Shown here: positions 1 through 64,000 of the stretch, one piece after another
How positions within the stretch are numbered: the stretch's first letter is position 1
Layout: each line of letters starts with the position of its first letter
DNA from: Rhizobium sp. NXC14
GTDB lineage: Bacteria > Pseudomonadota > Alphaproteobacteria > Rhizobiales > Rhizobiaceae
Assembly (NCBI RefSeq): GCF_002117485.1
Contig: NZ_CP021031.1
Location: forward strand, 62,001 to 126,000
Reading direction: 5' to 3'
Length of the DNA: 64,000 nucleotides
Notes under the pieces: generated by a model
Database searches by the model: none
Told to the model about the DNA's origin: nothing
What the model saw: only the letters and a program-made list of their open reading frames with translations
Program-made: the position numbers and the translations under genes

Positions 1-495
1 CTGACTGAATCTGGCGTTAGCCAGACGCCGGAGTGGCGCAGGGGTTTCAAGGAGCTTGCTCGCCGGGGTCTCAGCTTCGACCTCCAGCTCTACTACTGGC
101 AGATGGAAGAATTTCTCGATCTTGCCCGCGCCTTTCCTGACGTGCAGATCATCTTGAACCACACGGGCATGCAGGTTGACGGCCCGAGCCATTTCGAGGG
201 GTGGCGAAGTGGGATGCGCATGCTTGCGCAGGCGCCCAATGTGGCCTGCAAAATCTCAGGCCTCGGAATGGGCGACTGGACCTGGACCGTCGATAGTATC
301 CGGCCCTATGTGGAGGAGGCGATTGCAGCATTCGGCATCGAGAGGTGCATGTTCGCTTCGAACTTTCCGGTCGATAAGCTGTTCGGCAGCTACGACAAGA
401 TCATGGACGGTTTCAAGTCCATCACCGCCAGCTATTCTCCAAACGAGCGCCTCGCACTGTTTCACGACAACGCCGCACGTTTTTATCGACTATAA
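1..495 (+). CDS. Amidohydrolase family protein, C-terminal part (5' end outside window)
   Basis: The frame is open from the first base of the window and ends in TAA at 493-495, so about 164 C-terminal residues are visible. The segment has the look of the amidohydrolase-2 (TIM-barrel metal hydrolase) family: a strand ending ILNHTG, which supplies a metal-site histidine, and near the end ASNFPVDK, where this family carries its catalytic aspartate. Members include lactonases such as L-fuconolactonase and 2-pyrone-4,6-dicarboxylate lactonase; the substrate cannot be read from this half. The protein should be cytoplasmic. The next gene is a truncated RHS gene, so the two are probably neighbours only through rearrangement. 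Confidence 0.75.
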   Translation: MTESGVSQTPEWRRGFKELARRGLSFDLQLYYWQMEEFLDLARAFPDVQIILNHTGMQVDGPSHFEGWRSGMRMLAQAPNVACKISGLGMGDWTWTVDSIRPYVEEAIAAFGIERCMFASNFPVDKLFGSYDKIMDGFKSITASYSPNERLALFHDNAARFYRL

Positions 496-593
496 CGGTG
501 TCCCCGGGGCCGGCGTACATGTCGGCAACTGGCTGCAGCAGGTAGCGGCTTGACCCAAGCCGCTGCGGCAAGGCCAGCGGCCGGCTTGTTGCT

Positions 594-3500
594 ATGAGGT
601 TCACTGTTTGGGCAGATCGCATAGGCGGCGCAGTCAATTTCATCAGTGCTATCGATAAGACGTATGGTAAGACTCTGTCCTTGATGGCCCTCGACTCGGA
701 TGGCGACGGTATGGACAGCGTGGTCAGCGCAAAGGGCTTTCCGGCAGACCTTCGTGGCAACGGCCGTGGCCGATCATTCATCGAGCGTCTATACCACCTT
801 CCGTGGCTCCGGTCTGTCCGGCGATTTCAACGGCGACGGTTTGCCCGACTTCGTGTCGTCGGAGACAGCAACGATCATTTCGAATGCCGGGTCGGGGAAT
901 CCGAACCTGATGCGCTCCGTCAGCCTTGAGACAGGCGCGACGGTTATGGTCGACTATACGCCATCTACCCGCTATTCGAACAGCTATCTGCCGTTCGTCA
1001 TGCATCCGGTGACGAGGGTGACGATCAATGACGGACGCGGAAACTCTGCCGCCACCAGCTATTCTTATTCGGGGGGCCTCTACAATCCGGCCGCCCGGAA
1101 GTTGCTTGGTTATCGCACCGTCACCACGACCAAACCAATCCTGTCTGGAGATACCGCTGCTCCGATCGTTGTGACGACGTACCGTCAGGATCTCGCCAGT
1201 TACGGGTTGCCTGACACCACGGTTTTGCGCAACAGCGCGAACACGGCATCCAAGACAGTCACCGAAACCTACGACGCCAGTATCGCCTCAAAGCCTTACA
1301 AGGCCAGAAACATCGCGACGGTGACGAAGCTGACGGAAGGGGGCACGACGGCATACCTGCGGACGGAGCGCAGCTTCGACGCCTATGGCAATGTGACCGA
1401 GGTCAAGGATCGCGGCCGCACGGTGGATGCCGCCGGCACCGAGAATGTCAACACCTTGGGCGATGAGAAGACGACGACGTTCACCTTCGCGCCGAACACC
1501 TCCGCCTACATCGTGGCGCTGCCGACCTCGAAGACGGTCCGCTTCGGCGTCGATGCGGCGTCACCGGTCGGCAGCAAGGAGGAATATCTCTATGACGATG
1601 CAACGGCGGTTGCGACGCCGCCGGTCAAGGGCAATCTGACGCAGAAGCTCGCCTATATGAGCGTCGGCAGCACACCGCGGGTGTCGCCGACCAGCTATGC
1701 CTATGATGCCTATGGCAACCGGGTCTCCGAGACCGATGCGCTCGGCAACCGCAGTGAATGGGACTACGACACCAGCTACCATCTCTATCCGGTGGCGGAG
1801 CGCAGCCCGCGCTACTTCGCCAACGGCAGCTTGGCCGGAGACAGCCGTTTCGTCAGCTCGACGACCTACGATCTGGTCTGCGGCCTGCCGGCGACGAAGA
1901 CCGACTGGAACGGCATCGTCGAGACCTACACCTATGACGCCTATTGCCGGCCCTATGGTTATGTGAATGCCGGATCGGGCAATTACCTCAACACCCGTTA
2001 TGAGAACGAGGGCAGCCCGACGACGCAGGCGGTGGTGATCTTGTCGCCGCGGACCAACGGCACCGGCGAGGTGTTCAGCCGCACCTATTATGACGGGCTC
2101 GGCCGGCCCTGGCGGGTCGAGACACCAGGAGCCTCGGCCACCGGCCCTACTCGGATCACCGACACGGTCTATGATGCCCGTGGAAACGTGAGGCAGACTT
2201 CGCTTGTGCGGTTCAACGCCGCCACCGAGACGCCGCAATGGACGGTCAACAGCTATGACTGGCAGGACCGGGTGATCAAGACGGTCAATCCCGACAGCAG
2301 CCAGAGGCTCTATCAATATGCGGCGCAGTCGGCACTTGTGACCGACGTCACCAGGCTGCCGGTGTCGCTGACGGTGATGACCGACGAGGAGAACCATCCG
2401 CACCGCAGCTATGCTGACGCCGACGGCAATGTCATTGCCCTGCAGTCGCAGCTCGGCACGGCATGGGTGACGGAGAACCGCAGCTACGACCCGCTCGGCC
2501 GTCTGCTGGGGGTGCGCGATCCCAAGGGGGCGCAGTGGACCTACAGCTACGACCTGCTCGGCAACCGGCTGACGGCAAGCGATCCGGATCTCGGCAACTG
2601 GTCCTATAAGTATGACGATGCCAGCCGGCTGATCCGCCAGATGGATGCCCGCGGCGCGGTGACGGCGATGGCCTACGACCAGATGGGCCGGGTGCTTCGC
2701 AAAGAGGTGACGGAACCGGGCGCGACGGTGCCGACGCTGCTGGCTGAGAACAGCTATGACGAGCCCGCCGCCAGCGGTTCGTTGCACAATGCCGGCATGC
2801 TGACAAAGGCCGAGAATGCCAATGCGACGGTCACCTATACCCGCTTCTATAACGGTGCCGGCGACAAGAGCATCACCAGCACGACGATCGACGGGGTGAC
2901 GAACACCACCACGGTCGAGCATGGACCGAGCGGCAAGACGACGGCGATGAGCTATTCGCCGACGACCGTCGCTGTCGGCGAGACGACCACGCCCTGGCTC
3001 TATAACGAGGCCGACCTGCTATCGGGCATTCCCGGACTGATCGATTCTACAAGCTATGAGGCCGACGGTCAGACGACGACGATCACCTATACCAACGGCG
3101 TGACGACGAGCTTCAGCTATTCGCCGACGCGGCGCTGGCTGGACCGGGTGACGACGGCGAAGGGGACGACGGTGCTGATGGACAATCAGTACAGCCGCGA
3201 CAAACTCGGCCGCATCAAGACGATCACCGGGCTGACAGCCAACGACAACTGGACCTACGGCTATGACGATCTCTCTCGTCTGACCGGCGCCGACAACGGC
3301 GGCGACAATAGCCTCGACGAGACCTACAGCTACGACACCAATCACAACCTTCTCTCGCGCAGCCGGATCGGCGCCTATGTCTATCCGGCGGCAACGGCGA
3401 TCCGTCCGCATGCGGCAACGCAGATCGGCGCCAAGGCGATCGACTATGACGCCAACGGCAACATGGTCTCGGATGGAACCCGGACGCTTGCCTGGGATGG

Positions 3501-4720
3501 CGCCAACCGGCTGTCGACGGTGACCCAGAACGGCGCCACGGTGACGCTGTCTTACGGACCGGACGGAGCCCGGGTGAAGAAGAGCTGGGCCTCGGCACCA
3601 TTCTCTATCCCGACGCCAATGTCGAGATCGACCGGACGACGCCGGGCACCGATATCTACACCCTCTATCCGCATCCCGACGCCAAGATCGTCATCACGGC
3701 AGGCAGCACGACACAGGAGAAGTTCTTCCTGCACCGCGATCATCTGGCCTCGGTGCGGCAGGTAACCAACGAAAGCAGCACCCAAGTCGAGCAGACCGGC
3801 TATGCCGCCTATGGCGAAGCCACCAACAGCAGCTTCCAGACCAAGAAGAGCTATATCGGCGAACGCTTCGATGTCGAGACCGGGCTGATGTATCTCAATG
3901 CCAGATACTACGATCCGGCTTTCGGACGGTTCATCTCGCCCGATGATTGGGACCCAACCAAGGAGGGGGTCGGCACAAACCGTTACAGCTACTCCGAAAA
4001 CGATCCGGTCAATAAAAGTGATCCGAATGGGCATTCAATTAAGTGGGGGCAACGCAGTACCGATATCGGCAGCGAGCGTTCATCTCGTACGGGCGCCATA
4101 ACATCTTCCCAAAACGCCAGCCTAGTGAGCGGAGGAAACATACAAGGAGCTCATTTGGCGGGGGCCATGCCTCATGACCAAGATGGCGACGGAGTAGATG
4201 ATGACGATCCTGGCGAAATGAAGTTCGCGCCTCTGCACATTGGAGGCGCGCCTTCCTATGATGAGTTTGAGCGTTTTCGCCCAATACAGCCGGGAGTGGA
4301 TTTCTCCGGCCCTATGCCTTCCGCCAAGGCATCGGTAGCGTCGGGGGAGTTACCGCCCCCACTTGGAAGGGCTCGGGCCCGATCCCGGGAACATTTGGCG
4401 TGAATGCAGGAACAAGCTCTACGAAGGCACTCGAAAATTTTTCGCCGAAGCGTGGAAGCGTCGAATATATCTTCGATCCCAACACCTCCACTTTGATTGT
4501 CGGAAACGGAAGATGGACGCATTCACCACTCGCGGCATCAATAAAGGCTGACACCGGTAGCGTAGTTGGCGGGATGTTTAGCCGTGGATCGAATGGAGCG
4601 ATGTCGACAAACGAAGCGAGCGGCCATTTCTGGAGAAATTGGACGCCTGAAGTCCGACAGCAATTTAACCAAATGATGCGTTCCCGAGGGTTCGACCATC
4701 TCCATCACGAGGGCATGTAA
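594..4720 (+). pseudogene. RHS-repeat polymorphic toxin gene, 5'-truncated and frameshifted
   Basis: A large RHS/YD-repeat protein spread over three frames. The 594 frame carries an FG-GAP-like motif (DSDGDGMDS). The frame then changes near 750-770 to the long central frame with a second motif (DFNGDGLPD) and many YD repeats such as YDAYGNR and YDLLGNR. Near 3590 it changes again, to the frame holding the RHS core end ([29 protein letters not shown]). Near 4310 it changes to the C-terminal toxin frame. The last two shifts look like loss of one C from short C runs (TGGGCC before TCGG, GGCCC before TATG). The N-terminal secretion part is missing. RHS proteins encapsulate and deliver a variable C-terminal toxin to neighbouring cells. 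As read the gene cannot give one product. Recent mutation or sequencing error is possible, because each single-base correction restores a good frame. Confidence 0.85.
4313..4720 (+). other. Variable C-terminal toxin domain of the RHS protein
   Basis: Downstream of the RHS core the sequence becomes lineage-specific, as in polymorphic toxins. The frame ending at 4720 encodes about 135 residues with a conserved-looking core: a GNGRWTHSPL segment, VVGGMFSRG, SGHFWRNWTPEVRQQF and a terminal FDHLHHEGM. From memory this resembles toxin domains annotated as polymorphic toxin type 43, but I could not check it. The histidines and acidic residues near the end are candidate active-site residues. Its TAA stop overlaps the ATG of the next gene by one base (TAATG), the usual arrangement for a toxin and its immunity gene. 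Confidence 0.55.
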
Positions 4721-5142
4721 TGCATCAACCTGTGACAGAATTGCAAATTGATGTGGGGCTGAGCATCACCGTCACCGATGCTGGCGATTGGATAGTTAAA
4801 GCAGATGGTAGAGATTTCCAGCTAAAAGAAATCTCTGATTTCTATCGAGCTTGGTTGTTGCTGGAGCGGCCCTTCCCCGATGTAAAGGCTGCCTTCGATC
4901 AAATAGCTTCCAATGCAAAAAAAACAATACCCTTTCCGTTCGCCAAGCTTATTGCGTCAGCGTTGAAAGCAAAATCAGGTGAATGGACCGATCGCGCAAT
5001 GCTTTGGGTCTCGTTCCTGACTGAGGCAGAGAAAGCTTCGTTGAAAGACCTCTTTATTGAAGCGAGAGACTCAAAGTGGGCGAGCCAAAAAAGCCGACAG
5101 CTAGCCCGACAGCACTTGACCAGAATTGAACGGAGCCGGTGA
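4720..5142 (+). CDS. Probable immunity protein for the RHS toxin
   Basis: A 140-residue protein whose start codon overlaps the toxin stop (TAATG), implying translational coupling. It has no signal peptide or membrane segment, so it should be cytoplasmic, where an immunity protein must act. The middle holds a KADGRDFQLKEISDFYRAW segment and the C-terminus is helical and basic. I do not recognise the family; the function rests on position and size. Local base composition is lower in GC than the RHS core, typical of exchanged toxin/immunity cassettes. A rhizobial phage-tail-like fragment follows. Confidence 0.6.
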   Translation: MHQPVTELQIDVGLSITVTDAGDWIVKADGRDFQLKEISDFYRAWLLLERPFPDVKAAFDQIASNAKKTIPFPFAKLIASALKAKSGEWTDRAMLWVSFLTEAEKASLKDLFIEARDSKWASQKSRQLARQHLTRIERSR

Positions 5143-5283
5143 TCTCATTTTCAAGACATGGACGTAATGTCCGGACACATTTTCGTTGTCACTAACCTGA
5201 GAACGTGAAGATTTAGCCAGCCTTGCGGAGATGAAACGTCTCCTACGTGCGCTACTGCGTGACCAACATTCGAGAGGCATGCC

Positions 5284-5804
5284 ATGATCTACACCTCCCG
5301 TACTGCGCTGTTTGCCGATCTCGCCCATGACGCCAACAGTTCGGCATGGGTGATGGGTGATGCAACGGCAGCATTCAACGGCGTCTGTAAAATCCGGTGC
5401 GTCTGGCTCAGGCTCGTGGAGCCGTGTCGACAATGCTGCCGGCACGGCCCGGGAAAGCAAGACTTTCCCTCAAGTCAACGATCTCCTGGAAAAGGCGACC
5501 TGGGCATTCGACAACAACACGCTTTACAAGAACCGCTCGAACAAAGACCGCTGGCTTGACAGCTATCGCCTGGCCGAAGAGCTGCAGTTCACCGGCGGCG
5601 GGGCGACGATGACGGATGCCGCAGTCTTGCAGGGGCTGTACAACCGAGCGAAGGTTGCCGGCCGCGGCGAGCTCATTCTTCCGCGCGGCGACATCGCTCT
5701 CGAGGCGGCTGTTTCAATTTATGAGAATGGCACAAATCCAATCCGCATCATCGGCCAAGGTCCAAACCAAACGCGTTTTGTGAACACCTCGGCTTCACAG
5801 CATT
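5284..5804 (+). pseudogene. Phage tail-fibre or beta-helix protein remnant
   Basis: Starts with MIYTSRTALFADLAHDANSS and continues through NGVC, then must change frame near 5390 to continue as KSGASGSGSWSRV and on to a segment typical of right-handed beta-helix proteins (GELILPRGDIALEAAVS, IRIIGQGPNQTRFVN). The N-terminal part matches my recollection of tail-fibre-like proteins in rhizobial prophages. The reading frame runs into the left end of an IS3 element at about 5805, so the gene is both frameshifted and truncated. It can bind sugars at most in its intact relatives; this copy is unlikely to be functional. Confidence 0.6.
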
Positions 5805-6123
5805 TGACCTGCCACTGCGAATTTCCTCCAGAATGGGTCCGGCCCATTAAAGGACGGACGCATGAAGAAGCAGCGATTTACGGAAGAGCAGATTATTGCG
5901 GTGTTGAAGGAGCAGGAGGCTGGCGCGAAGGCGGCCGACCTTTGCCGCAGGCATGGAATTTCAGAAGCAACGTTTTACAACTGGAAAGCCAAATACGGCG
6001 GCATGGAGGTCTCTGAGGCGAAGCGGCTGAAGGCGCTTGAGGACGAGAACGCCAGGCTGAAGAAGCTGCTCGCCGAACAGATGCTTGATGCGGCCGCACT
6101 CCGCGAGCTTCTCCAAAAAAATG

Positions 6124-7479
6124 TATGGTCCGTCTCGTCCGTGCAAGGGTACGCGACATCGTAAATGACGATTTCAGTTGCATAAATGTATCCGGCCTCT
6201 CGCGAGTGGGCTGCGGTTGCAGCCAGGCCATGATGAGATCCGCACACGCCGTTCCCAATAAATGGTTCGGGCACGAAGCCCGCTTTTTTGCGCAGGGCTC
6301 ACGGCATGTTGATCCACTGTTTCGTCATCACTATTCCCGAGCCTTGCAATCAAGCTTGGATCGTCAGGTGAAGGCAGGGTCTCTGCGTTCGTAGAGCGCT
6401 CCAGGCTTTGTCAGAACGACCCAAACAATTCGGGCCATCTTAGCTGCGAGTGCGACGACGGCTTTGTTCGGGTGCATCCGAGCCTGACGGCCGTCCAGCC
6501 AGTTCCCCAATCGGTCTCGTGTTCGGTCGAGATGCCGAAAGCATGACCTTGCGCCATGTACGAGGAGTTTGCGCACGTACCGGTTTCCTCGCTTGCTGAT
6601 GCCGAGTAGCTTTTGCTTGCCGCCGGTCGAATATTCGCGCGGCACAAAGCCCAGCCATGCCGCGAGATCGCGCGCTTTTTGGAACTGCCGACCGTTACCA
6701 ATAGCGGCGAGGAGCGCAGTCGCACCCAAGGCTCCGACCCCGGGGATCGTCATGAGCCGTCGAGCCGCATCCTCCCGACTGGCGATCGCCTCAATCTCAC
6801 GTGTGACGTCACCAATGCGCTTCTCCAATAGACGCAGATCGGTGAACAGCTCTGCGAGTAGCTTACGCATTGCCGAGGAAAGGCCATTTGACTGGTCCTC
6901 GAGGACCAGTGGCAGGTCGAGCTTGAACAGACCAGCGCCCTGGCGTAGGGCGATTCCGTATTCGAGACAGAAGGCTCGCATCTGGTTGATCAGGCGCGTT
7001 CTTGTGCCGATCATCTGGTCCCGCACTCGGTGCAACGCCTGAAGATCGGCTTGTTCCTCGCTCTTGATTGCAGCAAATCGCATTGTCGGTCGCGTGGCTG
7101 CTTCAGCGATCGCCTCCGCGTCGATGATATCGCTCTTGTTCGATTTGACATAGGGCTTCACAAATTGTGCCGGGATCAAGCGCACCTTATGTCCGAATGC
7201 TTGTATCTTCCTAGCGATCCACTGAGATCCTGCACACGATTCCATCCCCACAATCGTCGGCGCTGCGCGCTCGAAGAACTGCAGCAGCGTGTCGCGTGGA
7301 AAGCGAACTTTCTGGACTGGCGCGCCATCGTTTCCGAGGCCGACGACATGAAATATGTTCTTGCCAATATCAATTCCCTAGACAGCCGCTGGGCGCGGCA
7401 CATTGCGTCGTGCATTGCAACCTCCTTTGGTTTGACTGCCTCATGATGCTACGGGAGGACGAGGCGGACCATCCCATTA
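6124..7479 (-). mobile_element. IS110 family element inserted in IS3-A (IS110-B)
   Basis: Bounded by inverted repeats of 16 bases with one mismatch: ATGGTCCGTCTCGTCC at 6125-6140 and its complement (with C in place of T at one position) at 7457-7472. Such subterminal repeats are typical of the IS1111 subgroup of IS110. The insertion lies exactly after the slippery A run and ATG at the orfA/orfB junction of IS3-A. No target duplication is seen, as expected for this family. It carries one transposase gene on the minus strand. Confidence 0.8.
6364..7377 (-). pseudogene. IS110 family transposase with disrupted N-terminus
   Basis: The minus-strand frame is open from 7377 to 6364. It starts GIDIGKNIFHVVG, the RuvC-like N-terminal strand with its catalytic aspartate, continues through SDIIDAEAIAEA, and ends with the C-terminal transposase_20 part (MTIPGVGALGATALL, WLGFVPREYSTGGK). 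An in-frame TAG at 7378-7380 sits directly before the GIDIGK segment. The only ATG upstream, MHDAMCRAQ, is one frame away. The first in-frame ATG is at 7251, which would lose the first catalytic aspartate. It is therefore probably inactive unless a frameshift or unusual start is used. Confidence 0.8.
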
Positions 7480-8461
7480 ATGGTAGGGCCCGCCGCCAAG
7501 CGTGAAGCCGTCACGCACCTGAAGACCGTCATGGGGCTTTCGGAACGGCGGGCCTGCCAGATCATATCTGCCGATCGCGAGACGATCCGTTACCGGTCGA
7601 ACCGACCGGTGGAGACCGAGTTGCGAGCAAGGCTGCGCGAGTTGGCTAATGAGCGACGGCGTTTCGGCTACCGTCGACTGTTCGTCCTGCTTCGCCGGGA
7701 GGGAGAGCCGTCCGGCGTCAATCGCATCTATCGGCTGTATCGCGAGGAAGGGCTTTCAGTACGCAAGCGAAAGGCCCGACGCCGTGCTGTCGGCACGCGT
7801 GCTCCGATCCTGGTCGAAGCGAAGGCAAACGCCCGCTGGTCGCTGGATTTCGTCCACGACCAGTTCGCCTGCGGACGGAGGTTTCGCGTGCTCAACATCG
7901 TCGATGATGTGACGCGTGAATGCCTGGCAGCAATTCCAGACACCTCAATCTCCGGCCGCCGTGTCGCACGGGAGCTGACGATGCTGATCGAACGACGCGG
8001 CAAGCCCGGAATGATTGTCTCCGATAACGGCACCGAACTCACCTCGAATGCCATCCTTGCCTGGTCGAAGGATCACAAGGTCGAGTGGCATTACATCGCG
8101 CCGGGAAAGCTCATGCAAAACGGCTATGTCGAGAGCTTCAACGGGCGAATGCGTGACGAACTGCTCAACGAAAGCCTGTTCTTCGGCCTCGATCATGCCC
8201 GAAGCGCCATCGCTGAATGGGCCGAAGATTACAACAATTTCCGGCCGCACTCATCGCTCGGATATCGGACCCCGGCCGACTATGCCGGGTCCATCGCCGC
8301 AACCGGCTCCAACGCTGCGCAAAATGAAAGCTTCGCGTTTCCGCCGGTTGCTCACACCGCGCCACGTGGCGTATTCAAAATGATCTGAACCCTTCAAACT
8401 GGACCAGTTTTGGTTAGAGTTTTCCGGTGCATTTTCCTGGCTGGGAAAGGAACGGAAGACG

Positions 8462-8728
8462 ATGAAGGCATCGCAGTTTTCGGACGCGCAGAAGGCGTTC
8501 ATTCTGAAGCAGGGTGATGAAGGTGTGCCGGTGGCGGAGATTTGCCGAAAGGCGGGCATCAGCCAGGCGACCTATTTCAATTGGAAGAAAAAGTACGCTG
8601 GAATGTTGCCGCCGGAGATGAAGAAGTTGAAGCAGCTCGAGGACGAGAACGCACGGCTGAAGAAGATCGTCGCGGACCTGACACTCGACCGCGAGATGCT
8701 GCAGGACGTCATTCGCCGAAAGCTTTAA
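8462..8728 (+). CDS. IS3 orfA transposase subunit, copy 1
   Basis: An 88-residue IS3 OrfA: N-terminal helix-turn-helix (KASQFSDAQKAFILKQ, ICRKAGISQATYFNWKKK) followed by a heptad-rich coiled coil (LKQLEDENARLKKIVADL) used for dimerisation. It binds the element ends. The start is set by the ATG in GAAGACGATG, eight bases after an AGGAA. It is intact here, while the downstream orfB is not, so the copy probably cannot transpose alone but could make OrfA. Confidence 0.9.
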   Translation: MKASQFSDAQKAFILKQGDEGVPVAEICRKAGISQATYFNWKKKYAGMLPPEMKKLKQLEDENARLKKIVADLTLDREMLQDVIRRKL

Positions 8729-8760
8729 GGCCTGCTCGCAAGCGGGAGGTGGTGAAGGGC

Positions 8761-9565
8761 ATGTGCCGCGATTGGGCGATCTCGATCCGGCAAGCTTGTA
8801 GGGCACTGAACTTCGATCGGTCGACCTACCACTACACCTCTCGCCGTGCCGATCAGGCCAGCCTGGAACGTCGTATTCGTGAGATTTGCGAGACCCGTGT
8901 CCGTTACGGCTATCGTCGTGTTCATGTACTCCTGGAACGCGAGGGTTGGGGCACCAATATCAAACGAACTTATCGGATTTACAGGGACTTAGGCCTTCAA
9001 CTACGCAATAAAACGCCGAAGCGCCGAGTCAAAGCCAAGCTACGGGAGGACCGGCAAAAGGCCGTTGAACCCAACGATGTCTGGGCGATGGACTTCGTTC
9101 ACGACCAACTCGCGACCGGCAAGAAATTACGAGTGCTGACGGTGGTCGACACCTTCTCGCACTATGTGCCGGTGCTTGATCCGCGGCATAGCTATCGGGG
9201 AGAAGATGTCGTGAAAACATTGGAACGGGTATGCCGGCAGATCGGCTATCCGAAGACTATCCGTGTCGACCAGGGGACGGAGTTCGGTATCGCGTGATCT
9301 CGACCTCTGGGCCTATGCCAAAGGCGTGACATTGGACTTCTCACGTCCTGGCAAGCCGACTGACAACGCCTTCATCGAGGCGTTTAACGGCCGCTTCCGG
9401 GCGGAATGCCTGAACCAACACTGGTTCCTGACCCTTGCGGATGCCCGCGAAAAGATGGAGGATTGGCGTAGAGACTACAATGAGGTTCGGCCGCATGGCG
9501 CGATCGGTAACAAGGTGCCGATCTCGCTGATGAATTCCGGAGGCGCAACCAGCCCGCCTCCCTGA
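8761..9565 (+). pseudogene. IS3 orfB transposase, copy 1, frameshifted
   Basis: Carries the usual HTH_21 and rve core: WAMDFVHDQL, then RVDQGTEF, then the second half in another frame with FIEAFNGRFRAECLN. The copy at 27757 reads TTCGTGTCACGCGA where this one reads TTCGGTATCGCGTGA. The extra base at about 9287 creates a TGA and splits the DDE domain between its second aspartate and its glutamate. The product would be inactive. Confidence 0.88.
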
Positions 9566-9661
9566 GTGAAGCCGGAAAACTCCAGCCTCCGCTGGTCCAG
9601 AATCCTGGGGCGGTTCAAAAACCGCCGGGGCTCTAATCGCCACTGGGTGAAAGTTCAGTGG

Positions 9662-9720
9662 CATGTATGGACGGCCTTCGCGTGGCAAGGGGCATGTATG
9701 GACGGCCTCCGCGTGGCAAG
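9662..9720 (+). repeat. Tandem repeat of about 30 bases at the left end of IS110-C
   Basis: The block GCATGTATGGACGGCC followed by TTCGCGTGGCAAGG occurs twice back to back, with a single T/C difference, and a third degenerate start (GCATGTATACGGCC) follows at about 9759. The core ATGGACGGCCTCCGC also occurs, inverted, at the other end of the element near 11026-11043. So the repeat is a doubled IS110 terminus rather than unrelated sequence. Confidence 0.7.
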
Positions 9721-11052
9721 GGGCAGTTTAGTGTTTCTGGCAGATTGGTCGGGTGCAGGCATGTATACGGCCTTTGATTGCGGCGCGTTCATGCCGCTGG
9801 CCCTGATGTAGTCCGCTGATCGGATCCCAGACAGGTCAACGCGCTTTCAAGCGGCACCCACTGATTGGGTTTGTCCGATCCCGGCTCGACCGTTCGCCAT
9901 CACGCCATCAGCACCTCACCAATTTCTGCATCCTCTGTGAGCATTCAAAGGGCGGCGGTCGCCTCAAAGCGCCTGCCCGTCGTCATCAGCGCCCAGACGA
10001 TCCGCGCCATCTTGTTAGCCAAAGCAACAGCGACGACGTTGTACGGCTTCTTCACCAGAAGGTCGGCGGCCCAACGCGTCGGTGCAACTTTAGCCTTGCC
10101 GCTGAAACGAAGCACCGCGTGCGCGCCCACAACGAGAAGCCGGCGGAGATAGGGATCGCCTTGTTTGCTGATCCTTCCGAGGCGGTCCTTGCCACCCGAT
10201 GAGTTCTGCTGCGGCACCAGGCCTATCCATGCCGCCAATTGTCGGCCGGATTTGAAGAGCGACGCGTCGGTCACCGTCGCGGCAATTGCGCTGGCAGTGA
10301 TCGGGCCAATTCCAGGGATCGTCTCAAGGCGGCGGCTCAGTTCGTTCGAGCGATGCCAAGCATGAATTTGGCGATCCAGCTCGCTGACCTTCTCGTGCAC
10401 CTCCCGCAATTGCCCGATCAGCGGAAGAAGCGCGGACCGCGCAAGCGGCGGGATGAGATCGTGATCATCGTCGTCGACCAACGCGATCAGCATTCCGACG
10501 CCGGCGATGCCCTGTCGCGTTACGATGCCGAACTCCGCCAAGTGGCCGCGCAAGGCGTTCACCAGCATTGTCCGCTGCCGGATCAAAAGCTCGCGGACCC
10601 GATGCAGCATCAGCACACCCTGTTGCTCCTCGCTCTTCACTGGAACGAAGCGCATCGTCGGCCGCGTTACCGCCTCGCAAATCGCCTCGGCATCCGTCGC
10701 GTCGTTCTTCTGCCGCTTCACGTATGGCTTGACGTAAGACGCCGGCATCAGCCGAACCTCGTGACCCAGCGCCATAAGAACCCGAGCCCAGTGGTGTCCA
10801 GTCGCGCATGCCTCGATTCCGATCAGGCATGGCGGCAATGCCTTGAAGAATCCAACGACATCGTCGCGGCGCAGCTTGCGGCGGCTCACCGTCGCGCCAG
10901 CACCATTGATCCCGTGAACCTGAAATACATGCTTGGCGATATCCAGACCAATTGTGGTAATCTTCTCCATGGACGGCTCTCCCTTATGTGACTTTCGACA
11001 GCCACACTTTGGCACATTGCGATGCCGGGAGCGGAGGCCGTCCACCACATCA
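9664..11052 (-). mobile_element. IS110 family element inserted in the right end of IS3-A (IS110-C)
   Basis: The element interrupts the right terminal repeat of IS3-A, leaving GTGGCA on the left and GGTCA on the right. Its own subterminal inverted repeats are built on GGACGGCCTCCGC, found near 9698 and inverted near 11030. It holds one intact transposase gene. There is no target duplication, as usual for IS110/IS1111. The left terminus is duplicated. Confidence 0.75.
9945..10970 (-). CDS. IS110 family transposase (intact)
   Basis: A 341-residue DEDD transposase. The N-terminal RuvC-like fold shows IGLDIAKHVFQVHG with the first Asp, then LIGIEACATGHHW with the Glu and KNDATDAEAICEA with the later acidic pair. 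The C-terminal transposase_20 domain has ETIPGIGPITASAI and AAWIGLVPQQNSSGGK. I chose the ATG at 10970 (MEKITTIGLD) because AGGGAG precedes it by seven bases; a longer open frame extends to 11048 but has no site. Insertion is site-guided in this family, which fits its place in an IS end. Confidence 0.9.
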   Translation of the reverse strand: MEKITTIGLDIAKHVFQVHGINGAGATVSRRKLRRDDVVGFFKALPPCLIGIEACATGHHWARVLMALGHEVRLMPASYVKPYVKRQKNDATDAEAICEAVTRPTMRFVPVKSEEQQGVLMLHRVRELLIRQRTMLVNALRGHLAEFGIVTRQGIAGVGMLIALVDDDDHDLIPPLARSALLPLIGQLREVHEKVSELDRQIHAWHRSNELSRRLETIPGIGPITASAIAATVTDASLFKSGRQLAAWIGLVPQQNSSGGKDRLGRISKQGDPYLRRLLVVGAHAVLRFSGKAKVAPTRWAADLLVKKPYNVVAVALANKMARIVWALMTTGRRFEATAAL

Positions 11053-11057
11053 GGTCA

Positions 11058-11301
11058 GGTCAAAGTGAAGACACAGCATCGGGATCATCGACGCATGCGC
11101 TACCGAATCCGTACAGCCGTAGCTACGATCCAAATCGGGAGCGCCGACGATGATGGGCGACACCAGCAATACTGCTCCCACCTTGATCGTATAAGCTCTA
11201 TGCGCGCAAGTAATCATCCCCTTCGTCTGTCACCAGGCTGTCCCGACCTCGCTGCTTGGCTTGCGAAGAGTTCCGCAGCCCCAGCGAATCGTCTCCGCTG
11301 A
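11058..11301. other. Intergenic remnant between IS3-A and the ABC transporter operon
   Basis: About 240 bases with no supported gene. It lies between the right end of the nested IS block and the stop codon of the permease gene. Only short broken frames occur on either strand. Confidence 0.6.
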
Positions 11302-12117
11302 TCATTTGAGGCCACCATGGGCGAGACCTGCCACGAGATAGCGCTGGAGGAAGAGCGCCACCAGATAGACCGGTGCGATGCCAGCGAGCGAGGCGGCCGC
11401 CATCTGGCCGAAATTGACGAGCCGATCCCCCTGGAAGAGCGAGATGCCGACAGGAAGCGTGCGCGTCTCGTCGGAAAAGGTGAAGGCCGAGGCAAACAGG
11501 AACTCGTTATAGGCGAGGACCGAGACGATGATCAGCGTCGCCACGATGCCTGGTACAATGATCGGCACGACGATATGGACCAGGATCCGAAGAGGGCCGG
11601 CTCCGTCGAGCGCCGCCGCCTGTTCGATCTCCAGCGGCATGCGCCGGAGAAACGGGGTGAGAAGCCAGAAAGCGACGGGGATATTGGCAAAGCCGTAGAG
11701 CATCACCAGGCCGGCATGGGTGTTGAGGAGCCCCGTGGCCTTGAGAAGATAGAACAGCGGAATCAGAGCCACGATCGGTGGCGCCATGTAGCTCGACAGA
11801 GTGAGATCGGCGAGCCATTTGCCACCTATGCCGAGCCGCAGCACAGCGTAGGCGGCGGGCAAAGTAAGCAGCAACGTCAGGGCGCCGGCGAGCAGCGAGA
11901 CGGCAACGGAGTTGGCGATAAATCCTGAGAGATGGGCGGCCTCGAAAGCGGCCGGCCAATTGTCGAGCGTCGGGCTCGTCGGCAGGAAATGGCCGCTCAG
12001 CACGTCGTCTTGGGTCTTGAAGGACACTGAGACGAGATAGGCGATCGGCAGGGTGAAGAAGACGAAGATCGGTGCGGTCGCGGCAACGAGCAGGATGTCG
12101 GATCGCCTGATCTTCAT
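11302..12117 (-). CDS. ABC transporter permease, carbohydrate type (MalG-like)
   Basis: A 271-residue inner-membrane permease. It starts MKIRRSDILLVAATAPIFVF (first helix) and has about six hydrophobic segments. The EAA loop that contacts the ATPase reads EIEQAAALDGAGPLRILVHIVVP. The start at 12117 overlaps the stop of the upstream permease (ATGA), so the two are translationally coupled. With the second permease and the binding protein it forms a CUT1-like importer; no ATPase gene is present here, so an ATPase encoded elsewhere must be shared. A near-identical copy of the last 70 codons occurs at 54729-54942. Its position opposite four organosulfur oxidoreductase genes suggests a sulfur-containing substrate. 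Confidence 0.88.
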   Translation of the reverse strand: MKIRRSDILLVAATAPIFVFFTLPIAYLVSVSFKTQDDVLSGHFLPTSPTLDNWPAAFEAAHLSGFIANSVAVSLLAGALTLLLTLPAAYAVLRLGIGGKWLADLTLSSYMAPPIVALIPLFYLLKATGLLNTHAGLVMLYGFANIPVAFWLLTPFLRRMPLEIEQAAALDGAGPLRILVHIVVPIIVPGIVATLIIVSVLAYNEFLFASAFTFSDETRTLPVGISLFQGDRLVNFGQMAAASLAGIAPVYLVALFLQRYLVAGLAHGGLK

Positions 12118-13055
12118 GCGTCTTTCCTCTCGAGATGCTGGTGGATGCGGATGACCGGCCACAACACTGCGCCAATCACCAGACTGTAGATCAGGGTCTC
12201 GGCAGCGGCGCGGGCGACATCGAACTGTTCCAATGCGCGGCGATAGATGGAGAAGCCGGTCGCCGTGGTGGCAAAGCCCGGACCGCCGAACGTCAGGACA
12301 TAGACGAGGTCGAAGACCTTGAAGGAGAGGATAAGCTTCAGCAGATAAATCGAGGAGAGCGGCGCCGCCACGAGCGGAAGCGTGATGTGCCAGAAGCGTT
12401 GCAGAGATGTTGCTCCATCGATGATCGAAGCCTCGTGGACGCCTTCGGGAATGGTCGAAAGGGCGGCGAAGCTGAGGATGACGACGAAGGGCGTCCATTG
12501 CCAGACATCGGCAACCGCGATGGCGAACCAGGCAAAGACAGGATCGCCGTGGAAGCTGACCGGCGCGTCGACAATGCCAAGGTTCAGGAGGAGTCCATTC
12601 AGGAGCCCTCCAGCCGGCGCGAGGATCAATTTCCATGCGACACCCACCATCACCGGCGGCGTCATCAGCGGCAGCAGGATCAGGCTGACCAGGAACCGTC
12701 CGGCCTTCAGCAGCCGGGTGAAGAGCAAGGCGATCAGGAAGCCGATCACCAGCTGGATGCTCGCCGTGACGAAAGCATAAGCGATGCTCTTGATCACAGA
12801 GGTCGCAAACAGCGGATCCTGGAGGACGTCGCGCACATGCTGCAATCCGACAAAGCTGCGGAAGGGTTTGCCGAGCGTGCTCTTGCTGAGCGCAAGCGCC
12901 ACCAGGAAGAGCGTGGGGTAGACCAGGGTCGCAGCGAGCCCGAGCAGGATCGGAGAGATCCACAGCCAGCGGACGAGCCGGTGTGCCGAAAGGCGGTGAT
13001 CGGCGGTCGGTGAGGCGGCTCGTCTTCGAGCGAGGGGAAAATCGATCGCAGTCAT
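12114..13055 (-). CDS. ABC transporter permease, carbohydrate type (MalF/UgpA-like)
   Basis: A 313-residue permease with six predicted helices, the first at residues 28-50 (LWISPILLGLAATLVYPTLF), and an EAA loop (STIPEGVHEASIIDGATSLQRFWHITLPL). The ATG at 13055 (MTAIDFPLARRR) is preferred over an ATG at 13106, because the latter would extend the protein into the intercistronic hairpin region. It overlaps the next permease gene by four bases and follows the binding-protein gene by 100 bases containing a stem-loop. Confidence 0.88.
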   Translation of the reverse strand: MTAIDFPLARRRAASPTADHRLSAHRLVRWLWISPILLGLAATLVYPTLFLVALALSKSTLGKPFRSFVGLQHVRDVLQDPLFATSVIKSIAYAFVTASIQLVIGFLIALLFTRLLKAGRFLVSLILLPLMTPPVMVGVAWKLILAPAGGLLNGLLLNLGIVDAPVSFHGDPVFAWFAIAVADVWQWTPFVVILSFAALSTIPEGVHEASIIDGATSLQRFWHITLPLVAAPLSSIYLLKLILSFKVFDLVYVLTFGGPGFATTATGFSIYRRALEQFDVARAAAETLIYSLVIGAVLWPVIRIHQHLERKDA

Positions 13056-13083
13056 GTCATCGCGCCTGTTGTTCTTCTCTCGA

Positions 13084-13111
13084 AAGGCGTGCCCCGCGCG
13101 AGGCACGCCTT
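13084..13111 (-). promoter_or_regulatory. Intercistronic stem-loop between binding-protein and permease genes
   Basis: Perfect 10-base arms, AAGGCGTGCC at 13084-13093 and GGCACGCCTT at 13102-13111, separated by 8 bases. It lies just downstream of the binding-protein stop. Such hairpins commonly protect the upstream message or terminate partly, giving more binding protein than permease. There is no U run, so partial rather than full termination is likely. Confidence 0.6.
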
Positions 13112-13155
13112 CGGGTCTCGTGTTTTGCGTCGGCCAGGTGGCCGAGGCTCAATGA

Positions 13156-14496
13156 TCAGCCATTGGCTTCGATGATGTTCGTCCAGGCCTTGTGGGCATC
13201 GGCGATTGCCTGTTCGGCATTCTTCGTCCCGGCAAGGGCCAGCGCGAGTTCATCGGTCAGCGCATTTTCCAGCTTCGGGGCATAGACGGCCGTCGGCCAG
13301 GCGAGGCTGTTTTCCAACGCGCCGTCTGCCAGCAGCGGCTGCACGAGCGGCTGGAAGGCCTTGAACTTCTCGGAGTTGAGGCCGGAGTGACGATCGGGAT
13401 CGATCCCGGAGCCGGTCAGCGTGAGCAGTTGTTCGTGGTAGTCCTTGCTCGTCGCGAGCTTGATCAGTTCCCAGGCGACGTCCTTGTTCTTCGAGCCGCT
13501 GGTGATTGCGAAGCCGAAGCCGGCGTTGAAGGCAAGCCGCGGCGTCTTGTTGGCGCCGCCGACGGGGATGCGGGTGACGCCCCATTTGTCGACGATCTTC
13601 GAGCCCTTGGGATCCTGGGCATAGCCGCCGAGGTCGGTCCAGAAGTCGATCTGGGCGGCCTTGCCGCTGAGGAAGGCAGGCAGCCCCTCCTCGAAGCGCG
13701 TCTCGAGCGGCGTCGGCAATGCATGCGGTGCGGATGCGAGCAGCGACTTCAGCGCTTCCACGGCTTCGGTGCTGTCGAGGGCCGAGGTGCCGTCTGCCTT
13801 CAGGAAGTTGCCGCCGAAACCGGTGAGGCGATTGGCAAAGGTCGACAGGATGATGACGGGAATCTTCGCACCCAGGACCGCAGCACCATAGATGCCGTTC
13901 CTGGATTCCGCGTCGGTGATGACTTTGGCGTTTTCGTTGTATTCGTCCCAGGTCGTCGGCGGCTTGAGGCCGTAACGATCGAACAGTTCCTTGTTGTAGA
14001 ACAGAAGGTGGCTGTCGCCGTCATAAGGCAGGCCATAGCGACGGCCGTCATGCAGCGTGTACTGGTCATAAATTGTCTGGATGAAGTCGTCGGGCTGGAT
14101 TTCCGCCTTGTCTTTCTCGATCAAGTCGGTCACGTCCTCGATCACGCCATCCTCGGCTAGCTGACCCTTGTAGGTATAGAAATAGTCGATGACGTCGAAT
14201 TCACCGGCGCCGGACTGAAAGTCGAGGGTCGCCTTGACGCTGACCTGGTCGTAGGGAACCGCGGTCACGTTGACCTTCGCACCCGTCAGCTTCTCGAAAT
14301 CCTCGGCGATCTTCTTGCCCGTGATGACATGCGGCTGAATGATCAGGAGATTGAGGGTGCGGCCGGCGAACCGGTTGTCCGCGGCCAGGGCGGAGGAAAA
14401 GACTCCCGATGACAGGAGAGGGAGCGCTCCTGATGCCAGCATGGTCTTCAACACCGTGCGGCGGCGATAGGCTTGGTCGATGATGGGGTTGGACAT
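13156..14496 (-). CDS. Extracellular solute-binding protein, family 1
   Basis: A 446-residue periplasmic binding protein. The N-terminus YRRRTVLKTMLASGALPLLSS looks like a Tat-type signal ending near SSALAA. The mature part shows the MalE-like fold features DVIDYFYTYKG, PYDGDSHLLFYNKELF and GFAITSGSKNKDVAWELIKLA. I chose the ATG at 14496 (MSNPIIDQ) because GAGGATC lies about eight bases upstream; 14541 is an alternative. It is the first gene of the importer operon. The ligand is unknown; the family is named for sugars, but the divergent genes are for organosulfur oxidation. Confidence 0.88.
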   Translation of the reverse strand: MSNPIIDQAYRRRTVLKTMLASGALPLLSSGVFSSALAADNRFAGRTLNLLIIQPHVITGKKIAEDFEKLTGAKVNVTAVPYDQVSVKATLDFQSGAGEFDVIDYFYTYKGQLAEDGVIEDVTDLIEKDKAEIQPDDFIQTIYDQYTLHDGRRYGLPYDGDSHLLFYNKELFDRYGLKPPTTWDEYNENAKVITDAESRNGIYGAAVLGAKIPVIILSTFANRLTGFGGNFLKADGTSALDSTEAVEALKSLLASAPHALPTPLETRFEEGLPAFLSGKAAQIDFWTDLGGYAQDPKGSKIVDKWGVTRIPVGGANKTPRLAFNAGFGFAITSGSKNKDVAWELIKLATSKDYHEQLLTLTGSGIDPDRHSGLNSEKFKAFQPLVQPLLADGALENSLAWPTAVYAPKLENALTDELALALAGTKNAEQAIADAHKAWTNIIEANG

Positions 14497-14892
14497 GAAT
14501 TGATCCTCGGTTGCGACGGTGCCGGCCGCAGGAATGCCCACGGAGCGGGTATCCGTGTGGCAGCTGCGTCGGCCTTGGGGGGATCATTCGACAGATCACC
14601 CGCGCCGTTAACCAACAGGAATTTAAAGTACATAAAAATTATAGAATTTATTTTCAAATTCAGCGGCACCTCTTGCTTCGAGAGGGCGGGTCGCGTGGAA
14701 AAGTGTGATCGGATGCGGTCAGATGAGGCCGGTCAGCGAGTGATAACCTAGGGCTAGCCGGTGGTTGCCCGCTGACAAAACCCGGAAAAAAATTCCCCGA
14801 AATAGTACATAAAAAATATATAATAACTGTTAAATGGATGCCGCATCGGGATGCTTCAGGGACCACGCCTGAAATCCGGATGGGATCGAGGA
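14497..14892. promoter_or_regulatory. Divergent promoter region of the organosulfur block
   Basis: A 396-base region between the importer operon (leftward) and the oxidoreductase operon (rightward). Parts are much more AT-rich than the surroundings. A 16-base direct repeat with one mismatch, AGTACATAAAAATTAT at 14627-14642 and AGTACATAAAAAATAT at 14805-14820, lies near each gene start. A small palindrome (GGAA, AAAAA, TTCC) is at about 14785-14797. These are candidates for sites of a shared regulator, for example a sulfur-starvation regulator; no promoter hexamers were assigned. Confidence 0.5.
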
Positions 14893-16302
14893 ATGACCAA
14901 GCAGATACACTTCAACGCCTTCGACATGAACTGCGTGGGCCACCAGTCGCCCGGCCTTTGGGCCCATCCCCGTGACAAATCCTGGAAATACAAGGATCTG
15001 GACTACTGGCAGGATCTTGCCAGGACGCTCGAAAAGGGGGTCTTCGATGGCATCTTCATCGCCGACGTGATCGGCTATTACGACGTCTACAAGGCCAACA
15101 ACTACCACGCCATCCATCAGGCGGCGCAGATTCCGGTCAATGATCCGATCCAGCTCGCGGCGCCGATTGCACTCGCCACCGAACATCTTGGCATCGGCAT
15201 CACCGCCTCGATCTCGTTCGAGCACCCCTATCCATTCGCGCGGCGTCTGGCCACTGCCGACCACCTGACAAAGGGGCGCGTCGGCTGGAATATCGTGACC
15301 TCCTATCTGGAGAGCGGCGCCAAGAACATCGGGCAAGGCGGATTGCGTGCGCATGACAACCGCTACGAAGTGGCGAGCGAATATCTGGAGGTCATCTACA
15401 AGCTCCTTGAGGGGTCCTGGGAAGAAGGTGCCGTGCTGCGCGACCGCGAGAAGCGCATCTTCACCGATCCCTCGAAGGTGCACGAGATCGGCCACAAGGG
15501 CCGTTTCTTCGAAGTCCCGGGCTACGCCCTGACCGAGCCGTCGCCGCAGCGGACCCCGGTGCTCTACCAGGCCGGCGCTTCCGGGCCGGGCAAGCAATTC
15601 GCGGCGGAGCATGCGGAGTGCGTCTTCGTTGCGGCACAGGCCAGGACGATCCTGAAGAATTATGTGCGCGATGTCCGGGTGCGGGCGGCGACCGTTGGGC
15701 GCGATGCGTCGAAGTTCCGCATCTACAATCTGATGACGGTCATCGTGGACGAGACCGACGAGAAGGCGTGCGCCAAATTCCGCGACTATCTCGATTACGT
15801 TTCCTATGACGGCTCGCTGGTCTTCATGTCCGGCTGGACGGGCGTCGATTTTTCCCGCTACGCACCGGATGATTTGGTGCGCAAGGTCGAGACCAACGCT
15901 ATCCATTCGGCGATCGAGAGCCTTTCGGAAGGCGATCCGAATAAGCGCTGGACGATCAGGGAGCTGGCCGAATGGGGCGGTATCGGCGGCATGGGACCGG
16001 TGGTCGTGGGATCGCCCTCCACCGTCGCCGACGAGCTCCAGGCCTGGGTCGACGAGACCGACGTCGACGGCTTCAACCTTGCTTATGCCGTAACGCCCGA
16101 GAGCTTCGAGGATATCGTTGGCTACCTGGTGCCCGAACTGCAGAAGCGCGGCGTCTATCCGACCGGATATCGTCCCGGCACGCTGCGGGAGAAGCTGTTC
16201 GGCGAGGGGCCTTATTTGCCCAAGGCGCATCCGGCCGACCGTTACCGCGACATCGAAGCTTTCAAACGCAACCAGGCAATTACGCTGGCCAATGCCAGCT
16301 GA
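14893..16302 (+). CDS. Flavin-dependent monooxygenase, NtaA/DmoA/SnaA family
   Basis: A 469-residue bacterial-luciferase-like protein. Family marks are FNAFDMNCVGHQSPGLWAHP, DGIFIADVIGYYDVYK, the strand ITASISFEHPYPFARR and LTKGRVGWNIVTSYL. DmoA (dimethylsulfide monooxygenase), NtaA and DszA-type sulfone monooxygenases share these. They use FMNH2 from a separate reductase to cleave C-S or C-N bonds in the cytoplasm. The ATG at 14893 (MTKQIHFNAF) is preferred, with GGGATCGAGG upstream; an ATG at 14851 gives 14 more residues of low quality. It leads an operon with two SfnB-like genes and an SsuD-like gene. No flavin reductase gene is visible nearby. Confidence 0.88.
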   Translation: MTKQIHFNAFDMNCVGHQSPGLWAHPRDKSWKYKDLDYWQDLARTLEKGVFDGIFIADVIGYYDVYKANNYHAIHQAAQIPVNDPIQLAAPIALATEHLGIGITASISFEHPYPFARRLATADHLTKGRVGWNIVTSYLESGAKNIGQGGLRAHDNRYEVASEYLEVIYKLLEGSWEEGAVLRDREKRIFTDPSKVHEIGHKGRFFEVPGYALTEPSPQRTPVLYQAGASGPGKQFAAEHAECVFVAAQARTILKNYVRDVRVRAATVGRDASKFRIYNLMTVIVDETDEKACAKFRDYLDYVSYDGSLVFMSGWTGVDFSRYAPDDLVRKVETNAIHSAIESLSEGDPNKRWTIRELAEWGGIGGMGPVVVGSPSTVADELQAWVDETDVDGFNLAYAVTPESFEDIVGYLVPELQKRGVYPTGYRPGTLREKLFGEGPYLPKAHPADRYRDIEAFKRNQAITLANAS

Positions 16303-16333
16303 AAATTCCATTTCAACCCGACGAGGTTTTCCC

Positions 16334-17602
16334 ATGGGAAGCATCACCGACACCACGATCGATTACAGCGTCCACCCGCGCGTCAATTCCACCGATCCCT
16401 TCACGCCCCGTCCGCGCCCGGTCAAGCCGGCGCATGTGATCGGGAGCGACGTCGAGGCCATCCAGATCGCCGAGACTCTGGCCGCGAGCTTCAAGGTCGG
16501 GGCAGCATTGCGTGACCGTGAGGGACTGCTGCCGATCGCCGAGCTCGACGCCTATTCGCAGAGCGGTCTCTGGAGCATCAACGTGCCGAAAGCCTATGGT
16601 GGTCCGGAAGTCTCCTATGCCACGCTCGCCAAGGTGATCGCCATCATCGCTGCAGCCGATCCGGCCATCGCGCAGATCACCCAGAACCATCTGGCGATCG
16701 TCGCGACCGTCGATCTCGACGGCACGCCAGAGCAGAAGAAGCTGTTCTTCGGCTGGGCGCTCGAAGGGATCCGATACGGCAATGCCTTCTCCGAACTGAA
16801 GAGCAAGACGGTCGCCGATTTCGAGACCAAGGTCGTTCATGACGGCGACGAGGTGATCGTCGACGGCGAGAAATTCTACACGACCGGCGCGCTGCTTGCC
16901 CATATCGTGCCGATCGTCGGTGTCGACGAGACCGGCCAGGGCTATCTCGTCTTTGCCGACCGCGATGCCACCGGTCTCACCGTCACCAACAACTGGTCGA
17001 GCTTCGGTCAGCGCACCACCGCCTCGGGTTCGGTCAAGATCGAAAATGTGCGCGTGCCGAAGGCGCGGGCGCTGAAGGTCACCTCTTTCGACCATCCGAC
17101 GGTGGGCGGCCCCGTCTCGCAGATCATCCAGTCGGCGATCGATGTCGGCATCGCCCGGGGCACGATCGACGATACGATCGAGTTCGTCAGCAAATATAGC
17201 CGCCCCTGGATCGACAGCGGCAAGGCGACGGCCGGCGAAGACCTCTTCACCATCGCCCAGATCGGCGACCTGAAGATCAAGCTGCATGCGGCCGAAGCGC
17301 TGCTCGAGATCGCCGGCCACGCGATCGACGCGGCGCGCGCCAATCCGACGCTGGAGACGGTCTCGGAGGCGACGATCAAGACAGGCGAATCCAAGGTTCT
17401 GACGACGGAGATTGCGATCCTGTCGACGAACAAACTGTTCGAACTTGCGGGAGCGCGCTCGACCCTCGCCGAGCATGGACTCGACCGCCACTGGCGCAAT
17501 GCCCGCGTCCATACGCTGCATGATCCGGTGCGCTGGAAGTTCTACCACGTCGGCAATTATTATCTGAACGGCGTCCATCCGCCGCGCCACGCCTGGAACT
17601 GA
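16334..17602 (+). CDS. SfnB-like flavin oxidoreductase (acyl-CoA dehydrogenase fold), 1
   Basis: A 422-residue protein of the acyl-CoA dehydrogenase superfamily, in the SfnB/DszC-like branch linked to sulfur acquisition. Features: helical N-domain with YSQSGLWSINVPKAYGGPEV, middle domain GEKFYTTGALLAHIVPIVG and NNWSSFGQRTTASGSV, and C-terminal helical domain ending [20 protein letters not shown]. Members of this branch act as flavin-dependent monooxygenases or dehydrogenases on organosulfur compounds such as dimethylsulfone-derived substrates, with reduced flavin from another enzyme. The ATG at 16334 follows GAGG by seven bases. It lies 31 bases after the NtaA-like gene and 7 before a paralogue. 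Confidence 0.85.
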   Translation: MGSITDTTIDYSVHPRVNSTDPFTPRPRPVKPAHVIGSDVEAIQIAETLAASFKVGAALRDREGLLPIAELDAYSQSGLWSINVPKAYGGPEVSYATLAKVIAIIAAADPAIAQITQNHLAIVATVDLDGTPEQKKLFFGWALEGIRYGNAFSELKSKTVADFETKVVHDGDEVIVDGEKFYTTGALLAHIVPIVGVDETGQGYLVFADRDATGLTVTNNWSSFGQRTTASGSVKIENVRVPKARALKVTSFDHPTVGGPVSQIIQSAIDVGIARGTIDDTIEFVSKYSRPWIDSGKATAGEDLFTIAQIGDLKIKLHAAEALLEIAGHAIDAARANPTLETVSEATIKTGESKVLTTEIAILSTNKLFELAGARSTLAEHGLDRHWRNARVHTLHDPVRWKFYHVGNYYLNGVHPPRHAWN

Positions 17603-17609
17603 GCCCAAG

Positions 17610-18872
17610 ATGAGCACGAATGATCGCAAGCTGCACCGGGAGGCCGCGCTCACCGCCGGCCGTCCTGCGCCGCACATCGCCCCGCGTCGGAGCCTGGCCC
17701 ATGTCATCCGCGATGATGCGGAGGCCATCAGGATCGCCAGGGACCTTGCGCTTGAATTCGCGGTCGGTGCCGCCCAGCGGGACCGCGAACGACGCCTTCC
17801 GCTCGCCGAGATCGACCGCTTCTCGCAGAGCGGTCTCTGGGCGATCGGCATCCCGAAAGCCTATGGCGGCGCCGGCGTCTCGGCGGTGACGCTGGCCGAG
17901 GTCACCGCCATCATCTCGGCTGCGGATTCCTCGATCGGGCAGATCCCGCAGAACCATTTCTACATGCTGGAGGCGTTGCGACTGAACGGCAGCGAGGAGC
18001 AGAAGCAGCACTACTTCCGGCGCGCGCTGGAAGGTGACCGTCTTGGCAACGCCTTCACCGAGATCGGCACGAAGACGCCGGTCGACTTCAAGACGCATTT
18101 CGCCGATCGCAACGGAAAGCTCTACCTGAACGGGCAGAAGTTTTACGCGACCGGCTCCCTCTTCGCCCACATCGTCGTCGCCGTGGCAAAGGGACCGAAC
18201 GGCCGCGTCCATCTGATCTTCATCGACCGGGCGACTCCGGGGCTCGACTTCGTCGACGACTGGTCGTCCTTCGGGCAGCGTTCGACGGGCAGCGGCACCG
18301 TAACCTTCGACGACGTCGAAGTGACGCCGTTCCAGATCGTCGACCATGATGGAAGCTTCGAACAGCCGACGCCGATGGGTCCTTTCGCGCAGATCATCCA
18401 TGCCGCCGTGCAGGTCGGCATCGCGCGCGGGGCGCTCGCCGAAACGATTTCCTATGTTCGAGCCCATGCGCGGCCATTTTTCGAACTTGCGATCGAGCAC
18501 GGTTATGAGGATCCGCACACCATACACGGCGTCGGCGACGTGGCGATCAGAGTGCATGCGGCCGATGCGCTGCTCGCAAGGGCCGGCCGGATTGTCGACC
18601 GCGCCACCACAGAACCGACGGCGGTGAACGTAGCCGAGGCATCGATCGCTGTCGCGGAGGTCAAGGCGCTCGCGACGGAAGTGGCGCAGCTTGCCGCCAC
18701 CAAGCTTATCGAGTTCGGTGGGGCGCGTTCGACGCTCGAAAGCTATGGGCTCGACCGCTTCTGGCGCAATGCCCGGACGCATTCGCTGCATGATCCGGTG
18801 CGCTGGAAATACCACCATATCGGAAACTTCTATCTGAACGGTATCCTGCCCCCGCGGCACGGCGCCCTCTGA
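17610..18872 (+). CDS. SfnB-like flavin oxidoreductase, 2
   Basis: A 420-residue paralogue of the preceding gene, with the same order of motifs: [55 protein letters not shown] and [20 protein letters not shown]. It starts 7 bases after the first copy, so the pair is co-transcribed and probably arose by tandem duplication. The two differ throughout, implying different substrates or sequential steps rather than a recent copy. Confidence 0.85.
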
Positions 18873-18936
18873 TTTTTTGGAATTTCACAATCTCGCGGCA
18901 ATCTGCAACGGCTGCCGCTTCGACAGGAATGGAATA

Positions 18937-20103
18937 ATGGCAATCGACAAGCCTCTCGACTTTCTATGGTTCATCCCCTCATCCGGTGACGGTGCGTATC
19001 TGGGGTCGGACGATCTCAGTCGCCCGGCGGATCCCGGCTATTTCCGTGAGATCGCCAAGGCTGCTGACCGGCTGGGATATTCCGGCGTGCTTATTCCGAC
19101 GGGGGCCGCGTGCGAAGAATCCTTCATTCTGGCCGCGGATCTCTCCGCCTATACAGAGCGACTGAAATTTCTGGTGGCCATTCGGCCGGGCACGGCATCG
19201 CCGGCCTATTATGCGCGCCTCGCCGCGACGCTCGACCGCGTTTCCAACGGCCGCCTGCTGATTAACATCGTGGTCGGAGGCAGTGCCCAGGAACTCGCCG
19301 GTGACGGCATTTTCCTGCCGCATGACGAACGCTACGATCATGCCGGCGAGTTCTTTCGGGTATTCAACTCGCTGGTCGAGACCGGTAAAGCCAACCTCGA
19401 AGGCAAGTATATCAAGGCCATCGATGCGAGACTTGGTCTGCCGCCCGTACAGGAACCGCGTCCTCCGCTCTATTTCGGCGGATCGTCCGACGCTGCGATC
19501 GCCTTTTCCGGCGGCATCACCGATAAGTACCTGACCTGGGGCGAACCTCCGGCGCAGGTGGCAGAAAAGATTGCCAAGGTCCGCAAGGCCGCTGCGGCGC
19601 AGGGCAAGAACGTCACCTTCGGCATCCGTCTTCACTTCATCGTTCGCGAGACTGATGAAGAGGCCTGGGCTGCGGCCGACCGACTGATTTCCAAGCTTTC
19701 CGACGAAACGATTGCCGCAGCGCAGGAAGTATTCGCGAAGAGCTCGGATTCGGTCGGCCAGGCGCGCATGGTTGCCCTGCATCAGGGGCGCCGCGACAAG
19801 CTCGAAGTTTCTCCCAATCTCTGGGCGGGCATTGGTCTCGTCCGCACGGGCGCGGGAACCGCGCTGGTCGGATCTCCGAAGACGGTCGCGGAACGTCTGA
19901 GGGAATATCAGCAGCTCGGAATCGATACCGTCATCGCCTCCGGCTATCCGCATCTGGAAGAAGCCTACCGGGTTTCCGAGTTGCTCTTCCCCGAGTTCGG
20001 CCTGCCCGGCCCCCATGGGCAGATCCGCTCCTCCTTCGGCGAACGCCGAGTCTTTGGGGGAGGCGGACATGGCGGAAATGTGAAGGTCGCATCCGCCTCC
20101 TGA
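18937..20103 (+). CDS. ssuD: Alkanesulfonate monooxygenase-like protein (LLM class)
   Basis: A 388-residue FMNH2-dependent monooxygenase resembling Ssu[16 protein letters not shown] near the N-terminus, [29 protein letters not shown] split over residues 75-105 and [13 protein letters not shown], then [10 protein letters not shown]. SsuD releases sulfite from alkanesulfonates. The ATG at 18937 ([10 protein letters not shown]) has AGGA about eight bases upstream and aligns with the family start; an open frame begins at 18877. It is the last gene of the operon. The C-terminal tail is longer and glycine-rich. The gene symbol is by family resemblance only. Confidence 0.8.
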
Positions 20104-20133
20104 GGAATTGCCATTCGCCATCCACCGCGGTGC

Positions 20134-20914
20134 TCAAACCGCCGCGCTAAAATCGGCTGCCAGCACCGCATCCTTCAGCGCCCGCGAATAGGGGTGCTGC
20201 GGGTTGTCAAGGACGGGGCGGGCCTGGCCGCTTCGCCCTTGCGCATGATGATGTTGTTGTCGCTGATGTAATAGGCAGTGGCGAGGTCGTGGGTGATGTA
20301 GATGATCGGCCGAGCTCGTTTTCCAGGCGGCCGAACAGGTTGACGATCGCCATGCGCAGCGAAGCGTCGACCATGGAAACCGGCTCGTCGGCAACCAGCA
20401 GGCGGGGCTGCGGGATCAGCGCGCGGGCGATAGCGACCCGTTGGAGCTGGCCGCCGGAGAGTCGTGGGGAAAGCGGCCTTTTATCTCTTCCAGCGTCAGG
20501 CCGACGTGATGGAGCGCGGCATCAGCCATGCGCTCGGCCTCTTTGCGGTCCTGGCCGCTTTCCTGAGAAATTCCGAGAGGTAGCGGTCGACCCGTTTAGC
20601 GGGTTAAAGGCTTCGCAGGGGTTCTGCAGCACCGGCTGGACCTCCTTCATGAACGCCGTGCGTTCGGATCGGCTATGGATCGAGACGGTCTTGCCCGCAA
20701 ATTCCAGCCGCCCTTCCGTCGGCGCGGCCTGCCCGAGGATCATTGCCGCGATCGTCGATTTTCCCGAGCCGGATTCGCCGACGATCGACAGGATCTCCGG
20801 TTCGACTCCGACTTCGAAACCGACGTCCTTGACCGCCGTGATCAGGCGCCGGCCGAGCATGCCGCCCTGGCGGTACACTTTCGTGACATTCGAGAGGTGA
20901 AGCAGAGCAGTCAA
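20134..20914 (-). pseudogene. Peptide-type ABC transporter ATPase, multiply frameshifted
   Basis: Starts with TTG at 20914 (LTALLHLSNVTKVYRQGG) and has a good Walker A (VGESGSGKSTIAAM). The frame is then lost. The signature, Walker B and C-terminus occur in other minus frames: [19 protein letters not shown], a [14 protein letters not shown] H-loop and a terminal DNPQHPYSRALKDAVLAADF. At least three small indels separate the pieces. It resembles the OppF/DppF half of dipeptide or oligosaccharide importers. No partner genes remain. It converges on the SsuD-like gene and is probably unrelated to the CUT1-type importer upstream. Confidence 0.8.
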
Positions 20915-21216
20915 ACCTGATCTCCCGAAGAAGATCGCATATTGGATCGAAGGGAACTTCTCCGGCCGGCGAACAGAAGAACGTAGTTCTTTCAACCACA
21001 TAGCTATCACGAGTGGTGGTCTGCGGTTCGAACCCTTTTGTACGCAACGTTTATCGGTTCCTGCCGTTCAAGGGACCACAGTATCGCAATTGAGATGGCG
21101 CTAGGGAAATTGCCGTCTGCACATCGCTATGAGGGATTTCAGCGCTGGATCTCTTTTGTTCGTCATCTCACTGATAATGTCGATGAAACGCTGAGTTTCT
21201 CTGTGAGCTTCTTCTT

Positions 21217-21642
21217 TGTACGCCGCTCACAAAGGTTGCACAGCAAGCCCTCCGTTATTGGCTCAAGGAACCAGGGAAGCGAGGCTCAACAGCCCTCTTT
21301 CCGAATACGCACGGTGGCAGGCTCAGCGCCGACGGCGTGCAGGCACTGCTGAACAAATATGTCGCCAAAGCACGTGAGCACTGCGTCTCCCTTCGCTCAA
21401 AGCGGGTGTCGCCCCATGTCTTGCGGCACTCTGCTGCCATGGAGTTGCTGCAGGCGGGCGTCGACTGCTCCGTCATTGCCCTGTGGTTGGGCCATGAAGC
21501 GATGGAAACGACGTTGACCTATCTTCATGCGCATCTCGAACTGAAGGAATCTGCACTCGCAAAGCTGAAGCCGTACGAACGCGCCAAGGCCGAGCGATTT
21601 CGACCAAGCGACCGGCTTCTGGAATTCCTGAACACCCTCTGA
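21217..21642 (+). pseudogene. Tyrosine recombinase, C-terminal part
   Basis: The frame from about 21217 encodes CTPLTKVAQQALRYWL and ALFPNTHGGRLSADGV, then the catalytic box HVLRHSAAMELLQAGVDC, the second histidine in LWLGHEAMETT and the nucleophile tyrosine in LTYLHAH. It ends LLEFLNTL. The N-terminal half and first catalytic arginine are missing. The domain matches what would be expected as the C-terminus of the N-terminal recombinase fragment at 32314-37691. It is followed immediately by a strong inverted repeat. Confidence 0.8.
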
Positions 21643-21649
21643 GCATGAG

Positions 21650-21742
21650 AACTATGCCGAGTGCCAAACAACGGCGACCCGCCAAACTGGCTGGGAACGC
21701 ACGGTTTGCCGTTCCTGCCAGAAGACGCACTCGGCATAGTTC
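21650..21742. repeat. Perfect 15-base inverted repeat after the recombinase gene
   Basis: AACTATGCCGAGTGC at 21650-21664 and its exact complement at 21728-21742, with a 63-base spacer. A second palindrome of 20 bases (TTATGCC, GCGCGC, GGCATAA) lies at about 21764-21783. Location just past a tyrosine recombinase stop suggests the recombination end of the element that carried it. Confidence 0.7.
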
Positions 21743-21784
21743 GCCGGTCGGCATAAAGTGCCTTATGCCGCGCGCGGCATAATG

Positions 21785-22391
21785 CCGTATTGATCAGTGA
21801 CGCCAGAATGGCAAAGGTCTCGCCACCTCGGGCATTGCCGACGAACATTGAGTTTTTCCTTGTAAGGGCGACAGACTTCATCGATCGCTCAACCACGTTG
21901 CTGTCGACTTCGATTGTGCCGTCGTCGAGGAAGGCCGTGAGACCGGTCCAATGCTTGAGCGTATAGTTGATGGCTTTTGCGAGAGCCGACTGGGTTGAGA
22001 TATCGGCCTTCAGCTCAAGCAAGCGAGCCTTCAATGACCGCATGATGGCGGCAGATCTTGATTGCCGCGCGTGGTAACGCACTTCAGCGCCCTCTCCTCG
22101 GATCTGCTGCTCGATCAGATAAACTTCCGCGATCATTGGGCCGTCCTTGATTGGAGGAAAGGTAAAGCTTCCATTCTCCAGCCACTTCGTCGCCAGGATC
22201 ATGCCCGAGCCGCCCCAATAAAGGCAGCGAACGCGATCGCCACGCTTTGCGCGGAATACGAAGATATCGCCACAATACGGATCGGCCTCGAGAGTGGATG
22301 CTACCAAGACGAAAAGACCGTTCATACCCTTGCGGAAATCTACGGGCTGTGTCGCTACCATGATCCGCGGCACCGCTGAGAAATCAATCAC
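21785..22391 (-). pseudogene. IS66 tnpB-tnpC fusion remnant
   Basis: The frame begins as TnpB (MIDFSAVPRIMVATQPVDFR, then CGDIFVFRAKRGDRVRCLYW) and passes, without a stop, into the C-terminal part of TnpC (DISTQSALAKAINYTLKHW, DSNVVERSMKSVALTRKN, with the DDE glutamate). An internal deletion of the element joined the two genes in frame, removing the first two catalytic residues. The frame runs on past 21785 only as out-of-context sequence. It cannot be an active transposase. Confidence 0.75.
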
Positions 22392-22779
22392 GACCTGCCG
22401 CGTAGCGCACAGATGATCGTGCTGGCCAAGGATGGCGAAACCGATCCCTTTATGATGGCACGCGCATCGTCGCGATTGATCTCGATGCGGCCAGCGGATG
22501 GGCGACCTTCGCCTGCCGGCGACGCACTGTCATACTCGACGACAATCGGGACGAAGCTGTTGCTTGTCGATCGCGATGCAGCAGCGGTCAATCCAGCAGT
22601 CTTGCGCCGGATGCCCAGCAGGCCCCGACTGACGCCGAACCGCTGACGACCTCCGAGATATTGGCACCGGCCTCATTGCTCACAGCGAGGATCTCGATCT
22701 TCTCTTCGTCCGACCAATTCCGGCGCTTGCGACGCCCGGTGATGAGCTCAACACGCCGATACTCGCTAGCATCATGCAT
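22388..22779 (-). pseudogene. IS66 tnpA remnant, frameshifted
   Basis: Begins MHDASEYRRVELITGRRKR with a helix-turn-helix segment (NWSDEEKIEILAVSNEAGAN), then changes frame near 22600 and ends in the typical IS66 TnpA tail (GRIEINRDDARAIIKG). Its stop overlaps the TnpB start at 22391. The sequence around 22770-22802 has several CATGATGCAT-type repeats. With the fused tnpB-tnpC this is the left-over of one IS66 copy whose ends are no longer clear. Confidence 0.7.
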
Positions 22780-23015
22780 GGCATGATGCATTGTATGATG
22801 CTGGCAATAGCGCCATTCCAAAGCCTCCAATCCGCCGGTCTTGATCAAAACCGGCTGACTCTGCCTTGAAATCTTGCATCATTGGAAGGAGGGCTGTTCG
22901 TCGCGCTCACCAACTTCTGGATTTATTGACTGAACGGCGATGGACGCCGTCGAGCTACGGTGGTCATCCCGCGCGTCGAGCGCAAGGAGAGACGATTGAA
23001 GTGATATCTGCCTTC

Positions 23016-23062
23016 ATCCATAATGTGGATGCATATCATCCAAACAATAGATTTTTCAAATC
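23016..23062 (+). promoter_or_regulatory. nod box 1 (NodD-binding promoter element)
   Basis: A 47-base block starting ATCCATAATGTGGATG with ATCCAAACAATAGATTTTT at its 3' side, matching the nod box pattern (ATCC...GATG...ATC.AAACAATC.ATTTTACC). The 3' end (TTTTTCAAATC) departs from the other copy (TTTTACCAACC). NodD binds such sites and activates transcription with plant flavonoids. It lies 242 bases before nodA-1 and points toward it. Confidence 0.85.
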
Positions 23063-23303
23063 AAACAAGATGCCATTAGAAGCGCGTGACGGATCGAATT
23101 AAGTACATTGACAGCCTATTGAGAGCGGTGCAGGACGGTAGCAACTTTGTCAGAACGCATCACATTAGAACGCGCGCTAACAATCGTTCTGCCACCTCAA
23201 TTGGCTGGCATTACGATCGCTGACGATAGCCTCTGAGCGCTACAATCACCTGCTGCTTCGATTGTGTGATCTGTTCAGGCATGGCAAAAATAAGGAGGTT
23301 GGC

Positions 23304-23894
23304 ATGTGCTCTGATGTGCGGTGGAAGCTGTGCTGGGAAAACGAGTTGCAACTCGCCGACCATGTAGAACTCTCTGACTTCTTTCGCAAAACCTATGGGC
23401 CGACTGGGCTCTTTAATGCAAAGCCGTTTGAAGGTAGCCGAAGTTGGGCCGGAGCTAGGCCTGAGCTTCGGGCAATCGGCTATGACCAAAGTGGTGTCGC
23501 AGCTCACATGGGATTGCTGCGCCGCTTCATAAAGGTTGGCACGGTCGATCTGTTGGTGGCTGAGCTGGGATTGGACGGAGTGCGTGCCGATCTTGAAAGG
23601 CTCGGCATCAGCCATTCAATTCGCGTCATGCTTCCAACACTGCATGAACTCGGGGTCCCATTCGCTTTCGGCACGGTTCGGCAAGCCCTACGGAAGCACA
23701 TAGAGAGGTTTGGTCGACACGGGCCGGTCACCATATTGTCGGACATCCTCACACGCTCCACGCTACCAGAGCCGCGTCGCGATAAACCGCCTACGTGCAT
23801 TGATGAAGCACTTGTCATCGTTCTGCCAGTTGGCCGGCTAATTGGCGACCGTCATCACCAATATCGCAACGGAAGTCCTCGACGTGCAGCGTGA
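23304..23894 (+). CDS. nodA: NodA, N-acyltransferase of Nod factor synthesis
   Basis: A 196-residue protein, the usual NodA length. NodA transfers a fatty acyl chain to the free amino group of the chitooligosaccharide backbone in the cytoplasm. Recognised by [60 protein letters not shown] and [11 protein letters not shown]. The start ATG follows GGAGG by five bases. The last 20 residues (after IVLPVGR) are unlike typical NodA tails and may reflect a late frameshift. The first 270 or so bases are identical to the second nodA copy; the rest diverges. nodB and nodC are not in this window. Confidence 0.93.
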
Positions 23895-23976
23895 AGTGCT
23901 GATTTTTTCCGTCATCTAGACCAGCCGATTAATCCAAGGGCAGACTGCAGAAGGGCGCGATCCTTAAATCCAAGCT

Positions 23977-24000
23977 GTGGGGCAGCTCCAGCTGCCCCAC
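23977..24000 (+). terminator. Strong stem-loop downstream of nodA-1
   Basis: Perfect 11-base arms (GTGGGGCAGCT and AGCTGCCCCAC) with a two-base loop, between nodA and the acyltransferase gene. It has no U run afterwards, so it may attenuate rather than terminate, or stabilise the nodA message. Confidence 0.5.
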
Positions 24001-24042
24001 CCTTAGTCAATCCAATTAATTGAAAAGCCATAGGTCCTGCTA

Positions 24043-25971
24043 ATGCCGCCAGAATTTCGAACTGATATCCAAGCTCTGCGGGGATTGGCTGTTGTGCTGG
24101 TCGTCCTTTATCATGCACATATTGGACCCTTTGCGGCGGGCTATCTTGGGGTCGACATTTTTTTGGTGATTTCGGGCTTTCTGATTACAAATCTAATCAG
24201 GACGCAGCTTGAGCAATCGCGGTTCAGCTTTTCGGAATTCTATTTTCGACGTGCGAAGCGTCTGTTGCCAGCGGCCTACGTCGTCATTGCGCTTACCACG
24301 ATCGCTGCCCCCTTTTTCCTGTCAGAGGTCGGCCTGCGGGAGTTTCAAAATCAAGTCCTCGGGGCGCTCACTTTTTCCGGCAATATCGTTTTCTGGTTCC
24401 AGGCGGACTATTTCGGCGGAGGCGCCGAAACGAAGCCACTCCTGCATTTTTGGTCGCTTGCCGTCGAGGAGCAGTATTATCTGCTGCTGCCTGCGTTCTT
24501 GGCCTTGGCTCCCAGGAGATGGTGGCTGGCTGGAGTTGGTTCACTTCTCGTTGCCAGCGTAATTTTATGTCTCTATGTGGTTTCTCGAGACCCATCCGCT
24601 GCATTTTATCTTCTGCCGACCCGATTTTGGGAAATGGCCATTGGTTCATTCGGAGCCTTGCTTCCCACCACCCCTCTCGTGGCTACCAGACTTGCTAAGC
24701 TGCGCCTCCCGGCACTGGCATTTATCCTCGGCGCCCCTATGGGTCTCGCGCATCCCGTAGTGGATGCCGGTTTGGTCTGCTTAGCAAGCCTGATCCTCCT
24801 GCTTGCGCCTAGCAAGAACAATTTGGCGGTCCGAGGCATGGCAAGGATAGGGGATGTCTCCTACTCACTCTATCTGATCCACTGGCCCGTCCTTGTCTAT
24901 GTGAGAGTGGTTTGGATGACCGAGCCTCCTGCCGCTGTGATCTATGCGGCAGTTGCTTTCTCATTGGTGGCGAGTTGGGCTCTTTATCACTTCGTGGAGG
25001 AGCCATTCCGCCGGGGGCACGTTATGTCTCGTGCACGCCTGACCTCAGGACTCGTTGCCACATCAGTTCTTCTGGGCTTCTCGCCCTCCGTCGCTATCGC
25101 CGCAACCGAGAGCAACGTTGACTTTGCGAAGATCCGGCGGATCAATTACGGCCTGGGACGAGCATGTGATTTCAGTCCCGGATCGCCGCCTCAGGAAATC
25201 CCGAAGAACTGCGAGACAACGGCAAAGCCTGAATTGCTGGTTTGGGGCGATTCATTTGCCATGGCGGTTGTTCCCGGCTTGGCCACGACAGTCGGAGAAG
25301 CTGGATTGGCTCAGCTCACGATGAGCGGCTGCTTCCCCGCAATTGGAGTTTCTGCCTTTTCGAAGGCGTCGGCGTCGCCCTATTATCCTCGTGCCTTTGC
25401 TGAGGACTGTATTCACTTCAACGACAGTGTTGTGGCTATCCTGAAGAATCGACCGGAGATCAGTATCGTTGCCATTGCCAGCCCATTCGCCACGCCTGTG
25501 TCGACGGACTTCATGCTGCTTAACAGAAACAATGATACTTTCACCGAAGCTGACACTTCGCTGGATGTAGCCGTCGAAGGCATCAAGGCGCTCGTCGAAG
25601 CCGTTCGAGCCCTCGGCAAACGAGTCGTTATTGTTGCCCCTCCGCCGGTCGCAAGTTTCGATATCGGTGATTGCCTCGAGCGAAAGGCACGGGGAAGCGT
25701 TATTCTCGGGCGCTACAGTGACTGCAAAATATATGTCAGCGAATACCGCCAGTTCCGATCCCGCACACTTGATTTATTGAACCAAGTGGCGTCGAAGGCT
25801 GACGTAGAGGTTGTTTCTTACCACGACTTTCTCTGCGATGACACAACATGCAAGACCGAGATCGACGGCAAATTCATTTATCGAGATAGCGGTCACCTTT
25901 CCTACGAGGGATCAGAGATCATCGCTCGCAAGACAAAACTTGCTGAAAGGCTGATCAGAGCTGCTCGTTAG
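24043..25971 (+). CDS. Membrane O-acyltransferase (AT3) with C-terminal SGNH domain
   Basis: A 642-residue OafA/YrhL-type acyltransferase. Residues 1-340 form the AT3 domain, with FRTDIQALRGLAVVLVVLYH (the RG motif and catalytic-type histidine), GYLGVDIFLVISGFLIT, FYFRRAKRLLPAAY and LLHFWSLAVEEQYY, and about ten membrane helices. Residues 390-640 form a periplasmic SGNH domain with the GDS block (LLVWGDSFAMAVV) and a terminal DSGHLSYEGSEII. Such fused proteins O-acetylate surface polysaccharides or LPS. It starts 148 bases after nodA and may be read from the same nod box, which would suggest modification of Nod factor or of a symbiosis polysaccharide. Classical Nod-factor acetyltransferases NodX and NolL lack the SGNH part. 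Confidence 0.88.
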   Translation: MPPEFRTDIQALRGLAVVLVVLYHAHIGPFAAGYLGVDIFLVISGFLITNLIRTQLEQSRFSFSEFYFRRAKRLLPAAYVVIALTTIAAPFFLSEVGLREFQNQVLGALTFSGNIVFWFQADYFGGGAETKPLLHFWSLAVEEQYYLLLPAFLALAPRRWWLAGVGSLLVASVILCLYVVSRDPSAAFYLLPTRFWEMAIGSFGALLPTTPLVATRLAKLRLPALAFILGAPMGLAHPVVDAGLVCLASLILLLAPSKNNLAVRGMARIGDVSYSLYLIHWPVLVYVRVVWMTEPPAAVIYAAVAFSLVASWALYHFVEEPFRRGHVMSRARLTSGLVATSVLLGFSPSVAIAATESNVDFAKIRRINYGLGRACDFSPGSPPQEIPKNCETTAKPELLVWGDSFAMAVVPGLATTVGEAGLAQLTMSGCFPAIGVSAFSKASASPYYPRAFAEDCIHFNDSVVAILKNRPEISIVAIASPFATPVSTDFMLLNRNNDTFTEADTSLDVAVEGIKALVEAVRALGKRVVIVAPPPVASFDIGDCLERKARGSVILGRYSDCKIYVSEYRQFRSRTLDLLNQVASKADVEVVSYHDFLCDDTTCKTEIDGKFIYRDSGHLSYEGSEIIARKTKLAERLIRAAR

Positions 25972-26190
25972 ATGTGGAGCCTCAACAGGTTGTCCTCGGT
26001 CAGCCCGAGTCTACTGACAGGTGGTTTGGATTGTAGTCTGCTGTGCGGGCGATGCCAATTGTACAACACGACGACACAACACCCACGGGCCCGAGGTTCG
26101 CGAGCTTTTGTATCCGTGGCATCCCTGGTCCGGGCGGCTTGACCTTGCCCCCAGATTTTATCCAGTTTTAAGTTTGCTCCAGCGGTTTTG
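25972..26190. other. Intergenic remnant before IS3-C
   Basis: No complete gene. A short plus frame near 26080-26140 reads VRELLYPWHPWSGR, resembling the YPWHPLFGKK segment of the recombinase accessory protein at 34375, so this may be debris of a similar serine-recombinase element. Confidence 0.4.
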
Positions 26191-26245
26191 TGAAGTGCTC
26201 CCCAATTTTGGGCCAGCGGGAGCTGGAATTTCCGGGATTATTGGC

Positions 26246-27076
26246 TCAGCTCGGCGGGGGTGCCGATGAGCCGTTCATAAGCGAAATCGGCACCTTGTTG
26301 CCGATAGCGCTGTGTGGCCGGAACTCGTTATAATCTCTACGCCAATCCTCCATCTTCGCACGCGCGTCGTCAAGGCTCATGAACCAATGGGCGTTCAGGC
26401 ACTCGGCGCGGAACTTGCCGTTAAATGACTCGATGTAGCTGTTATCGGTCGGCTTGCCGAACCGGGAGAAATCGAGCACGACGCCCTTGTGGTAAGCCCA
26501 CAGGTCGAGGTCTCGCGAGATGAATTCGCTGCCATTGTCCACACGAATGGAGGCTGGATAGCCGACCTGGCGGCATACCCGCTCAAGCGTCTGCACCACG
26601 TCTTCGCCTTTGTAGCTGAAGCGGGCGTCGACTGTCGGCGAGAAGCGAGAGAAGGTATCGACGACTGTTAAAACCCTGATCTTACGGCCGGTAGCCAACT
26701 GGTCGTGAACGAAATCCATCGCCCAGACATGATTGGAATGGGTCGGTTCCGTGCGATCAGCCCGCAGCTTCGCTTTGACCCGTCGCTTGGGAACCTTGTT
26801 GCGGAGCTGGAGGCCCATCTCCTTGTAAAGGCGATAGATTCGCTTCGGATTAACCGGCCATCATCACGCTTGAGCAACACGTGCCGCGTTGATAGCCGTA
26901 GCGCACCCGTGTCTGGCAGATGTCCTTGATCTTCAGCTTCAGCTCGGCCTGCTCGCCACGCCTGGACTTGTAGACATACAGCGACCGGTCGATCTTCAAC
27001 ACCGAGCATGCACGCCGGATCGAGACCTTCCAGTCCGCCTTGACCGTATCGACAAGCTTGCGTTTGCGGGCAGGCC
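26246..27076 (-). pseudogene. IS3-C orfB transposase, frameshifted
   Basis: The N-terminal part (DTVKADWKVSIRRACSVLK, then ICQTRVRYGYQR) and the C-terminal DDE part (VWAMDFVHDQLATGRK, RVDNGSEFISRDLDLWAY, YIESFNGKFRAECL) are in different minus frames. Two small shifts near 26868-26890 separate them, at the position where related copies read VHVLLKRDGWPVNPKR. The C-terminal 190 residues are intact. The transposase is probably inactive. Confidence 0.82.
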
Positions 27077-27343
27077 TCAGAGCTTTTTTGACAGCACGTC
27101 CTGAAGCATGGCCTTGTCCAATGACAGGTCGGCGACGATCCGCTTCAGCTTAGCATTCTCCTCTTCAAGCTGCCGCAGACGCTTCATCTCCGAGGGCATC
27201 AGGCCGGCGTATTTTTTGCGCCAGTTGTAAAACGTCGCATCCGAAATGCCCGCCTTGCGACACACCTCACCGATTGGCGTGCCATCCTCTGCCTGCTTCA
27301 GCACGAACGCGATCTGCGCTTCCGAAAACTTCGAGGCCTTCAT
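27077..27343 (-). CDS. IS3-C orfA transposase subunit
   Basis: An 88-residue OrfA with helix-turn-helix (KASKFSEAQIAFVLKQ, CRKAGISDATFYNWRKK) and a leucine-zipper-like stretch (RLRQLEEENAKLKRIVADLS). Intact, with an ATG after GAGGAGAATTCG. It is related to but distinct from the OrfA of IS3 copy 2 next to it. Confidence 0.88.
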   Translation of the reverse strand: MKASKFSEAQIAFVLKQAEDGTPIGEVCRKAGISDATFYNWRKKYAGLMPSEMKRLRQLEEENAKLKRIVADLSLDKAMLQDVLSKKL

Positions 27344-27457
27344 CGAATTCTCCTCTTCTTCCCATCGGGGATCATATGATCTGAACCCTTCAAACTGGAC
27401 CAGTTTTGGTTAGAGTTTTCCGGTGCATTTTCCTGGCTGGGAAAGGAACGGAAGACG

Positions 27458-27724
27458 ATGAAGGCATCGCAGTTTTCGGACGCGCAGAAGGCGTTCATTC
27501 TGAAGCAGGGTGATGAAGGTGTGCCGGTGGCGGAGATTTGCCGAAAGGCGGGCATCAGCCAGGCGACCTATTTCAATTGGAAGAAAAAGTACGCTGGCAT
27601 GTTGCCGCCGGAGATGAAGAAGCTGAAACAGCTCGAAGACGAGAACGCTCGGCTGAAGAAGATCGTCGCGGACCTAACGTTGGACCGCGAGATGCTGCAG
27701 GATGTCATCCGCCGAAAGCTTTAA
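27458..27724 (+). CDS. IS3 orfA transposase subunit, copy 2
   Basis: An 88-residue OrfA identical in protein sequence to that of copy 1 (helix-turn-helix with ICRKAGISQATYFNWKKK, then coiled coil). Its end overlaps the upstream part of the orfB frame, where programmed -1 frameshifting makes the OrfAB fusion in this family. Confidence 0.9.
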   Translation: MKASQFSDAQKAFILKQGDEGVPVAEICRKAGISQATYFNWKKKYAGMLPPEMKKLKQLEDENARLKKIVADLTLDREMLQDVIRRKL

Positions 27725-27756
27725 GGCCTGCTCGCAAGCGGGAGGTGGTTAAGGGC

Positions 27757-28560
27757 ATGTGCCGCGATTGGGCGATCTCGATCCGGCAAGCTTGTAGGGC
27801 ACTGAACTTCGATCGGTCGACCTACCACTACACCTCTCGCCGTGCCGATCAGGCCGGCCTGGAACGTCGTATTCGTGAGATTTGCGAGACCCGTGTCCGT
27901 TACGGCTACCGTCGTGTTCATGTACTCCTGGAACGCGAAGGTTGGGGCACCAATATCAAACGAACTTATCGGATTTACAGGGGCTTAGGCCTTCAACTAC
28001 GAAATAAAACGCCGAAGCGCCGAGTCAAAGCCAAGCTACGGGAGGACCGGCAAAAGGCCGTTGAACCCAACGATGTCTGGGCGATGGACTTCGTTCACGA
28101 CCAACTCGCGACCGGCAAGAAATTACGAGTGCTGACGGTGGTCGACACCTTCTCGCGCTATGTGCCGGTGCTTGATCCGCGGCATAGCTATCGGGGAGAA
28201 GATGTCGTGGAAACATTGGAACGGGTATGCCGGCAGGTCGGCTATCCGAAGACGATCCGTGTCGACCAGGGGACGGAGTTCGTGTCACGCGATCTCGACC
28301 TCTGGGCCTATGCCAAAGGCGTGACCTTGGACTTCTCACGCCCTGGCAAGCCGACTGACAACGCCTTCATCGAGGCGTTTAACGGCCGCTTCCGGGCGGA
28401 ATGCCTGAACCAACACTGGTTCCTGACCCTTGCGGATGCCCGCGAAAAGATGGAGGATTGGCGTAGAGACTACAATGAGGTTCGGCCACATGGTGCGATC
28501 GGTAACAAGGTGCCGATCTCGCTGATGAATTCCGGAGGCGCAACCAGCCCGCCTCCCTGA
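27757..28560 (+). CDS. IS3 orfB transposase, copy 2
   Basis: Intact orfB of about 267 residues. It has the HTH_21 region (IRQACRALNFDRSTYHY) and the rve DDE core: VWAMDFVHDQ, VDQGTEFVSRDLDLWAY and FIEAFNGRFRAECLN supply D, D and E. ATG at 27757 is the first in this frame after the orfA stop, but the active protein is normally the frameshifted OrfAB. It differs from copy 1 by the absence of the inactivating extra base. Confidence 0.9.
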   Translation: MCRDWAISIRQACRALNFDRSTYHYTSRRADQAGLERRIREICETRVRYGYRRVHVLLEREGWGTNIKRTYRIYRGLGLQLRNKTPKRRVKAKLREDRQKAVEPNDVWAMDFVHDQLATGKKLRVLTVVDTFSRYVPVLDPRHSYRGEDVVETLERVCRQVGYPKTIRVDQGTEFVSRDLDLWAYAKGVTLDFSRPGKPTDNAFIEAFNGRFRAECLNQHWFLTLADAREKMEDWRRDYNEVRPHGAIGNKVPISLMNSGGATSPPP

Positions 28561-28773
28561 GTGAAGCCGGAAAACTCCAGCCTCCGCTGGTCCAGAATCC
28601 TGGGGCGGTTCACATAAGTGGAAAATTCCAGTTCCAAATGGCCTAAACTATTGGAGGCACGTCATTATCAGTATCGTTGACGCTGCGTCCCACGCACAAG
28701 TTGCGCTTTCTCATCTGGGAGTCGAGCGCAACGAGGAGGTCAGGTCTAGCCGTTGAAACGCGTGTTTTCATTT

Positions 28774-28820
28774 ATCCATAACGTGGATGCACGCCATCCA
28801 AACAATCGATTTTACCAACC
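28774..28820 (+). promoter_or_regulatory. nod box 2 (NodD-binding promoter element)
   Basis: A 47-base site starting ATCCATAACGTGGATG and ending ACAATCGATTTTACCAACC, an excellent match to the nod box pattern over its full length and better than nod box 1. It lies 250 bases before nodA-2 and should drive the nodA-nodJ chimera, the aldo/keto reductase gene and nodH. An IS3 element ends about 110 bases upstream. Confidence 0.92.
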
Positions 28821-29070
28821 TCCCCTGATGATGCATTACGAGAATGTCGATAACCTGACAAGATTGGCAATGTCGGACAAGTAAGTCGGGGAAGTCTACC
28901 AACGGGCCAGGAAGGTCGAAGGTTTTGAGGTCTATCATCTCAAGCGCGAATATTGTCGAACACCGATGGGCAAGCAATTGCTTCTGGCACCGTCTGACAT
29001 GGCGCCAACTGCTCCATGCTTCCATCGGACAATAATTGCTTCAAGGCGGCAAGAAAGAGGAGGCCTTTGC

Positions 29071-29552
29071 ATGCGCTCTCAGGTGCGGTGGAAGCTGTGC
29101 TGGGAAAACGAGTTGCAACTCGCCGACCATGTAGAACTCTCTGACTTCTTTCGCAAAACCTATGGGCCGACTGGGCTCTTTAATGCAAAGCCGTTTGAAG
29201 GTAGCCGAAGTTGGGCCGGAGCTAGGCCTGAGCTTCGGGCAATCGGCTATGACCAAAGTGGTGTCGCAGCTCACATGGGATTGCTGCGCCGCTTCATAAA
29301 GGTTGGCACGGTCGATCTGTTGGTGGCTGAGCTGGGATTGGACGGAGTGCGTCCCGATCTCGAGGGGCTCGGGATAGGGCATTCGCTCAGCATCGTGCTC
29401 CCGACACTGCAGGAGCTCGGAGTTCCGTTTGCTTTCGGGACGGTTCGGCCGGAGCTGCGGAAACATATTCAGAGGTTCGCCTTCACGGTATGGTGAGAAT
29501 TTTGTCGGAAATCCGCGTGCGATCCACTCTCCCCGACGCGCGTCTCGACAAG
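29071..29552 (+). pseudogene. nodA: NodA, second copy: frameshifted and fused to nodJ
   Basis: The ATG at 29071 follows GAGGAGG. The frame encodes canonical NodA up to [11 protein letters not shown] (about residue 139) and then stops after FTVW at 29496. The rest of NodA ([25 protein letters not shown]) continues in another frame to about 29552. Compared with nodA-1 the shift is one missing base near 29478. After DKPP the sequence switches to nodJ. A 142-residue truncated NodA would be made, lacking the C-terminal quarter; activity is doubtful. Confidence 0.88.
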
Positions 29553-29887
29553 CCGCCCATCCTCTATGCGCTGCCAGTCATCGCGCTCACCGGATTAGCC
29601 TTCGCAAGCCTGGCAATGGTCATCACAGCGCTTGCTCCGAGCTACGCCTATTTCGTGTCTTACCAGACGCTCGTTCTCACACCCATGTTGCTCCTGTGCG
29701 GCGCGGTCTTTCCGATCACCCAGTTGCCAGATGTTTGCCAGCAAGCAGCACATTTCCTGCCACTGGCACATGCAATCGACCTCATTCGTCCGGCGTTGCT
29801 TGGCCGTCCGGCCGCCGGCATGGGCGCGCATATCGGAGCGCTTGGCATCTATTGGCGGCGCTATTTCGTCGGCGTCTGATGCCTTGA
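29553..29887 (+). pseudogene. nodJ: NodJ, C-terminal fragment
   Basis: Encodes the last third of the Nod-factor exporter permease Nod[41 protein letters not shown] and [20 protein letters not shown], all hydrophobic helices. The very end has a further frame change (FRRRLMP in another frame, ending 29887). It joins nodA after the DKPP codons. In nod operons ordered nodABCSUIJ this junction means loss of nodBCSUI and most of nodJ in one deletion. Confidence 0.85.
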
Positions 29888-29921
29888 CGCCACTCACCAA
29901 CACATAACAAGGAGATACGCG

Positions 29922-30974
29922 ATGCAGTCTCGGGAATTGGGCAGCAGCGGCTTGAGAGTAAGCATGCTCGGTTTAGGCACCATGAGCTGGGGAGAGCAGA
30001 ACACGGAAGTGGAGGCGCATGTGCAACTGGATGCAGCCTTGGATGCTGGCATAAACTTTGTCGATACCGCAGAGATGTACCCTGTGCCACCCCGCGTCGA
30101 GACACATGGGCTCGCGGAGCGTTACGTCGGGAGTTGGATACGCAAGACGCGCCGCAGGCAAGACATCGTACTCGCGACAAAAGCCGTAGGGCCTGCTCGC
30201 GCAGGCAAAGCGAGCTTGCCATACGTGCGTGACGGGCGTGTCAGCTATACACGCGCCAATCTGTTCGAGGCCGTTGACGCTAGTCTACAAAGGCTCCAGA
30301 CGGACTATATCGACCTTTACCAACTGCATTGGCCCGACCGGAGCACCAATGTCTTCCAGTTACTAGACCACCAGTATGAACTCGACGACGACACGATCCC
30401 TGTCCTGGAAACTCTGGAGGCTTTGGACGCGCTTGTCAAAAGCGGCCGCGTCCGTCACATCGGGCTCTGCAACGAGACACCTTGGGGGCTTGGGCGCTTC
30501 CTGCATTACGCGGAGTCACGAGGTTTGTCCCGTATGATCAGTATGCAGAATCCATACAATCTACTCAACCTGGATTTCGAGAGCGGCCTGGCCGAGATGG
30601 CGCTGCGTGAACAGGTGGGGCTCCTCGCGTACTCACCGCTGGCGATGGGCACGCTAACTGGAAAGTACTTAGGGGGGCAGCGCCCAACTGGCTCGCGCCT
30701 GAACTTGTTCGGACGGTTCTTCCGTTACAGCAGCGAGAGGGCGCAGCACGCGGCACTCGCATATACAACGCTGTTCCGGGAACATGGCATCGATCCGGTG
30801 CACGGCGCATTGTCATTCGTCAGGAGCCGGCCATTTGTTTCAAGCACCCTTGTGGGCGCCACCTCCGCGCAACAATTGCAGCACAGCATCGCCAGCGTGG
30901 AAGTCAGCCTGTCACGCGAGGTGCTGGATGGGATCCAATCGATCTATCAACGCTACGGAACGCCCTCACCCTGA
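29922..30974 (+). CDS. Aldo/keto reductase (Tas-like) in the nod operon
   Basis: A 350-residue NADPH-dependent aldo/keto reductase: LGSSGLRVSMLGLGTMSWGE, the catalytic Asp and Tyr in FVDTAEMYPV, the Lys in IVLATKAVG and the His in YQLHWPDR form the tetrad. GLLAYSPLAMGTLTGKYLGG and FVSSTLVGATSAQQL are cofactor-side motifs. The long insert (PPRVETHGLAERYVG) is typical of the Tas group. The start follows AAGGAGAT by six bases. It lies between nodJ and nodH downstream of nod box 2. Its role in Nod factor or precursor metabolism is unknown. Confidence 0.85.
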   Translation: MQSRELGSSGLRVSMLGLGTMSWGEQNTEVEAHVQLDAALDAGINFVDTAEMYPVPPRVETHGLAERYVGSWIRKTRRRQDIVLATKAVGPARAGKASLPYVRDGRVSYTRANLFEAVDASLQRLQTDYIDLYQLHWPDRSTNVFQLLDHQYELDDDTIPVLETLEALDALVKSGRVRHIGLCNETPWGLGRFLHYAESRGLSRMISMQNPYNLLNLDFESGLAEMALREQVGLLAYSPLAMGTLTGKYLGGQRPTGSRLNLFGRFFRYSSERAQHAALAYTTLFREHGIDPVHGALSFVRSRPFVSSTLVGATSAQQLQHSIASVEVSLSREVLDGIQSIYQRYGTPSP

Positions 30975-31146
30975 TTAGGAGGTCGGCCTTCGGGTTCAAA
31001 GTGCCGTCGCCGTTTGATGAAGGTGACTATTTTGAAAATTGTCAGAAGAAACTGCGCCTTATGAACTCGCGCCGCTCTGCGCGACAAGAGAATTCTAGTG
31101 CTGGGCGCCGCACACATCTTCGCGAACAATGTCGAGAACACAAGCA

Positions 31147-31908
31147 ATGACCCATTCCGCACTGTCACCTGAACCATTTGTGATCCTTGGGATGCCAAGG
31201 ACTGGAACGCACTATCTCGAAGCTTTGCTAAATGAGCATCCGAACGTGTTGAGCAATGGCGAGTTACTTAACACCTATGATACAAATTGGCCCGATAAGG
31301 ATCGCCTGTTACGGAGCGATCGTGAGCTCCTCGAGCTCGCCTACTTGCGCTTCCCGAGACGTAGCGACAAGAAGGTGACGCATGTTGGGTGCAAGATCAA
31401 CGAGCCTCAGTTTATAGAGCGCCCGGGCTTTTTTGACGAGCTCGCCCGCTGGCCAGGGCTCAAGGTCATTTTCTTGTACCGGCGAAATACATTGGAGTCC
31501 CTGCGGTCGCTGGAGCAGGCAAGGCAAAGCCGGCAATGGCTTAAGTTCACTTCGGATGATGATGCGGCACCGCCGCCACGGGTAAAACTGCCCATCGCCT
31601 CCTGCGAGGCCTACTTTAATGCCGCCGAGGATTTCCACATTCGCGTCGAGCAGTCATTCGCTTCGGCCAGCTTGCTCGAGATCGAGTACGAGAGGCTCCT
31701 TAGTGAACCGGCCGCATGCTTGGAAACAATTTGGGATTTTCTGGGCGCTCCATCGCTTCAGCATTCTGGCCGCGCGATCCTTCAGCGCCAGGAATGGCGG
31801 CCGCTGGACGAAACGGTAGAGAATTTCGACGCGTTGCGCCGTCACTTTGCAGACGGACCTTATGCGAGATTCTTTGAGATTGATGACGAATTCGTCTCAA
31901 AGGGATAA
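31147..31908 (+). CDS. nodH: NodH, Nod factor sulfotransferase
   Basis: A 253-residue sulfotransferase that moves sulfate from PAPS to the reducing-end sugar of Nod factor in the cytoplasm. The 5'-phosphosulfate loop reads [20 protein letters not shown] and the 3'-phosphate region [35 protein letters not shown] and [11 protein letters not shown] are nearly as in S. meliloti NodH. The ATG at 31147 ([10 protein letters not shown]) aligns with the known start; an upstream ATG at 31129 is less likely. It comes 8 bases before nodP. The presence of NodH predicts sulfated Nod factors if PAPS is supplied elsewhere. Confidence 0.93.
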
Positions 31909-31915
31909 ACATCAT

Positions 31916-32100
31916 ATGTCGCATGGTAACCTCCAACGTCTTGAAGCGGAAGCAATTCATGTGCTTCGAGAAGTCGTTGCAACGTTTTCCAACCCGGTGA
32001 TGCTTTATTCCATCGGCAAGGACTCGTCGGTCTTGCTGCATCTGGCGACGAAGGCGTTCTACCCGGCCAAACCACCTTTCCCCTTCCTGCACGTCGACAC
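31916..32100 (+). pseudogene. nodP: NodP (sulfate adenylyltransferase subunit 2), N-terminal stub
   Basis: Begins [20 protein letters not shown] and includes the PP-loop ([19 protein letters not shown]) and FPFLHVDT, about 61 residues of the usual 300 or so. It then passes in frame into a tyrosine recombinase fragment. ATP sulfurylase activity is lost. nodQ is not in the window, so PAPS for NodH must come from another nodPQ or cysDN copy. Confidence 0.88.
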
Positions 32101-32316
32101 CCCGCGGGTTCACGATCTTCGTCACCGTTTCGCCGTCCAGACCCTGATCAACTGGCATCGCGCGGGCGAAGATGTGGAACGCGAACTGCCGGTACACTCT
32201 CCACCTTCCTTGGCCATGCGAATGTTCGCGATACCTACTGGTACCTGTCCGCCACGCCGGAACTGATGAACCATGCCGTACGGCGATTGGATAAGCGCTG
32301 GGAGGTTCGGTCATGA
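32098..32316 (+). pseudogene. Tyrosine recombinase 1, C-terminal fragment
   Basis: [20 protein letters not shown] carries the catalytic H-x-x-R. A one-base change near 32192 moves the rest ([20 protein letters not shown]) into another frame that ends TGA at 32314-32316. This is the first of a tandem pair of recombinase genes, since the stop overlaps the next ATG (ATGA). It is fused to the nodP stub at its 5' side. Confidence 0.8.
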
Positions 32317-32445
32317 GACGCACGAAAGACCTGGCCGTGCTGATCGAGCGGTGATTCACAGATCGGCTCATGAAGCATCGAGTAAGCCTCCGGTGAAGGC
32401 CGCAGGTCAGGCCGCTTGAGCGTTGACGGTCGGCGGCGTCCAATT

Positions 32446-34062
32446 TCACGGAAGCAACTGCTCCAGCCTGGTAATCGACGTATCAGCGATGCGGGCAAGA
32501 ACGTCGGCCAGCCACACCTGCGGATCGATGTCGTTGAGTTTTGCCGTCATAATCAATGTGGCCATGAAGGCCGCACGATCTGCACCGCGGTCTGATCCGG
32601 CGAAGAGCCAGGATTTTCTGCCGAGCGCAAAGCCTCTGAGCGCTCGCTCTGCCGCATTATTCGTCAGGCAAATCCGGCCGTCCTGCAGAAATGATGTGAA
32701 GCCATCCCAGCGCTTGAGCATGTAGTCGATCGCCTCCGCCACCGGAGAACTGCGTGAGAGCTTTGCCCGCTCGGTTTGAAGCCAGACCTGCAGATCATCG
32801 ACGAGTGGCAGACAGTCTCTCCGGCGACGCTCCAGGCGTTGATCGGCCGTAAGCCCGTTGATCTCGCGCTCAATATCGAACAGGCCGTCGATCCGTTTGA
32901 CGGCTTCGAGCGCCATAGGCGAGATCGGCGCGGCATTCTTTCCACGCTTGGCATTTGCGGCGATGTCGGCGAGCACGAAGAACTTACGCCGCGAGTGTGC
33001 CCAACAAAACGCCTGCCTTAGAGGATTTGGATCGCGATCAACCTTGAACAGCGGATTGTAGCCGCCATAGGCATCCGCCTGCAGAATGCCGTTGAAGGTC
33101 TTCAGGTGGCGCTCCGGATGCTCCTGCCGTCGGTCCCGCGAGGCATAGTAAAGGGCCGCCGGCGGAGAGAGCCCTCCGAACGGCCGATCGTCCCGGACAT
33201 AGGTCCAGATGCGGCCCGTATCGGTCTTTCCCTTGGCCAGGATCGGCACGGTCGTGTCGTCGCCGTGCAGACGTTCGGCAGCAAGGACATGCGCCTCGAT
33301 CAGGGAGTGAATGGGCTTCAACGCCGCGGCACATGCTCCAACCTGATCGGCCAGCGTCGACAAGCTGAGGTCGACGCCCTCGCGGGCGTAGCGCTCGCTC
33401 TGGCGATTGAGCGGCTGGTGCTGGGCGAACTTCTCAAACAGGATCATCGCCAGCAGGTTCGGCCCGGCAAAACCGCGGGGTGTCACATGGAAGGGTGCGG
33501 GTGACTGCGTGATCTTCTCACACTCGCGGCAGGTGAACTTCTCCCGCACCGTCTGGATGACCTTCCACTGACGCGGGATGACTTCCAAGGTCTCGGTAAT
33601 GTCTTCGCCAAGCTTCGACAGTTTAACCGATCCACAACAGGCGCAATTCGTGGGAGCGGCGATTACGACGCGCTCACGCGGCAGGTGTTCGGGAAAGGGC
33701 TTGCGTGACGGACGCTTGCGCTCGAAGGCTTTGACGGCTGAAGCTTTGGCTGCGATCTCCGCCGCCAGTTCATCTTCACCGGCGTCCGCTTCCAACTCCT
33801 CGAGCTGCAGTTCCATCTGCTCCAGGAGCCGCGCCTTGCGCTCGGACCGGCTGCCGTAGAGTGCACGGCGAACCTTGTCGATCTCCAGCTTCAGCCGCGC
33901 GATCAGCGCCTCGGAATGCGATACGAGTGCCTTTGCGCTGGCGGCTTCTGCCTTGGCGGTCGCTGCTTCTGCTTCGGCTGCGACACGTCGAGCGCGTTCC
34001 TGGGCCAGCAGTGCAAGCGCACTGGCAAGGTCGTCCGGAAGCTCTTCGGTCGCATTGTTCAT
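32446..34062 (-). CDS. tnpC: IS66 TnpC transposase
   Basis: A 538-residue TnpC with N-terminal coiled coil (residues 20-110, rich in A, E and K), a zinc-binding region (CACCGSVKLSKLGEDITETL, then CRECEK) and a DDE domain with HGDDTTVPI, LQADAYGGYNPLF and NNAAERALRGF. The frame is intact and full length. With TnpA and TnpB needed for movement and tnpB broken, the element is probably immobile unless helped in trans. Confidence 0.93.
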   Translation of the reverse strand: MNNATEELPDDLASALALLAQERARRVAAEAEAATAKAEAASAKALVSHSEALIARLKLEIDKVRRALYGSRSERKARLLEQMELQLEELEADAGEDELAAEIAAKASAVKAFERKRPSRKPFPEHLPRERVVIAAPTNCACCGSVKLSKLGEDITETLEVIPRQWKVIQTVREKFTCRECEKITQSPAPFHVTPRGFAGPNLLAMILFEKFAQHQPLNRQSERYAREGVDLSLSTLADQVGACAAALKPIHSLIEAHVLAAERLHGDDTTVPILAKGKTDTGRIWTYVRDDRPFGGLSPPAALYYASRDRRQEHPERHLKTFNGILQADAYGGYNPLFKVDRDPNPLRQAFCWAHSRRKFFVLADIAANAKRGKNAAPISPMALEAVKRIDGLFDIEREINGLTADQRLERRRRDCLPLVDDLQVWLQTERAKLSRSSPVAEAIDYMLKRWDGFTSFLQDGRICLTNNAAERALRGFALGRKSWLFAGSDRGADRAAFMATLIMTAKLNDIDPQVWLADVLARIADTSITRLEQLLP

Positions 34063-34374
34063 GACAGGATGGAATCATATTCGACCCTGTCATTCCAGTG
34101 TTTTTGCTTATCCGGCCGACGTCGGCCGCCAGGTCTTTTGCGGCATCCGCCAGTCGATACCTTCCAGCAGATAAGCGAGCTGCGCAGGCGTGATCACCAC
34201 CGTGGCATCGGCCGCAGATGAAGCGCCCACGTTCCAGCTTCTTCGTGAACAGGCAAGCGCCCTGGCCGTCATGCCAGATCACCTTGATCAGACCGCCACA
34301 ACTACCGACATTCTGCATACGTTTCCCGTTATTCGACGATTGCCTATCCTTGGCACCCGCTGTTCGGGAAGAAA

Positions 34375-34785
34375 GTGCAGGTCTCACCGTTCAGGCGTGG
34401 CAAAAGTTTAACCTGCATCTACACGGATGAGCGTCCAGATCTGTGCCGCGAGTTGCCGAATTGGATGTTCGATCAAAGCTATTGCACTACCATGGCGCTA
34501 GGGCTGCCTGAGATCAGCATTGCCGGTCTCAACGAATTGGCAGCGGCGCTGGCATCGTTCGGCGCGACTCACGCAAGAGGAGCAAAATCCCGTCCTTCGA
34601 GGAAGAAGGAGAAGGATGATGCGAAGCAGGCGACATCAAAATCGCGACCAACTCGTTCTGCAGTTGGGGCGCCAAAATCTTCAGGTTCCGGCGGTCAAGA
34701 ACGTCAAAGGGTTGGTGGAAGCGCTGGCGGATCTTCTGCTGGAAGCTTTGGACGCGAACAGAATGACGAAGACGGGAGGCGTTGA
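34375..34785 (+). CDS. Accessory protein of the serine-recombinase element
   Basis: The frame from GTG at 34375 gives 136 residues. The frame is open further upstream and includes YPWHPLFGKKVQV, which belongs to the conserved N-terminus of such proteins, so the real start may be earlier. Conserved-looking parts are RGKSLTCIYTDERPDLCREL and PNWMFDQSYCTTMALGLPEI; the C-terminus is basic and low complexity. Proteins like this precede large serine recombinases in many bacterial elements; the exact role is unknown. It overlaps the recombinase start by four bases. Confidence 0.6.
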   Translation: MQVSPFRRGKSLTCIYTDERPDLCRELPNWMFDQSYCTTMALGLPEISIAGLNELAAALASFGATHARGAKSRPSRKKEKDDAKQATSKSRPTRSAVGAPKSSGSGGQERQRVGGSAGGSSAGSFGREQNDEDGRR

Positions 34786-36874
34786 TGAACACGAAGATCA
34801 CGCCTGACCATCTTGGCCGCGCCGCTGTGGTCTATGTCCGCCAGTCCACAATGACTCAGGTCACCGGCAATCTGGAAAGTCAGCGCCGGCAGTATGATCT
34901 GGCTGGAGCTGCCGCAACGACCGGCTTTGCATCGGTGACCGTAATCGATGACGATCTCGGCCGCTCCGGCTCAGGCAGCATGGAACGGCCTGGATTCGAA
35001 CGGCTTGTGGCACAGGTCTGCTCCGGCGATGTGGGAGCGGTCTATTGCATCGAGGCATCCCGCCTGGCGCGCAATGGCAGGGACTGGCATCATCTGATCG
35101 ACCTTTGCGCACTTGCCGGTACGCTGGTCATCGATCCGGATGGTGCCTATGACCCGCGGCTCGTCAACGATCGTCTGCTGCTTGGATTGAAAGGCACGAT
35201 GTCGGAGTATGAGCTTAGCTTGATGCGTCAGCGCGGCATCGCAGCACGCGATTCCAAGGCAGGACGCGGGGAACTGCGGTTCATGTTGCCGCCGGGCTTG
35301 TGCTGGAGCGAAGTGGGCAAGATCGAGATCGACCCGGACGAACATGTGGCTGAGACGATCAGGCTGGTCTTTGCCAAATTCCGGGAGCTGGGAAGTGGAC
35401 GACAGGTCTTTTTGTGGCTGCGGTCGGCCGATATCAAGATGCCGGTCGTTCTGCGCAATGTCGAGGTCTGCAAGCTCGTCTGGAAAGCGCCGGCGTACCA
35501 CAGCGTCATGCAGATCCTCCACAACCCACTCTATGCGGGCGCCTACGCCTTCGGAAGACGCGCACAGCGAACGCGGATCATCGATGGTCCGCTCGCAAGG
35601 CCACTGGGGTGCGCAAACCCCGGGATGAATGGAGCGTGTTGCTGCGCGACAATCATCAAGGTTACATCAGTTGGCGGGAATACGAGGAGAACCACAAGCT
35701 ACTGGCCGAGAACGCGCACATGAAGAAGAACTGCGATCGCAAGTCAGCGCGTGGCGGTCGTGCCCTTTTGACCGGGCTGATGCGATGCGGTCGCTGTGGC
35801 CGAATGATGCGCGTCTTCTACGGCAGCGCGAAGGGCAACGCGCATCGCTATCAGTGCCGCGGCGACGATGCACACGTGGGTGTCGGCCTTTGTATCGGCA
35901 TTGGCGGCGTCAGGGTCGATCGCCCCGTTGCGGTCCAGATTCTGGAAGCGGTGTCTGATCGTGCCGTCGAAGCGGCAATCTTCGCCTCGGATCAAGTCGA
36001 GCGGTCCCGAAGAGATGTCATTGCGGCACTCGATCGGGACCTCGAAGGCTCACGCTACGAAGCGCTGTTGGCCAGTCGCAGGTATGAGCTTGTGGACCCG
36101 GCCAAGCGGCATGTTGCACGCGAACTGGAGGCCCGATGGAATGATGCCCTGGAGCGAGTGGGCGTGCTTGAGCGCAAGATCAAGGACCTGTCCGCGCTGT
36201 CAGCAGCGCGCCCCGTCATCGATCGTGGCCGACTCCTGCAGCTTGCCCAGGATCTCCCGACCGTCTGGAATGCGCCCTCCACTGAGACGAGAACAAAGCA
36301 GCGGCTCATTCACATCCTGGTTCAGGAGATTATTTGCGATCTCGACGATGCGACCAACGAGGCGGTGCTGTTGATCCATTGGACCGGAGGTCGGCACACA
36401 GAGGTGCGTGTGGCGCGAGTCGAGACCGGAAGATATCCTGCTGAGCTCGCACCATCGGCCGTCGAAGCACTGCGCAAACTGGGCGGACATTGGCCAGATC
36501 GGGAACTCGCGGTCTCCCTCAATCGGATGCTTTGCAAGACAGGTGATGGCGAGAGCTGGACGGCCGTGCGTGTTCGTGACATGCGCGAGCGTCTGGGAAT
36601 TCCCGAATATGATGCCACCAAAGTGGAGATACCGATGATCAGCTTGATGAAAGCGGCGGAGAAACTCGGTATTTGCGTGGGATCGGCCAAAAGCCTGGTG
36701 CAGAGAGGAGTTCTTCCTGCAACGCAAATCCTTCCCGGCTCGCCGTGGATGGTTCCGGTAGATGCGTTAACCTCGGAAGCCGTCCGGATAGGGGTGCAGG
36801 GTGTCGTCGATCGACGCCCCAAGTTTTATGAAGATTATCAATACGATAAAGTCGTCCGGTTGCCCGGAATTTGA
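34782..36874 (+). pseudogene. Large serine recombinase, frameshifted
   Basis: The N-terminal resolvase domain has AVVYVRQSTMTQV (nucleophile serine) and IDDDLGRSGSGSMERPGFER. The recombinase domain follows (LHNPLYAGAYAFGRRAQRTR). At about 35595 the frame changes; the rest, from GVRKPRDEWSVLLRDNHQGY through a zinc ribbon (LMRCGRCGRMMRVFY) and a coiled coil to VVRLPGI at 36874, lies in the next frame. One base would restore a protein of about 695 residues. As read it would yield a catalytic domain without the DNA-binding part. Confidence 0.82.
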
Positions 36875-37050
36875 TGGAGGGATGCATTATGAAGCGCACT
36901 GTCCACCGCGGCCGCGGAATACGAACAGGTGTCCACACATCGGGTCGCGCTTCAGCGCCTCCTGCACCATCAACGACAAACCGGGGAAGCCCTTTCGCAT
37001 ATCGGTGTGGCCTGTCGCCAGCCAGACCTTCACGCCACTCGGAACCGGAA

Positions 37051-37458
37051 TCATCGCAGCCCCAGCACGCAATCGAGAATCCGGCCAAGGGCATCCGTAT
37101 CGATGTCGCTATCCACGCGCACGCGCCGACCCCGTCCAAGCTCGATTGTCACATCGCTACGCTTCCGACGAGGGTGGGATGTGGTGGGCGATTCCGGTTG
37201 AACGGGAGAGACTGTCGAAGCGGCCTCGGATACGATCACCGGCACCAAAGTCGCCGTATCAGACCTTGGCTCCTCGATCCGGCAAAGCTCTTTGCGCCAA
37301 CGGAACAACTGGCTGACATGGATGCCGGCCGCGCGGGCAATCTCGGAGATGACCGCGTCTGGCTCAAAGCACGCAGCGACAAGGCGCTCTTTATCTTCGC
37401 GTGACCAGCGCCGACGGCGCTCTACAGACGTGATCACCTCAATTGGATGCTTCGTCAT
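37051..37458 (-). CDS. tnpA: IS66 TnpA
   Basis: A 135-residue TnpA with a helix-turn-helix (RRWSREDKERLVAACFEPDA, IARAAGIHVSQLFRWRKEL) and the usual basic tail (VTIELGRGRRVRVDSDID, LGRILDCVLGLR). The stop overlaps the tnpB start. Intact. Confidence 0.9.
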   Translation of the reverse strand: MTKHPIEVITSVERRRRWSREDKERLVAACFEPDAVISEIARAAGIHVSQLFRWRKELCRIEEPRSDTATLVPVIVSEAASTVSPVQPESPTTSHPRRKRSDVTIELGRGRRVRVDSDIDTDALGRILDCVLGLR

Positions 37459-37532
37459 ATGACTACTCCTAGTGTTACCACTAGGACTGGCAGTCAGAAG
37501 CCCTCTATCGCAAGACGGCCTTCACCGTGGGC

Positions 37533-38984
37533 TTACTGCATCGAGGTGTAAGTTCCAACACCATTGCCTCCTATCGCGACACTTTCAGGCTGCTGTTTGC
37601 GTTCGCACAGACGCGCCTTGCGAGATCCCCGTCTCAGTTGAATCTGCGGGATATGGACGCTCCGTTCATCGGCGCATTCCTGCTCTGGAAGTAACCCACG
37701 CGGACTGAATCGCAGCACGAGCAATAGCATCAACCCGACCATTGGGAGTCGCATCTGGACGGCCGTATCGATGAGATGGGCTTTGAGTGGCCCTTCGGCG
37801 AGTGGAGCAGTGAAAAGCTGAAAAAGCGCAGGACCAAGGTTCTCGGCTTGTCCCCATATCAGCATGACGATCAAAGCGCCGAGCACGGCCCCCCAATTGT
37901 TGCCAGAGCCGCCGAGAATAACCATGGCCCAAATGAGGAATGTATAACGGAGGGGGTCGTCATAGCTCACCGGCGAGAATAGGCCATGCAGTGTCACATA
38001 GAGCGCGCCCGCAATACCGATGACCGCGGAACCAAGAATAAAGACCTGGAGATGGCGCTGTTTGACGTTCTTTCCCATCGCCTCTGCCGCCGTTTCGTTG
38101 TCCCGGATCGCGCGCATCATTCGCCCCCAGGGCGATTTCAAAGAGCACTCCGCGAGAAGCACGAGGACGAGAAGGACCACGGCAAGCAAAGATGCGAAGC
38201 ACAATGCGACGAAGATAGTGGAAGCCGTACGGACGTCGGTCCCGACGTAATTCGCAGCTCCGCCAAACCAGTCCTGCTGCTGAAGGTTAGCCTCCTGTGG
38301 TACCGGCCAACGATCGATGCTCGTGATGTTCTTGACGCCTCGATCGAGCCACTCCTCGTTCTTGAGAACGATGATAATGATCTGACTGATGCCAAGCGTA
38401 GCAATGGCAAGGTAATCGGATCGCAGGCCGAGCGCTGTCTTGGCGACTACCCAGGCGGCGCCAGCCGCAAAGATACCGCCAAGGAGCCAGGATAGTGGCA
38501 CCGGCAGTCCGAGCCCGCCGACATTGCCGGCCGACGCCGGATTCAGCGCTTCGACAGCAACGACCGCCGGATCAAAGACGATTCGGAAGCCAATGAGGCC
38601 CGCGATAAGCAGCACGGCGGCTAAGGTAAGACGCGTGATTTCGGGTGCCTTGGAACGATAGACGCGGGCAGTCAGAAATATGATAAGCGCGCCGAACGCG
38701 AGCGCCGCGAGTATCATCGGGGTTCCGGCAGACCAAGCCTCGGGGTTGAGTGGCATCGCGACGAGCGCGACCGCAAGGCCGCCAAAGGCGAAGAAGCCGG
38801 CCACGCCGACGTTGAAGAGACCGGCATAGCCCCATTGAATGTTTACCCCGAGTGCTGCAATGGCCACAATCAGGCCATCGCAAAGCAAGGTAAGCGCCAG
38901 CGTCCAGGATTGCGTGAGGCCGACGAGAAGATAGGCTAGCAGGACGGCAGTATAGAGGATCAATGGGCGTTTTACTTGTCTCAT
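37533..38984 (-). CDS. livM: Branched-chain amino acid ABC transporter permease LivM, altered C-terminus
   Basis: The ATG at 38984 (MRQVKRPLILYTAVLLAYLL) overlaps the livH stop. The protein has about ten helices and the LivM marks LTLLCDGLIVAIAALGVNIQ, WGYAGLFNVGVAGFFAFGG and RSDYLAIATLGISQIIIIVL, with an EAA-like loop RAIRDNETAAEAMGKNV. The family end LRFSPRGLLPE is reached at about 37695. The following 50 or so residues are antisense recombinase sequence read through to 37533. A few native residues may be lost, but the membrane domain is complete. It is the last gene of the importer operon. Confidence 0.88.
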   Translation of the reverse strand: MRQVKRPLILYTAVLLAYLLVGLTQSWTLALTLLCDGLIVAIAALGVNIQWGYAGLFNVGVAGFFAFGGLAVALVAMPLNPEAWSAGTPMILAALAFGALIIFLTARVYRSKAPEITRLTLAAVLLIAGLIGFRIVFDPAVVAVEALNPASAGNVGGLGLPVPLSWLLGGIFAAGAAWVVAKTALGLRSDYLAIATLGISQIIIIVLKNEEWLDRGVKNITSIDRWPVPQEANLQQQDWFGGAANYVGTDVRTASTIFVALCFASLLAVVLLVLVLLAECSLKSPWGRMMRAIRDNETAAEAMGKNVKQRHLQVFILGSAVIGIAGALYVTLHGLFSPVSYDDPLRYTFLIWAMVILGGSGNNWGAVLGALIVMLIWGQAENLGPALFQLFTAPLAEGPLKAHLIDTAVQMRLPMVGLMLLLVLRFSPRGLLPEQECADERSVHIPQIQLRRGSRKARLCERKQQPESVAIGGNGVGTYTSMQ

Positions 38985-39991
38985 ATGGAGGCACCCCGAA
39001 ATAGTCCGGTCGGCTTGATCAGCAGAACGGCAACGAGAATTGCAAATGACACAGCGAATTTGTAATCGGTCGACAGGAGCTGCCCGAGGCCGTCCGGAAC
39101 GAAGTTTGCCGGAAGAAGGTAAGCCAGAACCTTTTTCCACGCATAGGTAAACGTGACCTCGGAAAAGGCTATGAAGAACCCGCCCGCGACGGCTCCAACG
39201 GGGTTGCCTAGCCCACCCACCACCGCCGATGCGAAAATTGGCAACAGGAGCTGGAAGTAGGTGAACGGCTTGAAGCTTTTGTCCAGGCCATAGAGCACAC
39301 CGGCAATGGTTGCCAGGGAGGCGGCGATCAGCCAAGTGATCTTGACCACTCGGTCAGGATTAATCCCAGAGAGCAGGGCGAGATCTTCGTTATCGGAGAA
39401 GGCGCGGAGCGACTTGCCTGTGCGTGTTCGGTTAAGAAACCGAAAGAGTGCGAGCACCACGATAGCCGCTGTCACAAGCGTGATGACCGTGCTCGTCCGC
39501 ACCGCCAGACCTTCTTCCAAGCCGGTCATTGCGCGAAACTGGATCGCGGAAATGACAAAGCGGACGCCATCGGCGAAATTCTGCTCCTGGACGCCGATGG
39601 CCACCCTGGTCAGGCCGTTCATGATGAACATCACGCCCATAGAAACAATAACCAAGGTAACGGGTGCGACTTTTCGCCTTCTGTAGTAGCGGTAAACGGA
39701 ACGGTCCGTGAAAAGGACGATCGCCGCCGAGGCTATGAGGCCGAGCGGCAAGGCGAGAAGCGCAGTCGGCAAAGGCCCAAAATTCACGCCATGCGACTGA
39801 AGAAACCATGTCCCCAGGATCGTAATTGCTGTCCCGAACGCCATGGTGTCGCCGTGGGCGAAGTTGGAGAAACGCAAAATTCCATAGACAAGCGTCACGC
39901 CGAGGGCACCCAGGGCAAGTTGCGCACCATAGGAAGCTGCTGGAACGACGACATAGTTCAGGAGCGCGACGATAGCATTGAGGATGTCCAT
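38981..39991 (-). CDS. livH: Branched-chain amino acid ABC transporter permease LivH
   Basis: A 336-residue permease: QLALGALGVTLVYGILRFSN and FAHGDTMAFGTAITILGTWF near the N-terminus and an EAA-type loop RTRTGKSLRAFSDNEDLALL, followed by GINPDRVVKITWLIAASLAT and FASAVVGGLGNPVGAVAGGF. It forms the heterodimeric channel with LivM in the inner membrane. The gene starts 3 bases after the livF stop and overlaps livM by four bases. Confidence 0.92.
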   Translation of the reverse strand: MDILNAIVALLNYVVVPAASYGAQLALGALGVTLVYGILRFSNFAHGDTMAFGTAITILGTWFLQSHGVNFGPLPTALLALPLGLIASAAIVLFTDRSVYRYYRRRKVAPVTLVIVSMGVMFIMNGLTRVAIGVQEQNFADGVRFVISAIQFRAMTGLEEGLAVRTSTVITLVTAAIVVLALFRFLNRTRTGKSLRAFSDNEDLALLSGINPDRVVKITWLIAASLATIAGVLYGLDKSFKPFTYFQLLLPIFASAVVGGLGNPVGAVAGGFFIAFSEVTFTYAWKKVLAYLLPANFVPDGLGQLLSTDYKFAVSFAILVAVLLIKPTGLFRGASI

Positions 39992-39994
39992 GTA

Positions 39995-40699
39995 TCAGCC
40001 CCCGAGGAAGGTTTTTCGAACGACGGGATCGGCCATGAGGGCTTCGCCCGTATCGGCGTGACGGTTGGCCCCTTGTACGAGCACGTAGCCTTTGTCGGCG
40101 ATGTTCAATGCTTGCTGCGCGTTCTGCTCCACCATCAGGATGGAAACCCCCGTTCGGGAGATTTCAATGATCCGGTCGAAAAGCTCGTCCATGACGATGG
40201 GAGACACACCGGCCGTCGGTTCGTCGAGCATCAGAATATTCGGCTTGGTCATCAGGGCCCGACCGACCGCTACTTGCTGTCGCTGCCCGCCGGACAGTTC
40301 TCCGGCGCTCTGCCGGCGCTTTTCCCGCAGGATCGGGAAGAGTGCATAAATCTGCTCCATCGTGTCGCGGATGTCGTCGTTACGCAGAAAGGCTCCCATC
40401 TCCAGGTTCTCTTCAACCGACAGCGACGGAAAGATGTTGTGGGTCTGCGGCACGAACGCCATGCCTTTTGCCACGCGACCCTGGGGCGAGAGGTGGGTGA
40501 TGTCCTCGCCGTCCAACTTTACGCTTCCGCCTCGCAGCGGCAGCATGCCGAAGACTGCTTTCATCGCGGTCGACTTGCCGGCTCCGTTAGGGCCGACAAT
40601 CACTGCGATTTCGCCGCGCTCGACAGCAATCGTGCAGCCGTGGAGGATGTCCACCGGCCCATAACCGCCGGTCATGGTCTCGCCGATTAGAAATGCCAT
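39995..40699 (-). CDS. livF: ABC transporter ATPase LivF
   Basis: A 234-residue ATPase with Walker A (VGPNGAGKSTAMKAVFG), signature (GELSGGQRQQVAVGRAL), Walker B (NILMLDEPTAGVSP) and H-loop region (SILMVEQNAQQALNIADKGY). The VEQN and ADKGYVL residues are typical of LivF. It pairs with LivG on the cytoplasmic face. Order livK-G-F-H-M is conserved in one direction. Confidence 0.93.
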   Translation of the reverse strand: MAFLIGETMTGGYGPVDILHGCTIAVERGEIAVIVGPNGAGKSTAMKAVFGMLPLRGGSVKLDGEDITHLSPQGRVAKGMAFVPQTHNIFPSLSVEENLEMGAFLRNDDIRDTMEQIYALFPILREKRRQSAGELSGGQRQQVAVGRALMTKPNILMLDEPTAGVSPIVMDELFDRIIEISRTGVSILMVEQNAQQALNIADKGYVLVQGANRHADTGEALMADPVVRKTFLGG

Positions 40700-40732
40700 G
40701 GACCGACCTTTTGATCGACGACCCCATTGAAA

Positions 40733-41515
40733 TCAGGCATGGGCTTTGTCCTTGTTTTTCAAGCCGCGCCCCAGATAGGCTTCAATCACCGCTTCGTTTT
40801 CCATGATGTGGGCCGCCGGCCCCTCAGCAAGCACGGCCCCTTCGGCCATAACAATCACCGGATCGCAAAGCCGCCCGATGAAATCCATGTCGTGCTCGAT
40901 CACGCAGAAGGTGTAGCCACGCTCTCTATTGAGGCGGACGATAGCGTCGCCGATCGTGTTGAGGAGCGTACGATTAACGCCAGCGCCGACTTCGTCGAGG
41001 AAGACAATTTTTGCGTCGACCATCATCGTCCGGCCCAACTCCAGCAGCTTCTTCTGACCACCGGAGATCTGGCTCGCCTTCTGGTCGGCAAGGTGGGAGA
41101 TCGTCAGGAATTCGAGAACTTCGTCCGCCTTTTTTGACAACGTCTTTTCTTCGGAGGCGATGGCTTTGCGGCGGAACCATGTGTTGTAAATACCTTCACC
41201 GGCTTGTCCCGAAGGCACCATCATCAGGTTCTCACGAACTGTCATGGAGCCGAACTCATGGGCGATCTGGAACGTCCGCAACATCCCTTTGTGAAAAAGC
41301 TCATGTGGGCTGAGACCGGTAATGTCCTCACCGTTCATAAGAACACGCCCGGACGTTGGCGGCATTCGCCCGGCAATCACGTTGAAGAGCGTGCTCTTGC
41401 CCGCGCCATTGGGACCAATGAGACCAGTAATCGACCCCTTTCTGACCCTCAGTGAGGTGCTATTAACGGCGCAAAACCCGCCGAAGTGCTTGCTCAGGTT
41501 TTCGACGACGATCAT
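40733..41515 (-). CDS. livG: ABC transporter ATPase LivG
   Basis: A 260-residue ATPase starting MIVVENLSKHFGGFCAVN, with Walker A (IGPNGAGKSTLFNVIAG), LivG-type FQIAHEFGSMTVRENLMM, signature (SQISGGQKKLLELGRTMM), Walker B (IVFLDEVGAGVNRTL, with Val where most have Pro) and the H-loop in CVIEHDMDFIGRLCDPVIVM. The start at 41515 has GAGGGCAAG before it; an open frame runs to 41602. An intercistronic hairpin lies upstream. Confidence 0.92.
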   Translation of the reverse strand: MIVVENLSKHFGGFCAVNSTSLRVRKGSITGLIGPNGAGKSTLFNVIAGRMPPTSGRVLMNGEDITGLSPHELFHKGMLRTFQIAHEFGSMTVRENLMMVPSGQAGEGIYNTWFRRKAIASEEKTLSKKADEVLEFLTISHLADQKASQISGGQKKLLELGRTMMVDAKIVFLDEVGAGVNRTLLNTIGDAIVRLNRERGYTFCVIEHDMDFIGRLCDPVIVMAEGAVLAEGPAAHIMENEAVIEAYLGRGLKNKDKAHA

Positions 41516-41570
41516 CTTGCCCTCACGTCGTTTGCGTTGCGGACCGCGCAGGCGGCAGTGAATAGGCAAG

Positions 41571-41601
41571 GCGGGCTTCCGACATAATCGGGAGCCCGCC
41601 A
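41571..41601 (-). promoter_or_regulatory. Intercistronic stem-loop after the binding-protein gene
   Basis: Arms of 13 bases with one mismatch (GGCGGGCTTCCGA and TCGGGAGCCCGCC) and a 5-base loop, 10 bases after the stop of the binding-protein gene and before livG. It probably stabilises the upstream message or terminates partly, as in the other importer operon here. Confidence 0.6.
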
Positions 41602-41610
41602 CGCCCGTTC

Positions 41611-42795
41611 TTATTCGAAGACGTCTGTGACCTGCTTCCCATCCTTGATCGTGTAGATGCGATAGCTGCCCGCCGCCTCGCCGGGGCCGATCAGGTGAAC
41701 GCCGGTGACACCCTCGTAGTCGATGCTTTTTCCTTCCGAGAGAAGTTTCAGGCCCTTCGCCAACTGGCCAGCATAGATTTTTTCGCCAGGACCGTTTGCG
41801 ATCTCCATGACCTTCTTCTTGATATCCGCTCCTGACGTTGATTTTGCCGCCTGCATGGCAAGCGCCACCAATGCCGCAGCGTCATAGGATTCGCCGGTAT
41901 AAGATGACGTCCCGTCAAAGCCTGCTGCCGTGGCCAGCTTCAGGAAGTTGGCGTGACCTTCGCTTTCGTTGCCGGGCACGTCGCCGAAGCTGCCAGCGAG
42001 CGGCTCGCCGATCCCCTTGATCAAGCTGTCGCCATACATCCCGTCCGGCAGATAGAACTTGGAGAAGGCGCCGCTGTCGAGTGCTGCCTGAATAACACCC
42101 TTTCCGCCCTGGTCGACGTAACCGGCGACGACGAGAAGATCTCCGCCGGCCGAGGCAAGCGCACCGATCTCCGCCGAATAATCGGCCTTTCCGTCCTCAT
42201 GCGGTGCGGAAATGGTGATTGTGCCGCCCTGCCTCACAAATGCTTCCTTGAAAGAGTCCGCAAGACCCTTGCCGTAATCGTTATTCGTGTACGTCAGCGC
42301 GACCTTCTTTATATCGCGCTTCAGAATGGTTGTGGCCATGATCTCGCCCTGGCGGGCATCGGAAGGCGCAGTGCGGAAGAAGAGGTCATCGTCACTCACA
42401 GTGCTCAGTGCTGGCGAAGTGGCAGACGGCGATATCATGACAATTCCGTTCGGCTTCGCGACCGATTGAAGAACCGCACCGGTCACGCCCGAGCAGTCTG
42501 CGCCAACGATGGCGGCGACCTTTTCCGATGTCACCAGGCGTTGCGCTGCTGCAGTTGCTGCCGCGGCGTCCGTGCAGGTGGAATCCCCACGAATGGCTTG
42601 AAGTTCGCTGCCCTTGAAGAAGGCCTTCGAATTGTTGACTTCTGTGATTGCCAGTTCAGCCGATTTTGCCTGTAGGGGAGCGATCGACTCCAGCGGTCCG
42701 GTAAAGCCTAAGAGGAGGCCAATCTTCACGGTTTCGGCCGAAGCCGTGCTGGCCATCAACGCCAGGCCGGCTGCAGCGCAAATAATGGATTTCAT
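41611..42795 (-). CDS. Amino acid-binding periplasmic protein (LivJ/LivK-like)
   Basis: A 394-residue type I periplasmic binding protein. The signal peptide is MKSIICAAAGLALMASTASA, cut before ETVKIG. Then KIGLLLGFTGPLESIAPLQ, AAIVGADCSGVTGAVLQSVA, VMISPSATSPALSTVSDDDL and VALTYTNNDYGKGLADSFKE, the usual order of the Peripla_BP_6 fold. The ATG at 42795 has GGGAGAT eight bases upstream. It leads the importer operon and sets the substrate. The neighbouring catabolic genes suggest an acidic or 4-substituted amino acid rather than leucine. Confidence 0.92.
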   Translation of the reverse strand: MKSIICAAAGLALMASTASAETVKIGLLLGFTGPLESIAPLQAKSAELAITEVNNSKAFFKGSELQAIRGDSTCTDAAAATAAAQRLVTSEKVAAIVGADCSGVTGAVLQSVAKPNGIVMISPSATSPALSTVSDDDLFFRTAPSDARQGEIMATTILKRDIKKVALTYTNNDYGKGLADSFKEAFVRQGGTITISAPHEDGKADYSAEIGALASAGGDLLVVAGYVDQGGKGVIQAALDSGAFSKFYLPDGMYGDSLIKGIGEPLAGSFGDVPGNESEGHANFLKLATAAGFDGTSSYTGESYDAAALVALAMQAAKSTSGADIKKKVMEIANGPGEKIYAGQLAKGLKLLSEGKSIDYEGVTGVHLIGPGEAAGSYRIYTIKDGKQVTDVFE

Positions 42796-43296
42796 GCGTA
42801 TCTCCCTGTGTGCTGGTGAGGTTCGAGAAGGCGAATGCGAGGTCACGCACAGACGATGTTTGGCGGTCGGTGCGGATAGGTGTTTCAGTTTACGAACTGG
42901 AGACCGCTTGAAGCTACGGACACGAGTTCTGGCAGCGTTCGGTGTCGCCAAGACGCCCAATCGCCCGCACATCGCGCAGCGGAAAAAGTAAGCCTCTGTT
43001 GAGCCTCATTATTTGTTCCCTTGTCGTTATTTTTCAGCAAACTTACTCACTGCTAATGACATGTAAATTTCTACCAACTTATCTCTGTGATAGGAAAAGC
43101 GGAACACAGGGGTGTTGGCGCAGTGTTACCGCCACTTGGGCTGGGCATCACAAAGAGCTTTGGTGATTACCGAGTACAGGCCAACATTGAAGGATTTGAA
43201 CCAGAAGCGTCAACGAAGAACCTGATTAGCAATGTTTGGTATTGGTAGCTCCGTGATATAGAATGTGGAATAGGCATCGATTTGGGGAGCTAAAAT
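42796..43296. promoter_or_regulatory. Divergent intergenic region of importer operon and lysR
   Basis: 500 bases without a supported gene. It should hold the promoter of the importer operon (leftward) and of lysR (rightward). An AT-rich stretch at 43020-43090 contains TTAC and GTAA half sites 16 bases apart (43043-43066), a possible LysR-type or other operator; this is a weak call. Confidence 0.45.
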
Positions 43297-44217
43297 TTGA
43301 GCGTCGTCGATTTCCGGCTTGTTCGTCAACTTTGGATGTTTCTCGCGGTAGCCGAGGAAGAACACTTTGGTCGCGCAGCGAGCCGACTCGGGATGTCCCA
43401 GCCACCGCTCACCGAGCAAATCAAGGTTTTGGAGCAATCACTCAAGCTGCAACTCTTCGATCGCTCGCGGCGTGGCACCAAGCTCAGCGCAGCTGGTGCT
43501 GCAATCCTTCCCGCTGTCCGAAGGTTTGCAGGCCAGGTTGAACAGCTGGAAACGGTTATCAAAGAGGTCGCCGCAGGCCAGTCCGGGGTGCTGCACGTCG
43601 GAGCCATCACGTCTGCGATGCTTGACACAGTTCCGCCACTGCTCGATGAGCTTAGATCAACCCACCCGAACCTTACGGTTTTCGTGAAGGAGATCGATAG
43701 CGTCGAAGCGATCCCCGGCCTGGAAGCCGGAGAGCTTGATCTTGCCTTCGTTAGGCTCGAAGGAGAATTGGGCAGCGGAATTGCCACCATGCCGCTGACC
43801 GAGGATCGTCTTGCCGTTGCACTGCCGAAGGAACATCCTCTGGCAAGTTTGCCGAGGGTCCGCTTGAAATCGCTGGAAGCCGAGCAGCTGGTCATGTCCT
43901 CTCGCCAAGTGAGCCCGGTCTATTTCGATATGTTGGTTTCGGTCTGCCGTTCGCACGGTTTCGCACCTCGCGTTTTGCACGAAGTGCGGTCGGTAGCGTC
44001 GCAGATTGCCTATGTCAGCTGCGGCCAGGGCCTGGCTCTTGTGCCATCTTCCATGCGTAAACTTGCGCCGGATAACGTTGTGGTCCGGCCGCTCAAGGAA
44101 AGAGTAATGGTCGTCACCGCAGCGCTGGCGTGGAACAAGAACCGCTTTCATCCCATGGTCGACGTGGTCGTGTCGCAATTGAAATCTCGCGTCCAGAGGC
44201 GAGCAAAAGGCGCATGA
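43297..44217 (+). CDS. LysR-family transcriptional regulator
   Basis: A 306-residue regulator. The N-terminal winged helix-turn-helix is RLVRQLWMFLAVAEEEHFGR with AASRLGMSQPPLTEQIKVLE, and the effector domain starts about residue 90 (GVLHVGAITSAMLDTVPPLL). TTG at 43297 is the likely start, seven bases after GGGGAG. The gene lies between the divergent importer operon and the convergent catabolic operon, so it probably controls one or both, with a pathway intermediate as inducer. The SQPPLTEQI box places it near the CatR/BenM-like branch. Confidence 0.9.
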   Translation: MSVVDFRLVRQLWMFLAVAEEEHFGRAASRLGMSQPPLTEQIKVLEQSLKLQLFDRSRRGTKLSAAGAAILPAVRRFAGQVEQLETVIKEVAAGQSGVLHVGAITSAMLDTVPPLLDELRSTHPNLTVFVKEIDSVEAIPGLEAGELDLAFVRLEGELGSGIATMPLTEDRLAVALPKEHPLASLPRVRLKSLEAEQLVMSSRQVSPVYFDMLVSVCRSHGFAPRVLHEVRSVASQIAYVSCGQGLALVPSSMRKLAPDNVVVRPLKERVMVVTAALAWNKNRFHPMVDVVVSQLKSRVQRRAKGA

Positions 44218-44260
44218 ATGAATATGTTCATCCACGCCGCAGGTGGATCTGGACGATCGA

Positions 44261-45064
44261 CTATGCCGCTGCGATGAAGTCGGCGATCTCACGCCACATG
44301 GCGGGAGGATTTGAATACATCGGGAAATGTCCACAGTGGGGAATCTCCGCCAGTCGGACCCCATATGAGCGAAGCGCCGGCAGATAGGAGAGGGTGGCAT
44401 ACTGCTCTCCAAACATAAACATCTTGGGGCTGGGCAAATTGAGGAATTTCGGCAGCGGATCCCAATTGTCCGAGAAATCTACCATGGATTCGAAGATCGG
44501 GCGTACGGCCTTCACGCGCACCTTAGAGCGAAGGGAGGCCGCATAAAGGGCGCTTGAAAATGTCGGCGAGCCATGAATTCGCCCTACGAAATCGTTTAGG
44601 AATCGCTCATTGTCGGCGTCGGGATAATCGAGGATCTGCCTGGAAAGAAAACAATCCTCCGGTGCGAGATTACCCTTGATGTTAACGAAGCTGACAACCC
44701 GGTCCGGGTTCTGGTGAGCGAGCACCAAGGCGGCCAGCCCCCCCATGGAATGACCGACGAGATGAAACCGATCAAAGCCGGCGGCGTCAGCAACGCGAAG
44801 CGCAATCTCCGCCAGGAACGAAACGGAAATTTTCGACAGGTCGGAACAGTGCGTTTCGCCGCAGCCCGGCGCGTCGAATGCGAGGAAAGGATGTCCGTCG
44901 AAGGCGCCTTGGCGGACGAAATCAGCGTAGTCTTCCTTCGTGGATCCGAAACCGTGGAGAAACAGGAAGGGCTCTCTTTCTCCATCGCGATATATGGCCG
45001 AAACCGTCAGATCAGCGCCGACATGACTCTGATGAAACGTGGTTTTGTGAAATGGCTCATTCAT
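44261..45064 (-). CDS. Alpha/beta hydrolase
   Basis: A 267-residue alpha/beta hydrolase with oxyanion strand FLFLHGFGSTKEDY, nucleophile elbow HLVGHSMGGLAALVL, a likely acid aspartate in the second half and the catalytic histidine in EIPHCGHFPMYSNP. The ATG at 45064 (MNEPFHKTTF) has GAGGGA about nine bases upstream; 45091 is an alternative. It is the last gene of the catabolic operon, 53 bases after the dehydrogenase gene. It may hydrolyse an ester, lactone or amide form of the substrate; the reaction is not known. Confidence 0.85.
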   Translation of the reverse strand: MNEPFHKTTFHQSHVGADLTVSAIYRDGEREPFLFLHGFGSTKEDYADFVRQGAFDGHPFLAFDAPGCGETHCSDLSKISVSFLAEIALRVADAAGFDRFHLVGHSMGGLAALVLAHQNPDRVVSFVNIKGNLAPEDCFLSRQILDYPDADNERFLNDFVGRIHGSPTFSSALYAASLRSKVRVKAVRPIFESMVDFSDNWDPLPKFLNLPSPKMFMFGEQYATLSYLPALRSYGVRLAEIPHCGHFPMYSNPPAMWREIADFIAAA

Positions 45065-45117
45065 CGGTGCAAATCCCTCATTTGTCGGCATGTGGTCACT
45101 AGCGCGCGTGAATAGTT

Positions 45118-46407
45118 TTATGGATACAAGCCGCGCTGCTCGCGCGCGGAGAGAACACGTTGGCACGCGATGATGAAAGCGGCTGTGCGTAGCGAGACTT
45201 TGCGTTCGTCAGCAACAGACCAGATGGAATCGAAGGCGCCAACCATGATACTCTCCAGTCGGGCGTTTATTTCATCTTCGGTCCAGAAAAAGGACGAGAA
45301 GTCTTGCACCCACTCAAAGTAGGAGACGGTCACTCCGCCGGCATTGGCCAAAACATCTGGCACGACGAGAATACCCCGCTCGTTGAGGACATCATCCGCG
45401 GCCGGTGTCGTCGGTCCGTTAGCACCTTCCACGACAATCTTCGTTTTCAGACGCTTAGCCCGTTCGGGAAGAAGCTGGCCTTCCAGCGCTGCCGGCACGA
45501 GAAACTCGGTGGGCACGAGCCAGAAGTTCTCAGTCGGGGCTTCCGCATGAGGCAGAAAGCCTGACAGTTGTCCCGTACGGGCCACGTGTTGGCTTGCCGC
45601 CATGACATTGATTCCGGCTTCGTCTACCAGGGTCGCAGAGTGGTCTTGCAGAGCAACTATCCTTGCTCCGGAACCCTCGAACAGGCGTGCCGCTGTACCC
45701 CCGACATTGCCAAAACCCTGAACTGCGACGCGCGCTCTTTCAACGGGGACGCCGCGCCGACGGCCGGCTTGCTGAGCTGCGATGAAGACACCTCGAGCCG
45801 TAGCCTCGTGGCGTCCGAGGGAACCGCCGAGTGCTACCGGCTTGCCGGTCACCACGCCGGTGGCAGTGCTCCCGTTATTCATAGAATAGGTGTCCATCAT
45901 CCACGCCATCGTCTGCTCGTTCGTGCCGACGTCTGGCGCCGGTATGTCGCGGGCAGGGCCGATAAATCCGCCGAGTTCGGATGTGTAACGACGGGTTATG
46001 CGCTGGAGCTCACCTTCGGAGTGTTGGCGCGGGTCGAGGCGTATACCTCCTTTGGCGCCGCCAAAGGGCAGATTGAGGGCGGCGTTCTTGATCGTCATCC
46101 AGCCGGCAAGGGCCATGACCTCGTTGAGCGTGACAGACGGATGGAAGCGGACGCCGCCCTTGCCGGGCCCCCGTGACAAGGTATGCTGGACGCGATAGCC
46201 TTCATAATGGACGATGGTCCCGTCGTCGCGGATAATCGGCACATCAACGATAATCATGCGCTTGGGCCGCTTCAAGGTCTCCGTCCAGCGCGACAACGAT
46301 CCAAGGTGGGGGGTAACGCAGTCGATCTGCTCAAGAAAACTTGCCCAGGGCTCAGGGGAGGCCGGATCCAGGTAGGACAATCCCTCGCGGGTTCGGTTGT
46401 TGCTCAT
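45118..46407 (-). CDS. Glu/Leu/Phe/Val family dehydrogenase (glutamate dehydrogenase-like)
   Basis: A 429-residue dehydrogenase. The catalytic lysine region is [14 protein letters not shown], the substrate loop [18 protein letters not shown] and the Rossmann motif [34 protein letters not shown] and [17 protein letters not shown] are family hallmarks. It interconverts glutamate and 2-oxoglutarate with NAD(P). In this operon it would regenerate 2-oxoglutarate as the acceptor for the transaminase next door, releasing ammonium. The gene starts 11 bases after the aminotransferase stop. Confidence 0.9.
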
Positions 46408-46418
46408 CCGTGCCTCTC

Positions 46419-47633
46419 TCAGTCCGTCAAGGCGTCCACAAAGTGCCGAATCCCATCACATGCTATTCGAAGCGTGTCGGTGTCCAAGGCGTAGGCAAAT
46501 CGGATATAGGGACCTAACCCAAAGGCGCTTCCGTGGACGACCGCGACGTTGCATTCTTCCAGCAGCGCGATCGCGACGTCCTCGTCTGTCTCCAGACGCG
46601 TGCCTGCCGGGGTTGTCTGTCCGAGAAGGCCCTTACAAGAGGCAAATGCATAGAAAGCCCCGCCAGGCGTTACGCAACGTATGCCGGGAGTCTCGTTTAG
46701 CATCCGAACCGCCAGGTCGCGGCGTTGCTGGAAAACACCGCGCGCCATTTCGATGAACGTCTGCGGCCCCGTCAGGGCCGCCAATGCCGCATGTTGGGCT
46801 ATTGAACATGCCCCGGACGTCTGCTGCCCCTGGAGTTTCTCCATAGCGTCGAGCAGCCAGCGCGGGCCGGTACCGAAACCGATGCGCCAGCCGGTCATGG
46901 CATAGGCCTTCGAAACACCGTTCATCGTCAGTGTCCGCGACGCAAGCCTCGGTTCGACCTGTGCCAAGGTATGAAATGTCGCGCCGTCGAAGATCAGGTG
47001 CTCGTAAATATCGTCGGAAAGGACGAGAACATGCGGGTGCGCCAGCAAGACCTCCGCGAGCTCAGCTAACTCGTCTCGGCTGTAGACGGCGCCTGTCGGG
47101 TTCGATGGTGAGTTGAGGATAAGCCAGCGGGTTTTCGAAGAGATGGCTGCTTCCAGAGCTGCCGGAGTCAGCTTGAACCCAGTATGTTCGCCGCAGGAGA
47201 CGATGGTCGGCACAGCACCGCAGAGCGACACGATTTCTGGGTAGCTCACCCAGTAGGGCGCCGGCACGATAACTTCGTCACCTTCATTCAATGTCGCCGC
47301 CAAGGCATTGAAGATGACCTGCTTGCCGCCACTGCAGACGATCGTGTCCTGCCAGGAGACGTCCAGTCCGTTCTCATTGCGGAACTTGGCCGCTACCGCC
47401 TCGCGCAGGGGACGGAGGCCCGCGACTTGGGTGTAGCGCGTGTGACCCGCGCGGATTGCCGATATGGCGGCATCACAGATATGAGCCGGTGTGTCGAAAT
47501 CTGGCTCGCCGGCGCTCAGTGAAATAATCTTCGCGCCTGTTTCGCGGCGCGCCGCAACCCGATCGATCATCCGGTAAGTCGCGGACGGTTTGGCCGTGGC
47601 AAGGTGCCGATTGAGCATAGCAGCCTCGCTCAT
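46419..47633 (-). CDS. PLP-dependent aminotransferase, class I (aspartate aminotransferase-like)
   Basis: A 404-residue fold-type I enzyme. [20 protein letters not shown] and [19 protein letters not shown] mark the AspC subgroup I-gamma; [16 protein letters not shown] and the PLP lysine in [20 protein letters not shown] are present, as is the terminal arginine region IRFAYALD. It transfers the amino group of an amino acid to 2-oxoglutarate or oxaloacetate. Its start overlaps the stop of the upstream RraA-like gene by four bases. In context it probably converts the imported amino acid to the 2-oxo acid cut by the RraA-like enzymes. Confidence 0.9.
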
Positions 47634-48280
47634 GCTTTGTCTCTCCAGGCGCCAAGCCCCATCAACTCAAGTGTCGTCTCACCTGCGGCGAGCCTTTCCA
47701 TCATGCTGCGCTCTTTGGCCGCGCGCGCTTCGCCATTTGAAAGCGTCCGCTCGACTTCGCTCCTGGGCAGAATGAGAACGCCGTCATCGTCAGCGACCAG
47801 GAAATCCCCAGCTGCCGCGGGCACGCCGCCGAACAGCAGTGGCGCGCCAACTGAGGGGACACTTGCCTTGATGGTGCCACGCATGGAGATGCCGCGCGAG
47901 AAGACAGGGAAACGACGCGCCGCAAGTGCGGCCACGTCCCGCACGCCCCCGTCGATAACAAGTCCCGCAATGCCGGCCGCTTCGGCCGCAACGGTTAGAA
48001 CCTCGCCCCAGTAGCCCGCAATATAATCGCCGGTGGCGACCACCAAAACGCTCCCCCGTGTGGCACGCTCCATGGCAATATGAATGGCGAGATTGTCGCC
48101 AGGTGCGCAGGCCAAAGGGTAAATGGGTGCGGCGACTGCAGCGCCGTTCCATACGGGACGTATTTCCGGATCGACAGAGCAGGGGAGACCAGATGCTTCG
48201 AAAAGCGTCGAGCTGCCTAAAGCGAGCGCCCGCGACGACGCATCAGCGGGCAGGTCCATCATAGGAGAAACGACGGTCAT
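47630..48280 (-). CDS. RraA-like aldolase/decarboxylase, paralogue 1
   Basis: A 216-residue member of the RraA / 4-hydroxy-4-methyl-2-oxoglutarate aldolase family. It keeps the family metal and substrate motif E-x20-R-D (WGE, then 20 residues, then RD in DGGVRDVAAL). A glycine loop precedes it (VVATGDYIAGYWGEVL). Enzymes of this kind need Mg or Mn, form a ring-shaped trimer or hexamer, cleave 4-hydroxy-2-oxo diacids to pyruvate plus an oxo acid and often decarboxylate oxaloacetate. It is the most divergent of three tandem copies and the only one with Glu instead of Asp at the first motif position. Overlaps both neighbours by four bases. Confidence 0.85.
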   Translation of the reverse strand: MTVVSPMMDLPADASSRALALGSSTLFEASGLPCSVDPEIRPVWNGAAVAAPIYPLACAPGDNLAIHIAMERATRGSVLVVATGDYIAGYWGEVLTVAAEAAGIAGLVIDGGVRDVAALAARRFPVFSRGISMRGTIKASVPSVGAPLLFGGVPAAAGDFLVADDDGVLILPRSEVERTLSNGEARAAKERSMMERLAAGETTLELMGLGAWRDKA

Positions 48281-48942
48281 GACGGCTTCCTCTGGAGGAG
48301 GTGGTAGCCCAAAGTTTCCCGTGCCTGCTTCAGCGTTTGGCCGTCTGCAATGGCTTCACGGATTTTCGACTCGACACTCTCGATCTGACGAGCAATCTCG
48401 GCAACTTCCCGGGCCCGGCCGCGGGGCACGACAACGACACCGTTTGCATCGGCGACAACAATATCGCGCGGCACGACCCGGGCTTGGCCGATGGAGACCA
48501 CTTCGTTGACCGAGCCGACCTCGACCCGGTCCTTGCCTGTGCGCATAAAGCGTCCACGGGTGAAAAGAGGATAATTGTCGCCGAGCGCCTTAGAGACATC
48601 ACGGCAGACTCCGTCGATCACGGTTGCAGCGAAGCGCCGCACGCCGGCATATTGGGTCATGATGTCGCCCCAGACAGTGCAGTCGGTGCGGCCGCCATTG
48701 TCGATAACGACCACGTCGCCGTCTGCGACGTCATCAGCGAAATCGCCGACCGTGCCGGGTGGACTGGCCGCGGGAACATACTTTACTGTAAAGGCCGGTC
48801 CGACCACGGTCCCGCTATAGTTGGCGAGCGGCATGACATCGAAGCAGCGTCCGCCGAGACCCAGCTTATCGAGCGCGTCGGAGACGCCGGGGGTATCGAG
48901 CCCAGCGAAAAGCTCGACCAGTTCGCGATCGTCCTTCGTCAT
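48277..48942 (-). CDS. RraA-like aldolase/decarboxylase, paralogue 2
   Basis: A 221-residue protein with VSDALDKLGLGGRCFDVMPL at the N-terminus and the D-x20-R-D motif (VWGD, 20 residues, then CRDVSKAL), so the metal and pyruvate-binding residues are in place. It has RDIVVADANGVVVVPRGRAR, the typical C-terminal strand of the family. True RraA RNase E inhibitors lack the full motif, so enzymatic function is expected. Start and stop each overlap the neighbouring gene (ATGA). Confidence 0.85.
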   Translation of the reverse strand: MTKDDRELVELFAGLDTPGVSDALDKLGLGGRCFDVMPLANYSGTVVGPAFTVKYVPAASPPGTVGDFADDVADGDVVVIDNGGRTDCTVWGDIMTQYAGVRRFAATVIDGVCRDVSKALGDNYPLFTRGRFMRTGKDRVEVGSVNEVVSIGQARVVPRDIVVADANGVVVVPRGRAREVAEIARQIESVESKIREAIADGQTLKQARETLGYHLLQRKPS

Positions 48943-49607
48943 TGCGATTGCTCCTGTCTGATCGCTTCGAATTCCTTGTCGTGCATCACCTCTTCGACCG
49001 ATCGGCCGGACCTGACGGCAGCAACCATCCCGTCCTGACGGCGCGCAATCCGCTCACCGAGATCGAGCACCTCCTCGATGCGGGCTGCCGGTACGAACAC
49101 CGTGCCGCATCGGTCGGCAATGACGTAGTCGTTCTCGTGAACCAGGACCCCCGCAATTCTGACAGCCTCGCCTGAGCTGAGTTGAATCAGGCGGTTACGC
49201 GCGCTGACCATTGTCACGCCGCGACCATAGACCGGATAATCGATTGCCTCGCTGCCTTCGATATCGCGGCTGAACCCATCAATGACGGAGCCACGCAGGC
49301 CGCGCGTCTTGGCGGCATTCGCGAGAATATCGCCCCAGCAGGAAATGCCGTCGATGCCGCCTGCAATGACGAGAACCCGGTCGTCGCTGTTGACGCGCGC
49401 AATCACCGGGGAAATCAGGTGAACGGTCGGCGCCGTATCGCTTTTCGGCCCGAGTTGGATGGTGCTTGCGCGCCCAACGATCTTCGGGCAAGCCCAGAGG
49501 GGACGAAGCCCCACCGTCGCACCGGCGAGATCGAGAAAATCAAGGGCGTCCGAGACTGTATTGGTGTCAAGTCCTGCAAGACGATCGAGAAAGGAGAGAT
49601 GTGTCAT
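48939..49607 (-). CDS. RraA-like aldolase/decarboxylase, paralogue 3 (first gene of operon)
   Basis: A 222-residue paralogue, first in the catabolic operon. TVSDALDFLDLAGATVGLRP opens the protein, and the motif D-x20-R-D is present (CWGD, 20 residues, SRDIEGSEAI). Its closest resemblance in the window is paralogue 2. Three tandem copies may form a hetero-oligomer or serve three related substrates. The upstream 236 bases should contain the operon promoter. Confidence 0.85.
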   Translation of the reverse strand: MTHLSFLDRLAGLDTNTVSDALDFLDLAGATVGLRPLWACPKIVGRASTIQLGPKSDTAPTVHLISPVIARVNSDDRVLVIAGGIDGISCWGDILANAAKTRGLRGSVIDGFSRDIEGSEAIDYPVYGRGVTMVSARNRLIQLSSGEAVRIAGVLVHENDYVIADRCGTVFVPAARIEEVLDLGERIARRQDGMVAAVRSGRSVEEVMHDKEFEAIRQEQSQ

Positions 49608-49843
49608 GGCGCTTTGTCCGTCATTGGTTCCAGCGCCGAGTGTCCTCCAAGTTAATTATTCTGGAAATTCCTAAGGAACGATCGCTGTGATAGCCAAGCC
49701 GGATGAGGATCACCGCCACCGATGTGATAGATGGAACGATGAGATTGCAAACGGCCGATGGGGCTTTGATATTTTGCCTGCGTCAGAAGTGCCGCCGAAT
49801 TTGCATTGGCGGCAAATACTCGACTGAAGACCGGAGTGAACGG

Positions 49844-49990
49844 ATGGAACTGGATGTCGAACGCCTGCGAAGCTGGATTGGGCGCAAAGAAACAAGATCC
49901 GAGTCATTGACGCCTTCGCCGAAGGAGCGCTTCAACGCTACGTTCGATCGCGCTGGTGATATATCGATAGGCGCGGTCGCCCCGTCATGA
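49844..49990 (+). pseudogene. N-terminal stub of an HTD2/FAS1-like CoA hydratase
   Basis: A 48-residue frame starting MELDVERLRSWIGRKETRSE and ending in a stop after GDISIGAVAPS. The opening matches my recollection of 3-methylfumaryl-CoA (mesaconyl-C4-CoA) hydratase-type proteins, which are about 280 residues. The remainder has been lost; an IS6 transposase fragment begins about 25 bases on. It is divergent from the RraA operon and may once have belonged to a C5 dicarboxylate pathway. Confidence 0.5.
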
Positions 49991-50014
49991 TCCACCTCTC
50001 CCTCGCCCTGCCTA

Positions 50015-50135
50015 CCGCCCCCATTTCCTCGACATCGCGCAGGCTCAGATTAAAGCGGAAGTAGAGCCAGACAGCACGCGCTACGATTTCGATCGGATAA
50101 CGGTAGTTCTTCTAGGTCGGTGCACGCACGGTCAT
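50015..50135 (-). pseudogene. IS6 family transposase, N-terminal fragment
   Basis: The minus frame reads MTVRAPT, a stop, then KNYRYPIEIVARAVWLYFRF and NLSLRDVEEM, which is the conserved beginning of IS6 family transposases. About 40 codons remain. It marks a past IS6-mediated event at the truncation of the hydratase gene. Confidence 0.75.
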
Positions 50136-50369
50136 GGGCGCGCTGCTACCTCAATTTCCTTACCGCTCAATCAATGTGACAGTACCGGCCGCGGCGATAC
50201 TTCAGGATTGGCTTAGCTCCTTCCATGCGTCAAAACTCCACTTGATGAGTGCCATATCAAGGCATAACCCAATCGGCCATTCTCCGATTGCCGGAGAATC
50301 GCCGGACATGACTCGGAGCAGGTGCCATTTCTCCGCAGCCATCCCGGATATTGCAAAAGGATTGATATC

Positions 50370-51098
50370 ATGTGCTTTGAATGCAATTCCTCCTCTCTCA
50401 GCCGTCGCTCCCTGCTGAAATTTGCCGGCATCGGAGGCGTGGCCGCCATGACTGCAGGCTTTGGCATGACCATGCCGGCATTCGCCTCGAACGCCCCCGC
50501 CCTCCTGCCGGATGAAGCACTGGCAAAACTCCAAGAAGGGAACAAGAAATTCGTCGCCGACGCGGAAGCCTGCGTCCCCAATATTTCCAAGCGCCGGCGG
50601 GACGTCGCCAAGAGCCAGGCACCCTGGGCGATCGTGCTCACCTGTTCCGACAGCCGTGTCGTGCCGGAACTTGTATTCGGCGGCGTGACGCTCGGGGAAC
50701 TCTTCGTTGCCCGCAATGCCGGAAACGTGGTCGACACCGATGTGCTCGGCACGATCGAATATGGCACCGAACATCTGCATGCGCCGCTGATCGTCGTCAT
50801 GGGCCACAAGCGTTGCGGGGCGGTCTCCGCCGCCTGCGAGGTCGTGTCCAAGGGCACCAAGCTCGCAGGCTCAATCGGCAAGATGACCCAGCCGATCCTG
50901 CCCGTGGCTTTGGCGGAGACCGATCGCGGCGACAGTTTTGTCGACAAGACCGTCCATGCCAATGCCTTCAACGGCGCCGAGCGCATCCTCACCGAAAGCG
51001 CGATCGTTTCTCGCCTGGTCGAGGAAGGCAAGGTGAAGATCGTGCCCGCCTATTATGATCTCGATACCGGCGTGGTCGATTTCCTGCACAAGGTCTAA
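50370..51098 (+). CDS. Beta-class carbonic anhydrase with Tat signal
   Basis: A 242-residue protein. The N-terminus has a twin-arginine motif (SRRSLLKFAGIGGVAAM) ending at about PAFAS. The enzyme domain shows the zinc cysteine and aspartate in LTCSDSRVVPEL and the second pair in MGHKRCGAVSAA. Beta carbonic anhydrases interconvert CO2 and bicarbonate; a Tat signal places this one in the periplasm. The ATG at 50370 follows AGGA by eight bases; an open frame starts at 50322. It stands alone between debris. Confidence 0.92.
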   Translation: MCFECNSSSLSRRSLLKFAGIGGVAAMTAGFGMTMPAFASNAPALLPDEALAKLQEGNKKFVADAEACVPNISKRRRDVAKSQAPWAIVLTCSDSRVVPELVFGGVTLGELFVARNAGNVVDTDVLGTIEYGTEHLHAPLIVVMGHKRCGAVSAACEVVSKGTKLAGSIGKMTQPILPVALAETDRGDSFVDKTVHANAFNGAERILTESAIVSRLVEEGKVKIVPAYYDLDTGVVDFLHKV

Positions 51099-51099
51099 C

Positions 51100-51148
51100 C
51101 GACGAGGCGACTTCATGTTGCCGACGGCTATCCGCGGGCGCCTCGTCG
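51100..51148 (+). terminator. Possible stem-loop after the carbonic anhydrase gene
   Basis: Perfect 10-base arms CGACGAGGCG and CGCCTCGTCG with a long 29-base loop, directly after the stop codon. It may act as a transcript end; there is no U run. Confidence 0.4.
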
Positions 51149-52145
51149 CGCTCGCGGAACCATAGTCGCGGATGACACTTGCCGCCCGCAACATCACCGC
51201 GCAGTTGCGCTTCTCCCTTGCTGTTGAAAGACATGACGTTTTACTATTAGCCAGGAGCGCACCACCGCAATCCACAATGGTCAACGCTGAGACGCAAAGC
51301 CGGATATCCCATCTATATGTCGCCTCACAGGCTCTCATCGCGGCAGGCATCGGGAAAGGGTGAACAAGCAGGCGAGGCTTCGGTAAGCCCGTAGAATTAC
51401 AATTGTAACGCGATATTGCGGCCGCCGACAGGGCAGATCGTGCCACGCCAACTGGTCGAAATCGCCGCCTCCAATGCGGATTGAGTTGGCAATTACAGGG
51501 AATGCCGACGATGGTCGACGAGGAAGCTGTCTTTGTTCGCGTCGCGGGCATAGCCCTTATGGGTTGCCGCGGAGATGGATAGTATTGCAAAATCCGACGA
51601 CAACCAGCGCTCCATTCTCCAGCTTTTTAGCACAAGGCCTATAATACCGAGATCGTTGGTCACATAGGCTGTCTGGATGCGAAAATGAGGTCTTCGATCT
51701 GCTGACTTGAAAAAATCGGGCCCGCCGCGATGATCGCTAGTCCTCGGTCTTTATAAGGATTGATAGTCCATGGAGCTCCGATCCCCGCTCCGACAGCGTC
51801 AGGCGTCGGTGGAGGTTCGCAAGCGACCAGAGCTGTACTCCCGGTTCGAATTTTCCTCTCTCGCCGATCGGCATGGGGTTGATCGGCTGGTTAGTTTTAA
51901 TTTCGACAGCGGCGTGCTCGACCAGTTTTCCGATCTGGCTTACGATCTGCCGGGACATTGCTTCCTGATCGACCTCTCGATGCTGAGGATCAGCTCGTTC
52001 ACCGTGTGATCAAGCAAGTCCCGAAGCAGGCTCCCCAGCTCGAACGGGCTGACTGCGCGAAGCGGCACGGCATCAACCTGCGCCTTCATGGCAACGATCT
52101 GCCGATCAAGATCGTCGACGGTTTGGAGGTGATGGCGCTTGAGCT
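51149..52145. other. Region without a supported gene
   Basis: Nearly 1 kb with only short, unconvincing frames. A minus-strand frame at 51737-51958 (MSRQIVSQIGKLVEHAAVEI) and its upstream neighbour in another frame could be parts of one decayed gene together with the 52146-52499 frame, but nothing is recognised. Confidence 0.5.
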
Positions 52146-52499
52146 TTACGCGGCTACGTCGCTTCCTTTGATGAATCCAGCCTTTTTCAATCCGCCAGTT
52201 CTGGAAAACTCGATTTCGTGATGCTCGCTCAACTTGTCGTCGACGACCAGTCCCAGTTCTAGATCGCCAGAGAGACGATTGCGGAACAGGAGACCGGTGG
52301 CGGGCCGAAACATCATCTGGTGCCGCAACGTGCGTCGCAGACCCAGGATCTGTTTCGCGAACTCTTTCACGCCAATCCTCCGGACGACCTGGCCAAGCGT
52401 ATTGAGTGGCAGAGTCGGCAAATCGGTTGGGTCTAAAGTTGACGGGGGCACGAGCACGGTTCCATCTTGCCGAGCCTCTTTCGAAGTCTCGAATCGCAT
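52146..52499 (-). CDS. Hypothetical protein, possibly part of a decayed gene
   Basis: A 117-residue frame with protein-like composition, including DLPTLPLNTLGQVVRRIGVK, FAKQILGLRRTLRHQMMFRP and LGLVVDDKLSEHHEIEF. I do not recognise the family. The frame may continue out of phase toward 51940, suggesting a frameshifted longer gene. Evidence for expression is absent. Confidence 0.3.
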   Translation of the reverse strand: MRFETSKEARQDGTVLVPPSTLDPTDLPTLPLNTLGQVVRRIGVKEFAKQILGLRRTLRHQMMFRPATGLLFRNRLSGDLELGLVVDDKLSEHHEIEFSRTGGLKKAGFIKGSDVAA

Positions 52500-52773
52500 A
52501 GTGGATCGTCGGGAACGCAGCGGTCGCGGCGTTCGACCCTGGTATCAACTTTTCTGGAATTGCCGCTTCTGCATTGAACTTCCGGAAAGATATGGTACCT
52601 CTCGGCCTCTCCTAGCTGTCTGTCAGCCGTCGCGGCGCTTGCGGTCGTCGGCCTTTCGGCGACTGATTCCGATCCGGCACGTCCTTCCGAAATGACTTGC
52701 AGTAGCTGTATGTTCGCCGACGTTCAGATGGGTACTGCAAGTCTGTTAGTACGGGCGCAAGGAGAAGACCGCA

Positions 52774-52940
52774 ATGAAGCGATTTGTGATAGCTGTCGAC
52801 ACCGCCCTCCGGTTAGCGAAAGATGCGGCACACGTACACGACACCCACCACTTGGTCGCCCCCACGCTGTTGCGATCGCAGGTGCTGTCGCATCTCTACG
52901 CGGCAGTTCGCCATGGCGATCTGACAAAGGCAGACGCGGC
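52774..52940 (+). pseudogene. VapC-type PIN-domain toxin, N-terminal fragment
   Basis: MKRFVIAVDTALRLAKDAAH and LVAPTLLRSQVLSHLYAAVR match the start of rhizobial PIN-domain VapC toxins, preceded by AAGGAGAAG. The usual first catalytic aspartate motif (VIDAD) reads VIAVD. After about residue 57 the similarity ends. No VapB gene is visible upstream. Non-functional. Confidence 0.6.
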
Positions 52941-52954
52941 AGTCAGCGCGCAAT

Positions 52955-53080
52955 TCACTCGGGAGTCAGCAGTTCCTGGATTGAGGCTACCTGGACGAAT
53001 GTTCGCGCCGCCGCTGCAAGGTCGGGATCCATGGTCACCAAAGCACGCAGCCAGTCCGCATCGGTGACGTCGCCCACCCG
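52955..53080 (-). pseudogene. VapC-type PIN-domain toxin, C-terminal fragment (inverted)
   Basis: The minus frame reads ALVTMDPDLAAAARTFVQVA and SIQELL before its stop, resembling the last 35-40 residues of VapC proteins, with the late aspartate of the PIN fold. It faces the N-terminal fragment at 52774, as if the 3' half of one vapC had been inverted. The resemblance is short, so this call is tentative. Confidence 0.4.
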
Positions 53081-53342
53081 GGCTTCCCGCCTCCGCCAGC
53101 GCCTCGGTGCAGCACAGGATCGCCTAGCCTCAGCTTTCTGTTCTTGTTGGCGAACCTGGTTCTCGCGCGTTGAACTCGATTGATAACCTCCGGGCAAAAG
53201 CCGGCAAGCTACCGCACGGGGTCGCATGCGACCTCAAAGGGTGAGCATGGAACGAGTTTCAATCATGCCGCCACGGTTAGCCGCGGTCCAGGTCCGCTTC
53301 AAAATCGGGTGAGTTGCGGGTATCGAAGGCCAAGTCATGCAA

Positions 53343-53540
53343 TTACTTGGATCGCTCCGGGCTTTGTTCCGATGCCATGATCACCCCGTAAAAGGGAGCG
53401 CCAGTGATATCTCTTTTAGACGCGTCCTTGTGCCGAGCCCTGACAGCTTTGATGAGCTGCTTCGGCGTCATGTCAGCAGTCGCGAGCTCCACTATGGTCC
53501 GGGCAATCGGTTCGATTTCGGACATTTGAACGCGTGCCAT
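53343..53540 (-). CDS. Small conserved-type rhizobial protein
   Basis: A 65-residue protein starting MARVQMSEIEPIARTIVELA and continuing MTPKQLIKAVRARHKDASKR. Similar small proteins (ending in a helix with KAVR and DASK) occur in rhizobial genomes as I recall; the function is unknown. The start at 53540 follows GAGGTTCGA closely. The longer frame to 53705 overlaps the cyclase fragment and is not believed. Confidence 0.5.
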   Translation of the reverse strand: MARVQMSEIEPIARTIVELATADMTPKQLIKAVRARHKDASKRDITGAPFYGVIMASEQSPERSK

Positions 53541-53595
53541 TCGAACCTCGGTTATGAACCGCCGCCGGAATATTCTACGCCTAATCGACGTGCGG

Positions 53596-53745
53596 TTAGA
53601 GCGCGGCGGAGATCGTCGGATCGATGAGATCGCTCCGCAGTGCCCGCAATCTCGCCAGGATGCGCTCCTCGTCGGCGCCGGCAAGCCTGCTGTACCCGAC
53701 CACATCAGCGGCCAGGATTGCAGCCAGCTTTCGGGTCTCGCTCAT
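53596..53745 (-). pseudogene. Class III adenylate/guanylate cyclase, N-terminal stub
   Basis: A 49-codon frame: MSETRKLAAILAADVVGYSR, ERILARLRALRSDLIDP, then a stop. The AADVVGYSRL segment with its metal-binding aspartate is the hallmark of the rhizobial class III cyclase catalytic domain. ATG follows AAGGAGA. The remaining domain is missing. Confidence 0.75.
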
Positions 53746-53836
53746 GGCGCCGTCTCCTTGCTTTCAGGATAGCAGGGAGACAGAGGGCACGAAAGGACTT
53801 TCAGCCGCCGTTTAGCTCTCGAGTTTCCGACCCGCG

Positions 53837-54332
53837 CTACCCGCCCAGGCTGGACAGCAATTCGTCGAGCTGCTCCAACTGCTCCGGCAATGCGACCGCC
53901 GAGCCCTGCAGCGCTTCCTCAAGCGCTTCCTTGGATTTCGTGGAAAGTCAGAAGTGTCCTGCCGCCCTGGCCCTCGAAGGTCACGGTCGTGATCGCGCCC
54001 TCGTCGACCTCGTCGTTGGTCCATACGATGCGTTCGTTCGGCACCACCTCGAGATACTTGCCATAGAAGGCCATGGTGTCCGAACCGCCGGCGCCGAATT
54101 CCAGCCGATATTTGCCGCCGGTGCGGACGTCCATCTCGCCCGATACGAGCGAAATGCCGGGCACGGATTTCGGCACCCACCAGCGTTGGAACAGCTCCGG
54201 CTGGCTCCACGCCTTGTAAACCGTGCTCGGCGGCGCATCGAATGTCCTGGTTACCAGAAGTGCGCGATCCCCTTTGCGCTCGACTGACGTGGGGATCTGC
54301 GCACCAAATGCACCTTTAACTTGCTCAGTCAT
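53837..54332 (-). pseudogene. SRPBCC (AHSA1-type) protein, frameshifted near its end
   Basis: The frame from ATG 54332 reads MTEQVKGAFGAQIPTSVERK, LVTRTFDAPPSTVYKAWSQP, FQRWWVPKSVPG and TFEGQGGRTLLTFHE, a typical AHSA1 beta-helix-grip fold that binds hydrophobic ligands. It stops early at 53919. The natural ending (SKEALEEALQGSAVALPEQL, EQLDELLSSLGG) follows in another frame to 53837. One base near 53935 separates them. The stop of the upstream ArsR gene overlaps the ATG by eight bases, the common ArsR/SRPBCC operon. Confidence 0.82.
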
Positions 54333-54672
54333 CGCGTCCCTCCTGTTTTATCTCGCTGATGATTTCGTCCAATGCTTCGAAGCGGGCCTCGAACAGCCTG
54401 CGATGCGCCTCGATCCACTCGGCCTCCGCCTTGAGGCCGCGTTTCCCAAGCTTGCAGGTTCTCACCCGTCCGACCTTCTGCGTGACGACGAGCCCGGCCC
54501 GCTCGAGAACCTGGACGTGCTTCTTCATGCCGGTCAGCGTCATCTGGAACGTGTCCGCGAGACTGGTGATCGACGCGTCCCCCCACCCAAGCTGATCGAT
54601 GATCCCGCGGCGGGTCGCATCGGACAGCGCCGCAAACGAGAGATCGAGGGGAGGGCCTACATACTGAACCAA
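54325..54672 (-). CDS. ArsR-family transcriptional regulator
   Basis: About 115 residues with winged helix-turn-helix: LSFAALSDATRRGIIDQL, ASITSLADTFQMTLTGMKKH and VQVLERAGLVVTQKVGRVRT. No metal-binding cysteine pair is seen, so it belongs to the group paired with SRPBCC proteins. The likely start is TTG at 54672 (read MVQYVGPPLDL), as in related proteins; no ATG fits. A perfect palindrome covers this start, suggesting autorepression. Upstream sequence is a foreign permease fragment, so the native promoter may be partly lost. Confidence 0.82.
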   Translation of the reverse strand: MVQYVGPPLDLSFAALSDATRRGIIDQLGWGDASITSLADTFQMTLTGMKKHVQVLERAGLVVTQKVGRVRTCKLGKRGLKAEAEWIEAHRRLFEARFEALDEIISEIKQEGRDD

Positions 54673-54688
54673 ATGGTTCAGTATGTAG
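54657..54688. promoter_or_regulatory. Perfect palindrome over the arsR start codon (probable operator)
   Basis: Arms CTACATACTGAACC (54657-54670) and GGTTCAGTATGTAG (54675-54688) are perfect complements of 14 bases around AAAT. The TTG start of the ArsR-like gene lies within it. ArsR repressors bind such 12-2-12-like palindromes near their own promoters. Confidence 0.7.
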
Positions 54689-54728
54689 CTTATTCGGAAG
54701 CGAAAGCCTTCCGAGCCGTCTGCGGTGA

Positions 54729-54942
54729 TCATTTGAGCCCGCCATGGGCGAGACCTGCCACGAGATAGCGCTGGAGGAAGAGCGCCACCAGATAGACCGG
54801 TACGATGCCGGCGAGCGAGGCAGCTGCCATCTGGCCGAACTTGACCAGCCGATCCCCCAGGGAGCGAGATGCCGACAGGAAGCGTGCGGGTCTCGTCGGA
54901 AAAGGTAAAGGCGGAGGCAAAGAGGAACTCGTTATAGGCGAG
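54729..54942 (-). pseudogene. Duplicated 3' end of the MalG-like permease gene
   Basis: The minus strand encodes YNEFLFASAFTFSDETRTLP and YLVALFLQRYLVAGLAHGGL, nearly as in the permease at 11302-12117. DNA identity over about 215 bases is high, with scattered changes and one small deletion near the GISL codons. Similarity starts at the GATCATTTGAG stop region on one side and ends at about 54942. It is a fragment copy from a related operon. Confidence 0.85.
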
Positions 54943-55038
54943 GAAGCCAAAACCGGATCGATCCCGGGCGAAGGAATCCTCCCCATCGGAGCTCGCGATG
55001 TCGGACGGCAAACGAGCCGCTGGCAAATCAAGCCAATC

Positions 55039-55344
55039 TCATCCTCTCTGACGCGACTGGCCGCGTTCTTCTGTTCGCTGTCGGCGAACGACGGTGAGCG
55101 TGGTTATGCCCGCCTCATCGGCGGCACGCAAAAATGCTTCCCGGAACTGTTCTGGCGCGATCCGGCCGCTAATCGCATCCACGCAGGCTTTAACGGCACT
55201 GACGTATTCCTCGCCGTCATCCGACGGCCAGTACTTGATCAGGATATGAGCCGCGTCGCCGAGCGTGCGCACGACCTTGCGCACTGGCCGACCGCTCAGG
55301 GTCAGACCTACGGGCGTGAATGTCGACAATGCGTTCCAGTTCAT
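55039..55344 (-). CDS. DUF982 domain protein
   Basis: A 101-residue protein with RKVVRTLGDAAHILIKYWPS, YVSAVKACVDAISGRIAPEQ and FREAFLRAADEAGI, the pattern of DUF982, a small family largely confined to rhizobia and often plasmid-borne in many copies. Cytoplasmic; function unknown. The start follows GGTCGAGGG. The C-terminal RQRTEERGQSRQRG is basic and may be a read-through tail. Confidence 0.78.
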   Translation of the reverse strand: MNWNALSTFTPVGLTLSGRPVRKVVRTLGDAAHILIKYWPSDDGEEYVSAVKACVDAISGRIAPEQFREAFLRAADEAGITTLTVVRRQRTEERGQSRQRG

Positions 55345-55539
55345 TGCCCTCGACCCCTAAAGAACGGATATTATCAAGGACTATATACGTGCATCCTAAA
55401 ATTCGGAAATACAGATTGTTGGATGCGAGATGCTGCTAAAGGCTTCCGCCTCGAACGGGGAGGGCGCTCTACGACCTGATGTCGGAGCGCCCCAAGCTGC
55501 GTCGACCGTTGTTGCGATGCAGGCGATAACAGCGCGCAG

Positions 55540-55834
55540 GTCGGCGACAATCCGCTTCAGCTTGGCATTCTCCTCCTCGAGCTGCCGCAGCCGCTTCATC
55601 TCCGAGGGCACAGGCCGGCGTATTTTTTGCGCCAGTTGTAAAAGGTGGCGTCCGAAATCCCTGCCTTGCGGCACACTTCGCCGACCGGTGTGTCCTCCGC
55701 CGCCTGCATCAACACAGATGCGATCTGCGCTTCCGAAAACCTCGAGGCCTTCATCGAATTCTCCTCTTCTTCCCACCAGGGATCATAAGTGGAAATTTCC
55801 AGGTCTGAATGGCCTAATTTAACGGGGGCACGTC
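55540..55834 (-). mobile_element. Fragment of an IS3-C-type element
   Basis: Holds the right end (GGCCTAATTT, then GCACGTCA at 55834) and most of orfA, starting MKASRFSEAQIASVL at 55754, through MKRLRQLEEENAKLKRIVAD, with a one-base change in the middle. It ends at about 55540 where unrelated sequence begins. Compared with IS3-C it shows what the IS3-C end looked like before copy 2 inserted. Confidence 0.8.
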
Positions 55835-56038
55835 AGATACATAGCGGCCGTTTGGGTGCACTATCAGAGAGTAACCCGAACCGTGGAGCCGACGCACTAA
55901 AATGATGTGCACTTCAGCCTCCAAACCAAGCGGCGGTGCTCGTTCTCGCGGCATTCGAACTAGGCCGTAAACTCATAAAATTACCTGTTGTTTAGTCCCG
56001 CCGATGATTCAAGGCTTCCGAATGAGGGAGCCTTGGAA

Positions 56039-56774
56039 TGACGCGCCGCCGCTACGAACTCACCGGCCACGAATGGCAATCCTGTCGCCGCTGTTGCCCA
56101 ACAAACCGCGTGGTTTCCCCGCGTCTATGATCGGCGGGTGCCAAATGGCATCCTGTGGCGGTTTCGGACGGACTCGCCCTGGGCGGAAATTCCGGAGCGC
56201 TATGGTCCGCCGACCACCTCCTACAACCGCTTCATCCGCTGGCGGAAGGCCGGTGTCTGGGATCGGCTTCTTGAAGCCGTTTCCGAGGCTTACGATAGCG
56301 ACATCGTCATGATTGACTCAACCAGTGTCCGCGTTCACCAGCACGCAGCCACGGGAAAAAGGGGATGGAGACGATGGCGGCATGGGACGTTCCCGTGGCT
56401 GGCTCACGGGCAAAATCCACGCGCTCGTCGACGCCGAAGGTCGCCCCGTCAACCTCGGTCTCACCGGCGGGCAGATCGCCGACTGCACCGAGGCCGACTC
56501 GCTGACGGACGAGCTCGGCGACGGAGATATCCTGCTGGCTGACAAGGGCTACGACAGTACTGCCATGGCCCAAGGCCGCCGAGCGAAAGCCTGGGCCAAC
56601 ATACCGCCGAAGACCAACCGGAAGGGGCTCTGGCGTTGCATTGCTGTCGCCCACACTCTTCCGACCGCTGCGCGATCGCGGGCAGCTCGTTTCGTCCTTG
56701 GCCGCCGTGTTGAAAGGCCCGGACTGGTCATGTTGGCAAGCCTTCTGCATCGTAGTCAGGGAACCCTGTCTTAA
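56039..56774 (+). pseudogene. IS5 family transposase, decayed
   Basis: Begins MTRRRYELTGHEWQS, then in other frames GILWRFRTDSPWAEIPERYG, RWRKAGVWDRLLEAV and DIVMIDSTSVRVHQH (first catalytic Asp), then GGMGRSRGWLTGKIHALVDA and ILLADKGYDSTAM (second Asp). The last third, including the catalytic Glu, is not recognisable. At least two shifts (near 56110 and 56350) break it. It is of the IS427 type. Confidence 0.8.
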
Positions 56775-57082
56775 CGTGCCCTCAATGAAAAGCTGGAGCG
56801 GTGCTTCGTCCCTGAACGGCTGAGAGTGTCTCCAATGCCGCACACGGAAGTGCGGGTTGCTGACCAGGAACAACTCCGCTTCATGTCGGGCCTCATCTAG
56901 ACGCCCAAGGGGATCCGAGCTCGGAGCAAAAATTCGCCGGAATAACAGCCAGTGGCGTGTGAACCTCCTGCGGCAGGTGAGCCTCTCCACCACTGCATCC
57001 TCCGCAATGGCTACCGATCCTCATCCATTCCGCTTCCCCAGCTCGAAGGATTCGTGCAATGTTTGCTGTATCTTTCGTGCAG

Positions 57083-57538
57083 ATGGGAGCCGCCGTGGAT
57101 ACCGATGCCCATAAGCGCTTTGTGCTGGACTTTATGGCATTGCGCGCGATGAACGTCACAGACAGCGTCACCGTCGACGCCATCGTGGATTACGGGATCG
57201 ACAAAGGCCTAAGCTTGGGCGAAGTGGAGGCCGCTCTGATTCATGCGAGCAACCAGCAGTGGATCTTGCTGGTTGGACCCAATGTACACCTTGTCACAAG
57301 CTGGGTATGCGCAGATCTGGCCTGCGAACAACAACTCGCCCTCCCGCTGATCTTAAGCTTGGTATCTCATTGCGGCAAACAACTCCAATTGCGTCTTTTG
57401 AATTCGCGGAAAGGAGATTACCGTCAGAGTAAGCAATCGACGGAGCGTGCACCGGAAGCCAACCACGTCCGCGTATTAATGCCTGACACCGACGAAAAGC
57501 GACTTCAAGGATTGCGTGCGGCTTCGCTGAGCGACTAG
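57083..57538 (+). CDS. Hypothetical protein with winged-helix-like N-terminus
   Basis: From ATG 57083, 151 residues: MGAAVDTDAHKRFVLDFMAL, DSVTVDAIVDYGIDKGLSLG and EVEAALIHASNQQWILLVGP look like a winged helix-turn-helix. The second half is less ordered and may be out-of-frame or foreign. An ATG at 57059 is an alternative. An IS3 element begins at the stop codon. Family not recognised. Confidence 0.45.
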   Translation: MGAAVDTDAHKRFVLDFMALRAMNVTDSVTVDAIVDYGIDKGLSLGEVEAALIHASNQQWILLVGPNVHLVTSWVCADLACEQQLALPLILSLVSHCGKQLQLRLLNSRKGDYRQSKQSTERAPEANHVRVLMPDTDEKRLQGLRAASLSD

Positions 57539-57568
57539 TGGCCTGCTGCCGGTTTTTCGGACACCGAG

Positions 57569-58436
57569 TTAGGCTAATCCGACCTTGTTTTCAAATTCCA
57601 TCGGGCTGAGGTAGCCCAGTGTCGAATGCCGACGCTTCGGATTGTAGAAGTGCTCGATGTAGTCGAACACGTCCGACTTTGCATCGTCCCTGGTCCTGTA
57701 GACTTTGCGAGCTGTTCGTTCCGTTTTGAGTGATGTGAAGAAGCTTTCCATCGCGGCATTGTCCCAGACGTTGCCGGACCGGCTCATCGAGCAGGTGATG
57801 CCGTGATCGGCCATGAGACGCTGGAACTGCTCGCTGGTGTATTGGCTACCCTGGTCCGAATGGTGGAGAAGCGCATCCGGCTTGCCTCTGCGCCAGATCG
57901 CCATGATCAGCGCATCTGTGACGAGCTGGGCCGTCATGTTGGCATTCATCGACCAGCCGACGACACGGCGGGAGAACAGGTCGATGGCGGCAGCCACATA
58001 GAGCCAGCCCTCAGCCGTCCATAGATAGGTAAAATCGGCCACCCACTTCTGGTTCGGCCTTCCCGCCGAAAACTGACGGTCAAGAACATTCGGCATGATG
58101 ACCGGGCGCTCACCGTCGTCTTTCGGCAAACCCCGCCTTCTCGGTCTTGCTCTCAATTCGTTGTCGTGCATGAGACGCTCGACGCGATGCAGCATGCAGC
58201 CCACAGGAAAAGCCTTCCGCGAGAAGATCATGCCAGACACGCCGCGCGCCGTAGGTGCGGTCGCTGTCCTTCAAGCTGTCCTTGATCTTGTCGAGCAGAG
58301 CCTCGTCATACCGGGCATGCTGGCTCGGTGACCGATGTAACCAGGCATGAAAGCCGGAACGCGATACACCCAGCGCTTCGCAGAGCCATGCCACCGGCCA
58401 GATCGAGCGGTGCTTTGCAATGAACGCGAACTTCAT
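57569..58436 (-). pseudogene. IS3-D orfB transposase, frameshifted
   Basis: Starts MKFAFIAKHRSIWPVAWLCE with GVSRSGFHAWLHRSPSQHAR. The frame is lost near 58215 and resumes as LMHDNELRARPRRRGLPKDD, then VADFTYLWTAEGWLYVAAAI (first Asp), LHHSDQGSQYTSEQF (second Asp) and DNAAMESFFTSLKTER (Glu). One base would restore a full IS3 transposase of about 290 residues. Confidence 0.85.
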
Positions 58437-58723
58437 ATCACGTCCTTCGCAAAGTAGGCGGCGGCCTTTTTTAAGATGTCGCGCTCCGCCTTCAGCTTGG
58501 CGACTTCTTTCCGAAGCCTCTCGATCTCAAGCTGCTCGGGCTTCATCTGCCCGTGACCAGGAAAAGCCTGCACAGGGTCGGAGCCGTATTCCTTTACCCA
58601 CTTGCGCAGGACATTCTCATGAACATCCAGATCGCGGGATGCCTGCGCAACGCTGACCCCACGCTCTCGCACCAACTTCACTGCCTCAAGCTTGTACTCG
58701 CGGCTGAACTTCCTTCGTTGCAT
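58433..58723 (-). CDS. IS3-D orfA transposase subunit
   Basis: A 96-residue OrfA: RRKFSREYKLEAVKLVRERG, VSVAQASRDLDVHENVLRKW (helix-turn-helix) and a coiled coil IERLRKEVAKLKAERDILKK. It overlaps orfB by four bases, where programmed frameshifting would act. Intact. Confidence 0.9.
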   Translation of the reverse strand: MQRRKFSREYKLEAVKLVRERGVSVAQASRDLDVHENVLRKWVKEYGSDPVQAFPGHGQMKPEQLEIERLRKEVAKLKAERDILKKAAAYFAKDVI

Positions 58724-58795
58724 TCATGCGCTCCAGTTTCATTGAAAACACCTTAACTCGGTGTCCACGAAACCGGCAGCAGGCCAGTCCACCGA

Positions 58796-58999
58796 TTAGA
58801 GGACAGAGACGTTCTCAGCCTTCGACTTGCCTGTCTTGCGGTCCTGTCCCACCTCGAAGCTGACCTTGTCACCTTCGCGGAGCGAGCCGCCATTTTGCAA
58901 GGCAGACACGTGAACGAACACATCTTGTCCGCCGTTCTCAGGCGTTATGAAGCCGAAGCCTTTGTCATCATTGAAGAATTTCACCGTACCTGTTGGCAT
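58796..58999 (-). CDS. Cold-shock family protein
   Basis: A 67-residue cold-shock domain protein with RNP1 ([10 protein letters not shown]) and RNP2 (VFVHVSALQ). It binds single-stranded nucleic acid as an RNA chaperone in the cytoplasm. Full length for the family. The end lies 10 bases from the IS3-D terminus, so the IS landed just after the gene. The symbol is not assigned because rhizobia have several copies. Confidence 0.93.
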
Positions 59000-59727
59000 C
59001 AGAAGTCTGTTTCCTGTGTGGTTCGTTCAGTTGGAAGCGAAAGCTACATCTACAGCGCTTGTCGATCAACCGTGAGCAACAGGGGCGTCCTAAAATCGAC
59101 CAGTGCTGTCTGACGATCGGTCGCGATGTTCTAGTGGCCAACTCTTCTTGGATGCAGAGCCTCAGCCCAAGTACCGGGTAAGAACCTGAATGCCTGTGCC
59201 GATCCTGCCGTGCTGGACCTTCGCCATGGGCGATCAGCTCATTTATCACCATTGCCACCATTCTGTCGAAAGCTGCAAACCCTATACTGACATTCGCGCC
59301 GGCCGTCTCCGCACTTGGCATACTCGGAGCTGGCACTTTCAACAGGTGTGCTGCGACTACGGCCAGTTTCATCCGGATGGCACGGGATTTGCTGCGTCTC
59401 TGATGGCCCTCTGAGGGGTCTAATCAACCAGTGAGAGTGACATGGCGTCGAATACGGATCAACCGGGACTGTTGCACACCCCTAGAGCATCTAAAGGCGT
59501 TGGCTGATCAACGCACATAACTGCACCGTTGCCGGCAAGTCCGACTAATTGCTGCCGTGTGTGTGAGACTGCGCACAGAGAAACGCATCCGACTTCGATT
59601 TGAGGCCAACAACGGCCCTACTGCAGCTTCACCGGATTTCATCATGCGTGAGCACTTTACATGTGGCGATCATTCGCCCCTGCCAAATCTCTACCCGCCC
59701 TGGGCGGGGCATTTCGCGGGGGTGTAT
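59000..59727. other. Region without a supported gene
   Basis: Holds the leader and promoter of the cold-shock gene on the minus strand and the upstream part of the AraC gene on the plus strand. Short frames exist on both strands (for example MKLAVVAAHLLKVPAPSMPS on the minus strand from 59372) but none has convincing family signs. Confidence 0.5.
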
Positions 59728-60447
59728 ATGGAAATCACAAGCGTGCGCCGGTTCCTGGTGGCAGGCCTGTCTGAGCGCAGAATGAGAGAACTACGGAAAA
59801 TTCTGCGAGAGCTTGATGACGCACTCGGCGTTTCGGCCAGGAAATCGAACGCTGCGGAAAAGGATCCGGTTTTGCTTGTCGCCGTGGATCACGACGCGGC
59901 GGTCGGACTGCCCCTTTCGTTCGGGCCCATTGCCATAGTCCCACGCACCCTTCCAGATGTGGATAACTTGCTTCGGCGCGGCTTCGCCGACTACATAACT
60001 TATCCATTCAGCGCCTTGGAGATTCAAAGGCGGCTCTTTGGAATGCCGTCGGCAAGTGGTCGCGCGGATATGCCGACAAATGTGGGCGTTCCATCGATGG
60101 TGCGATCCGCATGTGGGTTCCTTGAGGTCAATATTGCCCGTACGGTTGGCGTCAAGGAACTGGCCTCAAGAATGGGCACGAACCGAAATACCTTGAACAA
60201 GGCGTTCAATCAGGCGTTTGGCGTCGGTCCCATTACTTGGCTGCGCCAGCGTCGTTGCGCGGTGGCGGCACAGCTATTGCGCGAAGGATCGGAGAGTATT
60301 CTCAACATCGCACTCAGAGTCGGTTACGAAGATCCGAATAATTTCTCAACCGCGTTCCGCAAGATTTATGATGTAAGCGCGATTTTCGCTGCACGTTGAC
60401 GCCAAGCCGTTGATTGGCATCGGATCAACGTTTGGAACCGTATTGTG

Positions 60448-61740
60448 TCAGGCGGCTTCGGTTCTGGCGAAGTTGAACGGCAGCAGGTCGACGATGTGGG
60501 CCCTTTCGTCCCGCTGCGGCAACTCAGTGAGCACGTAGCGCAGCCAGGCAAGCGGGTCTACGCCACAGGCGCGGCAAGTGAGCATCAGACTGTAGATCAC
60601 TGCGCTGGCCTTGGCTCCGTCGGCGGTGTCGCTGAACAGCCACGATTTTCTTCCGGTGGCAAAAACTCTGATTTCGCGTTCCAGAATGTTGTTATCGATC
60701 GGCATCCTGCCGTCGCTGGTATAGCGTGTCAGGTAATCCCATTGGTTCAGGGTGTAGGCGACGGCGTCGCCGAGCTTGGTATCCGGCACGACCTTCGGCG
60801 CGATGGCGTCGAGCCACGCCTTTAGGGCGTTCAGGACAGGCAAGCTGTGCTGTTGGCGGAAACGGCGAATGCAATCAGCCGTCGTCTCACCGGCATCCGG
60901 GGTTTTGTCTCTTGCCTGCTTTTCGATCCGGTATAGCTGCTCGAAGAACCGGAGTGCCTGTTCCGGCGGTCCGCCTCCATTCTTCCGGGTTTTGAGAGCC
61001 TCGACGAAGCGCCGTCGTGAATGAGCCATGCATCCGACATGGGTTGCGCCATGCAATGTGCGCCACGCGGTGTAGCCATCGCTCACCAATATGCCGCGGT
61101 AGTCACCGAGGAAGGTCTGGGGGTGGATCTGGCCTCGGCCGGGCTGATAATCGAGCAGTACGATTGGCTGGTCACTATCCTCGCTACTGCGATAAGCCCA
61201 CATATACGATGTGCTGGTGGCCTCCTTGTCCTTTTCCTTCAGGACCTGGACTGTGGTCTCATCGCCGTGAATGAGAGGCTGCGATCGCAGCCGCAGTTTC
61301 AGGGCGTCATAGATGCGATGCAGATGCTTCTCGCTTGAACCGATGACCCAGTGAGCGAGAGCGCCGCGGCTGATCGGCACGCCGGCCCGCTCGAATGTCT
61401 GCGCCACGCGGTAGAGCGGTGTGCCATCGACGTATTTGTGGACGAGCGCGAAGGCTAGCGTCGAAGCGGTAGCGATGCTGCCCGGCAGGGGCTGCGTCGG
61501 CATCGGTGCGATCACGACGGGTGTGTTGATGCCGGTGCGGTCGCAATGGCGGCAGGCATATTTGAACCGGACGTTCTGCAGGACCTTTGCCTTGACTTCA
61601 ATATGAAGCTGCTCGGTAACGGCCTCGCCCATGCGATGCATTTGACTATCGCAGCACGGGCAAGCCTTCTGATCGTCGGGAAGGTCATATTCGACACGCT
61701 CACGCGGCAGGTCTTCCGGCAGAGGTCTGCGGCCGCGCAT
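60448..61740 (-). pseudogene. tnpC: IS66 TnpC transposase, N-terminally truncated
   Basis: 430 residues from the RGRRPLPEDLPRERVEYDLP zinc-region start onward. CPCCDSQMHRMGEAVTEQL, IHGDETTVQVLKEKD, LVSDGYTAWRTLHG and NNILEREIRVFATGRKS show the zinc site and the DDE residues. The first 90 or so residues (coiled coil) are absent because of the internal deletion that also removed tnpB. The catalytic domain remains. Confidence 0.85.
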
Positions 61741-62149
61741 GACCCAGCGCTCCGATGATTGCCGTCAATGCATCTACGTCACCGCATTCCAGCGTCAGCT
61801 TCACGCCGTTCGGCAGTGACGCGCTCACCTTCGCTGGAGAGGGCAGCGGCCGGTTCCTCTCTGCTTTCCGAGGCAGCTCTTCACCAAACTCAAACTCGTC
61901 GCTGGCCGCGGTGATTTGCACCGGAATAAAAGACGATGTCGAAGACGGCGGCGACGCAAGCGGCTGGGTGTGCTTCCGTATCCATTTCCAAACGAGGTTC
62001 GCGTTGACCCCGTGTTCGCGCGCGAGTTTCGATACCGATGCGCCAGGTTCAAGGCAGGCCGCAATAAGGCGGTCTTTCGAACTTTGATCGAAACGGCGTC
62101 TCCCATTCCGACCGACCAGCCGCACGGCAAGTTTTCGACCTTCTTCCAT
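61741..62149 (-). pseudogene. tnpA: IS66 TnpA, C-terminally truncated
   Basis: Starts MEEGRKLAVRLVGRNGRRRF with a helix-turn-helix (KDRLIAACLEPGASVSKLAR, EHGVNANLVWKWIRK). The C-terminal half is near complete (LPNGVKLTLECGDVDALTAI), after which the frame enters tnpC sequence out of phase. Located at the right end of IS66-E. Confidence 0.8.
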
Positions 62150-62314
62150 CACTTGGTGTCCACCTATTTTGGTGGACACCTCATGCCAAAGCTCACTCAA
62201 TTGCAGAAGGTGCGGGGAAAATCGCGCTTACTTTATGATCAAGGTCCTATGGAGTTCCGGAAGAAATTCAAAACGCATAAACTTGCTGAGGATGCCAACG
62301 ACGCGCGGGGATGA

Positions 62315-63056
62315 TCCCAAGATTGTCTTTTGGTGATGTCGCGTGCCGGTTGAAATTACGCTTGGCTCTGGATCAATCCGATGCTGTCTATTGTTCATAA
62401 AGCAAAGGCGTTCGGCTGAAGGATGGTGAGGCGCTGGCGTCCGGTTTCCGGTATCTTGGCCCACTTCAAGGCGGAGATCGAGCGGCTAACCTCCGCGGCT
62501 GGCGCCATGGAACCTGCGATCTCTGCATGGGCCGGTAATCTGAGCAACACGCCCTCTTCCAGAGCGCAGCGAGCAAGATAGGCCTTCAGGCGCTTATAGA
62601 CGCTTTGGCTTGCGATTGGTAGCTATGCGTCGTCAGACGCCTGATAGGGTCCGCGCGCGCTTGCGATCATTTTTATGGCGAGGTTAAGAACCGTAGCTCC
62701 AGGCGCTGTCCGATCAGATCAATCGCTCTCGGAATAATGCAATGGCCGGGCATTCGCATGATCATCGTCTAGTGTTCGGCGGCGGGCGCAACCATGGCGG
62801 ATTGCGTATCCTCAACAGTCAAATAGTGTAACACTCAAAGATTTGAGTGACGCAATCAGAAGCATGGATTGTTCAGTCCGTGCACAAGATATCGCCGTAA
62901 GCAAACGGGAATGCCATTGGCAAGTTGGCACTACCGGGGTCTGAACACTCAATCAGAGAGGCAGGCGGTTTGCTTTCGGAGCTCCCCAGTCACAACCGAG
63001 CTATGATTGGAACTTGGGGGCCTCCTTTTCGGCACTCGAACCAAGGGAGCACTGCG
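62315..63056. other. Region without a supported gene
   Basis: About 740 bases with no convincing frame on either strand. A minus frame 62228-62464 contains GNRTPAPHHPSAERLCF but is not recognised. The last 100 bases should contain the promoter and ribosome site (AAGGGAG) of the next gene. Confidence 0.55.
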
Positions 63057-64000
63057 ATGACCCAGTATATTTTTGAAAGAACTGGTGGAACTCTTTCCGT
63101 GCCCAACGTGAAGGCCATCGTCGAAGAGGCCGGCTACGATCCCGCAGTCCTAGCCTACACGCAGGTCGATTCGAAAAAGGTTAATGCAACCGGGACCCTC
63201 GTCATGGCTCCGAGCACGCTGGAGCATGCCGCAAAGAAATTGGGATACAAGGGAACTGCCGTGACGGTAGTAGATGGCGTTGCCGAAGAGGCCCATTCCT
63301 CATCGAACCGTGCTAGGTCCGTTGCGCCGAGTATCGGTAACCTACTTGGCGCCACGGATTATGGCGTAACCATCAGCATGGGCCAGAATACCGTCGCAGC
63401 CCTGTCGAGCGGCAACTATTCCCTTTTTGGCTTCAAGGGAGTGCAAACAAGTGCCGGCGGCGGCGTGCCGCTCGTCTGGTTCAAATCCGATGATTTCGGG
63501 CTGGACACCGAGGTGTCTTGGGAAGTCCAGTACGAGGCTTACACATCCAGGTCCGCGATCATTCCCAACGGTCAGATCAAGGGCTTGAGCTCTTACGCGA
63601 TCGATCTCGGTCAAACGCTGGAAGTTGAGACGCCCCAAGGCACGGGCAGCGTCGTCGACGGCACGGAAGGAGTGATTTCGATCGAAAATCGGACGACGAC
63701 GCAGGTTACGTGCGGGATTTCCGAAGTCGTCGACAGTACAGCTCAGCCCCTCTGCGCTTTTCCACTTTATGGCAATGGCCTAGATGCGATCATACCGATC
63801 CAAAAGGTCATGTTGACATTTTCCACCAATACGGTGAATACCGGCACCGTAATCGAGAAAGCGTATAGTCAGAGCATTCTCATCGATCTGACCGCAAAGT
63901 CCCATCGGGAAGTTGCCTTCGACATCAACAATGGCTGGTCGTGGGGCGGTTTCAGCTGGGCTCAAGCCATCCGCCCATCGACCAACGTCGTACCGCTGTT
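63057..64000 (+). CDS. Unrecognised protein, N-terminal part (runs off window)
   Basis: ATG 63057 follows AAGGGAG by seven bases and the frame is open for 314 codons to the window end. It begins MTQYIFERTGGTLSVPNVKA with a small alpha/beta segment up to residue 65 (LEHAAKKLGYKGTAV), then a Ser-rich linker and a beta-rich region: DYGVTISMGQNTVAALSSGN, VWFKSDDFGLDTEVSWEVQY, SIENRTTTQVTCGI and NNGWSWGGFSWAQAIRPSTN. No signal peptide or membrane helix. The beta-rich, Asn/Thr-rich composition resembles bacterial lectin-like or pore-forming proteins, but I cannot name a family. Confidence 0.6.
   Translation, partial: MTQYIFERTGGTLSVPNVKAIVEEAGYDPAVLAYTQVDSKKVNATGTLVMAPSTLEHAAKKLGYKGTAVTVVDGVAEEAHSSSNRARSVAPSIGNLLGATDYGVTISMGQNTVAALSSGNYSLFGFKGVQTSAGGGVPLVWFKSDDFGLDTEVSWEVQYEAYTSRSAIIPNGQIKGLSSYAIDLGQTLEVETPQGTGSVVDGTEGVISIENRTTTQVTCGISEVVDSTAQPLCAFPLYGNGLDAIIPIQKVMLTFSTNTVNTGTVIEKAYSQSILIDLTAKSHREVAFDINNGWSWGGFSWAQAIRPSTNVVPL

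Follow-up and report, generated by a model that had tools for sequence, protein, structure and literature searches.

The window analysed here (64,000 nucleotides of Rhizobium sp. NXC14, contig NZ_CP021031.1) holds a cluster of twelve genes (37533..49607) that may serve the uptake and catabolism of an acidic amino acid, with a C4-branched glutamate as the likeliest substrate, a reading to which, for substrate and reactions alike, we give an even chance. From gene content, conservation, active-site residues and linkage, we infer with good confidence the general route from an acidic amino acid through its 2-oxo acid to pyruvate; on the same evidence, the chances that the branch is of the C4-methyl type stand about level. 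The most likely candidate substrates are 4-hydroxy-4-methyl-, 4-methyl- and 4-methyleneglutamate, and the cluster is probably a version of an operon common to many soil bacteria for the breakdown of a branched glutamate relative. If true, this would assign a role to a set of genes carried by roughly one in ten species sampled from a single Pseudomonas genus (21/199) and would predict growth on these three compounds, whose bacterial catabolism was the subject of no paper among the matches listed from the open-licence PMC literature.

Gene content and layout of the cluster

The ORF list returned all 12 cluster genes as open frames where the first-pass annotation had placed them, the one defect being at the 3' end of livM, and together with Pfam and NCBIfam matches and four four-base overlaps it confirms the gene positions and order. 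On the minus strand lie three genes for proteins with the RraA fold (RraA1, 48939..49607; RraA2, 48277..48942; RraA3, 47630..48280; all from Pfam and residue alignment, RraA3 also from NCBIfam), a class I aspartate-aminotransferase-like enzyme (AT, 46419..47633; Pfam, NCBIfam, closest solved chain), a probable glutamate dehydrogenase of the Glu/Leu/Phe/Val dehydrogenase family (GDH, 45118..46407; Pfam, NCBIfam) and an alpha/beta hydrolase (44261..45064; Pfam, NXC12 homologue, tblastn). The gene of a LysR-type regulator on the plus strand (43297..44217; Pfam, locus comparison), kin to the one encoded divergently from rraA1 in the majority of other loci, converges with the hydrolase gene and diverges from that of an amino-acid-type periplasmic binding protein (Peripla_BP_6, minus strand, 41611..42795; Pfam, NCBIfam, NXC12 homologue). 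Beyond it, also on the minus strand, are a LivG-type ATPase (40733..41515; NCBIfam, best models LivG and UrtD, below cut-off; NXC12 homologue), a LivF-type ATPase (39995..40699; ORF and NCBIfam, best models UrtE and LivF, below cut-off) and the LivH-type (38981..39991; ORF, PF02653) and LivM-type (37533..38984; ORF, PF02653, alignment with NXC12) ABC permeases. Nitrogenase genes are also present on the cluster's Rhizobium-like replicon.

Pfam, applied to 10 of the 12 genes, assigned three RraA-like domains, Aminotran_1_2, ELFV dehydrogenase, alpha/beta hydrolase, LysR, Peripla_BP_6 and two BPD_transp_2 domains; NCBIfam models were run on 10 cluster genes, including the two ATPases, with the Liv permeases outside that set. 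Shorter starts were taken from the annotated R. etli NXC12 homologues for LivM (38984), LivG (41515), the binding protein (42795) and the hydrolase (45064). The overlaps join RraA1 to RraA2 (48939-48942), RraA2 to RraA3 (48277-48280), RraA3 to the aminotransferase (47630-47633) and, taking the LivM ATG at 38984, LivH to LivM (38981-38984). From 37682 downward, the final residue and stop of the NXC12 LivM are replaced by foreign sequence at a mobile-element junction, so that the LivM frame runs 48 codons longer and gains a C-terminal extension. All twelve proteins are 95-100% identical to their NXC12 counterparts in unchanged order and, since the core of the cluster also recurs in alpha-, beta- and gammaproteobacteria, the arrangement is not a chance one.

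The aminotransferase scores above the PF00155 cut-off and below that of the equivalog PRK06107 (515.7 vs 617), and its closest solved chain is aspartate aminotransferase A (PDB 6f77, presumably from S. meliloti; 477.5 bits over residues 7-400). Like aspartate aminotransferases, the operon enzymes carry the motifs PSAT (66/67) and GGKQ (62/67), whose residues we take to have the roles familiar from that family; PSAT is preceded by Gln or Arg in 55 of the 67 and by Lys in the window enzyme. The probable GDH exceeds the cut-offs of PF00208 and PF02812 and stays below that of its best equivalog (454.8 vs 620). The importer resembles known Liv systems in having a binding protein, two ATPases and two permeases, but its binding protein and ATPases score below the cut-offs of the curated models (binding protein 121.7 vs 477; LivG 194.3 vs 362; LivF 205.8 vs 441), so its ligand need not be leucine, isoleucine or valine.

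Distribution of the conserved core

Because RraA2 was the query with which loci were fetched (the best 80 of 310 relatives, 79 distinct, with plasmid loci picked by hand), the counts describe RraA2-bearing loci; the genomes are related and so not independent, and 65 of the 79 loci offer at least 4 kb on both sides. By tblastn, RraA1 was found in 70, lysR in 65, the aminotransferase in 64, the alpha/beta hydrolase in 46 and RraA3 in 45 of the 79. Genes were called by codon-position GC, which misses some (RraA2 was called in 70 of 86 loci although these had been fetched by it), and the neighbour labels TctC-like, MHS, pxpC and accC are our own reading or come from annotated plasmid records rather than from family searches. 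In five such records with the operon and its aminotransferase, the RraA members are named "RraA family protein" or "dimethylmenaquinone methyltransferase".

The core (lysR, RraA1, RraA2, RraA3, aminotransferase and alpha/beta hydrolase) is found mainly in Pseudomonas, Burkholderia, Cupriavidus and other such genera; of 297 Rhizobiaceae genomes sampled, the window's own was the only one with a close RraA1. This distribution overturns the earlier suggestion of a legume-specific system. Rhizobia are known to degrade the legume non-protein amino acids mimosine and canavanine through dedicated clusters; the present cluster differs from these in having no ring-cleaving dioxygenase among its genes identified by Pfam, and RraA proteins instead. 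Degradation of canavanine or mimosine was also considered and dropped; nothing linked canavanine to RraA among the literature matches listed.

GDH and the Liv importer, which the first-pass annotation had treated as core parts, are not supported as such: in the 79 genome loci tblastn gave, at its set thresholds, no match to a close Liv importer or GDH, and both were seen in rhizobial loci only. They could therefore be unrelated plasmid neighbours, the importer serving ordinary branched-chain amino acids, as is also suggested by the absence of any Liv match within the 20.7 kb examined of Mim1, the reduction of the Liv binding protein to a 112-residue remnant in CC1099 and the altered end of LivM in the window; among the rhizobial loci seen, only the window and NXC12 have the full Liv set. 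We nevertheless consider this unlikely, because the GDH gene immediately follows that of the aminotransferase in NXC12, CC1099 and Mim1 (and in no other locus examined), lysR and the binding-protein gene are transcribed divergently, and Liv-type genes reappear near the core elsewhere: L026, L034, L037 and L088 have another binding protein of this type after their hydrolase and APC permease, and L065 has a distant Liv set (27-40% identity).

Several loci speak against the preferred reading. The two loci with the top RraA2 matches (L007 and L008) have the operon without aminotransferase or GDH, L010, L057 and L092 have RraA1-3 beside a TctC-like binding protein with no aminotransferase, and L040 and L080 have a fold-type dehydratase in its position, that of L040 being nearest to the threo-3-hydroxyaspartate ammonia-lyase model (274 vs cut-off 452), with a probable serine racemase as best PDB match. 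These dehydratases and the kinship of the aminotransferase with aspartate aminotransferases would fit a catabolism of aspartate or 3-hydroxyaspartate, in which the aminotransferase or a hydroxyaspartate-lyase-like enzyme yields oxaloacetate and RraA proteins decarboxylate it to pyruvate; the RraA-fold HMG/CHA aldolase (see below) is described as decarboxylating oxaloacetate in PMC5065237. Such a pathway would have no need for three diverged RraA proteins, however, and we judge it improbable beside the breakdown of a C4-branched glutamate.

Pockets of the three RraA proteins

All three proteins contain the RraA-like domain PF03737 (100.4, 113.6 and 121.6 bits for RraA1, RraA2 and RraA3; cut-off 24.5) and had been described as three equivalent aldolases, a description that their residues do not support. 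The reference is the 4-hydroxy-4-methyl-2-oxoglutarate/4-carboxy-4-hydroxy-2-oxoadipate (HMG/CHA) aldolase of P. putida F1 (PDB 3noj), with residue roles as given in a passage of PMC5065237. Arg123 and Asp124, of the enolate and metal site, occur in each of the three window proteins and in every aligned relative (68/68 RraA1, 74/74 RraA2, 43/43 RraA3). Glu199, the second acidic metal ligand, is kept in RraA2 and RraA3 and replaced by Gln in RraA1, as in 65 of 68 aligned RraA1 sequences. At the phosphate/general-acid site (Arg40, Asn71, Thr145, Lys147, Arg195), RraA3 keeps four of the five residues and RraA1 and RraA2 none. RraA3, 38% identical to 3noj, therefore shares with it the RraA fold and N71, R123, D124, T145, K147, R195 and E199, but carries Glu at the position of Asp102 and Leu at that of Arg40; RraA2 combines the full set of metal and enolate residues with a different pocket, and the pocket of RraA1 also differs. 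Only RraA3 retains most of the known pocket, and it scores best of the three against NCBIfam aldolase models, though below their cut-offs (NF006731, 168.6 vs 179; TIGR02798, 156.1 vs 304.5). The known enzyme ends gallate and protocatechuate cleavage, whereas the window genes stand beside those for amino acid import and transamination.

RraA1 and RraA2 might together make up a heteromer that acts as a hydratase, an isomerase or a regulator, with RraA3 the sole aldolase, which is compatible with our preferred reading. In support, Glu199 is exchanged in nearly all RraA1, N71, T145, K147 and R195 are missing from both, some loci contain the two without RraA3, and in L093 and L094, where the pair is a distant one, RraA1 has lost Asp102. 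Yet R123 and D124 are invariant, and RraA2 keeps Asp102 in 72/74 and Glu199 in 74/74 sequences; the idea of an obligate pair is weakened by intervening genes between the two in six loci (L013, L019, L028, L029, L033 and L058). On balance we regard non-aldolase roles for both as somewhat doubtful.

Linked genes in relatives and the proposed pathway

As no itaconyl-CoA hydratase (ich) match was found in the window's own genome at E 1e-5, an empty answer that alone shows little, the strongest context for the substrate comes from relatives. A binding protein near the core is there closest to the Glu/Asp-binding model PRK10797 (245.5 vs 375) and to PDB 2ia4/2vha, and an APC permease and an AGCS transporter (above cut-off) also occur. 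TPPa, a subunit of a two-subunit TPP decarboxylase, is present in 14 of the 79 loci, where 0.14 would be expected, and ich in 8 of 79 (0.29 expected), the relatives not being independent and the expected densities coming from 29 genomes (of 30 of the 79 loci chosen, L020 left out). Across 199 genomes of one Pseudomonas genus, 11 carry TPPa, and RraA1 is present in 10 of these 11 vs 21/199 overall (Fisher 1.7e-10); without the five genomes first reached via RraA2 loci the link persists (6/7, Fisher 7.8e-7). All 11 TPPa-bearing genomes have ich (vs 72/199 overall), and TPPa is absent from 11 of the 21 with RraA1. In one P. fluorescens locus (L068) the genes follow one another on one strand as A1-A2-A3-AT-TPPa-TPPb-ACAD-CoAT-etfB-etfA-ich-ccl-ALDH. 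By sequence comparison, protein c20 of L029 matches itaconyl-CoA hydratase PDB 8khg (426 bits, 7-277 of 285) and protein c33 of L018 matches acyl-CoA lyase 8khl (382 bits); the (S)-citramalyl-CoA lyase candidates fall below the RipC_Ccl cut-off (150.7 and 165.8 vs 375). A sulfopyruvate decarboxylase was rejected for TPPa/TPPb, two members being below the curated cut-offs (103.2 vs 147.95; 148.2 vs 221.5), and since TPPa also travels with ich, a different 2-oxo acid is more likely.

These homologues of itaconyl-CoA hydratase, acyl-CoA lyase, class III CoA-transferase and acyl-CoA dehydrogenase recall the itaconate/methylsuccinate cluster of Pseudomonas and Cupriavidus in PMC12290011, the main text of which contains neither "aminotransferase" nor "thiamine"; the window genome differs in having no ich match. 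The linkage of the relatives' operon to a Glu/Asp-type binding protein, a TPP decarboxylase and itaconate/methylsuccinate genes independently favours the C4-substituted glutamates that the first-pass annotation had in mind, with both the class and its exact member remaining candidates. The context likewise supports that annotation on the import of an amino acid, its transamination to a 2-oxo acid and an RraA route to pyruvate. For 4-hydroxyglutamate, cleaved as 4-hydroxy-2-oxoglutarate to pyruvate and glyoxylate, an aminotransferase, an RraA aldolase and the acidic amino acid transporter of some relatives would fit; we think it very unlikely, as it leaves the C5-branched dicarboxylate genes of the relatives unexplained. 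3-Methylglutamate would also give methylsuccinate after decarboxylation and oxidation but would produce no obvious RraA substrate.

Under the preferred C4-branched reading, the Liv-type ABC system would take up the amino acid, the aspartate-aminotransferase-like enzyme would pass its amino group to 2-oxoglutarate, which GDH would regenerate with release of ammonium, and LysR may sense the substrate or its 2-oxo acid. RraA3, perhaps with RraA1/RraA2, would then cleave a 4-hydroxy-4-methyl-2-oxoglutarate-type acid to pyruvate, the only route predicted for the window genome, where itaconyl-CoA hydratase was not detected. In relatives, a C4-methyl-branched 2-oxo acid could be cleaved in the same RraA aldol reaction or leave by a second exit through methylsuccinate/itaconate to acetyl-CoA and pyruvate, by way of the TPP decarboxylase, a semialdehyde dehydrogenase, a CoA-transferase, a methylsuccinyl-CoA dehydrogenase and finally an itaconyl-CoA/mesaconyl-CoA hydratase and a citramalyl-CoA lyase. 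More tentatively, and with clearly less than an even chance for the whole, the cluster could be the rhizobial form of an undescribed C4-branched glutamate pathway in which RraA1/RraA2 form a heteromer, one subunit of it short of a metal ligand, 4-hydroxy-4-methyl-2-oxoglutarate is cleaved by RraA3, and pseudomonads turn the same amino acids into methylsuccinate and itaconate, so that the methylsuccinate of soils would have a biological source.

Two points on ich weigh against the preferred reading: the match to this family in Burkholderiales genomes is just 42-49% identical, and for C. necator a second homologue is described in another context in PMC12290011. Genes for 5-oxoprolinase (pxp) lie near the operon in some loci.

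Gene content and conserved core of the cluster

All twelve open reading frames (ORFs) proposed in the first-pass annotation of the candidate amino acid catabolic cluster were found where it had placed them. Pfam assigned the three RraA-fold proteins (RraA1, 48939–49607; RraA2, 48277–48942; RraA3, 47630–48280) to RraA-like, the class I aminotransferase (AT, 46419–47633) to Aminotran_1_2, and a probable glutamate dehydrogenase (GDH, 45118–46407) to ELFV dehydrogenase. Of the other ORFs, one each was assigned to the alpha/beta hydrolases and the LysR regulators, the binding protein to Peripla_BP_6, and both permeases to BPD_transp_2; the two ATPases scored below the cut-off against the LivG/UrtD and LivF/UrtE models. 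Each of the twelve proteins is 95–100% identical to its counterpart on the Rhizobium etli NXC12 plasmid pRetNXC12d, and the genes for LivM, LivG, the binding protein, and the hydrolase start inside their longest ORFs. LivM loses its native final residue and stop at 37682/37683, from where the frame continues for 48 codons; 145 bases of this new end (37533–37682) are 90–95% identical to plasmid sequence of Sinorhizobium, Rhizobium, and others, annotated in many of those plasmids as a tyrosine recombinase. A carbonic anhydrase gene (50322–51098) adjoins rraA1, as it does in NXC12.

Searching with RraA2 yielded 79 distinct loci on genome contigs, out of the best 80 of 310 relatives, and the locus counts thus refer to RraA2-bearing loci. 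By tblastn with the window proteins, RraA1 was detected in 70/79, lysR in 65/79, AT in 64/79, the hydrolase in 46/79, and RraA3 in 45/79, while GDH and each subunit of the Liv-type ABC importer were found in 0/79 genome loci at the identity thresholds used; one locus (L065) has a distant Liv set with 27–40% identity. Clustering of ORFs from 86 loci (the 79 plus seven plasmid loci) gave 68 for lysR, 67 each for RraA1 and AT, 49 for the hydrolase, and 42 for RraA3. NXC12, CC1099, and Mim1 have a GDH gene, and among the rhizobial loci seen only NXC12, besides the window, carries the complete Liv set; CC1099 retains a 112-residue remnant of the binding protein. The lysR gene is divergent from rraA1 in most other loci and lies beyond the hydrolase gene in the rhizobial ones. 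Of the catabolic system first proposed, amino acid import, transamination, and an RraA route to pyruvate are supported by gene context, whereas legume specificity, three equivalent aldolases, and a core that includes GDH and Liv are not.

Active-site residues of the RraA-fold proteins

For the 4-hydroxy-4-methyl-2-oxoglutarate (HMG)/CHA aldolase of Pseudomonas putida F1 (PDB 3noj), PMC5065237 describes stabilization of the enolate by Arg123, acidic metal-binding residues Asp124 and Glu199, and contacts of Arg40, Asn71, Thr145, Lys147, and Arg195 with a phosphate docked close to the general acid site. Compared with this enzyme, RraA3 keeps Arg123, Asp124, Glu199, Asn71, Thr145, Lys147, and Arg195, with Arg40 replaced by Leu and Asp102 by Glu. 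RraA2 keeps Asp102, Arg123, Asp124, and Glu199 but none of the five phosphate contacts, and RraA1 keeps Asp102, Arg123, and Asp124 but has Gln instead of Glu199 in 65 of 68 members. None of the three reaches the NCBIfam aldolase cut-offs. Since their mutual identity is just 23–30%, they are, judging from sequence, old paralogues rather than a local triplication.

Further RraA arrangements were seen in relatives. In two Pseudomonas loci (L029, 6774–10660; L018, 6754–10660), an adjoining unit combines an RraA2 copy and a fourth RraA type (RraA4) with a LysR and an MFS carrier; in L023, L031, and L051 an RraA2 in such a unit is a second copy. Distant RraA1-RraA2 pairs, with an RraA1 that lacks Asp102, occur in Aminobacter (L093, 7333–9313) and on a peanut Bradyrhizobium plasmid (L094, 7364–8666), where the surrounding clusters look aromatic-catabolic.

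Neighbouring enzymes and the proposed route

Amino acid transporters of several types flank the operon in relatives. In L026, L034, L037, and L088, the hydrolase is followed by an amino acid permease of the APC type and by a Liv-type binding protein, and AGCS carriers lie near the operon in the Pseudomonas loci L067, L068, and L089. In L084 and L048, a binding protein immediately after AT has PRK10797 (Glu/Asp-binding, below cut-off) as best model and 2ia4/2vha, a Glu/Asp-binding protein, as best PDB match. Recurrent neighbour enzymes comprise a two-subunit TPP decarboxylase (TPPa/TPPb), which resembles sulfopyruvate decarboxylase at scores below the cut-off, along with aldehyde dehydrogenases, CoA-transferase III, acyl-CoA dehydrogenase, and two protein classes, c20 and c33, whose members in L029 and L018 match itaconyl-CoA hydratase 8khg (426 bits) and acyl-CoA lyase 8khl (382 bits), respectively, by sequence. 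In L068 (P. fluorescens PS862), successive genes on a single strand encode RraA1, RraA2, RraA3, AT, TPPa, TPPb, acyl-CoA dehydrogenase, CoA-transferase, two ETF-like proteins, a putative itaconyl-CoA hydratase (ich), a putative citramalyl-CoA lyase (ccl), and a semialdehyde dehydrogenase (incomplete at the edge of the locus and closest to the succinate-semialdehyde dehydrogenase model), with TPPa and TPPb assigned by clustering and the first ETF-like protein by likeness to an L018 protein, all three short of the 1e-40 limit.

The 29 relative genomes (195 Mb) contain 18 TPPa and 38 ich matches. At this density, the 79 loci should hold 0.14 and 0.29 of them; 14 and 8 were observed, among relatives that are not independent. 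TPPa is present in 16/29 genomes and ich in all 16 of these, at a distance of at most 12 kb in 11, about 22 kb in one, and on different contigs in four. Among 199 sampled Pseudomonas genomes, 11 have TPPa, accompanied by RraA1 in 10/11 and ich in 11/11; in the ten with both TPPa and RraA1, the two lie within 10 kb in seven and on other contigs in three.

4-Methyl-, 4-methylene-, and 4-hydroxy-4-methylglutamate occur in legumes and ferns. Transamination of a C4-methyl-type glutamate would give a C6 2-oxo diacid, and its decarboxylation and oxidation a branched C5 diacid, i.e., methylsuccinate from the 4-methyl or itaconate from the 4-methylene compound. PMC12290011 describes, for itaconate/methylsuccinate clusters, an acyl-CoA dehydrogenase that converts methylsuccinyl-C4-CoA to mesaconyl-C4-CoA, an itaconyl-CoA hydratase that doubles as mesaconyl-C4-CoA hydratase, and a citramalyl-CoA lyase that yields acetyl-CoA and pyruvate. 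With a hydroxyl on C4, the 2-oxo acid would be HMG, a known RraA-fold aldolase substrate, and cleavage would give two pyruvate. The window's genome gave no ich match, so the RraA exit is the only one predicted there; this favours either a substrate with a 4-hydroxyl group or a hydration step that has gone unrecognised. No description of known enzyme families in this combination was found among the matches listed from the open-licence PMC literature.

Other loci combine the RraA set with other entry steps. In L040 and L080, a dehydratase takes the AT position; the L040 protein is nearest to a hydroxyaspartate lyase model (below cut-off), and its best PDB match is a probable serine racemase. In Cupriavidus (L010, L057, L092), a gene for a TctC-like binding protein precedes RraA1-3 and AT is missing; L010 and L092 encode an extra protein, nearest in L092 to cis-3-hydroxy-L-proline dehydratase (312 of 700). 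The operons of L007 and L008 also contain no AT. These differing entry steps, together with Burkholderiales ich-family matches that are just 42–49% identical to the Pseudomonas query, keep aspartate/hydroxyaspartate and 4-hydroxyglutamate live as rival substrates to the C4-methyl-type glutamates.

Replicon context and distribution in rhizobia

The window corresponds to positions 62001–126000 of replicon C2 in a 6.69 Mb genome, in which six RraA-fold genes were found, three of them inside the cluster. As C2 carries two nifH matches over the cut-off, the earlier label of a "symbiotic" island is reasonable. A close RraA1 (E 1e-50) was detected in 1/297 Rhizobiaceae genomes, namely the window's own, and in 21/199 genomes of the genus of P. 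khorasanensis SWRI153 (E 1e-60). Further rhizobial carriers are R. etli NXC12, R. etli Mim1, Rhizobium sp. CC1099, and S. meliloti 4H41. In rhizobia, the cluster looks rare and horizontally acquired.

Elsewhere in the window, IS66-family transposase genes lie at 32446–34062 and 60448–61740, and the intervals 34782–35723 and 37051–37458 hold two more genes, one for a resolvase-domain recombinase that lies between transposase genes and one for a small HTH_Tnp_1 transposase. The gene at 700–3765 encodes a large protein that combines RHS repeats with a match to the TcdB middle/N-terminal domain. On two rhizobial plasmids, a RuBisCO-like/four-carbon acid sugar kinase/2-keto-3-deoxygluconate permease cluster lies close to the RraA operon, on opposite sides of it in L086 (1107–5772) and L087 (19927–24610).
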